Shown in pieces: positions 1 through 64,000 of a stretch of DNA of 64,000 bases. This DNA is from an uncultured Eubacteriales bacterium (lineage in GTDB: Bacteria; Bacillota; Clostridia; Christensenellales; Aristaeellaceae). Position 1 is the stretch's first letter; each line of letters starts with the position of its first letter. The stretch lies in contig OMZY01000022.1 of assembly GCA_900315675.1 (NCBI GenBank), positions 1 to 64,000 of the forward strand, given 5' to 3'. The notes under the pieces were generated by a model. That model was given only the letters and a program-made list of their open reading frames with translations, did not search any database and was not told the DNA's origin. The translations under genes and the position numbers were made by a program.

Positions 1-1
1 A

Positions 2-3000
2 CTGGTGGTCGCGCTGTCGCTGGACTCCAGCAATTTCTCGCGCAATATGCGCACCATCAACCAGCAGATCAAGGAAGCCGAGTCCACCTTCCGTCTGGCT
101 GGAGCTGGGGTGGAGAACTTTGAGAAGACCGTTGCCGGGACTGAAGCGAAGCTTTCCATGCTGGGAAATAAGCTCACCCAGCAGAACCGGGCTGTAGAAC
201 AGTACAGCCGGGCGCTCGTTGCCGCCAACGATAAGCTGAAGGAAAATTATAACCGCCATCAGGATTATTCCCAGAGGCTGGATGAAGCCAAGGCCCGGCA
301 GGAAGCACTCCGCTTTGAAGTGGAGACGGCTACCTTTGCATATGAACAGTATCGGGATTCTCTCGGAGAAACTGACTCTGCCACGATCGCCGCCAAGCAG
401 AATATGGAGCGGTATCAGGAGGAATACCAGGATACCACGGCAGAGGTTACCAAACTGGAAGGCCAGGTTAAAGCGCTCCAGAAAACCATGCAGAATAGCG
501 CCGACACGGTTTCCAAGGCCACTACTGACCTGAACAATGCCAAGGCTGGCGTCCGGGAAACGGAAGCCGAGATCCGCAGGCTGACGGAACAGCTGTACCG
601 GATGCAGTCCGCGTGGACACAGGCTGGTGAGGCACTGACAGCGATCGGCAAAAAGTGCGAAACCATCTCTAAGGCCATGACCAAAGCTGGGAAAACGCTC
701 ACCCGGAACATCACTACGCCCATCATCGGCCTTGGCACCGCCGCTGTTAAAGCCAGCATTGACTATGAATATGCTTTCGCCGATGTGCGGAAGACCGTCG
801 ATGCCACCGAGGAGGAATATGAAAAGCTCTCTGACTCTGTAAAGCAGATGAGCACCGAGGTTGCCGCCTCTGCGGAAGATATCGCAGAAGTCATGTCCAT
901 TGCTGGTCAGTTGGGCATTGAGAATGAGCATCTTGCTGAGTTCTCCCGCACCATGATCGACCTGGGCAACAGCACCAATATGGTCGCTGCGGATGCCGCC
1001 AGTCAGGCTGCGCGTTTTGCCAACATCATGGGTATGAGCCAGAGTGAGTTCCAGAACCTTGGTTCTACACTGGTTGACCTTGGTAACAATTATGCCACCA
1101 CGGAATCGGAGATCATGGAGATGTCCCTCCGCCTTGCTGGTGCCGGTAAGCAGGTCGGGCTGTCTGAAGCTCAGATCATGGGCTTCGCGGCGGCGCTGTC
1201 TTCTGTAGGCATTCAGGCCCAGATGGGAGGTTCCGCTTTCTCCAAAGCCCTGATCAAAATGGAAGTCGCCGCTGCAACCGGCGGTGAAGCATTGGATGAC
1301 TTTGCCCGCGTATCCGGGATGAGCGCGGCACAATTCAAGGATTTGTGGGAGCGGGATGCCGCTTCCGCTTTTCAGGCGTTTATCGTCGGCCTTTCCAAAA
1401 TGGATGAGGAAGGCGTATCTGCCATCAAGACCCTGGACGATATCGGCATCGCTGAGATCCGTCTGCGGGACACTCTGCTCCGCGCCACTAATGCCACAGA
1501 GCTTTTCAGCAAAACACAGGCGACCGCCAATAAGGCATGGTCAGAAAACAGTGCCCTTACAGAAGAGGCTAACAAGCGGTATGCCACCACGAAGAGCCGT
1601 CTGATCAACCTGAAAAACACAGCGCTCATGTTTGCCCGGCAGATCGGCGACGACCTGAATCCGACGATCCAGCAGATCATCGACAACGTGAATGGCCTTC
1701 TGCAGAAGTTCCTTTCTCTGGATCAGTCTCAGCGGGAATCCATAGTGAAGTGGGCTGCCTTTGCCGCAGCCGTTGGCCCTGCTGTGCTTGTGCTGGGCAA
1801 AGTCACCGGTGCTGTTGGTAAAGTGAGCAGCGCTCTGGGTACTGCCTTCACCGCGATCGGAAAGTTCTCCGCGAAGGTCAGCATGGCTGGCGGAGGGCTG
1901 GGCGGTCTGGTGAAAACCCTGGCATCTTCCAAGCTGGCAATGGTTGCCCTCGCCGCCGCTGTTGTGTATGGCGCGGTAAAACTGGTGGACTACGCTTCCG
2001 GTGCAAAAGCCGCCCGGGAAGCCCTCGAAGGCATGGCGAAAACCGCAAAGGACTGGAAGGAAACCGAAGCGGACACCTTTTACAGCCGGAGCAAGGGACT
2101 GTCCTTCTTCGGCATGAGCAAGGAGGACTTCCAGCGGGATACCGCCAGCGCTCAGGAATGGGTAAACGGTATTCTTGGCATCTGGTCTGATGGAAAGAAG
2201 GAAACCAACGAGATCATTTCTGAATGGACGGAATCCTTCAAGAGCCTGACTGCCAGCACCCGGGAATCCCTGCAGGGCATGAAAGACACAGCGGATGCTG
2301 CCGGATACACTTCCGTTTCGGATCAATTGCAGCAGGATATCAAAACGCTGGATGCGATGGACAAGGAAATCGCGTCTCTCCTGAAAAAGCGGAAGAACCG
2401 AAAGCTGACGAACCGGGATAAAGTCCGCCTGCAGGAGCTGATCGACACCCGGGAAGCCATCGAGGTGAAATATCACCTGTCCGCCGCCGACGCTGACGGC
2501 TTCGATACCATCCGGAAGAAGGTGGAAGCAGAAGTCGCCCGTGCGGAAGCCCGGGGGCAGGAAGTCAGCGGTGAAGTGTACCAGGAGGCCATGGTGGCAG
2601 CCGCTGAAGGTATGGCATCCGTAAACTCCACTCTTGACGAGCAGTATGATAAGGAATATGCCCTGATCCAGCTGATTGAGAACGCGGAAGAGCGTCAGCA
2701 GGCGCTGGATGCCCTTAACGCAAAATACAATGAGGATCGCCGGAATTCCGCGCTGGAATATGCCCGCCTGATGGCTGACATGGTCGCGCCTGTATGGGAA
2801 AGCGGAAATGTTCAGGAAGCCAAAGGCCAGATCGGAGAACTGATGCAGCTCCTGCGTCAGTACAGCACAGCCAAGACCGATGCTGAGAAGAAAGCCCTGC
2901 TGCCCGATCTGCAGAAACTGACTGCCAGCATGGATGAGGGTGCTTTGACTGAATATGTTGGACTGCTGACACAGATCCAGTCCCTGCTGGACAGCGGCCT

Positions 3001-5248
3001 GTCCGAGGATGAAGTCAAAGCCATGTTCCCGGATATTGACTTCTCTACAGCTCTGGAGCAGCTGGCTTCCATTCAGACCTTCCTGAAGGATAATAAATGG
3101 GACACCAACCTGACCAGCCTGAACGAGATGTTCGGTGAAGCGATCGGCGACGAGGTGCTGAAGATCACTACGGATCTGGACATGACCGGCGCGAAAGCCC
3201 GCTGGGAAGAATGGGCCGCTAACCCGGGAGCCATTACGACGGATGCCGTGATCCAGAGCTATACGGAAGCGGAGAACGCGACAAAACAGCAGCCGCTGGT
3301 GGATGCGTTTGTGGCGAAGTATACCGAAAAGCCGGAGGGTGCTGACAAGACGGCACTCTCCCCGGAAGGCCTGGTAGCCTATGTGACGAAGTATGCGGAG
3401 GCCACTACAGGCATTGATGTTTCCGGGCTGAATCCGACAAACGTGACCGCCGTCGTCAGCGCCTATAAGGAGCTGGCTGAAGGCACGGATGTCACTCAGC
3501 TGAAGCCCAGTGAAATCACGGCCTATGTTTTCAAGTATCTGGAGGAAAACAAGGTCGACACGACAGGCCTGACTCCCGGCTCTGTGACCGCTACGGTCAT
3601 GGCATATGAAGAGGTCACAGGCGGAGCTTCCACCGCCGCGCTGAAACCCTCTGATGTTGTTGGCCTGATCACCAAGTACGCTGAAGCGGAGAATGTGGAT
3701 GTTTCTGCGCTCTCTTCTGCTCAGGTGGAAGGCATCGTGACAAAATTTGCGGAAGCAACCGGCTGTGATAAGTCGGAACTGCTGAAGGAATTCACCGCCT
3801 ACATCACCGAGTACAAGGAAGCCAACGGTGTGAAGAAGCCCACCCTGAATATGCAGGTGGGTCTTTCCGGGTATGACCTGTTGGAGTATCGGCGCTGGCT
3901 GAAAAACAACAAGGTGGAAGTCGAAGGCATTGTCCGGCTGTCCGAAGCCTATGAAGATCCCTCCGGTGTGCTGGGCGAATCCGGGGTGAAGTTCTGGAAG
4001 AATGGCGAAGAAATCCCTGTAACAGCAGTTTCCACGGATATGCTGAAACCGGAGGACGTCGCCATCCTGGACAAGGACGGAACCATGCATGTGCTGATCA
4101 CCGCCGAGGTTACCGGTGCGCCGGAAGCGATCGCTGAAATGCGTGAACAGGTAGCTGAAGTGGATCAGCTGGGTCTGACCGCGCTCGGAAAGGCTGCCGG
4201 AATCATGCCCACCAGCCTGATGGGCTTCATCGATGCCGCAGAGAGAAGAATTGAAGATGCTAAGCGCCGTACAGGCCAGTGGTGGAACTTCATCTTCGGC
4301 GGCGATGAAGGCATCAAACGGACGCTGGATCAGTCCATGCAGTCCGACTTTAATGCTGACCGTGTCGCTGAGCTTTCCACCTATGTGGCTGAAGTCGTCG
4401 CCGCCATAAAGAACGGCGAAGAAGTCAGTCAGGAAGACATCGATAACGTGAACAAGATCCTGCAGTTTGTGAAGGATCTGGATGCCGCTGGTGTTGGCGG
4501 CAATGTCACAGCCGGTATCGCGGAAGGCATGACCGAAGCAGGATGGGATACCACCGCTGAAACTGTCGCCACTAATCTGGAGACGGCACTGAACAGTGCT
4601 TTCATCATCAACAGCCCCTCCGAGCGAATGAAGCCAACCGGTGAGTATGTTGCCGCCGGTATTGGCGCTGGGCTTTCGGGCTATGACTTCTCCACGGATG
4701 CAGCCTCGCTGGTTACTGCTCTGCAGACAGCAGTTGCCGCAGCCCTGGGAGAAAACACACTTCAGAGCACGATCGCCGCAGCCTTCCCGGAAGGATCACT
4801 GAAGAAGATTGGTGTGAACGCCATGGCTGGCCTGAAGGCTGGTATTACTGCCGGACGGTTTGGTGTGATCAGCGCTATGCAGGCCGCCGCGCTGGCAGCC
4901 GTGAACGCGGCAAAGAAAGCCCTGAAGATTGCTTCTCCATCAAAGGTATTCCGTGATGAAGTCGGCTCCATGACCATGAAGGGCTTCGGAGAAGGCATCC
5001 TGCAGGAGAGCAAGGTGCAGGCGCGGACAATCCGGAATGCCGCCCGCTATCTGACGGATGAAGCGAAAGAAGGCTCCATCGCCTTTGGCAGTACGGATAA
5101 CCGGAAGACCTACAACAACACATCCTCTGTGAACCTCTCTGGGAACAACTTCTATATCCGGGACGAGCAGGATATCCGTTCACTGGCCGTCGAGATTGCC
5201 ACCCTGACCCGCCGCCAGCAGAGAGGCAGAGGACTGAGGATGGCATAA
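2..5248 (+). CDS. Phage tail tape measure protein (5'-truncated by window edge)
   Basis: Sets tail length and is thought to occupy the tail tube, passing into the host envelope during DNA injection. The visible 1,747 residues start with a long coiled-coil region (about 40-210), then a TP901-type tape-measure core (about 240-470), a hydrophobic segment near residue 645 (VALAAAVVYGAVKLVDYA), more helical sequence, a tandem-repeat block (about 1098-1277) and a C-terminal segment with the phrase INSPSERMKPTGEYVAAGI, common in tape measures. The first in-frame start is a GTG at base 5 without a visible ribosome site, and the frame stays open to the window edge, so the true N-terminus probably lies upstream. 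Tail genes follow directly. Confidence 0.93.
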   Translation: MVVALSLDSSNFSRNMRTINQQIKEAESTFRLAGAGVENFEKTVAGTEAKLSMLGNKLTQQNRAVEQYSRALVAANDKLKENYNRHQDYSQRLDEAKARQEALRFEVETATFAYEQYRDSLGETDSATIAAKQNMERYQEEYQDTTAEVTKLEGQVKALQKTMQNSADTVSKATTDLNNAKAGVRETEAEIRRLTEQLYRMQSAWTQAGEALTAIGKKCETISKAMTKAGKTLTRNITTPIIGLGTAAVKASIDYEYAFADVRKTVDATEEEYEKLSDSVKQMSTEVAASAEDIAEVMSIAGQLGIENEHLAEFSRTMIDLGNSTNMVAADAASQAARFANIMGMSQSEFQNLGSTLVDLGNNYATTESEIMEMSLRLAGAGKQVGLSEAQIMGFAAALSSVGIQAQMGGSAFSKALIKMEVAAATGGEALDDFARVSGMSAAQFKDLWERDAASAFQAFIVGLSKMDEEGVSAIKTLDDIGIAEIRLRDTLLRATNATELFSKTQATANKAWSENSALTEEANKRYATTKSRLINLKNTALMFARQIGDDLNPTIQQIIDNVNGLLQKFLSLDQSQRESIVKWAAFAAAVGPAVLVLGKVTGAVGKVSSALGTAFTAIGKFSAKVSMAGGGLGGLVKTLASSKLAMVALAAAVVYGAVKLVDYASGAKAAREALEGMAKTAKDWKETEADTFYSRSKGLSFFGMSKEDFQRDTASAQEWVNGILGIWSDGKKETNEIISEWTESFKSLTASTRESLQGMKDTADAAGYTSVSDQLQQDIKTLDAMDKEIASLLKKRKNRKLTNRDKVRLQELIDTREAIEVKYHLSAADADGFDTIRKKVEAEVARAEARGQEVSGEVYQEAMVAAAEGMASVNSTLDEQYDKEYALIQLIENAEERQQALDALNAKYNEDRRNSALEYARLMADMVAPVWESGNVQEAKGQIGELMQLLRQYSTAKTDAEKKALLPDLQKLTASMDEGALTEYVGLLTQIQSLLDSGLSEDEVKAMFPDIDFSTALEQLASIQTFLKDNKWDTNLTSLNEMFGEAIGDEVLKITTDLDMTGAKARWEEWAANPGAITTDAVIQSYTEAENATKQQPLVDAFVAKYTEKPEGADKTALSPEGLVAYVTKYAEATTGIDVSGLNPTNVTAVVSAYKELAEGTDVTQLKPSEITAYVFKYLEENKVDTTGLTPGSVTATVMAYEEVTGGASTAALKPSDVVGLITKYAEAENVDVSALSSAQVEGIVTKFAEATGCDKSELLKEFTAYITEYKEANGVKKPTLNMQVGLSGYDLLEYRRWLKNNKVEVEGIVRLSEAYEDPSGVLGESGVKFWKNGEEIPVTAVSTDMLKPEDVAILDKDGTMHVLITAEVTGAPEAIAEMREQVAEVDQLGLTALGKAAGIMPTSLMGFIDAAERRIEDAKRRTGQWWNFIFGGDEGIKRTLDQSMQSDFNADRVAELSTYVAEVVAAIKNGEEVSQEDIDNVNKILQFVKDLDAAGVGGNVTAGIAEGMTEAGWDTTAETVATNLETALNSAFIINSPSERMKPTGEYVAAGIGAGLSGYDFSTDAASLVTALQTAVAAALGENTLQSTIAAAFPEGSLKKIGVNAMAGLKAGITAGRFGVISAMQAAALAAVNAAKKALKIASPSKVFRDEVGSMTMKGFGEGILQESKVQARTIRNAARYLTDEAKEGSIAFGSTDNRKTYNNTSSVNLSGNNFYIRDEQDIRSLAVEIATLTRRQQRGRGLRMA
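3295..3835 (+). repeat. Tandem repeat inside the tape measure gene, about 23-24 codons per unit
   Basis: Six to seven degenerate protein units share the pattern L-x-P-x-x-(V/I)-x-x-(V/I)-x-x-(Y/F)-x-E, for example LKPSEITAYVFKYLEEN and LTPGSVTATVMAYEEV. Conservation is at protein level; DNA copies have diverged, so this is an old expansion. Repeats in a tape measure could change tail length by unit steps. Confidence 0.75.
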
Positions 5249-5312
5249 AGTTGTTGACTTTCAACGCTTGTAGAGGATATATGTTCCTACCAAATGCAAA
5301 GGAGGTAGCCAT

Positions 5313-5543
5313 ATGTTTTCCATGCACATCAGGCCAGAGATCCTGAAGAACATCCGGGAAAAGTACCCGCCCGGCACAAAGGTGGAGGTTGTGGAGTTTC
5401 ACGATCAATACCGGGATGTCCCGGCGGGTACGAAGGGCCGGGTACTGGCAGTTGATGACACCGGAACGATCCACTGTGAATTCGAGAATGGTGTTTCACT
5501 CGGAGCCCTTTGGGGCATCGATGTCGTGAAGAAAATCGACTGA
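5313..5543 (+). CDS. Small DUF4314-like phage protein
   Basis: A 76-residue soluble protein without membrane segment. The sequence has a PxGTKVEVVEF...VPAGTKGRVLAVDDTGTI pattern ending in a GVSLGALWGIDVVK segment, matching my recollection of the DUF4314 family of small clostridial phage proteins, predicted to form a small beta barrel. The role is not known. The start is fixed by AAAGGAGG eight bases upstream. It lies between tape measure and distal tail genes, so it may belong to tail assembly or be a tolerated insertion. Confidence 0.7.
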   Translation: MFSMHIRPEILKNIREKYPPGTKVEVVEFHDQYRDVPAGTKGRVLAVDDTGTIHCEFENGVSLGALWGIDVVKKID

Positions 5544-5554
5544 AACGACTGACT

Positions 5555-5592
5555 GGGAGGAAGCTGCCTGCGGGCGGCTTCTTCCCGTTTTT
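5555..5592 (+). terminator. Stem-loop with T-run between late genes
   Basis: Arms GGGAGGAAGCTGCC and GGCGGCTTCTTCCC (two G-U pairs) are followed by GTTTTTT. The T-run is directly followed by the GGAGG of the next gene, so it may reduce rather than stop transcription. Confidence 0.6.
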
Positions 5593-5602
5593 GGAGGTTG
5601 CC

Positions 5603-6301
5603 ATGACTGACTATTTTATCTGGAACGGTGTGGATTGCAGGCAGTATGGCATCCATGTATCCGAACTGCCACCCATCACCATTCCACTGGAGAGGAGCAC
5701 CCAAACCAATGTGCCCGGCAGGCCGGGAAGCCTGACGCAGCTGGAAGGCGAAGATGTCTATGACGATATGATCCTGACTGCCACCTGCTTCATCTCTGAT
5801 CCGGCGCAGATCCCGGCCATCGCCGCATGGCTGAAAGGAAGCGGCACAGTGACCTTTGCCAACCGGACGGGCGGGTACTACAAAGCACGGATCGCTAACC
5901 AGATCCCTTTTGAAAAGGTACTCCGGGGCAATCCCCACTGTACTTTCGCGGTCAATTTCCGCTGCTATCCGTTTTTCTATGCCGACGCCGATGATGACAT
6001 CACAATCACCACTTCTGGAACGATCATCACGAATCCGGGCAGTGTTTACTCTGAGCCGAAAATCACGCTCACAGGCTCGGGCGACATTACGCTCATGGTT
6101 GGAACCACCATTGTGGAGCTGACCGGTGTCACAGAAAGCATTGTGATTGACTCTGCCCTGCAGGAAGCCTACAAAGGCACGACACTAATGAACGATCATA
6201 TGAGCGGAGATTTCCCGGTGCTGAAGCCCGGACAGAACGCCATCAGCTGGTCTGGAACCGTGACCAGGGTGGTTGTGAAGCCAAACTGGCGATTCTTATA
6301 A
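5603..6301 (+). CDS. Distal tail protein (Dit-like)
   Basis: Forms the hub joining the tail tube to the tip or baseplate in siphophages. The 232-residue product opens with MTDYFIWNGVDCRQYGIHVS, the usual phrase of the SPP1 gp19.1/Dit family, and includes the N-terminal beta domain (DDMILTATCFI) and a galectin-like C-terminal part. Length fits the family. The start at 5603 follows TTGGAGGTTGCC; the open frame extends upstream, but only across the preceding hairpin. The order tape measure, Dit, tail endopeptidase is the standard one. Confidence 0.88.
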   Translation: MTDYFIWNGVDCRQYGIHVSELPPITIPLERSTQTNVPGRPGSLTQLEGEDVYDDMILTATCFISDPAQIPAIAAWLKGSGTVTFANRTGGYYKARIANQIPFEKVLRGNPHCTFAVNFRCYPFFYADADDDITITTSGTIITNPGSVYSEPKITLTGSGDITLMVGTTIVELTGVTESIVIDSALQEAYKGTTLMNDHMSGDFPVLKPGQNAISWSGTVTRVVVKPNWRFL

Positions 6302-6320
6302 CGAACGGAGGTGACTTTCC

Positions 6321-9300
6321 ATGATCTGTGTTTATCCCGCCGACTGTACTGACTTCTCCACCAACGGCAACGGAACTCTTGCTCCTCTGTCTGCAGAGGT
6401 GACCGAAACCCTGAATGGAGAATATGAGCTGACGCTGGTGCATCCGATCGATGAAGCGGGCAAATGGCAGAGACTGGTGGAAGGCTGCATCCTCCGTGCT
6501 CCGGTGCCTGCGGCCACAACGCCCCGGGTGCACTTCTCCGCTCCGGGTGATGCCAGCGGCACAGAGATCTATCGGATTCATACGGACTTCTCTGAAGCGG
6601 AAACCCGTAAAGGAACTCTGAACCTGCGCTCCGGCCCCGGTCGAAATTATAAGGTGCTGGCTGCGTACAAAAACACACTGACAGTTCAGGTGATCGCTAA
6701 GACCAGCGCTGCTTGGTACGAAGTCACTGCTCCGGACGGGAAACACGGGTATATGGATACCACCTATCTGGTGTATGACCACACAGAGGGTTCCGCGTCC
6801 GAGGCTGTTTCCTCCGTAGTAGACGAGCGGCAGCTGAGGGATCAGCCTTTCCGCATTTACCGGATTGTTCCTGAGCTGGATAAGATTACAGTCTATGCGC
6901 GGCACGTGTTCTATGACCTGCTGGATAACATGATCAAATCCTACAAGCCTTCACCCTCTGCGGTGGGGGCTTCTGTCGTTCAGACGCTTTCTTCCTCCTG
7001 TTTGTCGGAGCATGACTTCACCTTCTATTCTGACCTGGACAGCACAGCAGAGGATGTGGAGTTCGAAAATGTGAATCCCGTGGATGCCCTGCTGGGTGAA
7101 GAAGGTGTCATAGAGAAATACGGCGGCGAGCTCACCCGGGACTGGTGGGATGTTTTTGTCGTGAAACGGGTCGGTCAGGACAGCAATGTGCAGATCCGGC
7201 AGGCAAAGAACCTGCTGGGCATTTCCTATGATGTTGACCTGACAGACGTCGTTACCCGGATCATGCCGACCGGTGAGGATGCAGATGGCAACGTGCTGTA
7301 CCTGCCTGAACTGTTTATAGACAGCCCGATCATCAGCACCTACACTCATCCGAAATGGATTCATCTGCCCGTTTCAGAAGCGAAAGAAAGTACTGATGAG
7401 GATGAGCCGAAGACCAAAGCGGACTGCTATACCCTGATGCGGAATGCAGCGCAGGAGCAGTTCGACGCGGGCTGTGACAGCCCGACTGTCACGCTGACAG
7501 TCAGTTTCATCAACTGTGCGGAGACAGAGGAATACAAGGAGTACGGCTTTCTGCAGAACATTTTTCTCGGGGATGCTGTTCGTGTGATTGCTCCCCGGGT
7601 GGGCGTATGGGTATCCATGCGGATGACGCAGTACACCTATGACTGCCTTACGAAGAAATACACCAACATGACCCTCGGCACCGTTGCGGATACTGTTGAG
7701 GGGAATGTGATCTCTGCCCGGCAGCTTCCTTCCGGGATCATTACCGGCAGTAAGCTGGCGATCAATTCTGTAGGCTCCGGTGCCCTGCAGAGTGGCTCTG
7801 TCGGTGCTGTTCAGATCCAGATGGCGGCAATCGAAACGGCCCATATTCAGGATGCGGCGATCAGTAAGGCCAAGATCGGTGAAGCGGCTGTCGGAACCGC
7901 TCAGATCGAAGACGCGGCAGTAACCAAGGCGAAAATTGGCCAGGCGGCTATCGGCACGGCCCAGATCGAAGATGCCGCTATTACTCAGGCTAAAATCGGC
8001 AGTGCGGCTATTGGAACGGCTCAGATCGAGGACGGAACCATTACCTCCGCCAAGATCGGCAATGGTGAAATACTGACTGCTCATATCCATGACGCAGCAA
8101 TCACAGGAGCCAAAATCGATCAGGCTGCAGTGGGCTCTGCCCACATTCAAAACGCTGCCGTGGACTCTGCACAGATCAAAGACGCGGCTATTACCAACGC
8201 GAAGATAGCAGGCGCGGCTGTTGGAACGGCAAATATTCAGGATGCCGCCATCGTTGCCGCAAAGATTCTCGACGGTGAGATTATAACAGCGAAGATTGCC
8301 TCACTGGCTGTGACTGAGGGTAAGATTGCCAATCTGGCTGTCACCACGGCGAAAATCGCAGAAGCGGCAATTACCAACGCCAAGATCGCCAATGCGGCTG
8401 TTGACACGGCACAGATCGCCTTGGGTGCGATTACGACAGCCCTGATTGCTCAGGGGGCCATTGGTACCGCTCAGATCGCAGATGCTTCCATTACCGCCGC
8501 AAAGGTTGTCTCTCTGAATGCTGATGTGATCACATCTGGCACACTGGCCACAGAGCGCCTGATCATCACCGGGGCCAACGGCCTGATCTATGAGATCAAT
8601 GCCGAAGCGTCCGGCCTTTCTGTACAGGAACTGTCTGATCAGAAATACCAGGAGCAGATCAACGGCACTGTTATTGTCGCCCGGTCAATTACGGCACAGC
8701 AGATCGCTGCCGCAACAATTACCGCCAATGAAATTCTGGCGGCGACCATTACTGGCGACAAGATTGCCGCTGCTACAATCGAAGGAAGCAATATCAAAGC
8801 CGGGACGATCACGACCACCAACATTTCCTCTGACTTCGGGCAAACCCTTGACCTGTCCAGCAACACTGGAATCAATCAGCGGGTACAGCAGATCTATACC
8901 GACATGAATGCCGCCATTGCGGCAGCGGGCGGTGGAGAAATCATTGTCGGAACCCAGGTCGCCAGTACCAGCGCATGGACTGGCGTTGCCTCTTTCTCCC
9001 AGCTTTCTGACGGTCAGCAGATCGTGTACTGGCTGCCGATAAGCTCGACTTCAACAGCTGTCACTCTGGAGCTGACACTTTCCGGTGGAGGGACAACGGG
9101 CGCGGTTCCTGTCTATTACAGCGGTGCTACTCGGCTGAGTACTCATTACCCCGCAGGTAATGCGATCCGGCTGATCTACAAAGTGAATGCCCCGATCAGC
9201 GGTGACACCTACACCGGCTGGTGGGCTGATGCGAACTATGACAGCGGCAACACCTATGACCGCATCAAACTGGGCAATTCTGTCGTCGTAAAGGAAAGCT

Positions 9301-10244
9301 TCGCTTGGGCCAAGCTCATCGTCGGTGATGACACAGGCTACTGGAATCTGGCTGGAGGAACCACTTTCAACATTGACCATCCCATTCTGTACCCGGCTGC
9401 CAATGGAACGGCGGGATACTACTTCTCCAATGCGTATATCTGCTATCCGACCGTCAGCCTGCGAACAGTAACGGACGACAGCTCTTTTGCGGTAACGGCC
9501 CGAAAGATGGTGTACCTGGTTGGTCACTTGAGCGGCAGACAGTTCACGGTACAGAGCACCAACTGGCTGACAACCAGCCCCTCTGACTCGACCGGAACGC
9601 TGACCTTCATTTCTCTTGGCTACATGTACAACACATACCAGATGTACCTGTACCCGGAGCATCCCATGTACATGTTCGTGGATGGAGAGTTCCGCAGTCT
9701 GAGTGAAGTGGCATACAACGCCAGTGTTGTGGCGAACGATGCTGCGGCAACATCGACGGAGAACGCTGCTTCTATCAACACCCTTCAGGATCAAATCTCC
9801 ATGAAGGTGTCCCAAACCACCTATGACAGTGACCATACCGCGCTCGAGCAGCGGCTATCCAATGTGGAGCAGACCGCTTCCGACTTCAAGGTGGAAATCA
9901 CAAAGAGCGTATCTGATCAGATCGCAGAAGTGGCTGGTGATGTAGATGGGCTGGCGGAGGACATCGCTGGCTTCAAGGATACGGTCACTGGGTACATGGA
10001 TTTCAACGGCGACTCTCTTGCCATCGGTGTGATGGGCAGCTCTTTCAAAACGGAAATTACCAACACAGAAATGGCTTTCACGGAGAATGGTGAAAAGGTC
10101 GCCTATGTCTCCAATAACGATATGTACATCACCCGTGCTCGGGTGACGGACACCCTGTCTGTCGGTACCGTCAGTAACGGGTACTTTGACTTCGTAACGC
10201 TTCCCGGCGGCCTTGCGCTCAAGTGGCGTGATGCGGCTTCGTAA
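6321..10244 (+). CDS. Phage tail endopeptidase / tip protein with SH3 insert and decapeptide repeats
   Basis: Tail-tip protein of the phage minor structural (Tal/prophage endopeptidase) type, 1,307 residues. The N-terminal tail domain ([20 protein letters not shown]..., L-NGEYELTL) is interrupted near residues 90-150 by a bacterial SH3-like domain with [18 protein letters not shown] and YMDTTYL, expected to bind cell wall. A second tail-domain part runs to about 465. Residues about 500-740 are a decapeptide repeat array. After that come repeated TITxxxI motifs, a beta-rich globular region and a C-terminal coiled coil ([19 protein letters not shown]). The start follows GGAGGTGACTTTCC. A peptidase active site was not identified, so enzymatic activity is family inference. 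Confidence 0.85.
7820..8520 (+). repeat. 30-bp-periodic coding repeat (decapeptide array) in tail-tip gene
   Basis: About 22 units of ten residues with consensus A-(A/I)-x-x-A-x-I-x-x-A; two units make the phrase [18 protein letters not shown]. Regular small residues and isoleucines every five positions suggest a beta-solenoid rod. The DNA copies are partly conserved (GGAACGGCTCAGATCGA recurs), so unit number may vary by recombination. Confidence 0.85.
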
Positions 10245-10255
10245 GGAGGAATTCC

Positions 10256-12433
10256 ATGGCTATCACCGCAACCTATACGGTCACTCTTTCTGCTTCGGAT
10301 AAAGACCATGGCAAAGGTGAATATGTATACGCCAGCATCGTGCGGACATCCCCGGCAACGCTGGTGCCGGAAGGACTATATGTTCAGAGCGCCACAATCA
10401 ATATGACCGGCACAACCTTCTGGTCTGGCTCCGGGTATAACCCTTATCTGGACTTTGGGGATATCGGGCGTGTGTATGTCTCCACTTCGGTGACGGATAA
10501 GACGGCAATCCCGATCACAACGCCGATAGATTTCAATCTGGATGAGCTGCTTTTGGTGGGCACAGTCCTCAATGACTTTTACATCTATGGATATAAGAGT
10601 TCAAACGGTAATGTCTGCACCTATGCCAGCAATAATGCGCAGTTCACGATTACCGCCACGATCGTCCAGCAATATGCGAAGTCCTCTGCCCGAGTTACAT
10701 CGAGCGTTGCGGCTGGCAGCGCATCCACTGTCACCTTTACCAACCCTTACCTGAACAACGTGTACCATATCGTGGACTGGCGCTTTGGCAGTTCGCTGGT
10801 GCATAGCGCGAGAACAAATATCGGTGACTCTTCTGTTTCGTACACCATCCCACTCAGCTGGCTGACGAACATCCCGAACGCAACATCCGGGACAGCGACG
10901 GTTGCCGTCACTACTTACTCATATGCAGGCTCAGAGCTGGGAACTGACACGTACAGCTTCACAATCACAGCCCCATCGACAGCGGTGCCGACAATCTCGC
11001 TGGCGGCAACGAGGATTGATAATTCTGTCCCATCCTCGTGGGGAATCTACGTGCAGGGTCAGAGCGGCATAAAGATTACAGCAACTGCTGCCGGGTACCA
11101 GGGAAGCACAGTCGCCAATTATACAATCTCCGGCGGTGCTACAGGAACGCAGACGTCAAATGTGTTCACCATCTCCAAGATTTATACCAGCGGTACAGTC
11201 ACCTACACAGTGAAGGTGACTGACTCCCGTGGACGGACAGCGACCGCCAGTGTGAGCATCTCTGTTGTAGCGTACTCAGCACCGTCTTTCTCCGCTACGG
11301 ACGCTTTCCGCTGTGTGGCTGCCGGGACGGCTTCTGATACCGGCACCTACATCTCAGCAAAGGCGACAGGCACTTATGCTTCCGTCAGCAACAAGAACAG
11401 CATGACGCTGAAGGTGCAGTATGCGCTCAGCACCTCCGGGGCCTACTCCACAGCGGTTACGCTGACCAACGGAACCGCATCAATCATCGGCAACGGCTCG
11501 ATCGACATTAACTACTCCTTCAAGGTGAAGTTCACCCTGTCGGATGCGTTTAGCACGATCGAGAAGGTGCTCAATGTCGGCACGGCGGCTTTCACGGTGT
11601 TCTTCCGTCAGGGCGGCAACGGTGTGGCCATAGGAAAGGTCTCTGAACGGGCCAATGCCGTGGAGATCAATCCTGACTGGGATATCTACCACGGTAACAC
11701 AAAGCTGAACGGCACCGTCCCAATCTCCCGGGGCGGCACTGGCGGGACAACAGCTGCGGCTGCCCGGAGTAATCTTGGTGCTGTGAACAAAGCGGGAGAT
11801 ACGATGACGGGCAACCTGACCATTCAGGGTTCCCTTTATCCATCCATGCTCCTACAGCCGACTTATAACGACACAACCAACCGGACAGTCTTCGAGGGCA
11901 GTTACGTTGGTGCGTCTTCCTTCGCCGCGTGGGAGGATAGCTCAGGCAATAACCGCCGGATGCTGGAAGTCCGCACGAAGGCCTATGCTTCCAGTCTGGA
12001 TAATGCCGTTATGGTCCGTGTTTGCGATAACGGCACATGGGGGAATTACCGCGTTTTCCATGCTGGTATGCCCTCTGGGGTTCCGATCGCCAACGGCGGC
12101 ACAGGCGCTACCACAGCAGCCAACGCCAGAAGCAACCTCGGCGCTAACAATGCGGGGAATCTCACCACAGGCACACTTCCGGCTGCCCGGCTGCCGTTCA
12201 AAGTCCAGTACGGGCAGACAAGCGTTACAGGCGTGTCCTGGACAACGGTCAGCCTGACAGCCGGGTTTACCGCTACGCCAACGATCGTGGTTTCCTATGC
12301 AGGGAACCCGTCCTCCAGTGGCATTGCCGTGCTGAAAACTGCCAACGAATCCAAGAGCAGCTTCCAGGTCTGTATGGCGGGCTCTTCTGGTTCTGGCACC
12401 CGCTATGTCAACTATATAGCTATCGGTGTGTGA
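10256..12433 (+). CDS. Tail fibre / baseplate protein, DUF859-like
   Basis: A 725-residue structural protein, probably part of the receptor-binding apparatus. The N-terminal 450 residues are Ser/Thr-rich beta repeats resembling DUF859-type minor structural proteins, followed by FRQGGNGVAIGKVSERANAVEIN, a phrase typical of that family. Two tail-fibre motifs (ISRGGTGGTTAAAARSNLG and IANGGTGATTAANARSNLG) mark the C-terminal shaft. The last about 75 residues look like a beta-rich tip domain. AAGGAGG lies just upstream of the ATG. Receptor binding is inference from position and motifs. Confidence 0.8.
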   Translation: MAITATYTVTLSASDKDHGKGEYVYASIVRTSPATLVPEGLYVQSATINMTGTTFWSGSGYNPYLDFGDIGRVYVSTSVTDKTAIPITTPIDFNLDELLLVGTVLNDFYIYGYKSSNGNVCTYASNNAQFTITATIVQQYAKSSARVTSSVAAGSASTVTFTNPYLNNVYHIVDWRFGSSLVHSARTNIGDSSVSYTIPLSWLTNIPNATSGTATVAVTTYSYAGSELGTDTYSFTITAPSTAVPTISLAATRIDNSVPSSWGIYVQGQSGIKITATAAGYQGSTVANYTISGGATGTQTSNVFTISKIYTSGTVTYTVKVTDSRGRTATASVSISVVAYSAPSFSATDAFRCVAAGTASDTGTYISAKATGTYASVSNKNSMTLKVQYALSTSGAYSTAVTLTNGTASIIGNGSIDINYSFKVKFTLSDAFSTIEKVLNVGTAAFTVFFRQGGNGVAIGKVSERANAVEINPDWDIYHGNTKLNGTVPISRGGTGGTTAAAARSNLGAVNKAGDTMTGNLTIQGSLYPSMLLQPTYNDTTNRTVFEGSYVGASSFAAWEDSSGNNRRMLEVRTKAYASSLDNAVMVRVCDNGTWGNYRVFHAGMPSGVPIANGGTGATTAANARSNLGANNAGNLTTGTLPAARLPFKVQYGQTSVTGVSWTTVSLTAGFTATPTIVVSYAGNPSSSGIAVLKTANESKSSFQVCMAGSSGSGTRYVNYIAIGV

Positions 12434-12440
12434 TGAATAG

Positions 12441-12465
12441 CCTCCTCCACCCGGGGAGGTTTTTT
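12441..12465 (+). terminator. Terminator after tail fibre gene
   Basis: CCTCC(ACCC)GGGGAGG stem followed by TTTTTT, eight bases after the fibre stop codon and ahead of the holin ribosome site. Confidence 0.65.
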
Positions 12466-12507
12466 CATACTCATTTCTACCTGACAATAAAAAAGGAGGT
12501 TTCTAAA

Positions 12508-12972
12508 ATGCGCGATTTTTCTATTGATCTGCTCTGGGCAAAAATTCAGACGGCGATCACCGCTATTGGCGGTTGGATTGGCTGGTTCCTGGGAGGTGTG
12601 GACGGTATGCTCATTGCCCTGATTGTGCTCATGGCGCTGGATTATATCTCTGGCGTTATGTGCGCCATCGAGGATAAGAAACTGTCCAGTGCCATTGGCT
12701 TCAAAGGCATCGCCAAGAAGGTATTGATTCTGATGCTGGTCGGTGTGGCTAACATTCTTGATGTGAATGTAGTCGGCGGCGGGGCTATCCTGCGGGGTGC
12801 TGTCATCTGCTTTTATCTGAGCAATGAGGGCCTGAGCCTGCTGGAAAACGCTGCTTATCTTGGCCTGCCGGTACCGGATAAGCTGAAAAGCATTCTGGCG
12901 CAGCTCCATGACCGCAGCGAGAAAGAAGGCACCGACGATACCGACAAGACCGATGAGGGTGGAGGCGAATAA
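12508..12972 (+). CDS. Phage holin, toxin-secretion/lysis holin family
   Basis: Makes membrane lesions that let the endolysin reach the wall. The 154-residue product has hydrophobic segments at about 15-55 (GGWIGWFLGGVDGMLIALIVLMAL), the DYISGVMCA phrase of the TcdE/phage_holin_4 family, a conserved SSAIGFKGIAKK segment, further hydrophobic stretches (VLILMLVGVANILD) and a charged tail (EKEGTDDTDKTDEGGGE). The start follows AAAAAGGAGGTTTCTAAA. The endolysin gene is next, the classic lysis cassette. Confidence 0.92.
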   Translation: MRDFSIDLLWAKIQTAITAIGGWIGWFLGGVDGMLIALIVLMALDYISGVMCAIEDKKLSSAIGFKGIAKKVLILMLVGVANILDVNVVGGGAILRGAVICFYLSNEGLSLLENAAYLGLPVPDKLKSILAQLHDRSEKEGTDDTDKTDEGGGE

Positions 12973-12987
12973 CCTCCGCCCCGTTTT
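12956..12987 (+). terminator. Stem-loop with T-run between holin and endolysin
   Basis: Arms GGGTGGAGG and CCTCCGCCC pair with one G-U and are followed by GTTTTT; the holin stop codon lies in the loop. The endolysin ribosome site follows at once. Confidence 0.55.
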
Positions 12988-13008
12988 TCTGATGGGGAGG
13001 CGAATCCG

Positions 13009-13785
13009 ATGCTTGATGTTAACAAACTGATCGCTTCTGTAGAAGAGTGCCTTGGCTGGCCGTATGTCAGCCCGGGCACCAATGACGCCCGGGGCATCGA
13101 CTGCTCCGGGCTTTTCGTGAAGGCTTTCCGGGATCAGGGGGCTTCCATCTACCATGGCAGTAACACGATCTACCGAAAATACTGCTCTGAAAAGGGCAAA
13201 CTGACGAGCGTCAGCCAACTGCAGCCCGGCATGGCGGTATTCAAGTGGAATGCGAATACCCCGGAAAAGTTCAATGATGGTCTTGGAGACTTCCAGCATA
13301 TCGGTCTGGTCGTGAGCGTGAATCCGCTCAGGATTATCCATGCGTCCTCTGCGGTTGGATGCGTCACGACAGACACGAAGCTGGGCAAATGGGCCTACTG
13401 GGGCTGGCTGAAGGATGTGGCCAAAGGCACGGTTATTCCTACAGAACCCGACGATGATCATGGAGGAGATGAGGAACCTATGACCGAAACGCAGTATGCT
13501 ACCGTAATTGCCGATTCTGGTTCAACAGTGAATATGCGCACCAAGGCGAAGACCAGCGCAGCGTTGGTGGAACGTGTCCCTATCGGAGCACGGGTAGAGC
13601 TGTTGGGAACTGTTGGCTCCTGGACTAAGGTGAAGTTCGGTTCCCGGATCGGGTATATGATGACAAAGTTCCTGACTGCGGAAGAGACGCTGGAACCGGA
13701 TGAGGATCTTTCCATCGAAGAAAGAGTGAAGCGTCTGGAGCGCAGAGTGGCTCAGCTTGAAGCAAAAGACGGTGCGGTTGGTTGA
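13009..13785 (+). CDS. Endolysin: NlpC/P60 peptidase with SH3 domain
   Basis: Predicted to cut peptidoglycan peptides at lysis. Residues 1-150 are an NlpC/P60 domain with the catalytic cysteine in GIDCSGLFV (Cys about 32), histidine in FQHIGLV and a second histidine in RIIHASS. After an acidic linker (EPDDDHGGDEEP) residues 160-225 form an SH3_3-type wall-binding domain (STVNMRTKAKTSAALVERVPIG). The C-terminal 30 residues are a short coiled coil (SIEERVKRLERRVAQLEAK), which might oligomerise the enzyme. The ATG follows GGGGAGG. It has no signal peptide, consistent with holin-dependent release. Confidence 0.92.
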   Translation: MLDVNKLIASVEECLGWPYVSPGTNDARGIDCSGLFVKAFRDQGASIYHGSNTIYRKYCSEKGKLTSVSQLQPGMAVFKWNANTPEKFNDGLGDFQHIGLVVSVNPLRIIHASSAVGCVTTDTKLGKWAYWGWLKDVAKGTVIPTEPDDDHGGDEEPMTETQYATVIADSGSTVNMRTKAKTSAALVERVPIGARVELLGTVGSWTKVKFGSRIGYMMTKFLTAEETLEPDEDLSIEERVKRLERRVAQLEAKDGAVG

Positions 13786-13845
13786 TATTTTCACCAATGT
13801 CCATCATTCTGCTACAGATATGATGCAATTCCGTATAGCCTGACT

Positions 13846-13870
13846 TATAATGGTTTCGGAGAGCTCTCCG
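13846..13870 (+). promoter_or_regulatory. -10 box with adjacent 14-bp perfect palindrome
   Basis: TATAAT at 13846-13851 is followed five bases later by the perfect palindrome CGGAGAGCTCTCCG at 13857-13870, where a repressor could block a transcript start. No convincing -35 box was found, so the promoter itself is tentative. It would drive the cargo gene at 13927. Confidence 0.4.
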
Positions 13871-13926
13871 ATGCTCTTTGACGTCGAGGATATGTTTACC
13901 ACCCGTCAGTTGAAAGGAGTATAGCG

Positions 13927-14184
13927 ATGACTGTTAAACAGATCCCGACAGATGAGATGCTGGACAAACTGCATGACATGTATATGGAGGGTCTGCCCAC
14001 ACCGCAGAAGGTAGAGGCGGCAATAAAGCATATACGTTCTTATGCAGGAAAAGAGCTTTATAATGAGATCGAAGACGATTTGAGTATCATTATGGATCAT
14101 TATGAAGTCAGAGGTTTCAAGCTAGGGTTTAGAGTAGCTTTCAAAGCTGTGATCTCGTTCTCGCAGGAAGATCTCAACGTATAA
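13927..14184 (+). CDS. Small hypothetical helical protein
   Basis: An 85-residue, largely helical, soluble protein of unknown role. The C-terminal part NEIEDDLSIIMDHYEVRGFKLGFRVAFKA resembles small clostridial proteins that end in a GF-x-x-GF helix, but I do not recognise a named family with certainty. The start follows AAAGGAGTATAGCG. It stands alone between the lysis cassette and a strong terminator, with its own possible promoter, so it is probably lysogenic-conversion cargo rather than a structural gene. Confidence 0.7.
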   Translation: MTVKQIPTDEMLDKLHDMYMEGLPTPQKVEAAIKHIRSYAGKELYNEIEDDLSIIMDHYEVRGFKLGFRVAFKAVISFSQEDLNV

Positions 14185-14192
14185 ATAGTCTC

Positions 14193-14227
14193 GCCGATGG
14201 CGGTTTACACCGCTGTCGGCCTTTTTT
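14193..14227 (+). terminator. Strong rho-independent terminator
   Basis: GCCGATGGCGGT and ACCGCTGTCGGC arms around TTAC, followed by CTTTTTT. Confidence 0.85.
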
Positions 14228-14302
14228 GCGTTTTGGAAAAATAACTGATGATAATTTTCTGACCTGATCCTGTATTATCATGCCTGAATCCCGTATGCTA
14301 TA

Positions 14303-14326
14303 CATGTACCGAATGACCGGTACATG
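14303..14326. promoter_or_regulatory. Inverted repeat, possible operator
   Basis: Perfect 8-bp arms CATGTACC and GGTACATG separated by eight bases, 27 bases upstream of the small membrane-protein start at 14354. TATTAT at 14273 and TATACA at 14299 are candidate -10 boxes without clear -35 partners. Confidence 0.35.
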
Positions 14327-14353
14327 CGAAACGACGAGATGGAGGAACACAAA

Positions 14354-14524
14354 ATGCTGCGTCTGCTTGGAATTCTGACCTTGGGGAACATGATCTTTGG
14401 TGGCCATCGCCATCATTATCATCGTCGCCTGAGCCGTCGTCTGGGCAGAGGCCTTCTGCTCGGCACGCTGCTTGGGTTGTTTGTAAGCCGTGCGAATCAG
14501 AACGGCATCGAGGAGGAGGTATAA
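14354..14524 (+). CDS. Small His/Arg-rich membrane peptide
   Basis: Predicted 56-residue protein with two short hydrophobic stretches (LLGILTLGNMIFGG and GLLLGTLLGLFV) on either side of a basic, histidine-rich hinge (HRHHYHRRLSRR). No family recognised. ATG at 14354 is preferred over an upstream in-frame ATG at 14324 because GGAGG sits eight bases before it. The next gene begins two bases after its stop, so they are coupled. Confidence 0.6.
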   Translation: MLRLLGILTLGNMIFGGHRHHYHRRLSRRLGRGLLLGTLLGLFVSRANQNGIEEEV

Positions 14525-14526
14525 CA

Positions 14527-14730
14527 GTGTTTGACATGAAGAAAAGCGTTGATCGCCGTCAGGTTCTGTTGGTGCTCGGCATGATTCTGTTCTTTGCCAG
14601 CATTCCGACATTCCTGGTCGTATCCACGCAGCTGGCTGGGGAACTGCTCCCCAGCATCCTGGTTGGCATTGCCCTTTACTTCATCTTCTTCAGGAAGAGC
14701 AATTGGAAAGAGGAATCAGAAAATGTTTGA
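14527..14730 (+). CDS. Small two-helix membrane protein
   Basis: A 67-residue protein starting at GTG after GGAGGAGGTATAACA. Two transmembrane segments (QVLLVLGMILFFASIPTFLVV and LLPSILVGIALYFIFF) flank a short loop; the C-terminus is charged. Function unknown. Its 3' end overlaps the start of the next gene by eight bases, indicating a small operon 14354-14869. Confidence 0.6.
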   Translation: MFDMKKSVDRRQVLLVLGMILFFASIPTFLVVSTQLAGELLPSILVGIALYFIFFRKSNWKEESENV

Positions 14731-14869
14731 GTATTGTGTGAAAAAATGCGCGGTTCGGAACGCTGAAGCGGAGATGAACCGCATGGCTGCTGAAGGCTGG
14801 CGTGTGATTTCAGTATGCTACAACATGGCCACCTACGGCATCATCGTGACGTATGAGCGGAAGAAATGA
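14723..14869 (+). CDS. DUF4177-like short protein
   Basis: A 48-residue protein with the pattern FEYCVKKC...AEAEMNRMAAEGWRVISVC, like the DUF4177 family (short two-layer alpha/beta proteins in which a helix leads into a conserved EGW motif). Role unknown. The start overlaps the previous coding region; the upstream AGAGGA serves as ribosome site. Last member of the 14354-14869 set. Confidence 0.65.
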   Translation: MFEYCVKKCAVRNAEAEMNRMAAEGWRVISVCYNMATYGIIVTYERKK

Positions 14870-14913
14870 CCAGCACCCGTAATAACGGAAACGGGGACAG
14901 GCTATTGATATAG

Positions 14914-14951
14914 GCTGCAGGAAGGGCACTTGTCCCCCTGCAGCTTCTTTT
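14914..14951 (+). terminator. Terminator with a competing upstream arm
   Basis: GCTGCAGG and CCTGCAGC form a stem followed by TTCTTTT. GGGGACA at 14893-14899 can instead pair with TGTCCCC at 14931-14937, which overlaps the 3' arm, so two folds compete. Confidence 0.6.
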
Positions 14952-14988
14952 GATTGTACGATATTTTCACCATTCTTCTTCAAAAGCC

Positions 14989-15017
14989 TTTAAATCCGTC
15001 ATTTTATCGGTTATAAT
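14989..15017 (+). promoter_or_regulatory. Promoter of the cargo cluster 15079-22031
   Basis: TTTAAA (14989-14994), 17-base spacer, TATAAT (15012-15017). The -10 is perfect, the -35 matches at four of six positions. The start codon of the first gene is about 60 bases further on. Confidence 0.55.
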
Positions 15018-15078
15018 GAGCTAAATCACTGGATGCTTTGAAGGAGGATTGCAGCAGAAGAGAAAGGAGGACGGCACG

Positions 15079-16005
15079 ATGAAAAAGATAATCGCTCTAC
15101 TGCTGTTGTTCCTTTTCCTGCCGATCTCCGCCTTTGCTGAACTTACGGTCTATTTCTTTGATGTGGGGCAAGGCGATGCAGCGCTGGTTCGTTGTGACGG
15201 AGAAACCATGGTTATTGATGGTGGCCCGGCCTCTGCCTCCCAATTCCTTTATTCCTTTATTCGAAACACATTGAAGCTTGATCATCTGGACTACATGATT
15301 GCAACGCATCCGCACGAAGATCACATAGGCGGTCTCCCTGCGGTGCTGAATGCGGTACCTGTCGATCTGATCCTTTCGCCAACGGAAAGCTGGGACTCGG
15401 ATCGCTTTCGGGACATTGAAAAGTATGCCGATGCACAAGGTGCACCAATCATTGTTCCAGACGAGGGAGATGCTCTGCATCTTGGTGAAGCAACCATAAC
15501 GATCCTGCATTGCTGGTTCGATGCATGGACGACAAATGACATGTCGATTGTTCTTCGCATTGACTACGGCACGACCTCGTTTATCTTCACTGGAGATGCT
15601 GAGTACACATCGGAATACATGATGATTGACTCCGGTCTTCCGTTGGCAGCTGATGTGCTAAAGGTGGGTCATCATGGTAGCACTACATCCAGCACCACTG
15701 AATTTCTTGAAGCGGTGCATCCTAAATACGCTGTGATTTCCTGCGGAAAATACAATGGCTATGGTCATCCGCATCAGGAAACACTTGATTCATTAAAGAA
15801 GCTGAACACTGAAGTTTTCCGAACAGATCTGCAGGGCACGATTATTTGCAGGAGTGATGGTGAAACAATCTCTTTTCTTCCTGAGAGAGAAACGGAAGAA
15901 GACCTTTTTGCTTCACCGCGAATGCAGACAGAAGAATCGGACGTCAAGACGAACCCTATAGAAGAATTGTTTGGGGAGGAATCATCCCGTGAAGATGCAC
16001 AGTAA
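15079..16005 (+). CDS. Secreted ComEC/Rec2-type metallo-beta-lactamase-fold hydrolase
   Basis: A 308-residue exported protein with an N-terminal signal peptide (IIALLLLFLFLPISAFA) and an MBL fold like the C-terminal domain of ComEC, usually a phosphodiesterase or nuclease. Metal ligands visible: HPHEDH near residue 79, the aspartate of FTGDAEY, and VGHHGS; the DVGQGDA opening is typical of the subfamily. The last 40 residues are acidic and disordered. ATG at 15079 follows GAAAGGAGG; an in-frame TTG/ATG further upstream would spoil the signal peptide. It heads the cluster that runs through 22031; extracellular DNA may be the substrate, which is inference. Confidence 0.82.
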   Translation: MKKIIALLLLFLFLPISAFAELTVYFFDVGQGDAALVRCDGETMVIDGGPASASQFLYSFIRNTLKLDHLDYMIATHPHEDHIGGLPAVLNAVPVDLILSPTESWDSDRFRDIEKYADAQGAPIIVPDEGDALHLGEATITILHCWFDAWTTNDMSIVLRIDYGTTSFIFTGDAEYTSEYMMIDSGLPLAADVLKVGHHGSTTSSTTEFLEAVHPKYAVISCGKYNGYGHPHQETLDSLKKLNTEVFRTDLQGTIICRSDGETISFLPERETEEDLFASPRMQTEESDVKTNPIEELFGEESSREDAQ

Positions 16006-16657
16006 GTTGGTCGCCAGCATCCTGCTTGCCTTTGCAATTATATGCGCATCCTGTATCAGCTGCATTTCCCTTGCTGAAGAAGGAAACCGGTATGAGCAGG
16101 CTGTTCCGTTTGGAGTTGCCCACAACGAGGACGGCTCAAATATCAGCATATACCAGAAGCCCGGAAGCAAGAAGGCTTCTGGCTCCATTTCTGATTACAC
16201 ACTCTGCGCTGTTCTTTCCACCGAAAAACTCAGCGGAACAACCTGGTATCATGTCAGCTACTTTGATAATAACCAAAACGAGCAGGCTGGTTATGTCAGG
16301 GACGGAGAATTTTATCAGCTGACAGTTTCGGGACTCATTGCAATCGCATCTGATCCTAACACAGCTGCTTACCTGCAAATGTTTGCTGGTGTAGCCGGTA
16401 GTGCTGCTTTCACTTCAGATATAACAGCAGTCAGCAGATCCATGCCTGCTGAGCCTGACCCGACTATCGCGCCTACAGCAGAACCTGCCGCAGCAAAGCA
16501 ACCAACATATATTCTGAACAAGAATACCAAAAAATTCCATTACCCTTCATGCTCCAGTGCTGACGATATCAAGCCAAAGAACAGGCTGGAGTTCTTCGGA
16601 ACACGCGAAGAGGCTATTCAGAAGGGCTATAAACCGTGTAAGCGCTGCAATCCTTGA
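15989..16657 (+). CDS. Secreted protein with SH3-like region and Ada-type zinc-binding tail
   Basis: A 222-residue exported protein. A signal peptide (LVASILLAFAIICASCISC) is followed by a beta-rich SH3-like region (NISIYQKPGSKKASGSI...WYHVSYF), a Pro/Ala linker, and a C-terminal 50-residue module (YILNKNTKKFHYPSC...YKPCKRCNP) in which C-x(n)-C-x-x-C would bind zinc as in the Ada N-terminal domain; this module is common at the end of secreted nucleases. GTG at 15989 follows GGGGAGGA and overlaps the previous gene by 17 bases. No catalytic residues recognised. Confidence 0.7.
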   Translation: MKMHSKLVASILLAFAIICASCISCISLAEEGNRYEQAVPFGVAHNEDGSNISIYQKPGSKKASGSISDYTLCAVLSTEKLSGTTWYHVSYFDNNQNEQAGYVRDGEFYQLTVSGLIAIASDPNTAAYLQMFAGVAGSAAFTSDITAVSRSMPAEPDPTIAPTAEPAAAKQPTYILNKNTKKFHYPSCSSADDIKPKNRLEFFGTREEAIQKGYKPCKRCNP

Positions 16658-16668
16658 GGAGGTTTCAG

Positions 16669-17238
16669 ATGAGATACAATCGTAAATTGCCTATCGTAAC
16701 TTTCATCATTTTGGGCTTGAATGTTGTCGGCTTGCTATATGAATTCAGTGTAGGCCAGACTCGGGCAATCTATACCTACGGAATGTATCAGGGTGCCCTG
16801 CAGGATGGAGAGTACCTGCGTCTGATTGTCAGTGCCTTTCTTCACTTTGGGTTTTACCATTTTGCCAGTAATATGATCTGCCTTGTCTTGTATGGATTCG
16901 ATCTGGAAAACAGACTCGGCTCAGCTAAATATGCTTTGATTTATGCCGTCTCTGTTCTTGGCGGTAGCCTCCTGATTAACTTTGCTGGCGGTAACGGCAT
17001 CCACGCAGGAGCCAGTGGTGCAATCTGGGGCCTTATGACAGCTACACTGATATATAACCTCAGGAACAACCTTAATCCTGTTTATGCTCTGCGCGGCATC
17101 CTTATCAATCTGATATACAGTTTCAGTGCTGGTGTCAGCTGGCAGGGCCACATCGGTGGCGGTGTCGCCGGTCTTGCCACGGCACTGGTCCTTTGCAAAG
17201 GGAATAGTTCCAACAACTACTGGAGGGCTGAGAATTGA
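16669..17238 (+). CDS. Rhomboid-family intramembrane serine protease
   Basis: Predicted to cut transmembrane substrates within the membrane. The 189-residue, six-helix protein carries the rhomboid signature: HFGFYHFASNM in the second helix, the nucleophile serine in GASGAIWG (about residue 116) and the catalytic histidine in GHIGGGVAG (about 160). Length fits the minimal six-helix class, without cytosolic domain. Start at 16669 follows GAGGAGG. It overlaps the next gene by four bases, implying coupling with the zinc-ribbon membrane protein, a possible substrate. Confidence 0.87.
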   Translation: MRYNRKLPIVTFIILGLNVVGLLYEFSVGQTRAIYTYGMYQGALQDGEYLRLIVSAFLHFGFYHFASNMICLVLYGFDLENRLGSAKYALIYAVSVLGGSLLINFAGGNGIHAGASGAIWGLMTATLIYNLRNNLNPVYALRGILINLIYSFSAGVSWQGHIGGGVAGLATALVLCKGNSSNNYWRAEN

Positions 17239-18512
17239 AGGCTTGTAAGTTTTGTGGCACACAGGTCGATAATAGTGAACAGCATTGCCCTTCCTGCGGC
17301 TCTGCTGTATTCCTGCATATCTGTGAAAACTGCGGCACACACTTTGACAGTGGCTTCTGCCCGAACTGCGGCGTAAAGGCTGGTCAGGTAAAGAAGGTCT
17401 GCCCTGAATGCAAGACCGTCTATTTTTCCAACGCCTGCCCAAACTGCGGATATACGCCTTCCCGAAAGCCTGTGGTGCAGAAAGTGGAACAGACAGTTAT
17501 CCATAAGCATGTCTATGAAGAGCCTGTCCGTACTGCACCGACACCGACGCAAGCCCGGCAGGTAAAGAAAAAAGGAAAAGGCTGTGGTTGCCTTACATGG
17601 ATCATTATCATTCTTGTGATCGCAGGGCTCTTTGGCGGCAGATCATCGTCCAAGAAAACCACTTCTTCTACACGCTCAACTACAAGCGTTCGCACTACTT
17701 CTTCCGTAACGAAAGACCCGAATGCTACAGCCGCGCCTACGGCTACGCCTGAACCGGCTGTTGCCGCTGCGCAGGAAAAAGTGGATCAGTATTTTGCAAA
17801 CGCAGATGCAGCTGAGATTGCAGCTGTGAAGGAAGCAGATTCTGCACTTTATCAGTACCAGGCTAAACAAGACGGCAAGGTTCTGAGCGTCCGCCGGTCA
17901 TATGTGGAAGATAGAGGGACCGTTGGCAAGAGCAAGTATGAGCCGGATTATATCGGCTCCTTGGGATATGCTGCAGTATACGAAGACCAGAAACTGGATA
18001 AAACGGACGCTTTCAGCAAAACGCCATGGACAATCCCTGTCTATCAGAAGGATAAGCAGTTCTGGGAGCAGGCTGGAACTATCGATCATAAGACAGAAAT
18101 TGTGGTAATCGGTCAGGAACTGGAGATGCCCAAACGCTCTTACAGCACTTCACGCTGTAGCGGTTATCTGCATGTGATTCGGATGGACACCGGAGAGGCA
18201 TGCTGGCTGAACGTGGAGAATTATGTCAACTCTCCCTATTGGGATAATAGCCTGACCAGAGCTCAGGAAAAGGGATATTGCATTGCAACATTCAAACAGG
18301 TCAGCGATTATTATCCTGTTACTAAGGGCAATGAAAAGACCGAGCTGGAAGATGGCACACTGGTGCTTTTGCCGATGCGGTCGAAGGAATACGGTTCGAG
18401 CCCTGACAAGAACAACAATTCCGTTCCCGGTATAGTATTCAAACAGTGGAGAGTGTCTTACGGCGGTGTAACTGTCTGGTTTAACGAAGCTGATCTGACT
18501 CTGACATACTGA
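17235..18512 (+). CDS. Zinc-ribbon, single-pass membrane protein
   Basis: A 425-residue protein with three to four C-x-x-C knuckles in its first 85 residues (ACKFCGTQ, HCPSCGS, ICENCGT, FCPNCGVK, VCPECKT, ACPNCGY), a basic linker, one transmembrane helix at about 120-134 (LTWIIIILVIAGLFGG), a Ser/Thr-rich stretch and a large extracellular domain of unknown fold ending in WFNEADLTLTY, perhaps SH3-like. TTG start at 17235 overlaps the rhomboid stop and follows GGAGGG. The topology suits a rhomboid substrate or an envelope sensor; both are inference. Confidence 0.72.
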   Translation: MKACKFCGTQVDNSEQHCPSCGSAVFLHICENCGTHFDSGFCPNCGVKAGQVKKVCPECKTVYFSNACPNCGYTPSRKPVVQKVEQTVIHKHVYEEPVRTAPTPTQARQVKKKGKGCGCLTWIIIILVIAGLFGGRSSSKKTTSSTRSTTSVRTTSSVTKDPNATAAPTATPEPAVAAAQEKVDQYFANADAAEIAAVKEADSALYQYQAKQDGKVLSVRRSYVEDRGTVGKSKYEPDYIGSLGYAAVYEDQKLDKTDAFSKTPWTIPVYQKDKQFWEQAGTIDHKTEIVVIGQELEMPKRSYSTSRCSGYLHVIRMDTGEACWLNVENYVNSPYWDNSLTRAQEKGYCIATFKQVSDYYPVTKGNEKTELEDGTLVLLPMRSKEYGSSPDKNNNSVPGIVFKQWRVSYGGVTVWFNEADLTLTY

Positions 18513-18524
18513 TGGAGGTGGCGT

Positions 18525-19535
18525 ATGGCTGAACGGCAAACCTTCGGTACAAAAGGCAGAGTGCTATTTCTGCGAAAATATCTGGAAGAACATACGGATG
18601 ACGATCATTACATCACGACAGAAGAACTGATCACGCTTTATAAGGATAACGGGTACAAGGCACAGCGGCAGACAATCGCTGATGATGTCGCGGTATTGAT
18701 TTCGTCTGGTTTTGAAGTGATCATCAATCAGGTCGCCCGAAACAAAACAAAAACGAATGCATACCACATCGGTGCCAGACTCTTCGAATTGCCTGAACTA
18801 AAGCTGCTTGTAGATGCCGTATCATCTTCTCGGTTCATTACCTCTGAAAAGAGTGATCTTCTGATCAGCAAACTGTCTCAACTGACGAATGAAGAAAACC
18901 GGCAGGAATTGTCGGCAAGAATCTTCACTGGAGATCGCCTGAAGACCAGCAATTCCAACGTCCTTGTCACGATCGATACCGTTTGTAATGCCATCAAACA
19001 GCAGAAAAAGATTTCCTTCCATTACTGGGATTATTCTCCCCAGAAGAAGAAGGTTCTCAGGCACGATGGTGAAGAGTATATTGTTTCACCGTATGTACTG
19101 GTGTGGAACGATGACCGTTATTACATGCCTGCATACTCCGACAAGCGCAAAACCGTCGTAAAGTACCGTATCGACCGGATGTGCGATGTCCAGATACTGG
19201 ATGAGGATGCATTTGTTGATCCGGATTTCAACATTGCAGAGTACAGTAAAAAGGTCATCAAAATGTATGATGACAATCTTCCCGAACGTACAGTTACGCT
19301 ACGGTGCATAAATGAGCATATGAAGAACGTCATTGATCGTTTCGGCGAAGATATCAAAACAAGAGTTATTGATGAAGCTACATTCAGCGCCAAGGTGTCA
19401 GTTGTGCCCAGTAGCACCTTCTTCGGCTGGGTCATGCAATATAAAGGCGGGATACTCATAGAGAAACCTGCTGAAGTGAAAAAGAACTATGAAAAACTGC
19501 TGACTGAGATAATGGCAAAGCAGCAAAGCCTATAA
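18525..19535 (+). CDS. WYL-domain transcriptional regulator (YafY/PafC type)
   Basis: A 336-residue regulator. Residues 8-75 form a winged HTH (YITTEELITLYKDNGYKAQRQTIADDVAVLI); residues about 145-225 are the WYL domain, with the core VWNDDRYYMPAY and YRIDRM; the C-terminal WCX extension ends in VMQYKGGILIEKP. WYL proteins usually sense ligands or damage signals and often control defence or stress loci (BrxR, CapW, PafBC). ATG follows GATGGAGGTGGCGT 12 bases after the preceding stop, so it is transcribed with the upstream genes and may regulate the whole cluster. Confidence 0.88.
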   Translation: MAERQTFGTKGRVLFLRKYLEEHTDDDHYITTEELITLYKDNGYKAQRQTIADDVAVLISSGFEVIINQVARNKTKTNAYHIGARLFELPELKLLVDAVSSSRFITSEKSDLLISKLSQLTNEENRQELSARIFTGDRLKTSNSNVLVTIDTVCNAIKQQKKISFHYWDYSPQKKKVLRHDGEEYIVSPYVLVWNDDRYYMPAYSDKRKTVVKYRIDRMCDVQILDEDAFVDPDFNIAEYSKKVIKMYDDNLPERTVTLRCINEHMKNVIDRFGEDIKTRVIDEATFSAKVSVVPSSTFFGWVMQYKGGILIEKPAEVKKNYEKLLTEIMAKQQSL

Positions 19536-19567
19536 ACCACAGATTAAGCCAGAAGGATGTGGGCAGA

Positions 19568-20464
19568 ATGAAGAAGCTAAAGCATAGGATTTTCGAGATT
19601 ATCAACAAGGCAGAAAATGGAGACAGGGCCAGCTCTATATTTGACTGGACGATAATGATTCTGATCGCCCTGAGCATCCTTACGATTATCCTTGATTCTT
19701 TCCAAAGCATCCATGACAGATTCCAGACAGTATTTCAGGTTTTCGAAGTAATCACCGTTATTGTTTTCACGCTGGAATATATTCTCCGGATCTGGACTGC
19801 CGATCTGCTCTATCCTGATGCAAAGCATCCACGGTTGAAATATTGTTTCTCCTTCATGGCAATCATCGATCTTTTGGCTATTCTCCCTTTCTATCTGCCT
19901 TTTTTCTCAGCAGATCTCCGTTTCCTCCGAATGATGCGACTGTTCCGGCTTTTCCGGCTCTTACGGGTATTCAAACTGGGACGATACTTTGAAGCACTAC
20001 ATGTTATTGTGAAAGTGATCCGATCATCTGGGCCTCAGCTCATAATGTCGGTGGTGATCTGCTTCTTTGTAATGCTCTTTTCAGCAATAATTATGTATGA
20101 GGTTGAAAATCCCGTTCAGCCAGAGCAGTTCCCGAATGTGATTTCTTCTTTGTGGTGGGCAATATGTACGCTTACCACTGTAGGCTATGGCGATGTTTAC
20201 CCAATAACGGTTGTAGGAAGATTTTTTGCTTCGGTAATTAGCCTGGTAGGCATCGGCATCATCGCTATCCCCACTGGTATTATCGCTGCTGGCTTTAATC
20301 AGGTGATCAGCAATGAGAATGGTAAGGATAGCATTGAAACGATGCCAGACGAAGAACTGCTTGTTCTGCAGGGCAAAGTAAATAAACAGCTATCGAAACG
20401 CGGATATGTATCTATTGTCAGCAAAACAGAAAATCAGGATATGGAGGCAAACGAAAAATCATGA
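19568..20464 (+). CDS. Voltage-gated-type potassium channel
   Basis: A 298-residue six-helix channel subunit. S1-S3 occupy about 22-115, S4 carries arginines at about every third residue (LRFLRMMRLFRLFRLLRVF), followed by S5, the pore helix and selectivity filter LTTVGYGD (about residues 202-209), and S6 (VISLVGIGIIAIPTGIIAAGF). No RCK nucleotide-binding domain follows; the tail is short and charged. ATG at 19568 is preferred over GTG at 19559 because of spacing to AAGGA. A channel inside phage cargo could alter membrane potential, in host physiology or as a defence effector; that is inference. Confidence 0.9.
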   Translation: MKKLKHRIFEIINKAENGDRASSIFDWTIMILIALSILTIILDSFQSIHDRFQTVFQVFEVITVIVFTLEYILRIWTADLLYPDAKHPRLKYCFSFMAIIDLLAILPFYLPFFSADLRFLRMMRLFRLFRLLRVFKLGRYFEALHVIVKVIRSSGPQLIMSVVICFFVMLFSAIIMYEVENPVQPEQFPNVISSLWWAICTLTTVGYGDVYPITVVGRFFASVISLVGIGIIAIPTGIIAAGFNQVISNENGKDSIETMPDEELLVLQGKVNKQLSKRGYVSIVSKTENQDMEANEKS

Positions 20465-20748
20465 AACTCATACGCAGAAGAAGGCCGAGCATGAAGACTG
20501 CATTGGGTATAACCAAGGCAAAACGGAGCTTTGCCAGAGCAACCGGTATTCCGACGACCAAGGCCGGAAGAAAAAGAAAAGCATATAACACCCTTACAGG
20601 CGGAGCGTATGGTAAATATCAGAGAACCCGGGCGGCGGTTAATCGCCCTTTCAAGTACCACAAGAGCCCCCACTCCTGCCTCGGCTGCCTGGTGACGCTT
20701 ATGATGCCAGTACTGATCCTTGTTCTGATCCTGATTTTGATTTTCTGA
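20461..20748 (+). CDS. Small basic protein with C-terminal membrane anchor
   Basis: A 95-residue protein starting in the ATGA overlap with the channel gene. The first 65 residues are highly basic (KLIRRRRPSMK, TTKAGRKRKAY), followed by one transmembrane helix (CLVTLMMPVLILVLILILIF) that ends the protein. No family recognised. The tight coupling suggests a partner of the channel, or a protein that brings nucleic acid to the membrane. Confidence 0.65.
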   Translation: MKLIRRRRPSMKTALGITKAKRSFARATGIPTTKAGRKRKAYNTLTGGAYGKYQRTRAAVNRPFKYHKSPHSCLGCLVTLMMPVLILVLILILIF

Positions 20749-20771
20749 TTGTTCGAAAAGGAGTCCTGAAA

Positions 20772-22031
20772 ATGGGTCTGTTTGATTTTCTAAAAAGATC
20801 AAAGAAGCAGGCGGTTCTACCGAAACAGGAAAATGCAAGAGAAGATAAAGTTGCTTCCTCTCCAGCGAGAACAATCCCAGCGCCTGTAAAAGCAACATCT
20901 TCCCCTGCAAAGCCCGCAGTACGCAACTCACCGGATTCGTATGCTGACTCAAGCTCAATTGCTCCAGATGAACGACCGTTCTATCAGCCTGATAACTACT
21001 ATACCTATTATTCTTACCCTGGGTCAGCACTATCGCAGAAAGTCACACCATTTGAGGAAAGGAAAAAGAGCTCCTATCCATCCGCCCGGGGATTATATGT
21101 CGCGGAAATCATGCTTTTGGATTACTGCAATCAGGGAAAATATCCAAAGCCTTCATCTGGGTATCCGGGATTCTGGTGGTTTAAATACGGTATCCGCGAC
21201 GTCGGTCATGCATTGGAATCGCTGGAAAAGAGAGGCTTTATTCAATGGCGTTCTAAAAAAGACAGCCTTAACAGTCTGAAAGTCGATGAGCTAAAGGCGA
21301 TTCTTTCCGAACGCAGCTTACCAGCTACTGGGAAAAAAGCTGATTTAATTGAGCGCATCGGAACCTCAATACCTGAAGAAGAGATTTCCATCCCGAATTA
21401 CACACCGAAGTATGAATTGACTGATCTCGGGAGAGCTGAATTGTCTGATAATGGTTATGTCCCTTATATGCACAGGCATACTCATGCAACTACTGATGAC
21501 AGTACATTTGGGACGCCTTTTACTGTATGGGAAATGAACAAATTGTTCCCGGACGGCAATGCAAAGGACTGGAGAAAGGCTATAGGAGCAGTCGAGAAAA
21601 AACGGTTTGGTGTCGACATGGCGTCGTCCGAGACTGACAGTAAGCCTAAGGCCAGAGCTAAGCAGGAAGACTTATCCGCCCAGAAAGAAGAAATACGAAA
21701 ATACCTTTCTGAAAAAAAGGCTGTTATCAGCAAGGGTATTCAATCAAAGGGCGATGGGTTCGATGAAGAATCCAAAGGCCTGGACTACAAATCAATCGGC
21801 AAAGACAAAGAAGCTCTTGTTATGTTTTACATATCCATCGGGAAAGGCTTTGATGCCCCCGCCCTATACAGGGAATGTGCAAAACTCCTTAGAAAATATG
21901 GACTTCTTGAAGAAGAATTGTCGGTACTTAATGCTGGCATCAAAAACGTACCCAGCGGAAACAGTCACAGGTGTGAACTTGTCGAACGCAAAAAGAAGGT
22001 TCAGGAATTGATCAAAAAGCAGTCCGTATGA
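20772..22031 (+). CDS. SAP-domain protein, cluster end
   Basis: A 419-residue protein. A charged, Pro-rich N-terminus (1-75) precedes a region with ARGLYVAEIMLLDYCNQGKYPKPSSGYPGFW and a SAP motif at about 172-204 (LKVDELKAILSERSLPATG, KKADLIERI), a two-helix DNA-binding fold. The second half is helical with repeat-like character (about 325-400), ending in a basic tail. No enzymatic motif seen. ATG follows AAAAGGAGTCCTGAAA. It is the last gene of the rightward cargo cluster and meets the leftward AcrVA2-like gene six bases after its stop. Confidence 0.7.
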   Translation: MGLFDFLKRSKKQAVLPKQENAREDKVASSPARTIPAPVKATSSPAKPAVRNSPDSYADSSSIAPDERPFYQPDNYYTYYSYPGSALSQKVTPFEERKKSSYPSARGLYVAEIMLLDYCNQGKYPKPSSGYPGFWWFKYGIRDVGHALESLEKRGFIQWRSKKDSLNSLKVDELKAILSERSLPATGKKADLIERIGTSIPEEEISIPNYTPKYELTDLGRAELSDNGYVPYMHRHTHATTDDSTFGTPFTVWEMNKLFPDGNAKDWRKAIGAVEKKRFGVDMASSETDSKPKARAKQEDLSAQKEEIRKYLSEKKAVISKGIQSKGDGFDEESKGLDYKSIGKDKEALVMFYISIGKGFDAPALYRECAKLLRKYGLLEEELSVLNAGIKNVPSGNSHRCELVERKKKVQELIKKQSV

Positions 22032-22037
22032 ATGGAC

Positions 22038-23093
22038 TCAATCCGCAATCACTTTTATGTTAGTCGGCAGTTCATGCTTCCAGTCCATGCCGATCGGGAT
22101 CGGTGGGATCCATTTCACAATCGGCTTTCTTTCGGGGAACTTTGCGTCCCGGGGGCCAGTCCAGTAGGTATGCCAATGCGCTGCCCTGACATGCGGGCGC
22201 GGACTGGCATGAGAGCCCGGTTCAGCGTTCTCGTTCCTCTGATAGCCTGAATTCCCGTTTTTGTATCTTCGGATCACATTGGAAATCCGCACTCCTACAT
22301 CCCAGACCCTTGGCTCTTCGGGCGGCCTTACGCGCCCGGAGAGCGTTCTTCTTTTCTGGGGATGCTCGATCTCCGGCAGGTCAGGTTCTTCGCTGCAAAG
22401 GTACAGGAGCAGCTGCAGCATCGCGGTAAGGGTGACTTTGTATTCCTCCCGCCCACCAATGTAACGGTTTGGATGATGTGGACTCATGAACATATCGTCC
22501 ACCTGATCAACGCGGGCCATCGCATCCAGAACTGTTCCGGTTCCAAAGGGAATGGCCAGCATTTTCGGTTCTGCTTTCCCTTCCAGAAACAGGGCAAGCT
22601 GCAGATCCGTGTCCCGGCTGTACAGGTTGTAGTCCAGGTGTGCAATGAATCCGTACATCCGGTGCCGTTCGTAGCTGAGCCCGGGCGTCTCGATGTAAAC
22701 CGCCCATTCCGGTAGATGAAACAGGCAGTCCATCGGCACATTTCCTGTAATGGGCTGGTTGGTCAGCGCCTCATAGATCTCCGGCGCGAAGCGGTAAATG
22801 CCCTTGCTGCATCGCCAGATGTAGGTGGTGCCCAGCGTCATCAGCTCCTCCATGTGCGTCAGGTAGAAAAGCTCTCCGTACCGGTCTGTCAGCAGCATGA
22901 AGGGAAAAAGCGTCGGCATGATGCACCAGTCCGGGATGTTCTTCAGCATCTCAGTGCCGCCTGCTTTGAGACGAATCATGCTGGCAGGATCAGTGTAGGC
23001 TTTGTGCAGTTCTGTCCATAAATTTGGGTACTTGCGGTTAACTTCCCGTATCCATCGGTCCGGCGGGTATGGTGACAATTCCTTTCTGGCCAT
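22038..23093 (-). CDS. AcrVA2-like anti-CRISPR protein
   Basis: A 351-residue protein that resembles Moraxella AcrVA2 along its length. Matching landmarks in order: IYRFAPEIYEAL then CLFHLPEWAVYIE (AcrVA2 has a near-identical LPDWCVYVD block), LLLYLCSEEPDLP, WDVGVRISNVIRRYKNG, and the signature RPHVRAAHWHTYWTG followed by VKWIPPIPI. AcrVA2 blocks Cas12a production by recognising the nascent Cas12a N-terminus and causing loss of its mRNA. Whether this homologue does so is inference; family members are widespread and not all tested. ATG at 23093 follows AAAGGAGGG. It is the only leftward gene in 13.9-38 kb, facing a divergent HTH gene. Confidence 0.82.
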   Translation of the reverse strand: MARKELSPYPPDRWIREVNRKYPNLWTELHKAYTDPASMIRLKAGGTEMLKNIPDWCIMPTLFPFMLLTDRYGELFYLTHMEELMTLGTTYIWRCSKGIYRFAPEIYEALTNQPITGNVPMDCLFHLPEWAVYIETPGLSYERHRMYGFIAHLDYNLYSRDTDLQLALFLEGKAEPKMLAIPFGTGTVLDAMARVDQVDDMFMSPHHPNRYIGGREEYKVTLTAMLQLLLYLCSEEPDLPEIEHPQKRRTLSGRVRPPEEPRVWDVGVRISNVIRRYKNGNSGYQRNENAEPGSHASPRPHVRAAHWHTYWTGPRDAKFPERKPIVKWIPPIPIGMDWKHELPTNIKVIAD

Positions 23094-23168
23094 GGGCTGC
23101 CCTCCTTTCAGGTCAGACAGCATATATTGCTCAGAATCCAAGGAAAATCAAGCACTTTCGACTTGTGT

Positions 23169-23188
23169 TTACCTCGTTTCAGAGGTAA
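23169..23188. promoter_or_regulatory. Palindromic operator candidate between AcrVA2-like and HTH genes
   Basis: TTACCTC (23169-23175), six-base spacer, GAGGTAA (23182-23188), a perfect inverted repeat in the 130-bp divergent region. It falls in the spacer of a weak rightward promoter (TTGTGT, 17 bases, TAACAT). A leftward candidate is TTGATT with AATATA or TATATG. The HTH product is the likely binder. Confidence 0.55.
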
Positions 23189-23222
23189 CATGCCACACAC
23201 CAAAGCCAGAGGAGGCATGCCG

Positions 23223-23468
23223 ATGAACCGGGAAGCAAAGATTCTCCGTGAACGAAGGTTGGAGCTGGGTATCTCCCAGCAGGCTCTTGCCACTGAAGTC
23301 GGGATGGAAGTTCGCCAGTACCAGCGCTTTGAATATGGTCAGCAGCTTATTTCACGCAGCAGTATGAAACAGGGTCTCCGGATCTGCGCGGCACTGGAGT
23401 TGGATCCTTTTGAACTGGTCTTTGAAGATGGTGTGGATGTTGCCGTCCCAAAGAAACGTCCCAAATAA
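23223..23468 (+). CDS. XRE-family HTH regulator, possible anti-CRISPR-associated (Aca-like)
   Basis: An 81-residue Cro/CI-type repressor: ILRERRLELGISQQALATEVG followed by MEVRQYQRFEYGQQLISRS, a standard five-helix HTH, then CAALELDPFELVFED. Start at 23223 gives seven-base spacing from GGAGG, better than the ATG at 23217. It diverges from the AcrVA2-like gene across a palindrome, the usual arrangement of an autoregulating Aca protein that limits acr expression. It does not visibly belong to a named Aca family, so that role is inference. Confidence 0.82.
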   Translation: MNREAKILRERRLELGISQQALATEVGMEVRQYQRFEYGQQLISRSSMKQGLRICAALELDPFELVFEDGVDVAVPKKRPK

Positions 23469-23472
23469 CATC

Positions 23473-23518
23473 CGCTTGCCTGTCGGTATGGCTTTCGCAG
23501 TATCGGCAGGCGTTTTTT
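23473..23518 (+). terminator. Terminator after HTH gene
   Basis: Arms CGCTTGCCTGTCGGTA and TATCGGCAGGCG close a stem followed by TTTTTT; the next gene therefore needs its own promoter. Confidence 0.85.
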
Positions 23519-23655
23519 CATGCGTGGAACTATTAAATTTCTCCGTTACCTCATACGTGTCGTTGCTTGGACTGCGAATCTATGGCTACATAGTAAAGCC
23601 TTCTCTCATAACGAGATATACATATTCTGAGGAAGGCAGAAAGGAGGTACGGCAC

Positions 23656-25833
23656 ATGAACGATGTGCAAAAGGCGGCCCGGGAACGTGCGGCGAAGCAG
23701 GGAAAGCCCATCGGCTCCAGTTTCGAGACGGAACGCCAGCGGGAAAAGCGGGCTGTCTTCAAACAGATCGAAGGCAGTAACGGTGCGAACATCCACAAGA
23801 TCGCTGCCACGGCATCCGCGCCGGAAGGTGACGAAAGCAAGCCCCTGCGCGTCGCGGCCTATTGCCGGGTGTCTACAGATGATCTGGATCAGGCGGTTTC
23901 GATTGCTCTGCAGATCGCGGAGTACAAAAAGAAGATCAAAGCCAATGAGAACTGGATCTATGTGGGCACTTATGTAGACGACGGCTTCTCCGGCACGAAC
24001 ACAGATCACAGGCAGGGCTTTCAAAAGCTGATGCAGGATGCCATGGACGGAAAGATCGACCTGATTATCACCAAGGCAGTCTCCCGCTTTGCCCGTAACC
24101 TGCTGGACTGCATCAAATGGGTAGAAGCGCTGCAGAACCACGATCCACCCATTCGGGTTTTCTTCGAACAGGAGAATCTGGATACCATGTCCCAGACCAG
24201 CGGAATCATCCTGTTCGTGCTGGCTATGGTCGCAGAAGAAGAAAGCCATATGAAAAGTGAAGCAATCCTGCTTTCCCTCGAATGGCGCTTCAGCAGAGGA
24301 CGGTTCCTCACGCCCCGGCTCTTCGGCTTTGACAAGGTAGAGGTGCCTGACGGATACGGCGGGCACAAGAAGGTTCTGCAGATCAATGAATCGGAGGCCA
24401 ATGTCGTCCGTTGGATGTATTCCGCACTCTTATCCGGAATGACGCCGGAAGAAATCGCAAGCATGCTCACGGAACTGGCCATCCCGACAGGGGGCCGAAA
24501 GAAGGACGGATCCTTCAATACGCATTGGACAAAGAGCACTGTGGTTTCCATCATGCGGAATGAAAAGCACTGTGGTGACGTGCTGGCCAGAAAGACCTAC
24601 ACCAAATCCTTCAAGGATCATAAGGCGCGGAAGAATACCGGGCAGAAGAACAAGTACTATCAGGCAAACCATCACGATGCCATCGTCAGCAGGACGGTTT
24701 GGAATGCAGCGCAGCGCATTTTGAACAGCCGACGGTATGGCCATGAGGGTATGTACCTTCCAATGCGGATCATTGACAGCGGTTCCCTGACTGGATTCAT
24801 CTCCATGAACCGTTCCTGGGCAGGCTTTGACGCAGAGGATTATTACCGGGCCAGTCAAATTGCCATGGGCCTGCTGGACGGTGAGCTTGAGGCAAATCTG
24901 GAGCAGGAATATCTGCCAGAGAGCGGGCACAAGATGGGCGGCCTGATGGACGATCACGGAATCGCGCAGATTGCCCGTGACCTGACCGCAGCAGAACAGG
25001 AGATGAAGAATGAATTGGAGGGTAAAAAGAAAGACGCTGAAAGTGAAAGTGACAGAGAGGAAATCGTGAAGACGTTTCAGGTGGTCAGCGGGGATATGTT
25101 CTCCCGGATCCATGAACCGGTTGTCCGGATCACAACTTCGGCGATCGCGTTTAACAAATCCTGCGTTGACAAGATGGCCTGCCAGTATGCCGAACTGCTG
25201 TTAAATCCGGTGGAACGGATGCTTGTGCTTCGCCCCTGCGCGGTTGACCATCCGAACGCGATCCCATGGAACGCCAAGGGCTGTGGAGCCAGTTCCCTCT
25301 GCAAGGTTCTTTTCGCCACCATGGGCTGGGAGGACGATTACTCCTATCGGGTACCATGTCAGCCGCTGGAAGGCCCGGATGCAGAAATCGTGCTGGTCTT
25401 TGATCTGGACAACTATGTGGGCCATGCCATCAACAAGACGGAAGAAGTTATCGTCGCCAGAAAACAGTTGGAGATGGAAACGGACAACAGCGGAAAAAGC
25501 TATTTCTATCCGCCGGAAGACGATGACGAACCTCAGGAAATCAAGGATATGGAAGAGAAGTTCCAGAAAGCGGTGGAGGTCAATAAAAAGATCTTCGGTG
25601 TTCCTGCCTTCGAGCATACATCCAACATGCGGGCATTCTCGCAGGGAGAGACCTGGGATATGATGACGCCTGCAAGGCCGCTGGATATTGTCCATACAGT
25701 GGACAGCGATACCGTAGACAATCTGTTTGAACAGATCATGAATTCACCGCCAACCATCCCGATGGAAAATGAAAACTCTGTGCTGCAGGCGCATGTGGTA
25801 ACTTCACAGAAACCGAATAACGAAAGCCGATGA
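23656..25833 (+). CDS. Large serine recombinase fused to a C-terminal domain shared with neighbouring genes
   Basis: A 725-residue recombinase. After 65 basic residues comes the resolvase domain with catalytic Ser73 in AAYCRVSTDD and the helper motif KAVSRFARN, then the recombinase DNA-binding domain (about 220-365: GFDKVEVPDGYGGHKKVL, MRNEKHCGDVLARKTY). The usual C-terminal zinc ribbon with paired cysteines is missing. Instead residues about 485-600 hold a domain (AIAFNKSCVDKM, AELLLNPVERMLVLRPC, MGWEDDYSYRVPCQP, LVFDLDNYVG) found again in the genes at 26684, 27483 and 30056. ATG at 23656 follows AAGGAGG. It is the first gene of a six-gene rightward block. Confidence 0.85.
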   Translation: MNDVQKAARERAAKQGKPIGSSFETERQREKRAVFKQIEGSNGANIHKIAATASAPEGDESKPLRVAAYCRVSTDDLDQAVSIALQIAEYKKKIKANENWIYVGTYVDDGFSGTNTDHRQGFQKLMQDAMDGKIDLIITKAVSRFARNLLDCIKWVEALQNHDPPIRVFFEQENLDTMSQTSGIILFVLAMVAEEESHMKSEAILLSLEWRFSRGRFLTPRLFGFDKVEVPDGYGGHKKVLQINESEANVVRWMYSALLSGMTPEEIASMLTELAIPTGGRKKDGSFNTHWTKSTVVSIMRNEKHCGDVLARKTYTKSFKDHKARKNTGQKNKYYQANHHDAIVSRTVWNAAQRILNSRRYGHEGMYLPMRIIDSGSLTGFISMNRSWAGFDAEDYYRASQIAMGLLDGELEANLEQEYLPESGHKMGGLMDDHGIAQIARDLTAAEQEMKNELEGKKKDAESESDREEIVKTFQVVSGDMFSRIHEPVVRITTSAIAFNKSCVDKMACQYAELLLNPVERMLVLRPCAVDHPNAIPWNAKGCGASSLCKVLFATMGWEDDYSYRVPCQPLEGPDAEIVLVFDLDNYVGHAINKTEEVIVARKQLEMETDNSGKSYFYPPEDDDEPQEIKDMEEKFQKAVEVNKKIFGVPAFEHTSNMRAFSQGETWDMMTPARPLDIVHTVDSDTVDNLFEQIMNSPPTIPMENENSVLQAHVVTSQKPNNESR

Positions 25834-25877
25834 TCACCCTTGATCATCGGACACTATTTTTTTCAGGAGGTTTGAAG

Positions 25878-26636
25878 ATGTACATATCCAGAAACCCGGC
25901 GAAGAGCAGACCACTCTCCGCCAACGTGAAGCGGCTGATGCGTCTATCCCGCGCAGCCCCCAAGAATGGGAATGTGGTCAGAGAGAAGCGGCATTTTACC
26001 GCGAAGGATCTGGCCTGCTGCGGTAAACAGGGTGATCTGTTCATGGAGGCTGCGTCCATGGGCTTCTCCATGGAGGATTTTGCCCCGCTGTTCATGACAA
26101 GCCAGCTGGCCGGGGTATTCGATGCCAGCTTCTCCAGCTCAGCGGTAATGGAAAACGAGAATCTGGCGAACCTGCTGCAGATCCCGGTTTTGCTGAAGAG
26201 CCCGCAGCTGATCGTGGAAACTCTCTACTGGATCGACGATATCATTTCCAAATCCGGAGAGGGTGAAAACAAGAGCCTGGCGCTGACAGAAGCATACAAA
26301 GCGGAAAAACTGAAGCTGCCGCAGGCGCTGGCAGAGCTCCCTGCAGAACCGAACCGGAACGTGGATGATCTGGCTTATGCCTACTGGCTCGGATTCATAT
26401 ACCGCTGCGAATGCCTACTGCATGAGGAATCTAGCCGCATGGTATACGGAGCCTTCAGTGAAAAAATCATGCATGCAGCATACGATCAGCTGCTTAAAAC
26501 TCCGATGGCAAATGAGAATCTGGTGGATATCGCTGAAGCGATATGCGCCAATCTGGACAAGCTGCTGATCGAAAAGATCTGGCCTGCGGAAAAGAAAGAG
26601 CAGCGGAAACGGCAGGCCGCCGAACTCAAACGATAG
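25878..26636 (+). CDS. Unrecognised protein of the recombinase block
   Basis: A 252-residue, mostly helical soluble protein with no family I can name. A basic N-terminus (SANVKRLMRLSRAAPKNG) is followed by DLACCGKQGDLFMEAASMGFSMEDFAPLFMTSQLAGVFD, a region with a helical repeat feel, and a Lys/Arg-rich C-terminus (EKKEQRKRQAAELKR). Start at 25878 follows CAGGAGG. It lies 44 bases after the recombinase and 47 bases before the next gene, evenly spaced with the block. Confidence 0.7.
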   Translation: MYISRNPAKSRPLSANVKRLMRLSRAAPKNGNVVREKRHFTAKDLACCGKQGDLFMEAASMGFSMEDFAPLFMTSQLAGVFDASFSSSAVMENENLANLLQIPVLLKSPQLIVETLYWIDDIISKSGEGENKSLALTEAYKAEKLKLPQALAELPAEPNRNVDDLAYAYWLGFIYRCECLLHEESSRMVYGAFSEKIMHAAYDQLLKTPMANENLVDIAEAICANLDKLLIEKIWPAEKKEQRKRQAAELKR

Positions 26637-26683
26637 CGGTTCATCAGGATCCAATGTGCCGCAAAACAAAGGAGGAATGAAAA

Positions 26684-27469
26684 ATGGATCAGTGGAACAA
26701 GCCCGGGTATCGTCCCGGAAACAACTACTACAACCCCAACGGTCAGCAGAACACCATGGGCGGTTATCAGCGGCCTTATCCGGCCCAGCCTGCCCAGCAG
26801 CCGCCTTCAGTGCCCCAGCCCACGCGATTATCCCGGGAAGAGCAGATGGAAGCTAAACGGCTGGCTGAACAGGCCAGGTTCAGCTTTGACGGCTATCAGG
26901 TCGTCCGGCGGGAATTCATTTCCCATAACTTTGATCCCGCCATGACCATCCGGGGAAACAGCATCACCTTCAATAATTCCTGTATCAGCAAACTGGAGAA
27001 TGCCACATATGTGCAGTTCCTGATTAATCCGGCAGAGCAGCGTCTTCTGATCCGTCCCTGCGAAGAGGGTGCGCGCGATGCTGTCCGCTGGTGCATTGTC
27101 CGGGAGGACAAGCGGAAGAGCCGCCAGATTACCTGCACCATTTTCATTGAAAAACTGCGGGAGATGATGGGCTGGGACGATCTGTACCGTTACCGCCTGC
27201 AGGGCATGAGGATCGATCACGACGGAGAACAGCTATACCTGTTTGACCTGAGCTCCAATGAATGCTTCCTGCCGCAGAAGCGAGATCCGGATACTGGAAA
27301 GCTCATACGCCCGAAGCCCATCCTGCCTGCGGAGTGGCGCGAAACCTTTGGCATGGATGTAAAAGAACACGAAGCGTCCACACAGGTGGATCTGACACAG
27401 GGATTCGTTTCGGCGGATCTTTCCCAGCAGGAAGAAGAACTTCCTCTGATTACAGCCCAGATTGAATGA
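26684..27469 (+). CDS. Stand-alone copy of the recombinase C-terminal domain (copy B)
   Basis: A 261-residue protein. Residues 1-45 are Asn/Gln/Pro/Tyr-rich and disordered (GYRPGNNYYNPNGQQN). Residues about 70-195 match the C-terminal domain of the upstream recombinase: SITFNNSCISKLENATYVQ, FLINPAEQRLLIRPC, MMGWDDLYRYRLQGMRID, LYLFDLSSNECFLP. The tail includes PAEWRETFGMDVKEHEASTQ. Function unknown; the arrangement suggests a DNA- or partner-binding module working with the recombinase. AAAGGAGGAATGAAAA precedes the ATG. Confidence 0.75.
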   Translation: MDQWNKPGYRPGNNYYNPNGQQNTMGGYQRPYPAQPAQQPPSVPQPTRLSREEQMEAKRLAEQARFSFDGYQVVRREFISHNFDPAMTIRGNSITFNNSCISKLENATYVQFLINPAEQRLLIRPCEEGARDAVRWCIVREDKRKSRQITCTIFIEKLREMMGWDDLYRYRLQGMRIDHDGEQLYLFDLSSNECFLPQKRDPDTGKLIRPKPILPAEWRETFGMDVKEHEASTQVDLTQGFVSADLSQQEEELPLITAQIE

Positions 27470-27482
27470 TGGAGGTGACAGT

Positions 27483-27833
27483 ATGAACTCGCTGCTTTTA
27501 ACACTGAATTTGAAGGAGGACACAATTCTGCTCAACAAAGGAATTCTGGATATTCTCGATCATCCCCGGCAGGTACAGATCATGATTAATGAAGAACTCT
27601 GCTCCCTGCTCCTGCGGGCCTGCACCGTAGATGACTTGCAGGCGGTGGTTGTTCCAGAGGGACAGGTGATGCAGTTTGAAATCGGCGGGCGCTCCCTGCT
27701 GAAGAAGATCCGGAAGATTGCCGGGTGGGTCAATGATGAACCACGGGTCTGCACGGGAGAGTACATCCCGACGCATCAGGCAATCCGCTTTGATCTGCTG
27801 AATGCCATGCCCACGACCATGCCCAATCAATAA
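27483..27833 (+). CDS. Stand-alone copy of the recombinase C-terminal domain (copy C)
   Basis: A 116-residue minimal version of the same domain: DTILLNKGILDILDHPRQVQ, IMINEELCSLLLRACTVDDLQ, KKIRKIAGWVNDEPRVCTG, AIRFDLLNAM. Order and spacing of the hydrophobic blocks match copies A, B and D. Start at 27483 follows GATGGAGGTGACAGT; it begins 13 bases after copy B ends. No enzymatic residues seen. Confidence 0.72.
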   Translation: MNSLLLTLNLKEDTILLNKGILDILDHPRQVQIMINEELCSLLLRACTVDDLQAVVVPEGQVMQFEIGGRSLLKKIRKIAGWVNDEPRVCTGEYIPTHQAIRFDLLNAMPTTMPNQ

Positions 27834-27854
27834 AACACGGAGAGGAGGATACGG

Positions 27855-30029
27855 ATGAACCGTGAGCTATTATTCAAGCATCTGGAAGACCACTACATTC
27901 CCAAAAGAGAGATGATCAGCCGCATCCCCCTGGGAGTACAGCCAGACGAATTCTGGCAGGATGTCCTGAATCGGAGACGTGCCAGAAGTATCAGCCTGCC
28001 GCTGCATAATCCCCGGGGAATTCCATACTGGTATGTAGTCACGGGAAAGATGATCTCCGCCAGCGAACAGATCGTCAGTGAAATGATGGACAATGAGACG
28101 GAGTTTGATCCCTACAAGGATACCCCGGCGGCATCGTCTCTGGAGGAGAGTTTCTTTACCAGCTATGTGGAGGGCTCCCAGATTTCTCTGCAGGACGCCA
28201 TGGAATTCCTGCAGGGTGAACGGGAACCACAGGAACCGGAAGAGCAGATGATCATCAACAACAGGAATGCGCTGAGCTTTACCGGAGCCAACCTCTTCCG
28301 TCCCGTGGATGAAGAGTACATTCGGACGCTGGCTTATATCCTGACCGAAAACATGGACGGCGGCGGACAGGAGTATCGGCTGGACGACTGCCCGCCAATC
28401 CCCTCCATGATGGGAATCCCATACGAACTCCCAATGGCTGCCGCCCTGCAGGACAGGGTGAATGAGATCTGTATGCTGATCCATGATCCGACCATTCATC
28501 CACTGATAAAATCAGGCATAGCACAGGCATGGGTGCTTGTGACGCGGCCATTCCCTGAGGGCAATGAACGCCTTGGACGATTGCTATCGCAGGTGATTCT
28601 TTTCCGAGCTGGATACGTTTTCTTCTCCGAAATCAGCCTGTCCAGTCTGATCGCCCGCACCAGCTATGCCTACTTCAACGCCATCACAAACATTCTGCTG
28701 CCGGAGAACGGCGCTGATCTGACCTATTTTCTGGAATACTACATGACCTTGCTGGCCAAGGCGGTTGATGAACGACACCTGCGGATCCGGCAACGGGCTG
28801 AACAGACACTTCAGGCAGAACAGGAAATGGCGCGTCAGCCGCTGACACCTCCGCCGGAGCAAACACAGATGAATATCAATGTTTATGACGAAAAAAACTC
28901 CGAGACGGAAGAAAGTGCCCTTCCGGGGGAATCCGAGCCGGATAAAGGAGGTGATGAAACAATTAATCTTGCCATCGTCAAAAGGAATTTGAAGCAGTTG
29001 AAAGAAGGACCGAGTGAACGTATTACCAACTGCGCAAAGATCCTGCTCCAGTATCTGGACAACGGCATGCTAAACTTTACCGTGCAGGATATAGCGCACT
29101 CAATGAACATTGATGTAGATACGGCAGGAAACGTAATCACGCAGTTGAAAGCTAAAGGCATTCTTCAAAGTAGCCAGCGTAAAGGCAGACTGATGGTTTA
29201 TTCCTTTTGTGACGAAGAAATAAACACAGATGGAATCAGACCAAGGAGGAGCTTTCGGAGAACCCTGCTCCGGTTAAGTGAGAATGCAAATTCTGCCATC
29301 GGCAAAACTGCAGGTGTACTTCTCAAGTACCTGACCAGCGGAAGATTCACATTCCTTAGTTCAGACCTTCAGGCTGATCTTGGCTTTACGAATGAGCAGA
29401 CCTACAAAATGTGCTATCAGTTGAAAGATAAGGGTCTCGTCACATTGATAAGCCGTAATGGAGAGCACCCCAAGTACGCCCTCGCTTTCTCTGAAAATCC
29501 AATCCTTAGCACACCACCCCAAAGACCCAAAATAGAATATAGTCAGGCCTTCATGGAGAAACTGAAACAGCTGGGTGCCTCCACCAGATCTTCTAAGGAC
29601 CGGAGGATTGCTTCGATGCTGATGGAGTTCCTTTCAATCGGGATGATCACATTCCAGGATTATAAAAATGCCCAGTATGAATCCAGTTGGCAAAAGGATA
29701 TGAGCCTTGCCGAACAGATGGGACTTGTGAAGAAGCAGAATCCCGGATGCTACAGCATTTTGCGGGATATTCGTCCAGGGCCGCCTGAGTTAAAGCCAGC
29801 ACAGAAAGAAGTTGTCACGGCCATCTACAACACGTTCGGTGACGAGGTGTTCTCTTCAGAGATGGTTATTGCAACACTGGATTATTCAAAGGCTCACGCC
29901 TGCGCGATCCTGCATCAGTTCACGCTTCTGAAAATCCTCGACTGCGATACCAAATCTCCTGACAAATTTATGTACCAGTTCCGGGTCAATCCCCGTGAAA
30001 ACCCTGAATGCTTCACAGGAGCTGCCTGA
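27855..30029 (+). CDS. Degenerate Fic-domain protein with tandem winged-helix repeats
   Basis: A 724-residue protein. The N-terminal half is a Fic fold: an inhibitory-helix motif T-S-Y-V-E106-G107 is intact, but the core motif, normally H-x-F-x-(D/E)-G-N-G-R-x-x-R, reads RPFPEGNERLGR (231-242), so the catalytic histidine is Arg231 and the last glycine Glu238. AMP transfer is therefore unlikely. Residues about 375-715 contain four winged-helix-like repeats (for example LLQYLDNGMLNFTVQDIAHSM and LLKYLTSGRFTFLSSDLQAD). GAGAGGAGG precedes the ATG. It looks like a DNA-binding scaffold or regulator of the recombinase block. Confidence 0.78.
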   Translation: MNRELLFKHLEDHYIPKREMISRIPLGVQPDEFWQDVLNRRRARSISLPLHNPRGIPYWYVVTGKMISASEQIVSEMMDNETEFDPYKDTPAASSLEESFFTSYVEGSQISLQDAMEFLQGEREPQEPEEQMIINNRNALSFTGANLFRPVDEEYIRTLAYILTENMDGGGQEYRLDDCPPIPSMMGIPYELPMAAALQDRVNEICMLIHDPTIHPLIKSGIAQAWVLVTRPFPEGNERLGRLLSQVILFRAGYVFFSEISLSSLIARTSYAYFNAITNILLPENGADLTYFLEYYMTLLAKAVDERHLRIRQRAEQTLQAEQEMARQPLTPPPEQTQMNINVYDEKNSETEESALPGESEPDKGGDETINLAIVKRNLKQLKEGPSERITNCAKILLQYLDNGMLNFTVQDIAHSMNIDVDTAGNVITQLKAKGILQSSQRKGRLMVYSFCDEEINTDGIRPRRSFRRTLLRLSENANSAIGKTAGVLLKYLTSGRFTFLSSDLQADLGFTNEQTYKMCYQLKDKGLVTLISRNGEHPKYALAFSENPILSTPPQRPKIEYSQAFMEKLKQLGASTRSSKDRRIASMLMEFLSIGMITFQDYKNAQYESSWQKDMSLAEQMGLVKKQNPGCYSILRDIRPGPPELKPAQKEVVTAIYNTFGDEVFSSEMVIATLDYSKAHACAILHQFTLLKILDCDTKSPDKFMYQFRVNPRENPECFTGAA

Positions 30030-30055
30030 CCAGAACGGGAAAGGAGCGAAGACAC

Positions 30056-30484
30056 ATGCGTATGAAGGAGCCTCCACTGAACGATGCAGGATGGGAGGAA
30101 GCGCTGAAGCTGTGCTTCCGGCAGGAGATCACCATCTCCTTTATCACTGGAAAGCAGAACATGATTATTTTCACAAAGGCTGCCATCAACGCCCTGAACA
30201 ATCCTTCCTATATGCAGTTGCTGATCAACACTGAAGATCTGAGCCTCCTTCTGATCGGAGCGGATTATCAGAGTCCTGACAGCATTCGGGTCTGCGACAT
30301 CGGGAAAGAGCCGCTTAACCAGCAGAGGCAGAAACTGCTGGCATGGGCAATAGACCGGGCAGGCTGGAAAAAAGGCTATCGGTATACGGTCAGCGCTATC
30401 ACGCTTGATGTCGCGAACAGGCCTGCACTCCACTTCTGCATGCGGAATGCGGTGATGCGTATTCCCGCGATGAAAACGGCCTGA
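30056..30484 (+). CDS. Stand-alone copy of the recombinase C-terminal domain (copy D)
   Basis: A 142-residue protein with the shared domain: NMIIFTKAAINALNNPSYMQ, LLINTEDLSLLLIGADYQ, LAWAIDRAGWKKGYRYTVSA, PALHFCMRNAVM. The nearest visible relative is copy C (same short N-terminus). Start at 30056 follows AAAGGAGCGAAGACAC, 26 bases after the Fic-like gene. It closes the block before a terminator. Confidence 0.72.
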   Translation: MRMKEPPLNDAGWEEALKLCFRQEITISFITGKQNMIIFTKAAINALNNPSYMQLLINTEDLSLLLIGADYQSPDSIRVCDIGKEPLNQQRQKLLAWAIDRAGWKKGYRYTVSAITLDVANRPALHFCMRNAVMRIPAMKTA

Positions 30485-30559
30485 CAGAAACCTCTGGCAT
30501 TTACATGGATGTCTAGAATTCCAAGGAGCCTGTAGAGAAAGTCGTTAATTATCAACGCT

Positions 30560-30587
30560 CCCAGCGGTTAGCATCCGCTGGGCTTTT
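30560..30587 (+). terminator. Terminator closing the recombinase/Fic-like block
   Basis: CCCAGCGG and CCGCTGGG around a seven-base loop, followed by CTTTT. The remaining 130 bases to the next gene hold a purine-rich leader and no open frame. Confidence 0.8.
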
Positions 30588-30720
30588 ACATAACCGGATG
30601 TAATTGCCGCTTTTAGCTATCAGTGCCTGCAGGCGTTGGAAACATTAGCGTTTAAGGAGGGGGCTTCGAAATTTTCCCTTTCATCGAGAGGATCTTTTTC
30701 CTCCAGATGGGAGTGGAATC

Positions 30721-31074
30721 ATGACAAACGCGGAGAAGCAGAGAATCATCCGGCTACGTGAACAGGGACTGGGCTATACGCAGATCGCGAATCGAATGGG
30801 ATTATCCAAGAGTACGGTGTCCACCTTCTGCAAGCGGAACGGGCTGGCCGAAGAGCCGAAAGAAAAGCCTCAGAAGTCAAAGAATTACTTGCTATCTGGG
30901 GCCACCCATGGTAATACGTCCACTGACCTTCCGCAGCCTACCACGTTGGTGGCAGATCCCATGGAACTGGACATCACCTGCAAGGTAACGGTTTCCTATG
31001 CGGATGAGCCTGACGAAACGGCGGTTGCGGACGTGCTCGAGATTCTGAGAAACGCAGAGAGGAGGAGTTCCTGA
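30721..31074 (+). CDS. Small HTH protein coupled to serine recombinase
   Basis: A 117-residue protein with an N-terminal helix-turn-helix of resolvase/sigma-like type (RIIRLREQGLGYTQIANRMG, LSKSTVSTFCKRNGL), a Pro/Lys linker and an acidic C-terminal part (DITCKVTVSYADEPDETA). Its stop codon overlaps the next start (TGATG), so it is translated with the recombinase and may act as its directionality or regulatory partner; this is inference from position. Confidence 0.78.
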   Translation: MTNAEKQRIIRLREQGLGYTQIANRMGLSKSTVSTFCKRNGLAEEPKEKPQKSKNYLLSGATHGNTSTDLPQPTTLVADPMELDITCKVTVSYADEPDETAVADVLEILRNAERRSS

Positions 31075-32648
31075 TGAAACGCGTCATTTGCCTTTACCGC
31101 GTTTCAACGCTCGGTCAGGTGGATCATGACGACATTCCCATGCAGAAGACCGCCTGCCGGGAGTACGCCGCCCGGCACCCGGACTGGAAGATTGTCGATG
31201 AGATTTCTGAAAAAGGCGTCTCCGGTTACAAGATCAGCACAAACGAACGGGACGCCATTCTGGAAATCAAGAACCGGGCCGTGCAGCATCAGTTTGATGT
31301 CCTGCTGGTCTTCATGTTCGACCGGATCGGCAGACGCGATGACGAAACGCCGTTTGTGGTGCAGTGGTTCGTGCAGCAGGGCATCGAGGTCTGGAGCGCC
31401 CGGGAGGGCGAACAGCGCTTTGACACCCATGTGGACAAGCTGATGAACTACATCCGGTTTTGGCAGGCTTCCGGCGAAAGTGAAAAGACTGCCATCCGCG
31501 TCCGGACAAAACACTCCCAGATGGTTCAGGAGTGCCAGTGGCGCGGCGGACTGGTCGCCTACGGTTATCACCTTGTTCAGAAGGGCCGCACAAACAAAAA
31601 GAACCAGCCTGTGCCGGATCTGGAGATCGATGAAGACGAAGCCAAAATCGTCCGCGAGATCTACCACCTGCTGGTGGACGAGGGCTACGGCACAAACCGG
31701 GTAGCCAAGTACCTGAATGCGAAAGGGATCAAGACGAAACGCGGCACCACTCTTTGGAGAGGAACTTCCATTCGTGCGCTGATCGACAACCCGATCTACA
31801 AAGGAATCCTTCGCTTCGGCCCGGAACGGTCCCAGCCCTTTAAGCACCTGATCATCATCGACGAGGCCAGGTACGACAAGTGTCTGGAGATCGTTAAAGG
31901 CCGCGCCAAGGGGTCCACGAAGGATCAGGATTCCCCGAAGACGTCAGCCTCCCGGTCACTTCTGACAGGGCTGCTCTACTGTGCGGACTGCGGCAGCAAG
32001 CTCTGCTTCACCCACAACACCACGCGGCGGCATCTCGCCAGCGGTGACATTCGGCTTCATGAGCGTGATCTTTACCGCTGTTACCGGAAGATCTCAGCAC
32101 CGGACAGCTGCAACGGGCAGAGCGCCTACCATGTGGAGCCAATCATCGAAGCGGTGGAGACAAAGGTCAGAGAGTTCCTTTCCCAGATCGGTGAGATCCC
32201 CGAAGAAGACCTGCTCAAGCTGGCAGCCAGCAGGAAACAGGAGGTTTGCGAGGTAGCCCTGAAGCAGGCGCGAAGCGATTACGAAAACGCTAAGCGTCAG
32301 GTCGACGCACTCGAGGATCAGGCCATAAAAGCCCTGACAGGTGAAAGCCAGTTGGACCTGAACATCATCAACAGCATGCTGGTGAAGCACCGGGCTAAAA
32401 TGACGGAAGCGTTGGACGCCATGGAAGAAGCAGAAGGGCGGATGAACGCGGAAAAGCAAAACGCCCGGAATGTAAAAGCGGAGATTGACGAAATCCGGAG
32501 TTGGGTGGATCAGTATGCCGAAAGCAGCGTAGAGGCGAAGCACATGGTGATTGCCCGGCTGATTGACAGGATTGAAGTTGGAAGTGGATACGAGGTTCAC
32601 ATTCAGTTCAGGGTTTCAGTAGCTCAACTGGTCAGAAAGACCGCGTGA
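31074..32648 (+). CDS. Large serine recombinase, candidate phage integrase
   Basis: A 524-residue site-specific recombinase with all expected parts: catalytic Ser11 in CLYRVSTLG, FMFDRIGRRDDE in the catalytic domain, recombinase domain (about 160-250: GGLVAYGYHLV, RALIDNPIYKGILR), a zinc ribbon with cysteine pairs (LLYCADCGSKLCF, RCYRKISAPDSC) and a coiled-coil (about 380-470) inserted before the end. This architecture integrates many clostridial phages and ICEs. Start at 31074 follows AGGAGGAG. A terminator follows within 20 bases; an attachment site would be expected near one end, but I could not identify one. Confidence 0.9.
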   Translation: MKRVICLYRVSTLGQVDHDDIPMQKTACREYAARHPDWKIVDEISEKGVSGYKISTNERDAILEIKNRAVQHQFDVLLVFMFDRIGRRDDETPFVVQWFVQQGIEVWSAREGEQRFDTHVDKLMNYIRFWQASGESEKTAIRVRTKHSQMVQECQWRGGLVAYGYHLVQKGRTNKKNQPVPDLEIDEDEAKIVREIYHLLVDEGYGTNRVAKYLNAKGIKTKRGTTLWRGTSIRALIDNPIYKGILRFGPERSQPFKHLIIIDEARYDKCLEIVKGRAKGSTKDQDSPKTSASRSLLTGLLYCADCGSKLCFTHNTTRRHLASGDIRLHERDLYRCYRKISAPDSCNGQSAYHVEPIIEAVETKVREFLSQIGEIPEEDLLKLAASRKQEVCEVALKQARSDYENAKRQVDALEDQAIKALTGESQLDLNIINSMLVKHRAKMTEALDAMEEAEGRMNAEKQNARNVKAEIDEIRSWVDQYAESSVEAKHMVIARLIDRIEVGSGYEVHIQFRVSVAQLVRKTA

Positions 32649-32663
32649 CAGAGTTTTCTACAG

Positions 32664-32685
32664 GCAGGCTTAGGCCTGCTTTTTT
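32664..32685 (+). terminator. Terminator after serine recombinase
   Basis: GCAGGC-TTAG-GCCTGC stem with six Ts. Confidence 0.85.
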
Positions 32686-32732
32686 GATTGTTCGAAATTT
32701 TCAACAATCAGGCGAGAGCCCTTATTTTATCA

Positions 32733-32762
32733 TGGACATGGCCTGTAAGATCATGGTATAAT
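32733..32762 (+). promoter_or_regulatory. Strong promoter
   Basis: TGGACA (five of six to consensus), 18-base spacer, TATAAT ending at 32762. It is about 195 bases ahead of the next start codon, so the transcript has a long leader. Confidence 0.65.
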
Positions 32763-32768
32763 CCACAT

Positions 32769-32945
32769 TAAGATTTGTAGTAGCAAGGGCGATGGTGGCT
32801 GAGGTCGCTCAGTCAAGACAGCATGGCCTTCCCCCGCGAAGGGGTGGTTCCGGCACAAGACCATGGACTGTAAAGGAATTCAACATCTGCTGAAGGGGCA
32901 CCCACTTTGAGGAAGATGGGAGGCCTGTATTGAGCTTATTCAGAA
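32769..32945 (+). ncRNA. Possible structured RNA or long leader
   Basis: A GC-richer stretch in AT-rich surroundings that starts seven bases after a promoter and has no open frame. It can fold: CTGAG-GTCG-CTCAG (32799-32812); a long stem ACAGCATGG with CCATG-GA-CTGT (32818-32871) enclosing CCCC-GCGAA-GGGG; and CCCA with TGGG at 32900-32919. A terminator before the next gene is absent, so it may be a leader of the gene at 32959. I do not recognise an Rfam class; 6S-like RNA was considered but not supported. Confidence 0.35.
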
Positions 32946-32958
32946 AGAAGGAATCACT

Positions 32959-35631
32959 ATGCGGAAAGTCCTGCTGATAATCATCTCTGCTCTCATTCTA
33001 TGCCTCTCGCTCCCTTTTGCGGGGCTTGCTGCAGCTCCTGACATAGATCTGTCGGCATTTTCACTGGAAGAATTAAATCAGATAAAAGCCGATATCACCG
33101 CAGAAACCAAGTTACATCATGAGATGAACTCAAAGGTGCAGGAGGATGTCCTGAATGCGGTGAAAGCGGTGACAGAGCAGTATTATTCAGAGAAAGGCAT
33201 TACGGTCTCCTGGGCTTGGCATGGCTGGGAATATACATACACCAGAAACGTTGACTTCTTCACACTTACTACGCATCTGGATTATCAGGATGCCGAAAAG
33301 AAGAACCATAAAGTAGACGTCTCAGCAGAGCTATACTACGACGGAAACGCTTATAATGTTTATCGCTTGAGCTTGGATAAAGAACAGGTGTTCGCCAGTG
33401 ATTATGTGCTCCCGGATAATCTTCTCATTGATACGGCAACCGTAACAATCAACGAAAGAACAGGAATCAATCTTTCTTTGCTGAGCGCGGATGATCTAAA
33501 GAGTTTTGAGAGAAACGTTCAAAAAGAAATTGATACCAATCATAATCCAAGGAATTCGGGTAAAGTCAACGATACCTTGAAAAAGACCGTAGAAGCGCAT
33601 TTTTCGGCTCTTGGTGTTTCTGTTGAATGGCCGTGGTTTGACTATAACTACACCTGCGATTGGGACTGCTATACTGAAACTACACGAATCACATATGAAT
33701 TGGATGGGACACGGCATAAAGATGAACGCGTTTATGCGGAAATATTCCCAGATGCCGGACAATACCGTGTGTATTATCTCATAATTGGAGATCAAGTACT
33801 ATTTGATGAACGTGATTCTGCATCCGATGCAAATGCAGTTCTGTTCTTGCGGAAACGTGCTTATGCAGAAGCAGTTCAGCTTTTCTCGGAAGAGAATTAC
33901 GAAGCGGCATATGCCATTTTCGACACATTAGGCGACTTTGATAACAGTCTGGAACTGAAAGAACATTGCATTGATGCTGTTGACCATCTGCGGTATGAAA
34001 AAGCACAGTCTCTGATGGAATCGAAAGAATACGATGATGCTATTACCATTTTTGATTCCCTGGGCGATTACGCAGACAGCAGCCAAAAAGCAGATCAGTG
34101 CAGAGACGCCATAAAAGAAATCAAATATCAGAATGCGATTGCTTTAATGGAAGAAGGCAAGTTTGAACAGGCTATTGAAGGATTTACTGAAATATCTGAT
34201 TATAAGGACAGTCAGCAGAAAATCAGCGAATGTCAGGGAGGCATCACTGAGAACGAGTATAATCGTGCAGTAGGCTTGATGACTGAAGGGAAGTATTCCG
34301 ACGCCATTACCATCTTTAAAACTCTGAATGGATATTCAGACAGTGAAGAGAATATCCTCACATGTCAGGAAAATATAAACAGTCAAAATTATGCAGACGC
34401 TGACGCACTTTACGTTGCTGGACATTACGATGAAGCTCTGGACGCATTTTCAGCCCTTGGCGATTATAAGGATAGCAAAGACCGGGCTGCACAGATACAG
34501 GAAATCATCTCTTCGATTGACCGGGAGATCACACTTGCTGAGTCTGAATTCTTTATTTTCCAAGGACAGAAAGTGGTTCTCGAGCCCTCTGTCACAAAGC
34601 TGAATCAGAATGCTACAGATGAGACAACTGTTGTGTTTTCATCCAGCGATCAGAATGTTGCACGTGTCGGTAAGGATGGAAGTGTCACCGCTGCCAAGGT
34701 TGGCGATGTCACCATCCGTTGCGAAGCAGCTGATAACCCCTATGTCATGGTGGAAGCCACAGTCCATGTGGTAAAGAATGTTAATCGTATCACACTCAGT
34801 TCGAACAAGGCAGACCTTTCTATCCCGGAGCAAAACGGAAATAGCAGTACACAGTTGACGTTCACAGTTGATCCGGAAGATGCTTATATTAAAACGGGCA
34901 TATGGTCTTCCAACAACGAAAATGTTGCCACGGTCGATCAGGAAGGAAAGATCACTGCAGTAGGCGTCGGACGCGCAGTCATAACATTTACTTCTGATGA
35001 TAGTTCAAAGGGAAAGAAAGCAGCCACTTGCAACGTAAATGTTGTTCAGGCAGTAACTTCTCTAGTGCTTACTGAAACATCTGGTATCATTTATGTTGGC
35101 AAGCCGACTCAGCTTAAGCCCACAATCGAACCCAAGAATGCTGCAAACAAAAAGTTAACCTGGACTTCTAGCAATGAAGAAATCGCTACGGTGAACGCCA
35201 ATGGTCAGATCAAAGGAATTACACCCGGTGAAGTCGTGATTACTGCTAGCTCTTCTGATGGACCGTCCGTGAAGTATAACGCAACCGTGAAGATGCCTCC
35301 AGTTACTTTGAAAGTATCCGGTACTGCAAAATGCATAGCTAAGAATCATGTTGGGAACAAATGGACCAAAGGATTCCTTCTGAATGGAGAAGATATTAAA
35401 GGAACTGGAAAAGTGACTGTGGAGAACGGAGACATCATTACAGTTGGATGCTGGATAGAAGAAAACGATGCCAATCCTGAGTCAGATGGATTTACTGAAA
35501 AAATAGAAATTACTCCTGAAATAATGAAAAAGGGTCTGAAGATTGAGCGGACAGTCTATGTGACTGAAAATGGTGGTAGGTATTCCGGTTACTCTGCCGA
35601 GTGGAGTGTTGTGATAACCATAAAACCGTAA
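32959..35631 (+). CDS. Secreted TPR and Big2-domain protein
   Basis: An 890-residue exported protein. Signal peptide 1-24 (LLIIISALILCLSLPFAGLA) is followed by two copies of a 130-residue domain (WAWHGWEYTYTRNVDFFT and WPWFDYNYTCDWDCYTETT), five TPR-like repeats at about 300-510 (A-x-x-L-x-x-x-G-x-Y-x-x-A-I-x-x-F-x-x-L-x-D-Y-x-D-S), three bacterial Ig-like Big2 domains (about 545-790; IKGITPGEVVITASSS) and a C-terminal beta domain. No sortase motif or transmembrane anchor seen. It is AT-richer than the phage genes. Likely a surface or adhesion protein; function not known. Confidence 0.82.
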   Translation: MRKVLLIIISALILCLSLPFAGLAAAPDIDLSAFSLEELNQIKADITAETKLHHEMNSKVQEDVLNAVKAVTEQYYSEKGITVSWAWHGWEYTYTRNVDFFTLTTHLDYQDAEKKNHKVDVSAELYYDGNAYNVYRLSLDKEQVFASDYVLPDNLLIDTATVTINERTGINLSLLSADDLKSFERNVQKEIDTNHNPRNSGKVNDTLKKTVEAHFSALGVSVEWPWFDYNYTCDWDCYTETTRITYELDGTRHKDERVYAEIFPDAGQYRVYYLIIGDQVLFDERDSASDANAVLFLRKRAYAEAVQLFSEENYEAAYAIFDTLGDFDNSLELKEHCIDAVDHLRYEKAQSLMESKEYDDAITIFDSLGDYADSSQKADQCRDAIKEIKYQNAIALMEEGKFEQAIEGFTEISDYKDSQQKISECQGGITENEYNRAVGLMTEGKYSDAITIFKTLNGYSDSEENILTCQENINSQNYADADALYVAGHYDEALDAFSALGDYKDSKDRAAQIQEIISSIDREITLAESEFFIFQGQKVVLEPSVTKLNQNATDETTVVFSSSDQNVARVGKDGSVTAAKVGDVTIRCEAADNPYVMVEATVHVVKNVNRITLSSNKADLSIPEQNGNSSTQLTFTVDPEDAYIKTGIWSSNNENVATVDQEGKITAVGVGRAVITFTSDDSSKGKKAATCNVNVVQAVTSLVLTETSGIIYVGKPTQLKPTIEPKNAANKKLTWTSSNEEIATVNANGQIKGITPGEVVITASSSDGPSVKYNATVKMPPVTLKVSGTAKCIAKNHVGNKWTKGFLLNGEDIKGTGKVTVENGDIITVGCWIEENDANPESDGFTEKIEITPEIMKKGLKIERTVYVTENGGRYSGYSAEWSVVITIKP

Positions 35632-35677
35632 ATTCTTACAAAAAGGAAAGCATAATCACAAAAAAGGGGGAAGCAAC

Positions 35678-36928
35678 GTGAAAAAGGCACTCAGTATAAT
35701 CCTCAGTCTGTGTTTTGTGTTCATCAACATTTCTGCTTATGCCGTAACTACCGGAGAAAGAAATGCTCTTGCCTCAGCCCAAACATACCTTAGTGTAATG
35801 AATTTTTCTTACCAAGGCATCATCGATATGCTGGAATATGAAGGATACTCAGAAACAGAATGCAAATATGCTGCAGACAACTGCGGAGCTGACTGGAATG
35901 AACAAGCTGTCGGGAGTGCACAAACTTATCTGTCAGTCATGTCATTTTCCAGATCTGGTTTAATTGAAATGCTTGAATATGAGGGTTACACGAGTGAGCA
36001 AGCAGAATATGCAGCATCCGTGGTATATGAAGAGGATCAAGCAAAACCAAGCTCCCCTCCGAGTTTAACAAAAGAACCCACCAACAAGCTTGAAACTTCT
36101 GCTACAAACGGTAATATTCAGGAACCTAAAGACGTTAAGGTAGTTACCGTACCAGTTGGTGATTATATTGTTGGAGAAGACATTCCAGCAGGTAGTTATA
36201 CCTTAACTGCCAGCAAATACTCTGTACTGAGGGTATATAAAAACCAGAATTCTAGTTATTACGATGACTCTTATGAAGTTGAAAAGCCATCTTTCCTTGT
36301 TGGACGAGTCAATCTTAAGGACGGAATGATGGTACAAGTAGTATATGCGCCGATGGACTTCTCAACCTACACTGGAATTGATGGTATAGATTTACTTCAG
36401 ACTACTGGACAAGCAACAATTCCTATGGGCGACTATATTGTTGGTGAAGATATTCCTGAAGGTGACTATACTCTTTCATCTGATAAGTATTCTGTTCTTC
36501 GAGTTTATAAGGATTCCTCTTCCGGTTATTATGACGATTCTTATGAGCTCGAAAAGCCAGATTTCATTGTGGGAAAAGTATCATTAAAAAGTGGAATGAA
36601 AGTTCAGGTTGTTTACGGTTCGATGATTATGACAAAATATACTCGTCTTTCGTGCTTTGTTGAGTTAGAGAACAATGGTGAAGCCACCATTCCAGTAGGA
36701 GATTATATTGTTGGTAAAGATATACCTGAAGGTACATATAGTTTGACCTCAACAAAATATTCTGTTTTACGCACATACAAAACCCAAAACTCTAGCTATT
36801 ATGACAATAGCTATGAATGTGAAAAACCAGACTTTAATGTTGGCAAAGTTAAGCTGACAGAAGGAATGTTTATCCAAATTGTTTATGGCTCTATGGATTT
36901 TAAACCTTACCAAGGCTTAGGATTCTAA
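35678..36928 (+). CDS. Ltp-type exported protein with three C-terminal beta repeats
   Basis: A 416-residue exported protein with GTG start (after AAGGGGG). A signal peptide is followed by two Ltp repeats (about 30-70 and 80-118; ASAQTYLSVMNFSYQGIIDMLEYEGY and SAQTYLSVMSFSRSGLIEML), the domain of phage TP-J34 Ltp, which blocks DNA entry of infecting phages. The usual lipobox cysteine is not evident. After a linker come three near-identical 85-residue repeats, each with GDYIVGEDIPxGxYxL, KYSVLRVYK and SSYYDDSYE. Superinfection exclusion is inference, since Ltp domains also occur in chromosomal secreted proteins. Confidence 0.8.
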   Translation: MKKALSIILSLCFVFINISAYAVTTGERNALASAQTYLSVMNFSYQGIIDMLEYEGYSETECKYAADNCGADWNEQAVGSAQTYLSVMSFSRSGLIEMLEYEGYTSEQAEYAASVVYEEDQAKPSSPPSLTKEPTNKLETSATNGNIQEPKDVKVVTVPVGDYIVGEDIPAGSYTLTASKYSVLRVYKNQNSSYYDDSYEVEKPSFLVGRVNLKDGMMVQVVYAPMDFSTYTGIDGIDLLQTTGQATIPMGDYIVGEDIPEGDYTLSSDKYSVLRVYKDSSSGYYDDSYELEKPDFIVGKVSLKSGMKVQVVYGSMIMTKYTRLSCFVELENNGEATIPVGDYIVGKDIPEGTYSLTSTKYSVLRTYKTQNSSYYDNSYECEKPDFNVGKVKLTEGMFIQIVYGSMDFKPYQGLGF

Positions 36929-36978
36929 AGGCTTTGTCTGTTTGCTTTTAAATTAACAAACTTATAGGAGGCATACTA

Positions 36979-37311
36979 ATGAATTGTCCCAAATGTGGTA
37001 GCAACGATGTAAGTGTAAACACCTTTCAGGAAGACAGGGGTTCCATCACAACCTCAAAGACAAAATCAAAGTACAAAGAACAAGGTCATGGTTGTCTATG
37101 GTGGCTAACCATCGGCTGGTGGTGGTGGATTGTGGATCTTCTTTCTTGGATTTTCCTATTCTTCCCTAGATTGATTCTCCGTCTGTTCTCTGCACCGTTC
37201 AAGAAAAAAAGATATAAAGGCACATCTTCAACGGTTAGTACTACCGTGAACAATCTTGGCTATAAAACCATCTGTACCTGTCAGAATTGCGGGCACAGTT
37301 GGAGCAAATAA
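36979..37311 (+). CDS. Small zinc-ribbon membrane protein
   Basis: A 110-residue protein with a split zinc ribbon: CPKCGS at the N-terminus and CTCQNCGHSW at the C-terminus, separated by a very Trp-rich hydrophobic hairpin (CLWWLTIGWWWWIVDLLSW...FLFFPRLILRL). Both cysteine pairs would meet on the cytoplasmic side. Family not named, but this architecture is seen in small Bacillota proteins. AGGAGG precedes the start. Confidence 0.7.
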   Translation: MNCPKCGSNDVSVNTFQEDRGSITTSKTKSKYKEQGHGCLWWLTIGWWWWIVDLLSWIFLFFPRLILRLFSAPFKKKRYKGTSSTVSTTVNNLGYKTICTCQNCGHSWSK

Positions 37312-37338
37312 TACTTTTATATTGAGGAGGAAGAAACT

Positions 37339-38031
37339 ATGAAAAAAGTTATCTCAATGTTGCTTGTCCTGATCCTGCTTTGTGCAACGGTGCCTGCTTT
37401 AGCTGCTGGAAAGCTATCAACGACACAAGAAAACTTCTGGGTCATTTCAAGTTACTGGACATATGCTTATGCTTATGCGAAAGTCGAGAACGTCGGCAAC
37501 AAACCGATCAATGTGAATGCCGGTGTTCTGGAGGTCTATGATGAAAACGGAGATGTTATTACTTCCAGTGATTACCTGAGCACCTATGCTAAATGCCTCC
37601 AACCTGGTGAATACACTTATGTGTCCATTTCCAAAGAAATTGAACTGGCCGAAGATGTTGGAAAACCAGATGACTATATGTTAACAATCACTGGCAAAAC
37701 AGATGACTCTAGCTCTACTCTTCGTCTGCCAGCAGAAAGTCGGCTGTCGCTCGGAGAATCAAACGGCTACTGGAAAGAAGACTATATGTATGCTACTGTC
37801 ACTAATAATACAGATGATATTGTTTACAATATTTCCACTGTCTTTGCCTTACTTGATGAAGAGGGGAAGATACTCTATATTGCTAACGACTCTCTTTACA
37901 ACTCACACGGGTTGACTCCTGGCAGTTCAATTGTTGTCAAAGCAGAGATTTCGTCTTCGTTTATGGACTATTTTTCCGCAAAGAATATTAAACCCACTAC
38001 TGTTGATGTAATTGCATATGTTGACAAATAA
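37339..38031 (+). CDS. Secreted protein with two FxLYD-like domains
   Basis: A 230-residue exported protein with a signal peptide (VISMLLVLILLCATVPALA) and two beta-sandwich halves resembling FxLYD domains (AYAKVENVGNKPINVNAGVL and MYATVTNNTDDIVYNISTVF). Together with the preceding genes it forms an AT-rich group encoding exported products. No catalytic or anchoring motif seen. Confidence 0.68.
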   Translation: MKKVISMLLVLILLCATVPALAAGKLSTTQENFWVISSYWTYAYAYAKVENVGNKPINVNAGVLEVYDENGDVITSSDYLSTYAKCLQPGEYTYVSISKEIELAEDVGKPDDYMLTITGKTDDSSSTLRLPAESRLSLGESNGYWKEDYMYATVTNNTDDIVYNISTVFALLDEEGKILYIANDSLYNSHGLTPGSSIVVKAEISSSFMDYFSAKNIKPTTVDVIAYVDK

Positions 38032-38165
38032 CAACTCGTTCACATCCACGCCAGCAACTCGTTCACATCGACGGTTGAACGTGACAATGTGCCCCCACCT
38101 TCTCGTTAACATCCCGGGAGGCAACTCGTCAACATCAACGATGGCAACTCGTTCACATCCACCAA
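38030..38165. repeat. Five-copy repeat cluster, IS21-like end remnant
   Basis: Five units resembling CAACTCGTTCACATCNACG begin near 38033, 38052, 38092, 38123 and 38144. Read on the minus strand they are TGGATGTGAACGAGTTG, like the multiple terminal repeats of IS21-family ends. No istA or istB gene is present. The first copy begins at the stop codon of the preceding gene. Confidence 0.5.
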
Positions 38166-38202
38166 AGCTAACCAATGAGCTGGGCACATTGGACGTTCAA
38201 CC
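38073..38202. repeat. About 20-bp inverted repeat
   Basis: GGTTGAACGTGACAATGTGCC (38073-38093) is nearly the reverse complement of 38183-38202 (one substitution and one base missing). The arms enclose 89 bases with three of the IS21-like units. Confidence 0.65.
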
Positions 38203-38242
38203 GAATTGCGTACCCTTTTGAGGAAAATCTGCGTACCCCTAA

Positions 38243-38283
38243 AAGCCGCCAGCCTTTTGAAATCAAAGGGTCTGGCGGTTTTG
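38243..38283 (+). terminator. Long stem-loop with T-run
   Basis: GCCGCCAGCCTTTT and AAAGGGTCTGGCGG pair over most of their length and are followed by TTTT. It ends 65 bases before the tRNA gene. Confidence 0.7.
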
Positions 38284-38347
38284 AAAACGGTTTGATGTTT
38301 TGACCAGATCGTGAGGACACCTTGGTAGGAACTTCAAACCGAAGCGT

Positions 38348-38423
38348 GGTGGCATGGCTCAGTCGGTAGAGCACATCGTTCACATCGATGGGGTCGTTGG
38401 TTCGAGTCCAACTGTCACCACCA
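38348..38423 (+). tRNA. tRNA-Val (anticodon CAC)
   Basis: A complete cloverleaf: acceptor GGTGGCA with TGTCACC, D-stem GCTC/GAGC, anticodon stem CATCG/CGATG around TTCACAT (anticodon CAC at 38381-38383), variable loop GGGTC, T-stem GTTGG/CCAAC around TTCGAGT, discriminator A and an encoded CCA. It sits in accessory DNA between two clusters of repeats that resemble its own anticodon arm. Confidence 0.9.
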
Positions 38424-38540
38424 CCCAGAGAAGCTTGAGAAATCAGGCTTCTCTTTCTTTTTGCCCCCGTCCGGGGGTACTCATTTTCTGTACACAAAGT
38501 TCGGTGTGGGCAAGGTGGTGGCTCACCTAATATCCCAAAC

Positions 38541-38578
38541 CTTCGATGTAAACGAAATCGCTGGTCGATGTAAACAAG
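38541..38578. repeat. Two inverted-orientation IS21-like units
   Basis: TTCGATGTAAACGA and TCGATGTAAACAAGG are the opposite orientation of the repeat cluster at 38030-38165 and mirror it across the tRNA gene. Confidence 0.5.
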
Positions 38579-38591
38579 GTGCCGGAAAATG

Positions 38592-38616
38592 GAAAAAGCG
38601 TCACCGAAGTGACGCT
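38592..38616 (-). terminator. Terminator of the leftward gene pair
   Basis: On the minus strand: AGCGTCAC-TTCG-GTGACGCT then TTTTTCC, ten bases after the stop codon at 38626. Confidence 0.8.
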
Positions 38617-38625
38617 CCTGGTCGA

Positions 38626-39171
38626 TTATTGATCATCCGTTACGCTGGCAACCGCTGCATCCGTGCGGATCAGGAAATCCATAGGAAGGAATTTCACTGG
38701 CACGTAATCAAGCATGGGCTTTTCGATCAATTCCCCTGTTTCGGCATTGATTAGAATCCCGATCTCCCGGGGTACTGACTGGTTTACTTTGCTGAAAGCC
38801 TGATCGAGTTCCTTATGATATCTGTCCATTGCGGCATCTGATTCATATTCTTTTTCAGTATACGAATGTGTCCTCAACCCGAAGAACCAGACAGGATTAT
38901 CATCCAATACATAATATGCCGACACCCAGATTTTGAACATTCCAGGCATATCGTCTGTCCACCCTTCTGCCTCAGCGAGCTGTTTCATGCCTGCCTGACG
39001 CGCTTCTGGATAGTCCAATACAGTATCAGGCGGAACTGTGATCCCTAATTCGATTACTTTAAGATATCGCAGCTTGAACGTGACGTACTGGCCTGTTTTA
39101 ACTGTGAGGACAGTTATCTTCTGCTTGCGAATGTAACAACAAAGTGGACTGAAAAACTTGCAGGTCTTCAT
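38626..39171 (-). CDS. Unrecognised protein, second gene of leftward pair
   Basis: A 181-residue protein with no recognised family. It has no signal peptide; the first 45 residues are basic, and the rest is mixed alpha/beta (MFKIWVSAYYVLDDNPVWFF, EIGILINAETGELIEKPML). The NAETGEL phrase resembles PepSY-type beta hairpins, which is weak evidence. The start lies in an ATGA overlap with the gene at 39168-39446, supporting translation from there and coupled expression. Confidence 0.6.
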   Translation of the reverse strand: MKTCKFFSPLCCYIRKQKITVLTVKTGQYVTFKLRYLKVIELGITVPPDTVLDYPEARQAGMKQLAEAEGWTDDMPGMFKIWVSAYYVLDDNPVWFFGLRTHSYTEKEYESDAAMDRYHKELDQAFSKVNQSVPREIGILINAETGELIEKPMLDYVPVKFLPMDFLIRTDAAVASVTDDQ

Positions 39172-39446
39172 GACCCGGTCATTTCCGATGAATGGACCTG
39201 GAAAAGATCCTCTTCACGTTCGGGCTCGATCAGGAAGTCCCCGTACAGGACGGTCAGGTCAAGAAACGTCCGGCTGTCGCTGGAGCGGTCCCCGCCGGTA
39301 GGGCCTGTGGTTCCGGCCTCCACCCGGAGAACAGCGTCCTCCGTATGTACCTGCCGTTCGAAGGTGTCAACCACGACACCTTTTTCTTCCTCCATATCTG
39401 TCGTAGTGGTGAGCTGCCGTCTGCTTATACAGGTGAGTCTCTGCAC
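39168..39446 (-). CDS. Unrecognised small protein, first gene of leftward pair
   Basis: A 92-residue protein starting at GTG, 11 bases after AAAGGAG. The region DTFERQVHTEDAVLRVEAGTTGPTGGD followed by TFLDLTVLYGDFLIEPERE looks like a small beta-rich phage or plasmid protein; no name given. Its upstream region carries a 44-bp element that is also found, inverted, ahead of the gene at 40441. Confidence 0.55.
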   Translation of the reverse strand: MQRLTCISRRQLTTTTDMEEEKGVVVDTFERQVHTEDAVLRVEAGTTGPTGGDRSSDSRTFLDLTVLYGDFLIEPEREEDLFQVHSSEMTGS

Positions 39447-39472
39447 ATGGTTCCCGGCTCCTTTCCTCGCGT

Positions 39473-39516
39473 GTTCACTCTCTTACGTTCAGATGGGAGC
39501 CCATTTTTACAGTGAA
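39473..39516 (-). promoter_or_regulatory. Shared regulatory element, leftward copy
   Basis: On the minus strand the core reads ACTGTAAAA, then a variable stretch, then CCATCTGAACGTAAG and GAGTGA; the same words occur in the same order at 40355-40400 on the plus strand. It lies 27 bases upstream of the GTG at 39446. Confidence 0.55.
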
Positions 39517-39593
39517 TTCGGATTTTTCTTCTGTTGCTGCGGAGATAGTCTGAAGGAGGCAATTACATCACAGCGAATAAGTAATAAGAAGGG

Positions 39594-40286
39594 ATGGTGA
39601 TCGAATTGGCAAAGTGTAAAAGGTGCGGCAAATCAGGATTATTCTTGCGAACAAACAGTCAAGGGCTATGCAAGGATTGTACTGAGAACGACAAGCTCAT
39701 AAAAACAGATGTGAAAAAATATCTTTACAAAACCGACGCCTCATATAGGAAGGCGACCGATGAACTGGATCATCAAGACAGACTGCTCAAAGTCGCGCTA
39801 AAAGCTCGTGACCAGTATAAAATTGATGGCGATTGTGATAAGGCGATTTCGGAATATGAAAAAGTAATGATAGAAGCTACTCCGCCACTAAAATCAAATG
39901 CCCACGCAATGTTTCTATTAGATCTGTACCTTAAAGCTGGATATAACAACAAAGCATGGGGATATACTAATAAGCTCATTCAAGCCCATGGCTTAGACAT
40001 CGATAAAATCAGAAAATACCAGGCAAAAATCCTGAAAAAGGAAGAGAAGCACGCTGAAGCAATAAAAATGCTAATGCTACACCATCTTGCAAAATCAAAA
40101 TGGAATAACACTTTTAACAGGGAAGCATTTATTAAGGATATAATGCCATCAATAAAGAAACTTAAATGGGCTCCTGAAGACGCTGATACGCTTGCTGATA
40201 TGGTTTCCGCACAAGTGAAGGCAAAGGATTACAAAGAATCAGCATTAACTAGCAAGTACAGCGAATATGTTAAGGCTCACGCATGA
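39594..40286 (+). CDS. Zinc-ribbon and TPR-like protein
   Basis: A 230-residue protein. CKRCGKSGLFLRTNSQGLCKDC is a four-cysteine zinc ribbon; the rest is helical with TPR-like pairs (YEKVMIEATPPLKSNAHAMF, NNKAWGYTNKLIQAHGL, HAEAIKMLMLHHLAKSKW). Such proteins are common in Bacillota as unnamed accessory genes. Start uncertain: ATG 39594, GTG 39597 or TTG 39606, the last giving MAKCKRCG. AT-rich compared with both neighbours and placed between two inverted copies of a regulatory element, so probably a later insertion. Confidence 0.7.
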   Translation: MVIELAKCKRCGKSGLFLRTNSQGLCKDCTENDKLIKTDVKKYLYKTDASYRKATDELDHQDRLLKVALKARDQYKIDGDCDKAISEYEKVMIEATPPLKSNAHAMFLLDLYLKAGYNNKAWGYTNKLIQAHGLDIDKIRKYQAKILKKEEKHAEAIKMLMLHHLAKSKWNNTFNREAFIKDIMPSIKKLKWAPEDADTLADMVSAQVKAKDYKESALTSKYSEYVKAHA

Positions 40287-40311
40287 ACCTATACACAGAG
40301 GAGATTCAACG

Positions 40312-40338
40312 CCCTGCCAAATACGGCAGGGTTTTTTT
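40312..40338 (+). terminator. Terminator after zinc-ribbon/TPR gene
   Basis: CCCTGCC and GGCAGGG around AAATAC, followed by seven Ts. Confidence 0.88.
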
Positions 40339-40354
40339 AATGCGGAAATTTCCA

Positions 40355-40400
40355 CTTTTACTGTAAAATCGCCCCTCCATCTGAACGTAAGGGAGTGAGC
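40355..40400 (+). promoter_or_regulatory. Shared regulatory element, rightward copy
   Basis: CTTTTACTGTAAAA, then CCATCTGAACGTAAGGGAG and TGAGC; inverted relative of 39473-39516. It precedes the phage replication genes starting at 40441. A sigma-70 box pair is not obvious, so it may be a phage-specific control site. Confidence 0.55.
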
Positions 40401-40440
40401 CGGTCAGAGAGGCATCACTCAGGGAAGGAGGTAAAGTCCC

Positions 40441-40761
40441 ATGACAAAGAAGGACAAGGCGACTCTCGTTGAGGGGCTGAAACGGATCTGCGCGGATGTG
40501 GCCATATTGGTCAGTCTGTTTGAAGACGATGAAGCCCCGGGGAAGCAGGACACGCCCGCCGAGGAAGAGCCCAAGGCTCCCGCAAAGGTGTACACCTACG
40601 AGGAAGTCAGGGCGATTCTGGCGGAGAAGTCCAGGACTGGGTTCCGAGCGGAAGTGAAAGCGCTGTTGACCAAGCACGGCGTGACACAGCTCTCCGATGT
40701 GAAGGAACCGGATGTATTTGCGGCCATCGTAGCAGAAGCGGAGGGAATTGGAGTTGGCTAA
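40441..40761 (+). CDS. Short phage protein preceding DUF2800 gene
   Basis: A 106-residue protein: a helical N-terminus (EGLKRICADVAILVSLFED), an acidic Pro-rich linker, and a C-terminal helical domain (YTYEEVRAILAEKSRTGFRAE, LLTKHGVTQLSDV) resembling the lid of rho/SAP-like folds. Small proteins like this regularly precede DUF2800 in clostridial phages and have been labelled rrp5-like without functional basis. AAGGAGG precedes the ATG; it overlaps the next gene. Confidence 0.75.
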   Translation: MTKKDKATLVEGLKRICADVAILVSLFEDDEAPGKQDTPAEEEPKAPAKVYTYEEVRAILAEKSRTGFRAEVKALLTKHGVTQLSDVKEPDVFAAIVAEAEGIGVG

Positions 40762-41890
40762 GCACGCATTCTTAGCCGCTTCCGCAAGTGACCGATGGCT
40801 CCACTGCCCTCCATCCGCGAAGCTGTGCGCACAAGAAGAAGACCAGGGAAGTCCCTACGCGCAGCAGGGAACGGACGCGCACGAGCTCTGCCAGTACCTG
40901 CTTGAAAAAGGGCTGGGCAGAAATGTGAAGGATCCGACCGAAGACCTGACATGGTATGACGCAGAAATGCGGGAAGCCGCCGAAGGCTACGCTTCCTTCG
41001 TACTGGGTCAGGTGGAAGAAGCCAAAGCCCTGTGCCCCGATCCGATGGTCTGCGTTGAACAGACCGTGGATTTCTCCAAATGGGTGGAGCACGGGTTCGG
41101 CACGGCGGATGCCCTGATTGTGGCGGACGACCTGCTGTACATCACGGATTTCAAGTACGGGGTCGGATGCCTGGTCAGCGCGTCGGGCGAGGATGGAACC
41201 GGAAATAGTCAGCTGAAATGCTACGCGCTTGGAGCGCTGGACACATTCGGAAACCTGTTTGATATCAAGCGGATCAGGCTTTCGATCTACCAGCCCCGGC
41301 GGGAAAACATCGATACATTCGAGCTGACGAAGGATGACCTGCTGAAATGGGCAGATGAGGTTCTGGCACCGATCGCCAAGCTGGCCTACGAGGGTCAGGG
41401 CGAGTTTGAGGCCGGGGATCACTGCCAGTTCTGCAAGGTGAAGGCAACCTGCCGGAAACGGGCCGAGTACGCCATGGAGCTGGCAAAGTACGAATTTGCT
41501 GAAGGGCCTACGCTGGAACCGGATGAGATCGCGGAGATTCTGCCGCAGATCGACACGCTGGTCAGATGGGCGGACGACATCAAAAAGTACGCGCTGAACC
41601 AGGCCCTCGCCGGAGTAAAGTTCCCCGGGTACAAACTGGTGGAAGGCAGGAGCAATCGCAAGTACACAGACGAAGCGGCGGTAGCGAGGATCGTGACCGA
41701 AGTAGGATACGATCCCTACGAAAAAACGCTGCTGGGCATCACGGCGATGTCGAAGCAGCTGGGTAAATCAAAGTTTGAAGAACTCCTGGGCGGCTTGGTT
41801 ATCAAGCCTCAGGGAAAACCGGTGTTGGTTCCGAAGAGCGACGATCGCGTGGAATTCAACACAGAACAGCAAGATTTTATGGAGGAATAA
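40754..41890 (+). CDS. DUF2800 phage nuclease-like protein
   Basis: A 378-residue protein of the DUF2800 family, related to Cas4/RecB PD-(D/E)XK nucleases. Visible: HGFGTADALIVADDLLYITDFKYG, with the D and D-x-K active-site pattern, and cysteines near the N-terminus (HCPPSAKLC) and in HCQFCKVKATC, which could hold an iron-sulfur cluster as in Cas4. TTG at 40754 is chosen for its eight-base spacing from GGAGGG. With DUF2815 and the polymerase it forms the conserved early replication/recombination module of many clostridial phages. Confidence 0.85.
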   Translation: MAKHAFLAASASDRWLHCPPSAKLCAQEEDQGSPYAQQGTDAHELCQYLLEKGLGRNVKDPTEDLTWYDAEMREAAEGYASFVLGQVEEAKALCPDPMVCVEQTVDFSKWVEHGFGTADALIVADDLLYITDFKYGVGCLVSASGEDGTGNSQLKCYALGALDTFGNLFDIKRIRLSIYQPRRENIDTFELTKDDLLKWADEVLAPIAKLAYEGQGEFEAGDHCQFCKVKATCRKRAEYAMELAKYEFAEGPTLEPDEIAEILPQIDTLVRWADDIKKYALNQALAGVKFPGYKLVEGRSNRKYTDEAAVARIVTEVGYDPYEKTLLGITAMSKQLGKSKFEELLGGLVIKPQGKPVLVPKSDDRVEFNTEQQDFMEE

Positions 41891-41894
41891 CATT

Positions 41895-42464
41895 ATGAGT
41901 AAGGTTTCTAATCCGACAAAGGTCATCACTGGCAAGCACACTGTTTTCTCTTACCTGACCGTCAATGAGCCGAAGGTCCCGCTGGGCGGCGGCACCCCGA
42001 AGTACAGCGTCTCCCTGATCATCCCGAAGTCCGATACTGTGACCGTGGAGAAGATCAAAGCCGCGATTCAGGCCGCCTACGACGAGGGACAGGGCAAGCT
42101 GAAGGGCAACTCCAAGACCGTCCCGGCACTGAAGGATCTGAAGACCCCGCTGCGTGACGGCGACAAGGAGCGCAAGGGCGACGAAGCCTACGCCAACGCC
42201 TGGTTCATCAACGCCAACAGCACCACCAAGCCCGGCGTTGTGGACGCTGACCGGAATCCGATTCTGGACAGCAGCGAGCTGTACTCCGGCATCATCGGGC
42301 GGGCGTCGATTTCCTTCTACGCCTTCAACAGCAACGGCAACCGGGGCATCGCCTGCGGGCTGAACAACCTGCAGAAGCTGGCTGACGGCACTCCGTTGGG
42401 CGGTCACAGCCGCGCCGAGGATGACTTCGCCGACGACGATGACGACGAGGATTTCCTGGGCTGA
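41895..42464 (+). CDS. DUF2815 phage single-stranded DNA-binding protein
   Basis: A 189-residue OB-fold protein of the DUF2815 family, to which the Enc34 phage SSB belongs. Features: SKVSNPTKVITGKHTVFSYL start, VPLGGGTPKYSVSLIIPKSD, the conserved GDEAYANAWFINANS and SELYSGIIGRASISFYAF, and a strongly acidic C-terminal tail (EDDFADDDDDEDFLG) as in SSBs that recruit partners. Start follows GGAGGAATAACATT. Predicted to protect ssDNA during phage replication. Confidence 0.88.
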   Translation: MSKVSNPTKVITGKHTVFSYLTVNEPKVPLGGGTPKYSVSLIIPKSDTVTVEKIKAAIQAAYDEGQGKLKGNSKTVPALKDLKTPLRDGDKERKGDEAYANAWFINANSTTKPGVVDADRNPILDSSELYSGIIGRASISFYAFNSNGNRGIACGLNNLQKLADGTPLGGHSRAEDDFADDDDDEDFLG

Positions 42465-42474
42465 AAACGACAAA

Positions 42475-42500
42475 GGGGTGGCGGACAACACCGCCACCCC
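42475..42500 (+). terminator. GC-rich hairpin without T-run
   Basis: A perfect 10-bp stem, GGGGTGGCGG with CCGCCACCCC, after the DUF2815 stop. With no T-run it may stabilise the upstream mRNA rather than terminate. Confidence 0.5.
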
Positions 42501-42532
42501 GACAACGACAAATATGAATGAGGTGAAAAATC

Positions 42533-42733
42533 ATGGAATCCAGTACCATTACCATCAGTCAGCTGGCTGATCTGATCATTGTTGCCTGTTTCTTCATTGC
42601 TGGTTACGTTTCGGTTCTGTACCTTCTCGGAGAAGCAATCTCCGCAGTGATGGATTTCATCCGGGACAAGCGGAAAGCCCGGAAGGAGCGTAAGGCCAAA
42701 GAAAAGGAGCAGGCCGAAACACAGGAAGCCTGA
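42533..42733 (+). CDS. Small single-pass membrane protein
   Basis: A 66-residue protein: one transmembrane helix (LIIVACFFIAGYVSVLYLLG) and a highly charged cytoplasmic tail (RDKRKARKERKAKEKEQAE). No family recognised. GAGGTG precedes the ATG. It sits between the ssDNA-binding and polymerase genes of the phage module. Confidence 0.6.
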   Translation: MESSTITISQLADLIIVACFFIAGYVSVLYLLGEAISAVMDFIRDKRKARKERKAKEKEQAETQEA

Positions 42734-42793
42734 TCCCACTACCAGCGGCAGGAGCTATCCTCCTGCTGCCGCTTTATCTTCGGAGGAATGACT

Positions 42794-43417
42794 ATGATAC
42801 AGAACCTGAGTATCGACCTGGAGACGAGATCCAGCGTTGATATCGTGAAAAGCAGTGTATACCGTTACGCTGAATCTGACGATTTTGACATTTTGCTCTT
42901 CGGCGTTTCCGTTAATCACGGCCCGATCACGGTGTACGATCTCCAGCAGGGAGATACGGTTCCGGCGGAGATTCTGAAGGCGCTGACGGACGACACCGTA
43001 GAGAAATGGGCATATAACAGCAGTTTCGAGCGGGTCTGCCTGTCCGTCTGGCTTCGCCGGAAGCATCCTGAATTCTTCTCTTCCTACGGTGACGGTCAGT
43101 ACCTTGACCCTTCCGCATGGAAGTGTTCCCTGGTACTGGGTATTTACAACGGCCTGCCCCTCGGGCTGGAGAAAGTCGGTGCCGTTCTCGGCTTTGAGGA
43201 GCAGAAGCTGAAGGAAGGCAAAGAACTGATCCGGTTTTTCTGCACTCCCAGCCGTACCAGCGGAAGGGCGTGGAACCTGCCGGAGCATGCGCCGGAGAAA
43301 TGGGACCTGTTCAAACGCTACAATGAACGGGACGTGCAGGTGGAACTGCAGATACAGGAACGGCTCAGCAAATATCCGGTTCCGGATTTTGTCTGGGAGG
43401 AATACCATCAGGATTAG
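42794..43417 (+). CDS. Family-A DNA polymerase, 3'-5' exonuclease part (ends at in-frame TAG)
   Basis: The 207-residue N-terminal part of a phage polymerase I. Exonuclease motifs are intact: Asp8 and Glu10 in SIDLETRS, WAYNSSFERV (ExoII) and YNERDVQVE (ExoIII). The frame stops at TAG (43415-43417) after EEYHQD and continues in the same frame at once with the polymerase domain; related proteins have a glutamine at about this point, so a CAG-to-TAG change explains the break. Start at 42794 gives seven bases from CGGAGGA, unlike the ATG at 42788. Confidence 0.8.
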   Translation: MIQNLSIDLETRSSVDIVKSSVYRYAESDDFDILLFGVSVNHGPITVYDLQQGDTVPAEILKALTDDTVEKWAYNSSFERVCLSVWLRRKHPEFFSSYGDGQYLDPSAWKCSLVLGIYNGLPLGLEKVGAVLGFEEQKLKEGKELIRFFCTPSRTSGRAWNLPEHAPEKWDLFKRYNERDVQVELQIQERLSKYPVPDFVWEEYHQD

Positions 43418-44764
43418 ATGATCAACGATCGTGGTATCCGGATCGACCGGGAACTGGTGAAGGAAGCGATCCGGATCGATGCCATCACCAAAGCGGATCT
43501 GACTGAGAAACTGAAACGGCTGACCGGACTGGACAACCCGAACTCCGTCGTTCAGCTGAAGCAGTATCTTGCGGATCACGGCATTGAGGTGGATTCCCTC
43601 GGGAAGAAGGAAGCCGTGGAACTGATCAAAACCGTGCCGGATGACATAAAGGAAGTCCTGTCCCTCCGCCTGCAGATCGCCCTGCAGATCGCCAAGAGCA
43701 GTGTGAAAAAGTACCAGGCAATGGAAACGACCGTCGGGAATGATGATCGCTGCCGGGGACTGTTTCAGTTTTACGGTGCTTCCCGGACAGGGCGCTGGGC
43801 AGGCCGACTGATCCAGCTGCAAAATTTGCCGCAAAACCATCTGGAGGATCTGGAGCAGGCCCGGGAACTGGTGCGGCAGGGTGACTATGAAATGCTGAAC
43901 CTGCTGTATCCTTCCGTGCCGGGTATGCTGTCGGAACTGATCCGGACAGCCTTCGTGCCGAAACCCGGATACAAATTCATCGTCAGCGACTTCTCCGCTG
44001 TGGAGGCCCGGGCGCTTTCGTACCTTGCCGGGGAACAGTGGCGCATAGACGTGTTCCATAACGGTCGAGATATTTACTGTGAATCGGCGGCACGAATGTT
44101 TCACTGCGTCGTGGAGAAGCACGGTCAGAACAGCCACCTCCGCCAGCGCGGCAAGATCGCGGAACTCGCCCTCGGATATGGCGGGAGCGTCGGAGCACTA
44201 ACCGCGATGGGCGCGGTGGCTATGGGCATCCCAGAAGATGAACTGAAACCAATTGTCGACATGTGGCGTAAAGCGAATCCGAACATTGTCCGGTATTGGT
44301 GGGATGTGGACACAGCCGCCAAGACAACAATCCGGAAGCAGATCCCACAGTCTGTTGGCAACGTTCTCTTTGAAACACGGAGCGGCATGCTGTTCGTCAC
44401 ACTGCCGTCCGGACGGAGGTTGGCATACGTGAAGCCCCGGCTGGAAGAAAACCAGTACGGAAGCGAGAGTATCACCTATATGGGTACTGACCAGCAGAAG
44501 CGCTGGTCCCGGATCGAGACCTACGGTCCGAAGCTGGTCGAGAACATAACGCAGGCAATCTGCAGAGACATTCTGGCCTACGCCATGAAGAGCCTGCGGG
44601 AATACAGGATCGTCGCGCATGTCCACGATGAGGTGATCCTCGAAGTCCCTATGGAGACATCCCTGGACTCCGTCTGTGAACTAATGGGCAAGACACCGCC
44701 GTGGGTGCCGGGTCTGGAACTTCGGGCTGATGGATACGAGTGTATGTTCTATCAGAAGCAATAA
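43418..44764 (+). CDS. Family-A DNA polymerase, polymerase part (continues after in-frame TAG)
   Basis: A 448-residue continuation in the same frame, opening MINDRGIRIDRELV directly after the TAG. Polymerase motifs are intact: motif A FIVSDFSAVEARALSYLAG, motif B region KIAELALGYGGSVGALTAMG, motif C VAHVHDEVILEV. An ATG immediately follows the stop, with AGGA four bases before TAG-ATG and GGGAGGA further up, so re-initiation could yield a separate polymerase subunit; read-through would give the normal about 656-residue enzyme. All catalytic residues being conserved argues against long decay. Confidence 0.8.
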   Translation: MINDRGIRIDRELVKEAIRIDAITKADLTEKLKRLTGLDNPNSVVQLKQYLADHGIEVDSLGKKEAVELIKTVPDDIKEVLSLRLQIALQIAKSSVKKYQAMETTVGNDDRCRGLFQFYGASRTGRWAGRLIQLQNLPQNHLEDLEQARELVRQGDYEMLNLLYPSVPGMLSELIRTAFVPKPGYKFIVSDFSAVEARALSYLAGEQWRIDVFHNGRDIYCESAARMFHCVVEKHGQNSHLRQRGKIAELALGYGGSVGALTAMGAVAMGIPEDELKPIVDMWRKANPNIVRYWWDVDTAAKTTIRKQIPQSVGNVLFETRSGMLFVTLPSGRRLAYVKPRLEENQYGSESITYMGTDQQKRWSRIETYGPKLVENITQAICRDILAYAMKSLREYRIVAHVHDEVILEVPMETSLDSVCELMGKTPPWVPGLELRADGYECMFYQKQ

Positions 44765-44869
44765 TAACATCCAAAAACGACCCAAAGCGTCCTTGCATTA
44801 TTGGATTATCTCATTTTTCGTAATTCAATTGCCAATTCGATACTTTTTGTGAATATTTTGTTTTTCGAT

Positions 44870-44897
44870 TGACACTATTCTTCAAATGTGTTACAAT
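44870..44897 (+). promoter_or_regulatory. Promoter of the ATPase-TOPRIM defence pair
   Basis: TTGACA (from about 44870) and TACAAT (44892-44897) with a 16-17 base spacer, in an AT-rich 140-base gap after the polymerase gene. It gives the defence genes their own transcription. Confidence 0.75.
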
Positions 44898-44923
44898 AGC
44901 CGATGCGGAGAGGAGGCTGCACC

Positions 44924-46348
44924 ATGAACAATGCTACAGTACGTATTGAAAGTGTCTCCATCCACAACTTCAAGAACGTCGTGGATGGATCGATTGACTT
45001 GACAACAAAAAAGAAAGGGCTCAAAGCAAGTATTCTTGGCCTGTATGGGCAAAACGGTTCCGGCAAAACTGCGCTAATCGATGCTATTCAGTTGCTCCAG
45101 TACGCTCTTCAAGGAAGAAAAGTTCCAGCTTCTTTTGCGGACTGCATCAATGTAGAAGCACAATATGCCAGAATGTCTTTTGCATTTTTGGTGAATAATA
45201 GCTTTGGCACATATCACGCAACTTATTCGTTTAGCCTTCGTAAAGAAAAAGATGAAACAGCTCAGAATGCTGTGTCAAATTCTGATACAACTAATTATCG
45301 CGCATGTTTGTTTGATGAGGAATTAAAGTGCTCATTCGAGTCTGATGATGAAAAAGTACGTGTCACTCCTATTATGGATACAAGGACAGAAGAGATTTTC
45401 GTTCCCAGGTCCAAGTACAAACTTCTGATCGGTTCTAACAAAGCTACTGCTATGGATCTTCTTGTAGCAAAGCGGATCACAGCTGCCGAGGCTCGCTCAT
45501 TCCTGTTTTCGAGGGAACTTATCTCAATCATTCATGTAAACAAACAAGAAACTGGACTTTCTTCTGAAGCTCAGCGATACATGGAATTGATTATGAATCT
45601 TGTTGCCTATGGCAACCATGAGCTTTTCATTATCAACACTGCCAATTCTGGTTTAATTAGCTTAAATGCACAGCCTCTTGCATTCAAGTATGAGGAAAAA
45701 AATATGGGGGCCTTTGGAACGATTGCTGTACCCCTAGAAGGTCCAACTGTCGTACCTGTTGAAGCAACTGAAGTCTTCCGTAAGGTAATTGACAGCATGA
45801 ACATAGTATTACAACAGATCATTCCTGGCCTTACTATCCGCATAACGAGTCTGGGTAATCAATTGATGGAAAACGGGAAACAGGGAGAGCGCATTCAACT
45901 GATGTCTCAAAAGAACTCCCATGCTATTCCATTGATGTATGAGTCTGAAGGAATCAAAAAAATAGTCTCCATCCTTCAGTTGTTAATCGTTGTTTACAAC
46001 CAGGCTTCCATGACGGTTGCGGTGGATGAATTGGACTCAGGTGTTTTTGAATATCTTCTTGGTGAAATCCTGCGCATTATTTCCGAAAAGGGAAAAGGGC
46101 AGCTGATTTTTACCTCTCATAACCTCCGTCCTTTGGAAACATTGGATAAAAGTTTTATTGCATTTACAACAACAAACCCAGCTAACCGTTATGTTCGCAT
46201 GATCAATGTGAAAGAAAACAACAATTTGAGAGATCTTTATTACCGTGACATTATGTTGGGTGAACAGAGCGAAGAACTGTATGAGCCGACGAACAACTCT
46301 GAAATTGCGCTTGCGTTCCATGAGGCAGGTGAACTGAGTGGCTCGTAA
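44924..46348 (+). CDS. AAA_15-type ATPase of a two-gene defence system (PARIS/RloAB-like)
   Basis: A 474-residue ABC-type ATPase. Walker A is GLYGQNGSGKTALIDAI (about residues 38-54), the Walker B/signature region is MTVAVDELDSGVFEYLL, and QLIFTSHNLRPLE gives the switch histidine. The family (AAA_15, COG1106) includes RloA and AriA of PARIS, in which the ATPase holds a TOPRIM nuclease until phage interference is sensed. AT-rich; own promoter; start at 44924 follows AGAGGAGG. It overlaps the TOPRIM gene by 11 bases. Confidence 0.85.
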   Translation: MNNATVRIESVSIHNFKNVVDGSIDLTTKKKGLKASILGLYGQNGSGKTALIDAIQLLQYALQGRKVPASFADCINVEAQYARMSFAFLVNNSFGTYHATYSFSLRKEKDETAQNAVSNSDTTNYRACLFDEELKCSFESDDEKVRVTPIMDTRTEEIFVPRSKYKLLIGSNKATAMDLLVAKRITAAEARSFLFSRELISIIHVNKQETGLSSEAQRYMELIMNLVAYGNHELFIINTANSGLISLNAQPLAFKYEEKNMGAFGTIAVPLEGPTVVPVEATEVFRKVIDSMNIVLQQIIPGLTIRITSLGNQLMENGKQGERIQLMSQKNSHAIPLMYESEGIKKIVSILQLLIVVYNQASMTVAVDELDSGVFEYLLGEILRIISEKGKGQLIFTSHNLRPLETLDKSFIAFTTTNPANRYVRMINVKENNNLRDLYYRDIMLGEQSEELYEPTNNSEIALAFHEAGELSGS

Positions 46349-47036
46349 GAAGATCGTATTTGTCATCGTGGAGGGGCCTTCAGATGATACTGCTTTAGGC
46401 GTGATGTTTAATCGTCTATATGATAAAAACCTGGTACATGTAGAAATAACTCACGGTGACATCACCACCCGAGATTGGGCTGCAACAACAAACATTGCTT
46501 CTAGAATTGGTGATCTGGTAAAGCATTACGCAGCAGAAAACCATTTCAAATCGTCTGATTTTCAAGAAGTCATTCACCTTGTTGATACCGACGGTGCATT
46601 CATCCCATCAACTGCTATTGTAGAAGATCAATCCTGCACTGAACCTTTTTATACACCAACAGAGATCCGGACAGCTGATCCAACATTAATCCGCAAAAGG
46701 AATGACGAGAAGAGCAGTGTTTTATCACGCATGGTTGTTTTGAATAATGTCTGGAAAATTATACCTTATCATGTTTACTTTTTCTCAAGCAACTTGGATC
46801 ATGTATTGCATAACAAGCAAAACAGCAGTGATATTGAGAAAGAAAAAGATGCCTATGCATTTGCAAAACGCTATAGGGATCATCTTCCGGATTTCTTGAC
46901 CCTCATGTGTGATTCTGATTTCAGCGTTAATGGGGATTACAGAAAATCCTGGTCTTTTATCATGGACGGATTACACTCGCTTGAACGCTACAGTAATCTT
47001 TGTATATGCTTACAACCTTTTATAGGCACTCATTGA
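46338..47036 (+). CDS. TOPRIM-fold partner (AriB/RloB-like effector)
   Basis: A 232-residue protein with GTG start in overlap with the ATPase gene. The N-terminus IVFVIVEGPSDDTALG carries the TOPRIM glutamate, and HLVDTDGAFI the D-x-D. The C-terminal half (YHVYFFSSNLDHVLHNKQN, ALTL-like helices) fits RloB/DUF4435-type effectors. In PARIS the equivalent protein cuts tRNA to abort infection; target here unknown. The operon context makes a defence role likely; exact subtype cannot be settled by eye. Confidence 0.78.
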   Translation: MARKKIVFVIVEGPSDDTALGVMFNRLYDKNLVHVEITHGDITTRDWAATTNIASRIGDLVKHYAAENHFKSSDFQEVIHLVDTDGAFIPSTAIVEDQSCTEPFYTPTEIRTADPTLIRKRNDEKSSVLSRMVVLNNVWKIIPYHVYFFSSNLDHVLHNKQNSSDIEKEKDAYAFAKRYRDHLPDFLTLMCDSDFSVNGDYRKSWSFIMDGLHSLERYSNLCICLQPFIGTH

Positions 47037-47102
47037 GCTTTCTACACGCAACCATAAAGTGAGGATTTAATTCTGGCAGTATGGACAAGTAAGGAGAAGG
47101 CA

Positions 47103-48089
47103 ATGGCGGTAATTCTCAACTATAAGGCTTACTTTGAAGCCTTCCGGTTAGGAGCTGTCGAAAAGGGATACACAGCTGTAGCCCGCCTGCTTTTTATGCC
47201 GTTATTTGATCCGAAGGGGCTAAATCTGAAGGATGAAAATGATGAGCCGTACGCTGTTGACAATCAAAACGCACCCGCATGGGCACATGGCACAGAACCG
47301 ATTCCTCTTTTGATTCAGAAGGCTGTCGGAAAGGATGAAACACTGCAAATCATTATTCAACATTTCGAATCCAATGAATTCACTAAAGGCATGTCAGAAG
47401 CCACACAGGATGAAATGTTCGATGCAATGATCGAGCTTATCAACGAATCAGACCTCAGGGAAGTTAAAAAGAAAGCTCTTCTGAAATACTATAATACTAG
47501 GAAATACCGGGAATTTATGGCTCGCTTGTTTCAGCGTGCTCTGCTGGGAGATAACAAAGTGGTCTCATCCCGGAAAAAGAAAAAAGCTGAAGACAAGGAT
47601 CATGATTCCGTTAATGAGTTTAAAACCATAATCAAGAAGAAACCGCGTACAAAAGTCCCAAAGACGGTTCAGGAGCCTGAACTCGGATATGTACAGCAAT
47701 TATACTCTGTCTTTTCAGATGCAACTGGAGTGATAATAAAACAGCCTGAAGATCTCGATTCATTTAACTATCGTGATCAATTTGAACGTCAACGTAAAAG
47801 TTTCTACATGGCAGAGACTGTTTATCATGAGACAAGAGACTCTGTCACTCCTGATGAAAATGATCCTTTTGATGATTTGAAGGATGAGGTGGAAGAAGGA
47901 GTCTATGAAACGGTTCATGATGATTACGCAAAACCACTGGAAAAGTTGAACAAAGTCCTCACTCAGGCTGCAAAAGTACCCATTTCCACTCAGGTTGATG
48001 ATTCTACATTTCATTGGGTTGGCCCTTTTGAAAAAAAGGGTGTCGTTCATATGTTGGTGAATGATGAGAGGATTAAGTGGACAGAATGA
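47103..48089 (+). CDS. ABC-3C-like system, first component (putative effector/CTD protein)
   Basis: A 328-residue protein: an N-terminal helical region (ILNYKAYFEAFRLGAVEKGY, LLFMPLFDPKGL), a basic linker (SRKKKKAEDKDHD, KKKPRTKVPK) and a C-terminal region of helices. By position it is the first gene of a three-component ATPase system (ABC-3C), whose effector or C-terminal-domain protein precedes the middle component and ATPase. I see no recognisable catalytic motif. Overlaps the next gene by 13 bases. Confidence 0.6.
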   Translation: MAVILNYKAYFEAFRLGAVEKGYTAVARLLFMPLFDPKGLNLKDENDEPYAVDNQNAPAWAHGTEPIPLLIQKAVGKDETLQIIIQHFESNEFTKGMSEATQDEMFDAMIELINESDLREVKKKALLKYYNTRKYREFMARLFQRALLGDNKVVSSRKKKKAEDKDHDSVNEFKTIIKKKPRTKVPKTVQEPELGYVQQLYSVFSDATGVIIKQPEDLDSFNYRDQFERQRKSFYMAETVYHETRDSVTPDENDPFDDLKDEVEEGVYETVHDDYAKPLEKLNKVLTQAAKVPISTQVDDSTFHWVGPFEKKGVVHMLVNDERIKWTE

Positions 48090-48538
48090 ACAGAAGTATT
48101 ATTAATTCCATCTTTGAAGTGGAAACACGGGTACTGCTACTGCTACAGTCTGTACGGAAAAAGCCGTTTACCGCAGAACGTATAGTAACGATGGATTTTA
48201 TTGTCTGTTATGCAGAATCCTTTCAACTTCCCTTTCTAAACCTTCAGGGGGACAACAAAAACAGGTTTTCTGAACTGGCCAGCCGACACATGAGAATCCA
48301 TTCTGCAATTAAAGATCTTGTTACCCGGGGGCTCCTAGATGTCAGTGTTAATAATGGATACCTGTTCACCATTTCTGAAATGGGATCTAAATATATCCGG
48401 AAGCTAAAAAGCGATTATGCTACAAGATACAGGGAAATTGCCGCTGCAGCGAACAAACTTTATCGGGATTATAGCGATGATGATCTGGAACGATTGATTC
48501 AGGATGCGACGCTTCGTTCTATCAAAGGAGGCCGATGA
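48077..48538 (+). CDS. ABC-three component system middle component
   Basis: A 153-residue protein fitting the middle-component (MC2-type) pattern: FEVETRVLLLLQSVRKKPFTAERIVTMDFIVCYAESF, then RFSELASRHMRIHSAIKDLVTRGLLDVSV (winged-helix-like) and FTISEMGSKYIRKLKSDYATRYREIAAAA. GTG at 48077 lies six bases after GAGAGG; ATG 48086 is an alternative. Middle components link the ATPase and the effector. Overlaps both neighbours, so the three proteins are made together. Confidence 0.75.
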   Translation: MDRMNRSIINSIFEVETRVLLLLQSVRKKPFTAERIVTMDFIVCYAESFQLPFLNLQGDNKNRFSELASRHMRIHSAIKDLVTRGLLDVSVNNGYLFTISEMGSKYIRKLKSDYATRYREIAAAANKLYRDYSDDDLERLIQDATLRSIKGGR

Positions 48539-50379
48539 TGTATTATATTAAGACAATCGTGATTGGAAGTTATGATGCAAACAAGGAACTGGTCAAGTCC
48601 ACACTGGAACTTGAACCAGGTCTGAATATAATTTATGGCCCTTCAAATACTGGAAAATCTCTTATTATGGAGTGTATAGACTTCATGCTTGGCGGAGATC
48701 CCAGTGGTGGATTGCAGAAGAAAGAGTTGGATATAAGCTATGTTCAGTTTATTCTTGATGTCGATGGGTATTCCATTAATATGAAAAGACATATTGACAG
48801 CCCAGATTATGAAGTTGTCAGCACAGTGCCTGGAATCGAAACTGGGCCTTACAAAACTGATAAAGCTACAAAGCAAAAAGAAGCAATAAACACGCTGTGG
48901 CTTAGTCTTATGGGCATTGACTCGCCGGTAAGAATAATACAAAAGATAGAAAATGCTGCAACGCAGAATCTTACTGTAAGAACTTTTTATCATTTCTTTG
49001 TTGTAAATGAAGAAAGAATCGTTTCAAAAAACAGTGTGCTGAAATCCGGTGTTGGATACACAAAAAACATTCCAACATCGGCCGTGACATCCCTTATTTA
49101 TCTTGAGTCCGAAAAAAACTATATTAACCCTGATGCTGAACCAGTCCTTGATTCCACTACAATCGAAGTAAAAAGGAAAGCTGCAAAAACGATTGTTGAT
49201 CGTAGTGTTCAAGCGCTTGATGAAGAAGATTTTTTAGATATAATGCTTGAGGATGAAGAAACAAGAAAACCGGAAGAAATCCAAAATGACATCAATTGCC
49301 TTTTGGAACAAATCAGTGATGCAGAAGATGCTTTGAAGATTACCAGTGAGCAGTATGAAAACGTGTCTGGCCAGATAATTGAATATTCAGATCGAATATC
49401 GGAAAGCCAGATGATAAGGAACCGGTATGATGCTTTACGTTCACAATACGAATCTGATATGAGGAGATTGTCTTTTATTGCTGAAGCAGACATTCACCAG
49501 GATAGTCTACCCAAGCTGGAACATTGCCCCTTCTGTAACGGAGAACTACCAAAGGAAAAAACGGAATCCTGTATTGATGCAGCAATTGCAGAGGCTGAAC
49601 GGATTGAAATGCGCCTGAAAGACCTTGGCTCTGCAGCTGAAGCAGTATTAAAAGAGATAATTATGCTTGAAAAAAGTCGTGCTCAGGCTATTTCGGAACA
49701 GACACGTTTGCAATCTGTGATACGTGGTCAGCTAAAACCACAGGTTAATGCACTGAAGGATCAATTGGTTAGATACACCGCTGCATTTGAAAAAGCGAAG
49801 GCAAAACAGATGATAAAATCATTTGTCACAATTCTTAACAACGAGTTAACCCGTATTAATCAGGAAGATCCCGATTATGAAATCAAGTTTGATGTCCGGG
49901 AAAAAATCAGAGCAGAATTGACACAACCATTGGAAACGTATCTGAATGATATTCTGCAGAAGGCAAACTATGAGAATTTCAAAGGTGCTCGGTTTGACGA
50001 GGAGTCATGTGATGTTGTTGTTAACGGAAGCGATAAGCTGGCCCAGGGCAAAGGATATCGTGCTTTCCTTAATACTGTAGTTGCTCTTGCCATTCAGGAA
50101 ATGCTATCTGATACCGGAAAGCATAAAACATACTTGTTGGCAATTGATTCACCTATACTTCCTCTTAGGGAAAGAGAAGAAGATATTGGAACGGTTAAGG
50201 TTTCTGAAAGCATGAGGGGTGGCCTATTCCAATACATGATAGATCATCAGTTCAACCGGCAAACTATCGTTTTTGAAAATGAAATACCAGATCTGGATTA
50301 CTCCTCTGCTCATATAATTGAATTCACCAAGTCAGAAACCAGAGGAAGATATGGACTAATTGATGGTTATAGAGATTAA
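48538..50379 (+). CDS. Rad50-like ATPase of ABC-3C system (DUF3732-like)
   Basis: A 613-residue SMC/Rad50-type ATPase. Walker A GLNIIYGPSNTGKSLIMECID is near residue 30; two coiled coils (about 255-325 and 355-425) flank a zinc hook with C-x-x-C in LEHCPFCNGEL; the C-terminal head has LAIDSPILPL as Walker B-like segment and ends with TIVFENEIP. This matches DUF3732/ABC-3C ATPases, predicted to sense invading nucleic acid and trigger the effector. Start 48538 (second of two adjacent ATGs) is favoured by spacing to GGAGG. A terminator follows. Confidence 0.82.
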   Translation: MYYIKTIVIGSYDANKELVKSTLELEPGLNIIYGPSNTGKSLIMECIDFMLGGDPSGGLQKKELDISYVQFILDVDGYSINMKRHIDSPDYEVVSTVPGIETGPYKTDKATKQKEAINTLWLSLMGIDSPVRIIQKIENAATQNLTVRTFYHFFVVNEERIVSKNSVLKSGVGYTKNIPTSAVTSLIYLESEKNYINPDAEPVLDSTTIEVKRKAAKTIVDRSVQALDEEDFLDIMLEDEETRKPEEIQNDINCLLEQISDAEDALKITSEQYENVSGQIIEYSDRISESQMIRNRYDALRSQYESDMRRLSFIAEADIHQDSLPKLEHCPFCNGELPKEKTESCIDAAIAEAERIEMRLKDLGSAAEAVLKEIIMLEKSRAQAISEQTRLQSVIRGQLKPQVNALKDQLVRYTAAFEKAKAKQMIKSFVTILNNELTRINQEDPDYEIKFDVREKIRAELTQPLETYLNDILQKANYENFKGARFDEESCDVVVNGSDKLAQGKGYRAFLNTVVALAIQEMLSDTGKHKTYLLAIDSPILPLREREEDIGTVKVSESMRGGLFQYMIDHQFNRQTIVFENEIPDLDYSSAHIIEFTKSETRGRYGLIDGYRD

Positions 50380-50399
50380 TTAATGCAATGCCTGTTCTC

Positions 50400-50426
50400 A
50401 GGAGGCTCATAAGAGCCTCTTTTTTA
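50400..50426 (+). terminator. Terminator of the defence island
   Basis: GAGGCTC-ATAA-GAGCCTC with six Ts, 20 bases after the ATPase stop. Confidence 0.9.
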
Positions 50427-50545
50427 TTTTGCAAATTTCTACTGATTTCCACTGATTTCAGCCCCATGTAATTGAGCCAGAAATCTATTATTCTCTCCTT
50501 GGCACTTGAAATTTCAGGAGATGATTCTGAGGAGGCCGATGCTAA

Positions 50546-50731
50546 ATGACTAAACGGAGAAGGCAAGACTTACTGGACAGTATCACGAACTGTGCGACTA
50601 CTTTGGAAAAGGAAGCGGTTCTTGATGTTATGCGACTTCATAATATTGAAGACATTGACAACTTGAGTACTGCTGAACTGGAAGATTTTTTCAGCGACTT
50701 ATTCCAGCGTCAGGTCGACAGCATAGATTAA
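50546..50731 (+). CDS. Small hypothetical protein
   Basis: A 61-residue, hydrophilic, probably helical protein (QDLLDSITNCATTLEKEAVLDVMRL, LSTAELEDFFSDLFQ). No family recognised. GAGGAGG lies nine bases upstream of the start, which supports translation. Its end overlaps the 3' end of the leftward transposase-like gene by four bases. Confidence 0.5.
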   Translation: MTKRRRQDLLDSITNCATTLEKEAVLDVMRLHNIEDIDNLSTAELEDFFSDLFQRQVDSID

Positions 50732-51324
50732 CGGAGGAACCAGTACGAATCATAGCTGTTCTGCCGCTGACGTGGTCTGTATCTAAGAATACGCCAAAGT
50801 CGATCAGGATCATCTTCCATGTATTCCTTAAACCATCCTGGTTGCTCCGCTGGATTGGATTCCAACTCGTTCATTCGGCGGTAGTAAATCTGACCAATCA
50901 CCTGCTTGCTCAGTGTCCGTCCAAGGGCTTCTGAAATCAGGGTGTAGGACAGACCTTCCTCTAGAATCATTCTTACCACGACATTGTCGAACCGATGAGT
51001 TGTCCGGCTGTATCGGCTGGCAAACGAAAAGGAGGGATAAAAGACACATCCACAATTCGGCAACATGCATTTGTTCTTTCTGAATTCCAGTGAGATGGTA
51101 ATGACTGCAGCATCATCATCTCGTGGAATGATATCAAGGTAATCTCGATGCATATTGCCCTGGTTCCGGATTTTTGAGCCACCGCATGTCGGGCATTGCT
51201 GAAACGTTCTCTTTGGAACGCAAAAGAAGTGATCTCCATCGCCGATGTCCGCAAGCACAAGAAGCTCGGGAAGACCAAGTTCGTCTGTTTGCGCCGGGTC
51301 TGTCCGGCGTCTCGCCACAGCCAT
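50728..51324 (-). CDS. ISL3-type transposase N-terminal fragment (zinc ribbon plus HTH)
   Basis: A 198-residue protein matching the N-terminal part of ISL3 transposases: zinc ribbon QCPTCGGSKIRN with CMLPNCGCVFYPSFSFASRYSR, then HTH (FDNVVVRMILEEGLSYTLISEALG). The catalytic DDE part (about 200 more residues) is missing; the frame ends instead with an unrelated-looking tail. Either a truncated insertion sequence or a domesticated DNA-binding protein. GGAG lies ten bases ahead of the start. Inverted repeats of an intact element were not found. Confidence 0.7.
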   Translation of the reverse strand: MAVARRRTDPAQTDELGLPELLVLADIGDGDHFFCVPKRTFQQCPTCGGSKIRNQGNMHRDYLDIIPRDDDAAVITISLEFRKNKCMLPNCGCVFYPSFSFASRYSRTTHRFDNVVVRMILEEGLSYTLISEALGRTLSKQVIGQIYYRRMNELESNPAEQPGWFKEYMEDDPDRLWRILRYRPRQRQNSYDSYWFLR

Positions 51325-51665
51325 CCGGGATCATCTCCGCAGTCACTGAATTGGGTTTTAATTTTACCACCAAATTCTTGACGAATAAACAGTAAAAAAA
51401 AGAGCTTTCTGATATGGTGTAAAAGCCCGCAAGGGCCTCTGTCCCGAGCATGACATTAAACTGCTTGCCGGATCTGAGGTTCCTGCTTTACTGATCACGG
51501 AGCAGGGTGCAAGGTAGCCAAGGTGAAGGCCGTCACCCATTACTAAACGTCCCAGCAAACCTGCTGCTGGTCACCGACTTCGGGGAAACCCAGAAAGGTG
51601 ACCAATGAGCAAAACTCAGTTCACAGATTTTCGTTTCTCGGTTTTCCCGGGAAAGGAAAATCTGA
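51325..51665. other. Gene-free stretch
   Basis: No open frame of convincing quality. It contains a short GC hairpin (AAGCCCGCAAGGGC at 51423) and TTGACG at 51377 without a matching -10. No tRNA or known RNA recognised. Confidence 0.5.
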
Positions 51666-52277
51666 ATGACAAACGTAGTCTGTAACCCGTCAACCCAACG
51701 ACCCGATCCCCGCTATCCCTACAAGACAGAGTGGAGCGATACCGGCGAGATCGTCTACCATGTCCCCGTTATCGCTGATTCCGCTGACGCGCTGATTACA
51801 TTGAACGCGAAAGAAAACGGCGGCCTGCGGTTCATCAGCATTGGCGGTGGAAAGCCCGAACCCGTTGTGTTTATCCGGACGACTGACGCGGCATTCGCCT
51901 ACAATCAGCGGGCCTACCTGAACAGCCAACACACCAAAGAAAGACGGTATGCTCAGCGTCATGATTTCTTCGAAGGCGTGCAGGAAAACGAGGAGGGCGA
52001 AACCATCTCCCGGGACGAGAATCCGATTCTTGAATGCCAGGAAACCGGGTACGAGGAAACCGAAGTGAATGACCTGCGCGACCGGATGATCGCATACGTC
52101 AACAAGCGGTTCCCGAAGAATCCGCTCTATGGCAAAGTGCTGGAGCAGTACCTGAAAAATGGGTACGGCACCCGTAAGATTGGTGAGGAGCTCGGCATCA
52201 AGGAACGAGCCGCACGGTTCTTCTTGGATCAGGCCAAGCCGATTGCAGCGGAATATTACAGCCGGTTTGGACGGTAA
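51666..52277 (+). CDS. Hypothetical protein with C-terminal HTH
   Basis: A 203-residue protein. The N-terminal 60 residues are beta-rich (EIVYHVPVIADSADALITLN), a linker contains FEGVQENEEGETISRDENP, and the C-terminal 60 residues form a sigma-region-4-like HTH (LYGKVLEQYLKNGYGTRKIG, EELGIKERAARFFLDQAKP). Resembles small conjugative-element regulators; no name assigned. Weak ribosome site (GGGAAAGGAAAA). A terminator and iteron-like repeats follow. Confidence 0.65.
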   Translation: MTNVVCNPSTQRPDPRYPYKTEWSDTGEIVYHVPVIADSADALITLNAKENGGLRFISIGGGKPEPVVFIRTTDAAFAYNQRAYLNSQHTKERRYAQRHDFFEGVQENEEGETISRDENPILECQETGYEETEVNDLRDRMIAYVNKRFPKNPLYGKVLEQYLKNGYGTRKIGEELGIKERAARFFLDQAKPIAAEYYSRFGR

Positions 52278-52286
52278 TACAACAGC

Positions 52287-52317
52287 GGCACCAGAGCAAA
52301 ATCTGGTGCCCATTTTT
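52287..52317 (+). terminator. Terminator after HTH-tailed gene
   Basis: GGCACCAG-AGCAAAAT-CTGGTGCC followed by CATTTTT. Confidence 0.85.
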
Positions 52318-52387
52318 GTGTACGGCTGGCGTTGTGTACGGCTGTGTACGGCACTTGTGTACGGGGTACACAGAGGGGTACACAGCC
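52317..52387. repeat. Iteron-like TGTGTACGG repeats
   Basis: Four direct copies of TGTGTACGG or close variants (near 52317, 52334, 52344, 52357) followed by two inverted GGTACACAG copies (52365, 52378). The pattern suggests binding sites for a replication, partition or transposase protein. Confidence 0.6.
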
Positions 52388-52470
52388 GTTTTGAGCAGTT
52401 TCCTGAAGGTTGCTGAAACGCTGAATCCTTTGATTTCAAAGGGCCGGATGCCTGTTTCCCCATACTCAGC

Positions 52471-52548
52471 GGTTTGTAATTCCTACCATGGTGGGAGAGC
52501 ACATCGTTCACATCGATGGGGTCACTGGTTCGAGTCCAGTACAGACCA
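52471..52548 (+). pseudogene. tRNA-like 3' fragment related to tRNA-Val(CAC)
   Basis: From the D-loop on (GGTGGGAGAGC) the sequence is a tRNA: anticodon arm CATCG-TTCACAT-CGATG identical to the tRNA at 38348, variable loop GGGTC, T-arm ACTGG/CCAGT. The upstream GGTTTGT can pair with the 3' ACAGACC, but the 5' D-stem (TTCC) does not match GAGC and the D-region has extra bases. So either a degenerate tRNA or an attachment-site remnant marking the right edge of integrated DNA. No CCA encoded. Confidence 0.6.
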
Positions 52549-52556
52549 CAGCAGAA

Positions 52557-52583
52557 AACCCACCCTTAACGGGTGGGTTTTTT
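52557..52583 (+). terminator. Terminator at island/chromosome border
   Basis: ACCCACCC-TTAAC-GGGTGGGT followed by TTTTT, nine bases after the tRNA-like fragment. It also serves as an A-rich-stem terminator for leftward transcripts from the hydrolase genes. Confidence 0.8.
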
Positions 52584-52611
52584 CGTGGGCCGCACAGGCC
52601 TTGTGATTGAC

Positions 52612-54429
52612 TTATTTCATGCAGTCCTGCACCCAGGCGATGAAATTAGCAGTAGAGGAACCAGAGCGCTCAGCCTCGGTGTGTCCCTGACCCCAGACTG
52701 TCTCGAAGTCCACCTGCGTCCCTTCCGCATAGGCTTCAGCTGCCAGCGCCAGGTCGATCTCCGTGCACAGAGCGGTGTCTCCCTGGTTGATGCCGGTGCG
52801 GATACGCCAGTAGGTCGCGGGTTCACTGGTCTGATATCCTTCGTAAGCGGGAGACAGATAGTACATGGGATTGTACATGTTCAGACGCACAACCACCGTA
52901 TTGCCCAGCGCGTCCTGCTTCGCCAGATCCTCCGCAAAGGCTGCTTCGTATTCGCTGCCCTGCACGAGCTCGGCCAGGATCGCGTCAAAGTGCGCACCAT
53001 TGCCGTCGCCATAACCGAACAGCGTATTCTCACCCTGCCCGCGATCCAGCTGGTCAAAGGCAGCAATGCCCTTGGAGGCGTTCTTCAGCGCCTGGGTGAA
53101 GGCGGCGACGCTGGTGATCGTCACTGTGTTGGTTTCTTCATCCCAGGCAACCCATTCTCCATTGGCGTTCAGAGCAGCAATATAATCCTGTTTCGTCTCA
53201 TACGTGCCACTCAGAGACAGCGCGGAAGATGTGCTTTCGGTGCGGGTGATGCCATCCGTTTCCTCATAGGCGGTTTCCTGTTCGGCGTTCTCGCCGCCGA
53301 AATCAGGCATTTCACCATTCGCAAAGTCGGGCTTTTCCCCATTCCCGAAATCGGGTATTTCGCCGTTGCCGGGACCCGCAAAGCCGCCCTCTGTGCCGCC
53401 GAAGTTGCCGCCGCGCATACCGCCCCTGCCGCCACGTCCGCCGAATCCGCCGGAAGAAGTAGCAGTATACGGGAACTCCGTATCACTCAGAAAACGCTCA
53501 AGGGACGTCTCAATAACATCCTTCACATAGTCGTAGTAGGTGCCGCTCTGCCAGATGCCCTCCTCACTTTCCGCCAGCACCAAGGCGGTGCCGTTTTCAT
53601 CCGTCAGGCCCAGGCCGTTGATGTACTCGGCGAAAGCCAGGGCCATGCCGTCAGAGAAGGCCTGTTCCTCCTCACTGAGGCCGGAACGGGTATTGCCCAT
53701 GTTCCATTCATAGGCTTCATCCGCGATATCCAGATTGGTGATGGGACACCAGCACATGCTGCCCTTCACCGCGTCACTTTCCGTCATGACCGCGCCGATG
53801 GCAGCCAGATAGGGCGTGTACAGATCACTGTTGCCGGATGCGCCGATCAGGGCACTCTGTGCGCCGCCGCCGCTCATGCCGAGGGAAAAGATACTGTCCA
53901 TATCGCCTGGCAGCAGATCTTTGTTGTAGCGGGCATACCGGATCGCCGCCTTGAAGTCTGTCACACCGGCGGGAGCGCCCGCGTCACGGCCCCGGGTACC
54001 GGCAAAGAGTACAATGATGCCTTCACTGGTATAGTCCGAAATGCTGCCATATCCCATGGAACTGGAATAGCCGGTAGGCGCAGCCATGGCGGAGTAACCG
54101 GGGGTGTTGACCGGAATGATCAGCGGGGCTGTTACGGCGGTATACTGACCGACGGTACCGGATTCATTCACGGTGCAGGTATAGGTTCCGTCGCCATTGT
54201 CCGTTCCGGTAAAGTAAGCGCCGGGCACGAAGATGCCCATGGTCTCATAGCTGCTGTCGGCCGGGGTGGCTGCGTAGGACAAGCCTACCTGCCAATATAC
54301 GTCATCTGCGGCTTCATACTGCCACTTGGTCATATCGATCTTTGCGGGAACACTTTCACCTTCCGCGAAGCAGGAAACGCAGGAAAGCATCAACGCAAAC
54401 GCCATCATGCAGGCAAGAAACTTCTTCAT
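52612..54429 (-). CDS. Secreted alpha/beta hydrolase, tannase-like
   Basis: A 605-residue exported esterase-like enzyme. Signal peptide (FLACMMAFALMLSCVSCFA), then an alpha/beta-hydrolase domain with the nucleophile serine in SLGMSGGGAQSAL (G-x-S-x-G) and a likely catalytic histidine in VWGQGHTEAE near the C-terminus. A Gly/Asn/Asp-rich low-complexity insert lies at about 340-395 (GGRGGRGGMRGGNFGG). Resembles bacterial tannase/feruloyl esterase proteins; substrate unknown. Start 54429 is preferred (ten bases from AAGGAG). It follows the related gene at 54444 by only 14 bases: an operon of two exported esterases. Confidence 0.78.
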   Translation of the reverse strand: MKKFLACMMAFALMLSCVSCFAEGESVPAKIDMTKWQYEAADDVYWQVGLSYAATPADSSYETMGIFVPGAYFTGTDNGDGTYTCTVNESGTVGQYTAVTAPLIIPVNTPGYSAMAAPTGYSSSMGYGSISDYTSEGIIVLFAGTRGRDAGAPAGVTDFKAAIRYARYNKDLLPGDMDSIFSLGMSGGGAQSALIGASGNSDLYTPYLAAIGAVMTESDAVKGSMCWCPITNLDIADEAYEWNMGNTRSGLSEEEQAFSDGMALAFAEYINGLGLTDENGTALVLAESEEGIWQSGTYYDYVKDVIETSLERFLSDTEFPYTATSSGGFGGRGGRGGMRGGNFGGTEGGFAGPGNGEIPDFGNGEKPDFANGEMPDFGGENAEQETAYEETDGITRTESTSSALSLSGTYETKQDYIAALNANGEWVAWDEETNTVTITSVAAFTQALKNASKGIAAFDQLDRGQGENTLFGYGDGNGAHFDAILAELVQGSEYEAAFAEDLAKQDALGNTVVVRLNMYNPMYYLSPAYEGYQTSEPATYWRIRTGINQGDTALCTEIDLALAAEAYAEGTQVDFETVWGQGHTEAERSGSSTANFIAWVQDCMK

Positions 54430-54443
54430 GGAATCCATTCTCC

Positions 54444-55436
54444 TTATTTCGTCTGCTGGAACAGCCAGTCGCGGACAGCTTCCAGCTTATATGCGTAATC
54501 GAAAGAGGTCATATGCTCACCAGCGCCGCTTCCGGCGGTCTGGCCTTCCGCAAGCGTCGTCCCCAGCGCGAATGTCACGAAGTTTTCCTGACAGTCCTCC
54601 GCCAGCATGGCGGCCACTGCGGCATTCTGTGTGTCAGCGTCATCCTGTGCGCTCCATTCTTTATGACTGTACGCAGCGCCATCCGCATCGAACAGGGCGA
54701 GCAGTTCGGCCTGACCGGCGGAGGCCTTGGGATCACCTGCGGAAACGATATAGAAGAAGTTTTCATCCTCCAGGCCGTTCAGCAGACTCGTGTCCCACTG
54801 GCTCCCGACAAACAGATAGGCGGCGAAAAAGTCAGGATACGCAATACTCAGATGAAATGAAGTCATACCACCCATGGACTGGCCGGTTGTATAAATCCTG
54901 TCCGTGTCAATGGGGTAGGTCTCCGTCAATGACTGAAGCAGGCGCATAGCCACATCGATTTGGCTGGAATGATTGAAATTGTCATCCACAACAGTTTCCG
55001 TAAAGACAGGTACGACTACAAAAGCGGGATGCTTAGCCTGCTCTTCCTCTGTTGCCCAGATCAGCCCGCCCCATCCCTGGGTCAACACATAATCTGTACC
55101 GCGCCCGACAGCGCTTGAATCAGGAATAAACTGGATCATGGGATAGCTTTGGGTTTCATCATAATTCTCTGGGATAAACAACTGATACTGCAGACTGGTA
55201 CCGGTTTCTGCGCCTTCATAAGTCAGCAGCTGAAACTTTGGCGCGACCTCGGCGATCATAGCCTGAAGCTCGGAATCGCTGGATTTATCCGTACCACCAC
55301 CATTACCACCGCGCATACCGCCTTGTCCACCACCGGGACCGCCATTGCCACCGCGCCCGCCAGGGGCTTCGGCAAAAGCAGCGCCGACAGTACAGAGGAG
55401 CGAAAGAGCAAGAACCATTGAGATGATTTTTTTCAT
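54444..55436 (-). CDS. Secreted alpha/beta hydrolase (esterase)
   Basis: A 330-residue exported enzyme: signal peptide (IISMVLALSLLCTVGAAFA), Gly-rich stretch (25-48, GGRGGNGG and GGMRGGNGGG), then an esterase/PHB-depolymerase-like domain with the oxyanion region YPMIQFIPDSS, nucleophile in YTTGQSMGGMTSF, acid in VSAGDPKAS and a likely histidine in GAGEHMTSFDY. Upstream on the minus strand is TATAAT (55503-55508 region). First gene of a leftward two-gene operon; the shared Gly-rich linker suggests a common location or partner at the cell surface. Confidence 0.82.
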   Translation of the reverse strand: MKKIISMVLALSLLCTVGAAFAEAPGGRGGNGGPGGGQGGMRGGNGGGTDKSSDSELQAMIAEVAPKFQLLTYEGAETGTSLQYQLFIPENYDETQSYPMIQFIPDSSAVGRGTDYVLTQGWGGLIWATEEEQAKHPAFVVVPVFTETVVDDNFNHSSQIDVAMRLLQSLTETYPIDTDRIYTTGQSMGGMTSFHLSIAYPDFFAAYLFVGSQWDTSLLNGLEDENFFYIVSAGDPKASAGQAELLALFDADGAAYSHKEWSAQDDADTQNAAVAAMLAEDCQENFVTFALGTTLAEGQTAGSGAGEHMTSFDYAYKLEAVRDWLFQQTK

Positions 55437-55567
55437 AAGGAATATCCTCCATCATTGATTTCGATATCCGGTCTTACGCTTTCGCTGCTCGATATCATGT
55501 GATTATAATAGTATGGATTCCTTAAAAATAGCTTAAAACAAAGATGAACGTTGCGTGAACTTATGCC

Positions 55568-55687
55568 ATGGATTTCTCATATGATCAGGAAACCGATACG
55601 ATTGATTCTGTGAAATTGCAGGACAGATTAGAAAGAGCAAAGGATCGGTACAGGGAATCGTATCAAAAATGGAGTCAACACGGGTAA
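55568..55687 (+). pseudogene. Possible 39-codon gene remnant
   Basis: An open frame reading MDFSYDQETDTIDSVKLQD and ending YQKWSQHG; hydrophilic and helical, no ribosome site. It looks like the tail of a degraded gene or a chance frame in a 340-base gap. Confidence 0.2.
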
Positions 55688-55700
55688 TTTGAATGACCAA

Positions 55701-55730
55701 AAGAACGGAGGGACGGTTTCCTCCGTTCTT
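55701..55730. repeat. Palindromic GGACGGTTT repeat, possible bidirectional terminator
   Basis: AAGAACGGAGG and CTCCGTTCTT arms around GACGGTTTC. One of three members of a dispersed family in this window (others at 57150 and 63598). It lies 47 bases after the leftward stop at 55777 and can terminate that operon. Confidence 0.6.
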
Positions 55731-55776
55731 ACGAAAAACACCGGTCATGCCCGGAACGGGCAGCCGGTGTTTGGCT

Positions 55777-55983
55777 TTATTTGCCAGCTTTGGCTTTCTT
55801 TACGGTGAGCAGGGCTGCGACAGGAAGTGCGATCAGTCCGATTCCCCCGATGATCCTCATCAGGGTATCGGGCAGATTGAAATCAAAGAGCGCTGAGCCG
55901 GCCAGCAGGACGGCAATGATTGCTGTCACCATCATACTGATCACCCAAAGCAGGTTCTGTTTTTGCTGATCATCTCTGCGCAC
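55777..55983 (-). CDS. Small two-helix membrane protein
   Basis: A 68-residue protein with two transmembrane helices (LLWVISMMVTAIIAVLLAGSALF and IIGGIGLIALPVAALLTV) and a basic end. No family recognised. It is the last of four leftward genes (57058 to 55777) under the PadR promoter; the ribosome site is weak (GAGTG). Confidence 0.6.
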   Translation of the reverse strand: MRRDDQQKQNLLWVISMMVTAIIAVLLAGSALFDFNLPDTLMRIIGGIGLIALPVAALLTVKKAKAGK

Positions 55984-56024
55984 TCCTTTGTCAGTCCCTG
56001 ACGGTCTCTGAAAAAACAGACCGG

Positions 56025-56210
56025 TTACTGTGCTTTCCTGTTCAGGTACAGCCGGACGAAGAACAACACGCTGCCAAGCGCCACGCAGAGCAGACCCCAG
56101 TTCAGGGTACTCTTCCCGGCAAAAACGGAGAGCAGGAGAAAGACCAGCCCGGCCGCACCCAGGCCGATCCCGGCAATATTGATGAGGGTGTTCAGAGTCT
56201 TCTGATTCAT
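56025..56210 (-). CDS. Small two-helix membrane protein
   Basis: A 61-residue protein (NTLINIAGIGLGAAGLVFLLLSVF and WGLLCVALGSVLFFVRLYL). Start at 56210 has GGAG nine bases upstream; an in-frame ATG at 56240 would overlap the previous gene and is possible. Same type as its neighbour and probably transcribed with it. Function unknown. Confidence 0.6.
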   Translation of the reverse strand: MNQKTLNTLINIAGIGLGAAGLVFLLLSVFAGKSTLNWGLLCVALGSVLFFVRLYLNRKAQ

Positions 56211-56232
56211 GGTATTGTTCTCCGTTTCCTTG

Positions 56233-56739
56233 TTATTCATGCAGCAGGCGTTCTTTTTCCAGGGATTCCTTCTTCCCGTGGATCCGGCCCAGGGCGTACA
56301 TCAGCAGGGTGGCGCAAAGCAGGTTGACCCAGCCCAGGCGGGAGGGACTGAAAGAATTGAAGAGGCCGATCGACAGGTTGGCTCCGCCGACAATGGTCAG
56401 GAATTTGCCGATCTTGTCCAGATGGCTGATCCTGGAATCAATATCCGAGAACAGGTCAAAGGGGCCGTCCGCCGTTTTTTTGCGGAAGTAGATCCACATC
56501 ATCATCCGGCCGACATACTCCGCGCCGGTTTCCTCCATAAAGGAAACATAGGATTCATCATAGGGATGCATTTCCAGGCGCACGCTGTATTCCCCGGGCT
56601 CGCAGCGGATGAAGTGATAGGAGCAGAAGCCGACGCTTTCCAGCACCCAGCCGTTCATGGCCATTTCATTCAGCCATTCCTCTTCCTTCTCAAAGTCCCA
56701 GACCCAGAACCATTTATAAATTGTTCTTCTGCTTGCCAT
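56233..56739 (-). CDS. DUF2812 membrane protein
   Basis: A 168-residue protein of the DUF2812 family, commonly next to PadR regulators. The cytosolic part has YKWFWVWDFEKEEEWLNEMAMNGWVLESVG and FIRCEPGEYSVRLEM; two C-terminal transmembrane helices follow (FLTIVGGANLSIGLF, LLCATLLMYALG). Four bases separate it from the PadR gene. Role unknown, thought to act with PadR in envelope stress. Confidence 0.85.
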   Translation of the reverse strand: MASRRTIYKWFWVWDFEKEEEWLNEMAMNGWVLESVGFCSYHFIRCEPGEYSVRLEMHPYDESYVSFMEETGAEYVGRMMMWIYFRKKTADGPFDLFSDIDSRISHLDKIGKFLTIVGGANLSIGLFNSFSPSRLGWVNLLCATLLMYALGRIHGKKESLEKERLLHE

Positions 56740-56743
56740 GTTT

Positions 56744-57058
56744 TTATTCTCCCCTCAGGATTTTCTCCCCGTTGTCCGCCAGTTCCCGCAGCCTGGCTAC
56801 CTCTTTGTTCAGTACCTTCAGCCCTGTGGCCGTCAGTTTGTATTCCTTCCTTCGGCTGTCATCCTCAGCGGGAAGCTGGATGATCCAGCCCTTGGCGCAA
56901 AGCGCGTTCAGGGCGCCGTACAGGGTCCCGGCCGCCAGGCGGACCCGGCCGCCGGACAGTTCTTCTGTCAGCTGCATAATGCCGTATCCGTGCCGCGGGC
57001 TGACCAGGGACAAAAGAATATAGTAAGTCGCTTCTGTCAAAGCTAAACTGTCTGCCAT
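56744..57058 (-). CDS. PadR-family transcriptional regulator
   Basis: A 104-residue winged-helix repressor: EATYYILLSLVSPRHGYGIMQLTEELSGG is the PadR signature, followed by AAGTLYGALNALCAKGWI and EDDSRRKEYKLTATGLKVL. Ligand-controlled repressors of this class usually bind their own promoter; here palindromes CGATATATCG lie between the -10 box and the start codon. First gene of the leftward operon. Confidence 0.92.
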   Translation of the reverse strand: MADSLALTEATYYILLSLVSPRHGYGIMQLTEELSGGRVRLAAGTLYGALNALCAKGWIIQLPAEDDSRRKEYKLTATGLKVLNKEVARLRELADNGEKILRGE

Positions 57059-57079
57059 TTGATCACCTCGCTCGTTGCT

Positions 57080-57140
57080 CGATATATCGGGACTCGATAT
57101 ATCGTGATGCTATTATATCGACCGCCGATATAATTGTCAA
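57080..57140 (-). promoter_or_regulatory. Consensus promoter with three operator-like palindromes
   Basis: On the minus strand: TTGACA (57135-57140), 17-base spacer, TATAAT (57112-57117), a perfect sigma-70 promoter. CGATATATCG occurs at 57094-57103 and 57080-57089, 14 bases apart, and TATATCG-N5-CGATATA (57114-57132) overlaps the spacer. These are the expected PadR sites, giving autorepression. Confidence 0.85.
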
Positions 57141-57149
57141 GAGGGAAAA

Positions 57150-57239
57150 TGAGAACGGACGGTTCCTTTCGTTCTCTCTTTGTTATAAGCGCGGAAAACG
57201 CAAAAAAAGAACGGAAGGAACTGTCCATCCGTTCTCGTT
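57150..57239. repeat. Imperfect inverted pair of the GGACGGTTC repeat
   Basis: GAGAACGGACGGTTCCTTTCG near 57151 is nearly the reverse complement of 57211-57238. The two arms enclose about 35 bases; the hairpin follows the rhodanese stop codon on the minus strand and may terminate it. Confidence 0.6.
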
Positions 57240-57255
57240 TTGGCACAGTGCATTT

Positions 57256-57990
57256 TTACTCTACCGGGACTGCGGCAATCGTTACGGTCACATCGCCATG
57301 GCCCAGCAGCCCGGCCATTTCCTCCTGCGTCAGATCGACATGGCCCAGCCGGGTATAGGCCCAGGAATTGTTTCCGTAGAAAATGACCAGCTGATCACCG
57401 GAATACAGGACGATGTCGCCGGGTTCCGTTCTGGTCTGCGCGTCATTGCGGACGATTTCCTGTCCGAGGGGGCCTACCTGTTCAAAGCCGCCGTACATGG
57501 ACAGCTGGACAGTCAGCGGAAGAAGGGCTTTCAGAGCTTCCACGGAAGGGTTGTCTTCCCAGGTTACGGGGACTTCCGTTTCACCGATCCGCAGGGTCAT
57601 TTCCGGGCTGGCCGTGGTAATCTCTCCCTTCCAGTCAAGGATTCCGCCGAATTCATAGAGATTGGAATACCCCAGGTTTGCCAGTTTCTGCGCCGCTTCC
57701 TTGCTGCGCCTGCCGCTGCGGCAATAGATCAGGATGATCTGGTCTTTGTCAGGCAGCAGTTCCGGCGGCTCTGTGCCGATGCTCTCGTTCGGGATCAGGA
57801 CTGCGCCGGGAATATGGCCGGCGTCATATTCATCCCGGCGGCGCACATCCACGATGATATGTCCGTCATCCAGGAGCATTTTCTGCGCCGCTTCTTCCTG
57901 GGAAATGCTTTGATATGTCATGGTTTCCTCCGCACTGCAGCCGGTCAGGCACAGGAGTGCCGCCAGCAGGATTAGGATGATGCGTTTCAT
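57256..57990 (-). CDS. Rhodanese-domain lipoprotein with cyclophilin-like domain
   Basis: A 244-residue lipoprotein: lipobox LLCLTGCS (Cys about 18), rhodanese domain at 30-125 with the active-site loop IYCRSGRRS (catalytic Cys) and DVRRRDEYDAGHIPGAVLIP, then a cyclophilin-like domain at about 130-244 (PSVEALKALLPLTVQLSMYGGF, GDIVLYSGDQLVIFYGNNSW). Predicted sulfur transfer or redox-type function on the outer face of the membrane. Start at 57990 follows GGAGAAAAG; the longer upstream frame has no signal sequence. Confidence 0.85.
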   Translation of the reverse strand: MKRIILILLAALLCLTGCSAEETMTYQSISQEEAAQKMLLDDGHIIVDVRRRDEYDAGHIPGAVLIPNESIGTEPPELLPDKDQIILIYCRSGRRSKEAAQKLANLGYSNLYEFGGILDWKGEITTASPEMTLRIGETEVPVTWEDNPSVEALKALLPLTVQLSMYGGFEQVGPLGQEIVRNDAQTRTEPGDIVLYSGDQLVIFYGNNSWAYTRLGHVDLTQEEMAGLLGHGDVTVTIAAVPVE

Positions 57991-58040
57991 GGGGAGCTTT
58001 TCTCCTTGTCTTCTGTGCTGTGATGGGACGAGTGACGGGT

Positions 58041-58514
58041 TTACGACTCCGCCAGGACGGCGTCCAGAGCCTTCAGGAGCTTTTGTTTCATCTCTTCCAG
58101 CTCCTGCTCGTCCGGCCGGGTGGAATCGTCGTACATCTTCTCCCTCGGATACCACCAGGCGGGGCCTTTGCCGTTGTTGCCGTAGTCTCCCAGGTCTCCG
58201 GCGCGGCGGGGGAACAGATGCCAGTGGATATGGGCGCCGCCGGTGCCGTTGCCCAGACACTCATAGTTCATTTTCCCGGCACCAAAGGCGTCACGGACCG
58301 CTTTGGCCACCAGGGTCATTTCCTCCAGGTGCTTTGCCCGGACAGCCGGGGCCAGGTCGAAGAGCTCCACAACGTGCTCCTTATAGATAAACAGGGTATA
58401 GCCTTTAAAATGCTGGAAATCCCCGATGACCACATAACCGGTTTCCAGTTCTTTGACAAAATAAGGATTCCGGCCTTCCCGGGTCATCTGGATTCTTTCG
58501 CATACACCGCACAT
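58041..58514 (-). CDS. HIT-family hydrolase
   Basis: A 157-residue nucleotide hydrolase or transferase of the histidine-triad superfamily: HIHWHLFPR is the catalytic triad motif, preceded by YECLGNGTGGA. N-terminal cysteines (MCGVCERIQ) may bind zinc. Substrates in the family are AMP-linked or dinucleoside polyphosphates. ATG follows AAGGAGATCAGAAT. Followed 50 bases later by the rhodanese lipoprotein on the same strand. Confidence 0.9.
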   Translation of the reverse strand: MCGVCERIQMTREGRNPYFVKELETGYVVIGDFQHFKGYTLFIYKEHVVELFDLAPAVRAKHLEEMTLVAKAVRDAFGAGKMNYECLGNGTGGAHIHWHLFPRRAGDLGDYGNNGKGPAWWYPREKMYDDSTRPDEQELEEMKQKLLKALDAVLAES

Positions 58515-58678
58515 ATTCTGATCTCCTTGTGATTTGGAATGACACTTATGTTATAGCTGATTCCAGGCGGAAGATCAAGCCAGAGTGAGGCAGGAGGTAT
58601 CCGCTCTGTTCTTCTGCTTGACTTTACTTGTATACATCGGGAAAATAGAAGACAAACCAACCAGTGGAGGGAAAAGCA

Positions 58679-59551
58679 TTGCGGATTGCGGTTATGGCGG
58701 ATATCCATGGCAACCGCGCCGCCCTGGAGACCTGCGTGGCCGAAGCCCGCAGGCGGGGCGCGGAGGAATATCTGTTCCTGGGGGACTATCTGGGGGAAAT
58801 GGCGTATCCGGAAAAGACCCTGGAGCTGCTGGAGACGCTCCGGAAGGAAGCTCCCTGCACCTTTATCCGGGGAAACAAGGAGAATTACTGGATTGACCGG
58901 CTGAAGGGCGCGAACCCGGACTGGGTCTGGGAGAGCGGAAGCAGCAGCACCGGCATCCTGAGGTATGTGTATGACCGCCTGGAGGAAGGGCAGATCCGGT
59001 GGTTTGAAGAAATGCCCATCGCGAAAACCATGGTCTATCCCGGCTTACCGCCGTTTGTGATCTGCCACGGCTCCCCGCGGAAGGTGAACGAGAGCATGCG
59101 GGAGGACTATCCGTACATCGATGAGCTGACCGCCGGGCTGGAAACGGAACTGACGGTCTGCGGGCACTTTCATATCCAGAGCGTCTACAGCCGGAACGGG
59201 CACAGGGTGATTAACCCCGGCGCGGTGGGTGTGGCCCTGCGCTGCGGCGGACAGACCCAGTTTATGATGCTTTGCGGCAAAGACGGGCAATGGGAGGAGA
59301 ACCTGATCACCCTGCCCTATGACCGGGAAAAGGCCATCCGGGAAATGGAGGAGGAATGCCTGCCGGAGAAGGCGCCCTGCTGGTACCGGGTGACAAAGCA
59401 GGTATTGCTGGGCGGCACCGTGACGCACGTAGGGGCCCTGACCCGGGCAGTGGAGCTGTGCAGGCAGGAAACCGGGATTGAAAACTGGCGGAACGTGCCG
59501 GAAAAGTACTGGGAAAAAGCGTTAGATCAATTAACAATTAACAATGAATAA
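58679..59551 (+). CDS. Metallophosphoesterase (YfcE/MJ0936-like)
   Basis: A 290-residue phosphoesterase. Metal ligands: AVMADIHGN, FLGDYLG, RGNKE, CHGSP, CGHFHIQ and NPGAVG, the complete calcineurin-like set. TTG start at 58679 follows GTGGAGGG. A close paralogue with the same opening lies at 62612. Substrate unknown; YfcE-type enzymes cut phosphodiesters. Confidence 0.88.
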   Translation: MRIAVMADIHGNRAALETCVAEARRRGAEEYLFLGDYLGEMAYPEKTLELLETLRKEAPCTFIRGNKENYWIDRLKGANPDWVWESGSSSTGILRYVYDRLEEGQIRWFEEMPIAKTMVYPGLPPFVICHGSPRKVNESMREDYPYIDELTAGLETELTVCGHFHIQSVYSRNGHRVINPGAVGVALRCGGQTQFMMLCGKDGQWEENLITLPYDREKAIREMEEECLPEKAPCWYRVTKQVLLGGTVTHVGALTRAVELCRQETGIENWRNVPEKYWEKALDQLTINNE

Positions 59552-59607
59552 TGAACAATTATTCCGCCTGCGGCGGGGTAACAACGTTGATATATCGGAG
59601 CATAGAA

Positions 59608-59691
59608 ACGGGAACGTGACAGCAGGGACAGACCAACTGTACACAGCCTTTGGCCGTGACAGCTTGGTCTGTCCCGCTGTCACATTCCCGC
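59608..59691. repeat. 84-bp long inverted repeat (MITE-like hairpin)
   Basis: ACGGGAACGTGACAGC begins a 28-base arm that is nearly the reverse complement of 59664-59691, with a 28-base loop. It lies between converging genes, and could act as a bidirectional terminator; the adjoining ATTAACAATTAACAATGAA tract is simple repeat-like sequence. Confidence 0.7.
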
Positions 59692-59724
59692 GTTGCGTTA
59701 TGGGTGTTTGGCTTTTTCTGCCTC

Positions 59725-61683
59725 TTACTTTTTCTCTTCTGCCTGGTCGTCCGCTTTGCGGACGACCTTAAAGAACACCGCGGCCAGGGGCGGGAGGACA
59801 ATTTCGCAGGAGAAGGGATGCTCTTCCTGGGGGATTTCCTCCGCTTTGCAGACGGTGCCGTTATAGAGGTTGCTGCCGCCGAACTCCGCCCGGTCGGAAT
59901 TGAGGATTTCCGTCAGCTCGCAGTCAAAGGGCAGGCCGACGCGGTAATTGAGATAGGGCTGGGGTGTGAAGTTCACCGCGCAGACGATGGCGTTCTTGTC
60001 CTCGTCCAGGCGCATGACCGCCGCGGCGCTGCGCTCCTTGTCGTTCACGTTGAGCCACTTGAAGCCGTACCAGCTGTCGTCAATCCGGTGCAGGGCGGGC
60101 TCGGTGGTGTAGAGGTGGTTCAGGGCCTTCACGTATTCCAGCAGGTCCGGATGCCGCTCGTAGTTCAGCAGGAACCAGTCCAGCTGCTCATAGTCCCGCC
60201 ACTCCGCAAACTGGCCGAACTCGCCGCCCATGAAGAGCAGCTTTTTGCCGGGGTGCACCATGTAATACCCGTAAAGGGCGCGCAATCCGGCAAACTTCTG
60301 CCACAGATCCCCGGGCTGCTTGTCGATCATAGAGCGCTTGCAGTGAACCACCTCGTCATGGGAGAAGGGCAGCACATAGTTTTCGCTGAAGGCGTACATC
60401 ATGGAGAAGGTGATCTTGTCATGATGGTACTGCCGGTAGATGGGATCCATATCGATATAGGACAGGATGTCGTTCATCCAGCCCATGTTCCATTTGAAGC
60501 TGAAGCCCAGGCCGCCCTCGGCGATGGGATGGGTAACCCGGGGGAAGGCGGTGGATTCCTCCGCCACGGTGACCGCGCCGGGGCACTCCTTGTGGATGGT
60601 TTCATTGAACTTCTGCAGGAAGCGGATGGCGTCCAGGTTTTCGTGCCCGCCGTTCTCGTTGGGCACCCACTGGCCGGGCTCCTTGCCGAAATCCAGGTAG
60701 AGCATGCAGCTGACCGCGTCGCAGCGCAGGCCGTCGGCGTGGTATTCCTTCAGCCAGAAAAGGGCGTTGGACAGGAGAAAGCTGGCCGATTCGCCCCGGG
60801 CGTAGTCAAACAGCAGCGTGCCCCACTGCGGCATTTCAGCCCGGCGGGAATCCGCGTGCTCATAGCAGGGGGTGCCGTCAAAGAGGCGCAGGCCCGCCTC
60901 GTCCTTGGGGAAGTGGGCGGGAACCCAGTCCAGGATGACCCCGATGCCCGCCTGGTGCAGCCGGTCCACCAGGTACCGGAGCTGGTCCGGGGTGCCGTAG
61001 CGGGAGGTGGGGGCGTAATAGCCGATCACCTGGTATCCCCAGGAGCCGTCAAAGGGATGCTCCATCACCGGCATGAACTCCACATGGGTATAGCCCATGT
61101 CCTGCAGGTAGGGTACCAGCTGGTCCGCGATCTCCGCGTAGTTGAGGACGCGGCCGTCCTCTCCCCGGCGCCAGGTGCCCAGGTGCATTTCATAAATGTT
61201 CATGGGCCGGCGGAAGGGATCCGCCTTCTTCCGGGCTTTCATCCATTCGCTGTCGTTCCACTCATAGCCGGACAGGTCCCGAAGCTTGCTGCCGTTGCTG
61301 GGCCGCAGCTCCATTTCAAAGCCGTAGGGATCGGCCCGCATGTGCCATTCCCCGTTGGCGCAGAGGATATCGTATTTATAGGTGCGCAGCAGCTCTTTCT
61401 GCCCCGGCGTGAGCGTATTGTCCGCCGGGCGGAACAGGGCGTCCGGCAGCCGCAGCTCCCAGATGCCGTCATACTGCTTGACCATGGGATAGGCTTCCGG
61501 ATCCCAGCCGCAGAAGCCGCCCACAAGGGAGACGCGCTGGGCGTTGGGCGCCCAGACGGAGAAATGCCATTTCAGCTCCCCGTCCTCTTTCACGGGATGC
61601 GCGCCCAGGAAGTCATACGCGTCCGCGCAGTTCCCGGAGTGAAAACTTTCCCGTCGCTGGCCGTCCGGCGGATTGTACCACAT
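59725..61683 (-). CDS. glgB: 1,4-alpha-glucan branching enzyme
   Basis: A 652-residue glycogen branching enzyme (GH13). N-terminal CBM48 (about 25-125: WHFSVWAPNAQRVSLVGGF), then the catalytic barrel with VEFMPVMEHPFDGSWGYQ, nucleophile in ADGLRCDAVSCML, acid in VTVAEES and stabiliser in LPFSHDEVVH, and a C-terminal beta domain (about 550-640). Length fits GlgB. Transfers 6-8-residue alpha-1,4 chains to alpha-1,6 branch points in cytoplasmic glycogen. Start follows GGGAGGCTTGCATCT. No other glycogen gene lies in the window. Confidence 0.95.
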   Translation of the reverse strand: MWYNPPDGQRRESFHSGNCADAYDFLGAHPVKEDGELKWHFSVWAPNAQRVSLVGGFCGWDPEAYPMVKQYDGIWELRLPDALFRPADNTLTPGQKELLRTYKYDILCANGEWHMRADPYGFEMELRPSNGSKLRDLSGYEWNDSEWMKARKKADPFRRPMNIYEMHLGTWRRGEDGRVLNYAEIADQLVPYLQDMGYTHVEFMPVMEHPFDGSWGYQVIGYYAPTSRYGTPDQLRYLVDRLHQAGIGVILDWVPAHFPKDEAGLRLFDGTPCYEHADSRRAEMPQWGTLLFDYARGESASFLLSNALFWLKEYHADGLRCDAVSCMLYLDFGKEPGQWVPNENGGHENLDAIRFLQKFNETIHKECPGAVTVAEESTAFPRVTHPIAEGGLGFSFKWNMGWMNDILSYIDMDPIYRQYHHDKITFSMMYAFSENYVLPFSHDEVVHCKRSMIDKQPGDLWQKFAGLRALYGYYMVHPGKKLLFMGGEFGQFAEWRDYEQLDWFLLNYERHPDLLEYVKALNHLYTTEPALHRIDDSWYGFKWLNVNDKERSAAAVMRLDEDKNAIVCAVNFTPQPYLNYRVGLPFDCELTEILNSDRAEFGGSNLYNGTVCKAEEIPQEEHPFSCEIVLPPLAAVFFKVVRKADDQAEEKK

Positions 61684-61882
61684 AGATGCAAGCCTCCCTG
61701 TTCATTTTTTATCCTGTGGAATGATTATATCACAGATTGCGGTCAGTTTGCGCGTTTTTTGCGGAAAAGACGAGTGGATTTCCGGTGGCGGCGGAGGGCG
61801 GGAGGCTGTATAATGGGGATATTCTGACAGGTCTTTGAAAACGCGGCATCTGATTTTCCACCGAAGGGAGGCGGAAACGGGC

Positions 61883-62590
61883 ATGAAATACAGGGCGGTC
61901 TTTTTTGACAGGGACAATACCCTGACCTATTTCAATCCGGAAAAGGAACGCTGGCGGGATGAGACGATTGCCGCCTGGAGCGGGAAACCCTTTGAGCTGC
62001 CCTACGATAAAATGATGAAGCTGTTTTCCCAGGCGTCGGAGGGGCGGAGCCCCTGGTACCGGAACCTGGAGGATGAAAAGGCGTTTTTCCGCCGGTACTA
62101 CCGCTGCCTGCTTCAGGAAGAGGGCGTGGAGGAAAGCCTGGAGGAGCGGGCGGAAAAGCTTTTCCGGGAACTGTGGTGCAACGGTGACCGGCTGCTTTTC
62201 CCCGAAACCAGGGAGGTGCTGGAATACTTACGCGGCCGGGGGTATAAGATGGGTGTGATCAGCGACACGTCCCCGTCCCTGGAATACACGCTGGAGCAGC
62301 TGGGCATCGCGAAGTATTTTGATTCCTTTACCGCCAGCTCCCTCGTGGGCGCGGGAAAGCCGAACCCGGTAATCTATCAGGCGGCGCTGGATTCCCTGGG
62401 CGTCAAGGCGGAGGAGAGCCTCTATGTGGACGACCATCCGCCGGAAGCGGAGGGCGCCCGGGCGCTGGGCTTCACCGCCTTCCGGATTGACCGGACAGGG
62501 GAAGACCGCGGAGCGTGGACGATCCGGAGCCTTACGGACCTGGTCCGCTTCGCGGAAAACAGTGAATCATACAAAGGAGATAGGCGGTAA
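61883..62590 (+). CDS. HAD-superfamily phosphatase (phosphoglycolate phosphatase-like)
   Basis: A 235-residue HAD hydrolase: motif I FFDRDNTLTYF, motif II GVISDTSPS, motif III lysine in GAGKPNPVIY, motif IV VDDHPPEAEGAR. The cap is helical (about 20-95), as in subclass IA. Start at 61883 follows GGGAGG. Substrate not deducible. The next gene starts 22 bases further on. Confidence 0.88.
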   Translation: MKYRAVFFDRDNTLTYFNPEKERWRDETIAAWSGKPFELPYDKMMKLFSQASEGRSPWYRNLEDEKAFFRRYYRCLLQEEGVEESLEERAEKLFRELWCNGDRLLFPETREVLEYLRGRGYKMGVISDTSPSLEYTLEQLGIAKYFDSFTASSLVGAGKPNPVIYQAALDSLGVKAEESLYVDDHPPEAEGARALGFTAFRIDRTGEDRGAWTIRSLTDLVRFAENSESYKGDRR

Positions 62591-62611
62591 TCAATGACAG
62601 CCGGAGGAAAC

Positions 62612-63571
62612 ATGAAATACGCCATTATCGCGGACGTTCACGGAAACTGCCCCGCGCTGCGGACGGTGCTGGAAGACGCCGGAAGAAAAGGAATCACCCG
62701 CTTCCTGTTCGCGGGGGACTACTGCATCAGCGGGCCCTGGCCGGAGGAGTGCGTCAGCGCGATCCGGGGGATTGAGGATAAAACAGTGATCCGGGGCAAC
62801 GAGGAAAAGTACCTGGAGAACCTGCAGGGAAAAGACCCGGCAGGGTGGACCGACGGCCAGATGCAGGCTTCGTATTACGCCTTCCGGAACCTTTCCCCGG
62901 AGAACCGGGCGTATGTGCTGGCCCAGCCGGAGCGGGCGGACTTTGAGGTTTGCGGCGTGCCGGTGCACATGGCCCATTCCTCCGTGGACTTTATCGGAAC
63001 CCGGGCGTTCTATACCTGGAATTCCGTGACCGTGGCGGAACGGAGCGGGCTGCCGGGGGCCGATCCGGAACGAATCCTGGCGGGGATGCGGGACGAACGG
63101 GAGCGGGATCCGGAATTCCTGGAGGCGGCGTCCGGCCTTGAAAGAGGAATCTATATCTTCGGCCATTCCCATATCCAGTGGACCTGGCAGGATGAGCAGG
63201 CGGGCGTGTACATGATCAATCCCGGCTCCTGCGGCCTGCCGCTGGACGGGCGGCCGGACTGCGTGCCCTATACCATCCTGGAGATTACGGAAGACGGGCA
63301 GGTCCGGATTGAGGAGCAGCAGGTGCCCTTTGACAAGGCGGCCTATATCGGCACAGTGAAAAAATCCCGGATGTACCGGGAAGCGAATATCTGGAGCCGG
63401 GTGATCCTGCGGGAACTGGCCTTCGCCCGGGAACATGTCTATTATTTCCTGAGATTCGTGGAGCAGTTCGCGAAGGAGATCGGGGACGAACGGAGGCCCT
63501 ACGCCGTGGACACCTGGGAGAGGGCCTATGAAGCCTGGAAAACAAAGCAGGAACTCTTCCCGGCCGAATGA
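62612..63571 (+). CDS. Metallophosphoesterase, paralogue of the gene at 58679
   Basis: A 319-residue phosphoesterase with IIADVHGNCPALR, FAGDYCISG, RGNEEKYL, FGHSHIQWTW and INPGSCGLP. The C-terminal extension (about 250-319) differs from its paralogue and contains many aromatic residues (YYFLRFVEQFAKEI). ATG at 62612 follows CCGGAGG. It forms an operon with the HAD phosphatase. Confidence 0.88.
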   Translation: MKYAIIADVHGNCPALRTVLEDAGRKGITRFLFAGDYCISGPWPEECVSAIRGIEDKTVIRGNEEKYLENLQGKDPAGWTDGQMQASYYAFRNLSPENRAYVLAQPERADFEVCGVPVHMAHSSVDFIGTRAFYTWNSVTVAERSGLPGADPERILAGMRDERERDPEFLEAASGLERGIYIFGHSHIQWTWQDEQAGVYMINPGSCGLPLDGRPDCVPYTILEITEDGQVRIEEQQVPFDKAAYIGTVKKSRMYREANIWSRVILRELAFAREHVYYFLRFVEQFAKEIGDERRPYAVDTWERAYEAWKTKQELFPAE

Positions 63572-63597
63572 TCTGCAATTGGAAACAGAGCGGGGAA

Positions 63598-63625
63598 AAC
63601 GGGGGGACGGTTCCTTTCGTTCTCC
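63598..63625. repeat. Third copy of the GGACGGTTCCTTTCGTTCTC repeat
   Basis: ACGGGGGGACGGTTC followed by CTTTCGTTCTC, matching the family at 57150 and in part 55701. It lies in the gap between the metallophosphoesterase and the DUF554 gene, next to a CTGAATT simple repeat at 63694. Confidence 0.6.
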
Positions 63626-63718
63626 GCAAAGCAAAACTGGGACTGTTTATAAGCAGATCCCGGTTTCTGTATGTACTGATTGTTTGGAATAACATTCTGA
63701 ATTCTGAATTCTGAATTT

Positions 63719-63738
63719 AAGCCTGCTACCGCAGGCTT
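63719..63738 (-). terminator. Terminator overlapping the DUF554 stop codon
   Basis: AAGCCTGC-TACC-GCAGGCTT stem at the end of the leftward gene, with an A/T-rich flank on both sides. Confidence 0.65.
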
Positions 63739-64000
63739 AAAAGCTCCAGGGGATATACGCTGCGATGACCGCCAGAACCACCGCCGGCAGCATGTTGGCG
63801 ACCCGCACCTTCTTGCCCCAGACCAGGTTCACGCCGACGCAGAAGATCAGCACGGAACCGATGAGGGAAAGGTAGGCCGCGGCAAGGGGCGTAATGACGG
63901 GCGCCACCAGCCTGGCCAGCAGGGTGATGCTTCCCTCAAAAAGCAGGATCGGGATGGCGGAGAAGGCCGCGCCCTTGCCCAGGGAGGAGGTCATGACCGC
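63737..64000 (-). CDS. DUF554 membrane protein (partial, 5' end beyond window)
   Basis: The C-terminal 87 or so residues of a DUF554 (YdfK-like) multi-pass membrane protein: GKGAAFSAIPILLFEGSITLLARLVAPV, LSLIGSVLIFCVGVNLVWGKKVRVANMLPAV and the ending YIPWSF are characteristic of the family. Full-length members are about 230 residues; the rest lies beyond the right edge. Function unknown. Confidence 0.88.
   Translation of the reverse strand, partial: AVMTSSLGKGAAFSAIPILLFEGSITLLARLVAPVITPLAAAYLSLIGSVLIFCVGVNLVWGKKVRVANMLPAVVLAVIAAYIPWSF

Follow-up and report, generated by a model that had tools for sequence, protein, structure and literature searches.

A prophage-borne member of the AcrVA2/FinQ protein family in an uncultured Eubacteriales bacterium

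AcrVA2 from Moraxella (PDB 7ci1 and 7ci2) acts on Cas12a. In excerpts of PMC13131331 it is reported to recognise a nascent LSKT peptide and so to trigger translation-dependent decay of the cas12a mRNA, and nascent-peptide-guided decay by this protein is also described in a portion of the conference notes PMC12908700. FinQ is encoded by IncI plasmids, between excA and trbA on a conjugative plasmid, and is reported to lower the tra transcripts of F. An excerpt of PMC8744291, citing Ham and Skurray (1989), reports that FinQ ends transcripts of the tra operon at many sites in a Rho-independent manner, and its mechanism is described there only as the early ending of transcripts. Two relatives that each lower one specific mRNA suggest a common mechanism; against this, FinQ has been described as a factor acting at the level of transcription and not of mRNA decay. 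A full-text search gave 37 papers naming FinQ or AcrVA2, and none of the 36 listed, ranked with those matching more of the terms first, names both proteins, the primary papers of both being outside its scope.

The window analysed here, a stretch of 64,000 nucleotides, forms the first part of a 74-kb contig from an uncultured Eubacteriales bacterium whose genome of 3.6 Mb is assembled in 57 contigs. A gene for a 351-aa protein (P0001) was located on the minus strand at 22041..23093, with the ATG at 23093, the stop codon at 22038-22040 and an intact frame. The sequence AAAGGAGG, seen directly 7 bases ahead of the ATG, is its ribosome-binding site. The blocks LPEWAVYIE, LCSEEPDLP, VRISNVIRRYKNG and RPHVRAAHWHTYWTG, on which the earlier note had based its proposal of AcrVA2 homology, were all found in this frame, and the similarity to AcrVA2 proved to be far beyond chance. 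The protein matched the AcrVA2 crystal sequence 7ci1_A with E=1.4e-14 (phmmer against the PDB), the next match, to a ryanodine receptor, being weak (0.013). A family profile built from 11 members matched positions 7-333 with E=7.1e-63. An AlphaFold2 model, obtained from an alignment of 79 sequences, had a mean pLDDT of 86.6 and a pTM of 0.87. When this model was compared with the PDB by Foldseek, the AcrVA2 fold was recovered: three AcrVA2 chains (E between 1.3e-14 and 2.4e-13) alone passed the cut-off of E≤0.001, and the next match stood at 0.47. The TM-scores to AcrVA2 were moderate, 0.56-0.68 (0.64-0.68 when normalised to the target), with an rmsd of about 6 Å. The agreement of phmmer, the family profile and AlphaFold2/Foldseek establishes the relation to AcrVA2. 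The blocks LPxWxxY, VG and RPHxRxxHWH are common to both proteins, and the AcrVA2 homologue of Moraxella phage Mcat5, about 30% identical to the 351-aa protein (89/293 aligned positions), is phage-borne as well. The protein was also matched by phrog_6160 (E=3.9e-49), a PHROG that carries no function label, and by nothing in Pfam, NCBIfam or PADLOC at E≤0.1.

The 351-aa protein is thus certainly a remote relative of AcrVA2, yet it is not specially close to it. Its score was 96.5 bits to FinQ versus 57.7 bits to the Mcat5 homologue, and it shares with FinQ the family, the motif and the fold at 28% identity (93/331). When FinQ itself was used as the query, AcrVA2 7ci1 was found in the PDB with E=4.5e-17. 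Furthermore, a Pantoea protein 77% identical to FinQ, folded with the family alignment (pLDDT 79.4), gave AcrVA2 as its sole PDB match at E≤0.001 (5.7e-12; the next was 0.74). FinQ is therefore a member of the AcrVA2 family, and the 351-aa protein is equally a relative of FinQ. The prophage gene is a new member of an already known protein family. FinQ and the 351-aa protein differ in setting, since FinQ belongs to a conjugative plasmid whereas the gene described here is not plasmid-borne and lies in a prophage. As a side observation, the annotated start of finQ (259 aa) lies 102 codons downstream of the start indicated by homology; read from there, the frame gives 361 aa, over whose full length the Pantoea relative aligns.

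The family is widespread. With the 351-aa protein as the query, tblastn against plasmids returned 622 records, and most of the 60 matches listed were annotated FinQ; 577 of the 622 records were predicted conjugative, a tally dominated by near-identical FinQ plasmids (461 of the 564 records found with FinQ as the query were at least 99% identical). Against phages, 46 records were obtained, from Erwinia (29), Moraxella (5), Leptospira (4), Lactobacillus (2), Pasteurella (2) and Dickeya (2), together with one further phage and Shewanella phage Y11, whose protein carries the annotation AcrVA2. Family members were sparse within the class, phrog_6160 matching in 3 of 391 genomes, the own genome counted. 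Relatives 70% and 65% identical were present in a goat-jejunum 'Clostridia' MAG and an 'uncultured Clostridiales' MAG. A tree was calculated from the family proteins after duplicates, fragments and rows shorter than 295 aa had been removed (156 left) and those more than 90% identical had been taken out (139 left); the pattern scans for family loci had kept 79 of 129 confirmed loci in one case and 80 of 128 in the other. In this tree the 351-aa protein grouped, on a long stem, with four phage or rumen relatives, and this clade was nested in a 19-row group of Bacillota, phage or viral-contig rows. The rows beyond that group stem from many phyla. AcrVA2 and FinQ fell outside it on very long branches, with an unsure placement, and because of these long branches away from the clade a shared function of AcrVA2, FinQ and the 351-aa protein is not guaranteed.

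Several individual loci of the family were recorded in passing. In Moraxella phage Mcat5 (positions 2791-4464 of the extracted locus) the family gene AKI27191.1 lies two genes ahead of AKI27193.1, which is given as AcrIF14 in a table of PMC7556299. On the Thioflavicoccus plasmid pTHIMO01 (1-5038 of the locus) the family member stands two genes after brxL, with a PglZ-domain gene ahead, and so adjoins a BREX system. In a Bacillota MAG (L038:6001-7677, with the same protein as L013) a single 559-aa frame joins the family domain to a Phage_integrase domain (E=3.9e-30). Three loci (L148, L031 and L086) each contained a second, separate family match.

The best conserved motif of the family, RPHxRxxHWH, occupies residues 299-308 (22170..22199, minus strand). 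H301, R303 and H306 were nearly invariant, being kept in 138/138, 138/139 and 139/139 aligned rows, and the full HxRxxHxH was absent from 4 of the 139; most of these rows had been selected by patterns including RxHxRxxHW or LPxW, so that this conservation is partly selected. Eight rows obtained by plain tblastn likewise kept the three residues. Identity to the 351-aa protein was 25/73 (AcrVA2) and 36/92 (FinQ) in the C-terminal part, versus 10/72 and 12/74 in the N-terminal part. The C-terminal part is thus conserved and the N-terminal part hardly so, which would fit a common effector end joined to a changing recognition end.

On this basis, the reading preferred here, with a probability of about 0.5, is that the gene encodes an accessory (moron-type) prophage protein of the AcrVA2/FinQ family that silences an mRNA in the manner of AcrVA2, its target most likely not being Cas12a. 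The protein would bind a particular N-terminal peptide as it emerges from the ribosome, as reported for AcrVA2, and this binding would bring about the loss of the encoding mRNA. The conserved C-terminal HxRxxHxH region may carry out the step common to the family, by contacting the ribosome or by causing RNA decay, and target choice would fall to the N-terminal and middle parts, which change fast. The most plausible targets are a competing mobile element and a defence gene of the host. A wider proposal, which we hold at somewhat less than even odds, is that AcrVA2, FinQ and the 351-aa protein form one widespread plasmid and phage family of nascent-chain-guided mRNA silencers, in which AcrVA2 would have learned Cas12a, FinQ the tra genes and the prophage member a third kind of gene; the 'transcription termination' ascribed to FinQ would then be co-translational mRNA decay. 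The AcrVA2/FinQ frame matters more than the single member, which is one of many. If AcrVA2 and FinQ do share a mechanism, the old puzzle of plasmid exclusion and the decay step that AcrVA2 leaves unexplained merge into a single question that can be tested, and caution is advised with anti-Cas12a annotations of such genes, that of Shewanella phage Y11 for example.

The targets that could be proposed from the closest relatives and from the host were weighed against each other. The earlier note had predicted type V-A (Cas12a) immunity in the hosts of this phage, a prediction that found no support: the NCBIfam model of Cas12a gave no match in the own genome, in any of 61 genomes (the own genome, 36 of the genus and 24 of the order) or in any of 75 family-carrying genomes (0/50 and 0/25), many of the searched genomes being incomplete MAGs and a Cas12a-free lysogen not excluding Cas12a in other hosts. 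The 75 carriers were taken from 79 genome loci, four (L031, L032, L080 and L095) being left out as their titles name an organism already represented; L023, one of the carriers, and L002 of genome G013 are a single record, so that this genome also counts among the 61. The search did match one of the 391 class genomes, with 1187 bits, and this is its only positive control, because none of the 14 control genomes gave a Cas12a match in any search. An anti-Cas12a role in the own host is therefore not supported. That the protein is a true anti-Cas12a factor shielding the phage in other hosts with type V-A systems would agree with the homology and fold, with a phage host range that may reach beyond the own host and with the one Cas12a genome in the class; nevertheless, it is very unlikely, given the Cas12a-free genomes and carriers, the non-CRISPR roles that FinQ brings to the family, and the long branch on which AcrVA2 stands, apart from the clade of the 351-aa protein and unsure in its place. 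A family named for an anti-CRISPR thus includes FinQ and has 75 carrier genomes with 0 Cas12a matches, and 'AcrVA2-like' is a correct statement of homology but is wrong if taken to promise anti-Cas12a function.

The host genome does encode a type I-E system, with cas3, cse1, cas7, cas5, cas6e and an array of 36 repeats, and Cas1 was matched in 25 of 50 carriers (50 of the 75 being counted for it), so blocking of this system through silencing of a cas mRNA was considered. It appears highly doubtful. No match longer than 18 bases was obtained between the 35 spacers and the window or the other loci compared, and hence no self-targeting calls for protection of the prophage. At E≤0.001 Cas1 matched in 11 of the 61 genomes of the own host and its relatives, and in 10 of these the match exceeded the cut-off; within the genus it is rare (2/37), being found in genome G007 and in the own genome, where it is truncated to 105 aa and under the cut-off. 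At this site (8847-11322 of the locus on own-genome contig C36) the shortened cas1e runs into the 36-repeat array, and cas2 was not recognised among the ORFs there; either the adaptation module has degenerated or the contig was misassembled here. FinQ-like exclusion of rival mobile elements, by silencing a transcript of conjugation or of a competing phage, is a tentative possibility in keeping with the membership of FinQ and with the predicted conjugative nature of most matching plasmid records; against it, no rival element or target gene was identified, and that tally consists mostly of near-identical FinQ plasmids. Such exclusion is a special case of the mRNA-silencing explanation, with the mechanism in common.

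The gene lies in a prophage, as indicated by genes for phage tail proteins (minor tail and tail-endopeptidase), DUF859, a holin and an NlpC/P60 endolysin at 5..13785 (plus strand). By gene content the prophage extends from the left edge of the window to about 32.6 kb; no attachment sites were found. Cargo genes (metallo-beta-lactamase fold, rhomboid, WYL, ion channel and SAP domain) stand between the lysis genes and the AcrVA2/FinQ-family gene. To the right, all on the plus strand, follow a large serine recombinase with Resolvase and Recombinase domains (23656..25833), three small cassette genes starting at 25830, 26684 and 27462 (25830..27833), a Fic-domain protein with weaker winged-helix matches (27855..30029) and a second serine recombinase with a zinc ribbon (31074..32648). 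Between the family gene and the large recombinase, an XRE-type HTH gene of 81 aa, also on the plus strand, was confirmed at 23223..23468, divergent from the family gene as the earlier note had stated; when read from an upstream ATG, as 92 aa, it matched Pfam HTH_3 with E=5.3e-7.

That note had seen in this pair the layout of an acr-aca locus, in which the HTH protein would be an Aca-type repressor of the AcrVA2-like gene acting on the palindrome TTACCTC-N6-GAGGTAA. The palindrome is indeed present at 23169..23188, on neither strand in particular, in the intergenic stretch between the two divergent genes; on its own it is not beyond chance. When the 129 intergenic bases were shuffled 2000 times with dinucleotides preserved, perfect arms of at least 7 with a spacer of 0-12 arose in 147 cases, and with up to 3 mismatches the palindrome itself occurred twice in the window versus 1.70 times expected. 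As an independent proof of an operator it was rejected. The divergent layout and palindrome do recur in part in the phage stretches L003 and L004 (99.95% identical to each other), where a 74% identical AcrVA2-like protein lies opposite an 86% identical HTH protein and the outer palindrome half, TTACC-N10-GGTAA, is kept. As judged by eye, a weak TTGYGT/TAACAT promoter directed toward the HTH gene can be read in the window and in both these stretches, with the palindrome inside its 17-base spacer; a promoter scan with a stricter rule found none. In L022 the AcrVA2-like gene (62-63% identical) and then the HTH gene (55%) are adjacent on one strand, and the palindrome between them, CTACGAC-N6-GTCGTAG, has other letters and an equal 7-6-7 shape. 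Placed after the AcrVA2-like gene and ahead of the HTH gene, it would serve the HTH promoter, which tells against the acr-aca reading; in the window and in L003 the palindrome occupies the intergenic space shared by both genes, and in L022 it is upstream of the HTH gene alone. For a link speaks that the two genes are neighbours in the window, in L003/L004 and in L022.

Further loci were compared. A scan for the 26684-type cassette gene yielded 65 loci, with the HTH gene in 9 of them (one matching only weakly, at the edge of a contig) and the AcrVA2-like gene in 5, which represent three phages. The HTH gene stood directly 5' of the serine recombinase in 8/8 viral loci with a 26684-type gene at least 55% identical; these loci amount to five phage kinds (L199=L200, L201, L202, L203 and L204/L205/L206). 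The AcrVA2-like gene was absent from the L201 and L202 stretches examined, and L204 stops short of the place concerned. The HTH gene of L201 and L202 is followed by the recombinase and faces another gene with an HTH_3 domain, and no palindrome with arms of at least 6 was found upstream of it. In L205 and L206 (100% identical) the AcrVA2-like gene is at the far end of the cassette, about 7 kb from the HTH gene. As the HTH gene stays with the recombinase where the AcrVA2-like gene is missing or distant, it is part of the recombinase cassette, and its product probably regulates both the HTH gene itself and the cassette; its Aca role was rejected on these comparative grounds, and the pair is unlikely to be an acr-aca locus.

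The position of the AcrVA2-like gene itself varies: it adjoins the HTH gene in either orientation, or lies behind the Fic gene (L104/L105, L023 and L024). The gene does stand, as had been proposed, between two rightward blocks, the lysis and cargo genes on the left and the recombinase cassette on the right. An independent insertion as the sole reading was rejected; since the gene changes place around the cassette, 'variable accessory slot' is the better phrase, and this slot lies next to the HTH gene. When the Fic-gene product alone was used to scan viral contigs, no relative was returned; L003 and L022 do encode relatives (58% and 49% identical), and, as these were missed, exact-word pattern scans undercount.

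Two further observations concern the neighbourhood. Within 23656-27833, the product of the 26684 gene resembles a stretch of the large recombinase and is itself resembled by the product of the 27462 gene; both are satellite copies of part of the recombinase, which the related phages compared have retained. Beyond the right end of the prophage, AAA/SMC-type ATPase genes surround a CTD6 protein of the ABC-three-component kind at 44903-50379, a candidate defence system.
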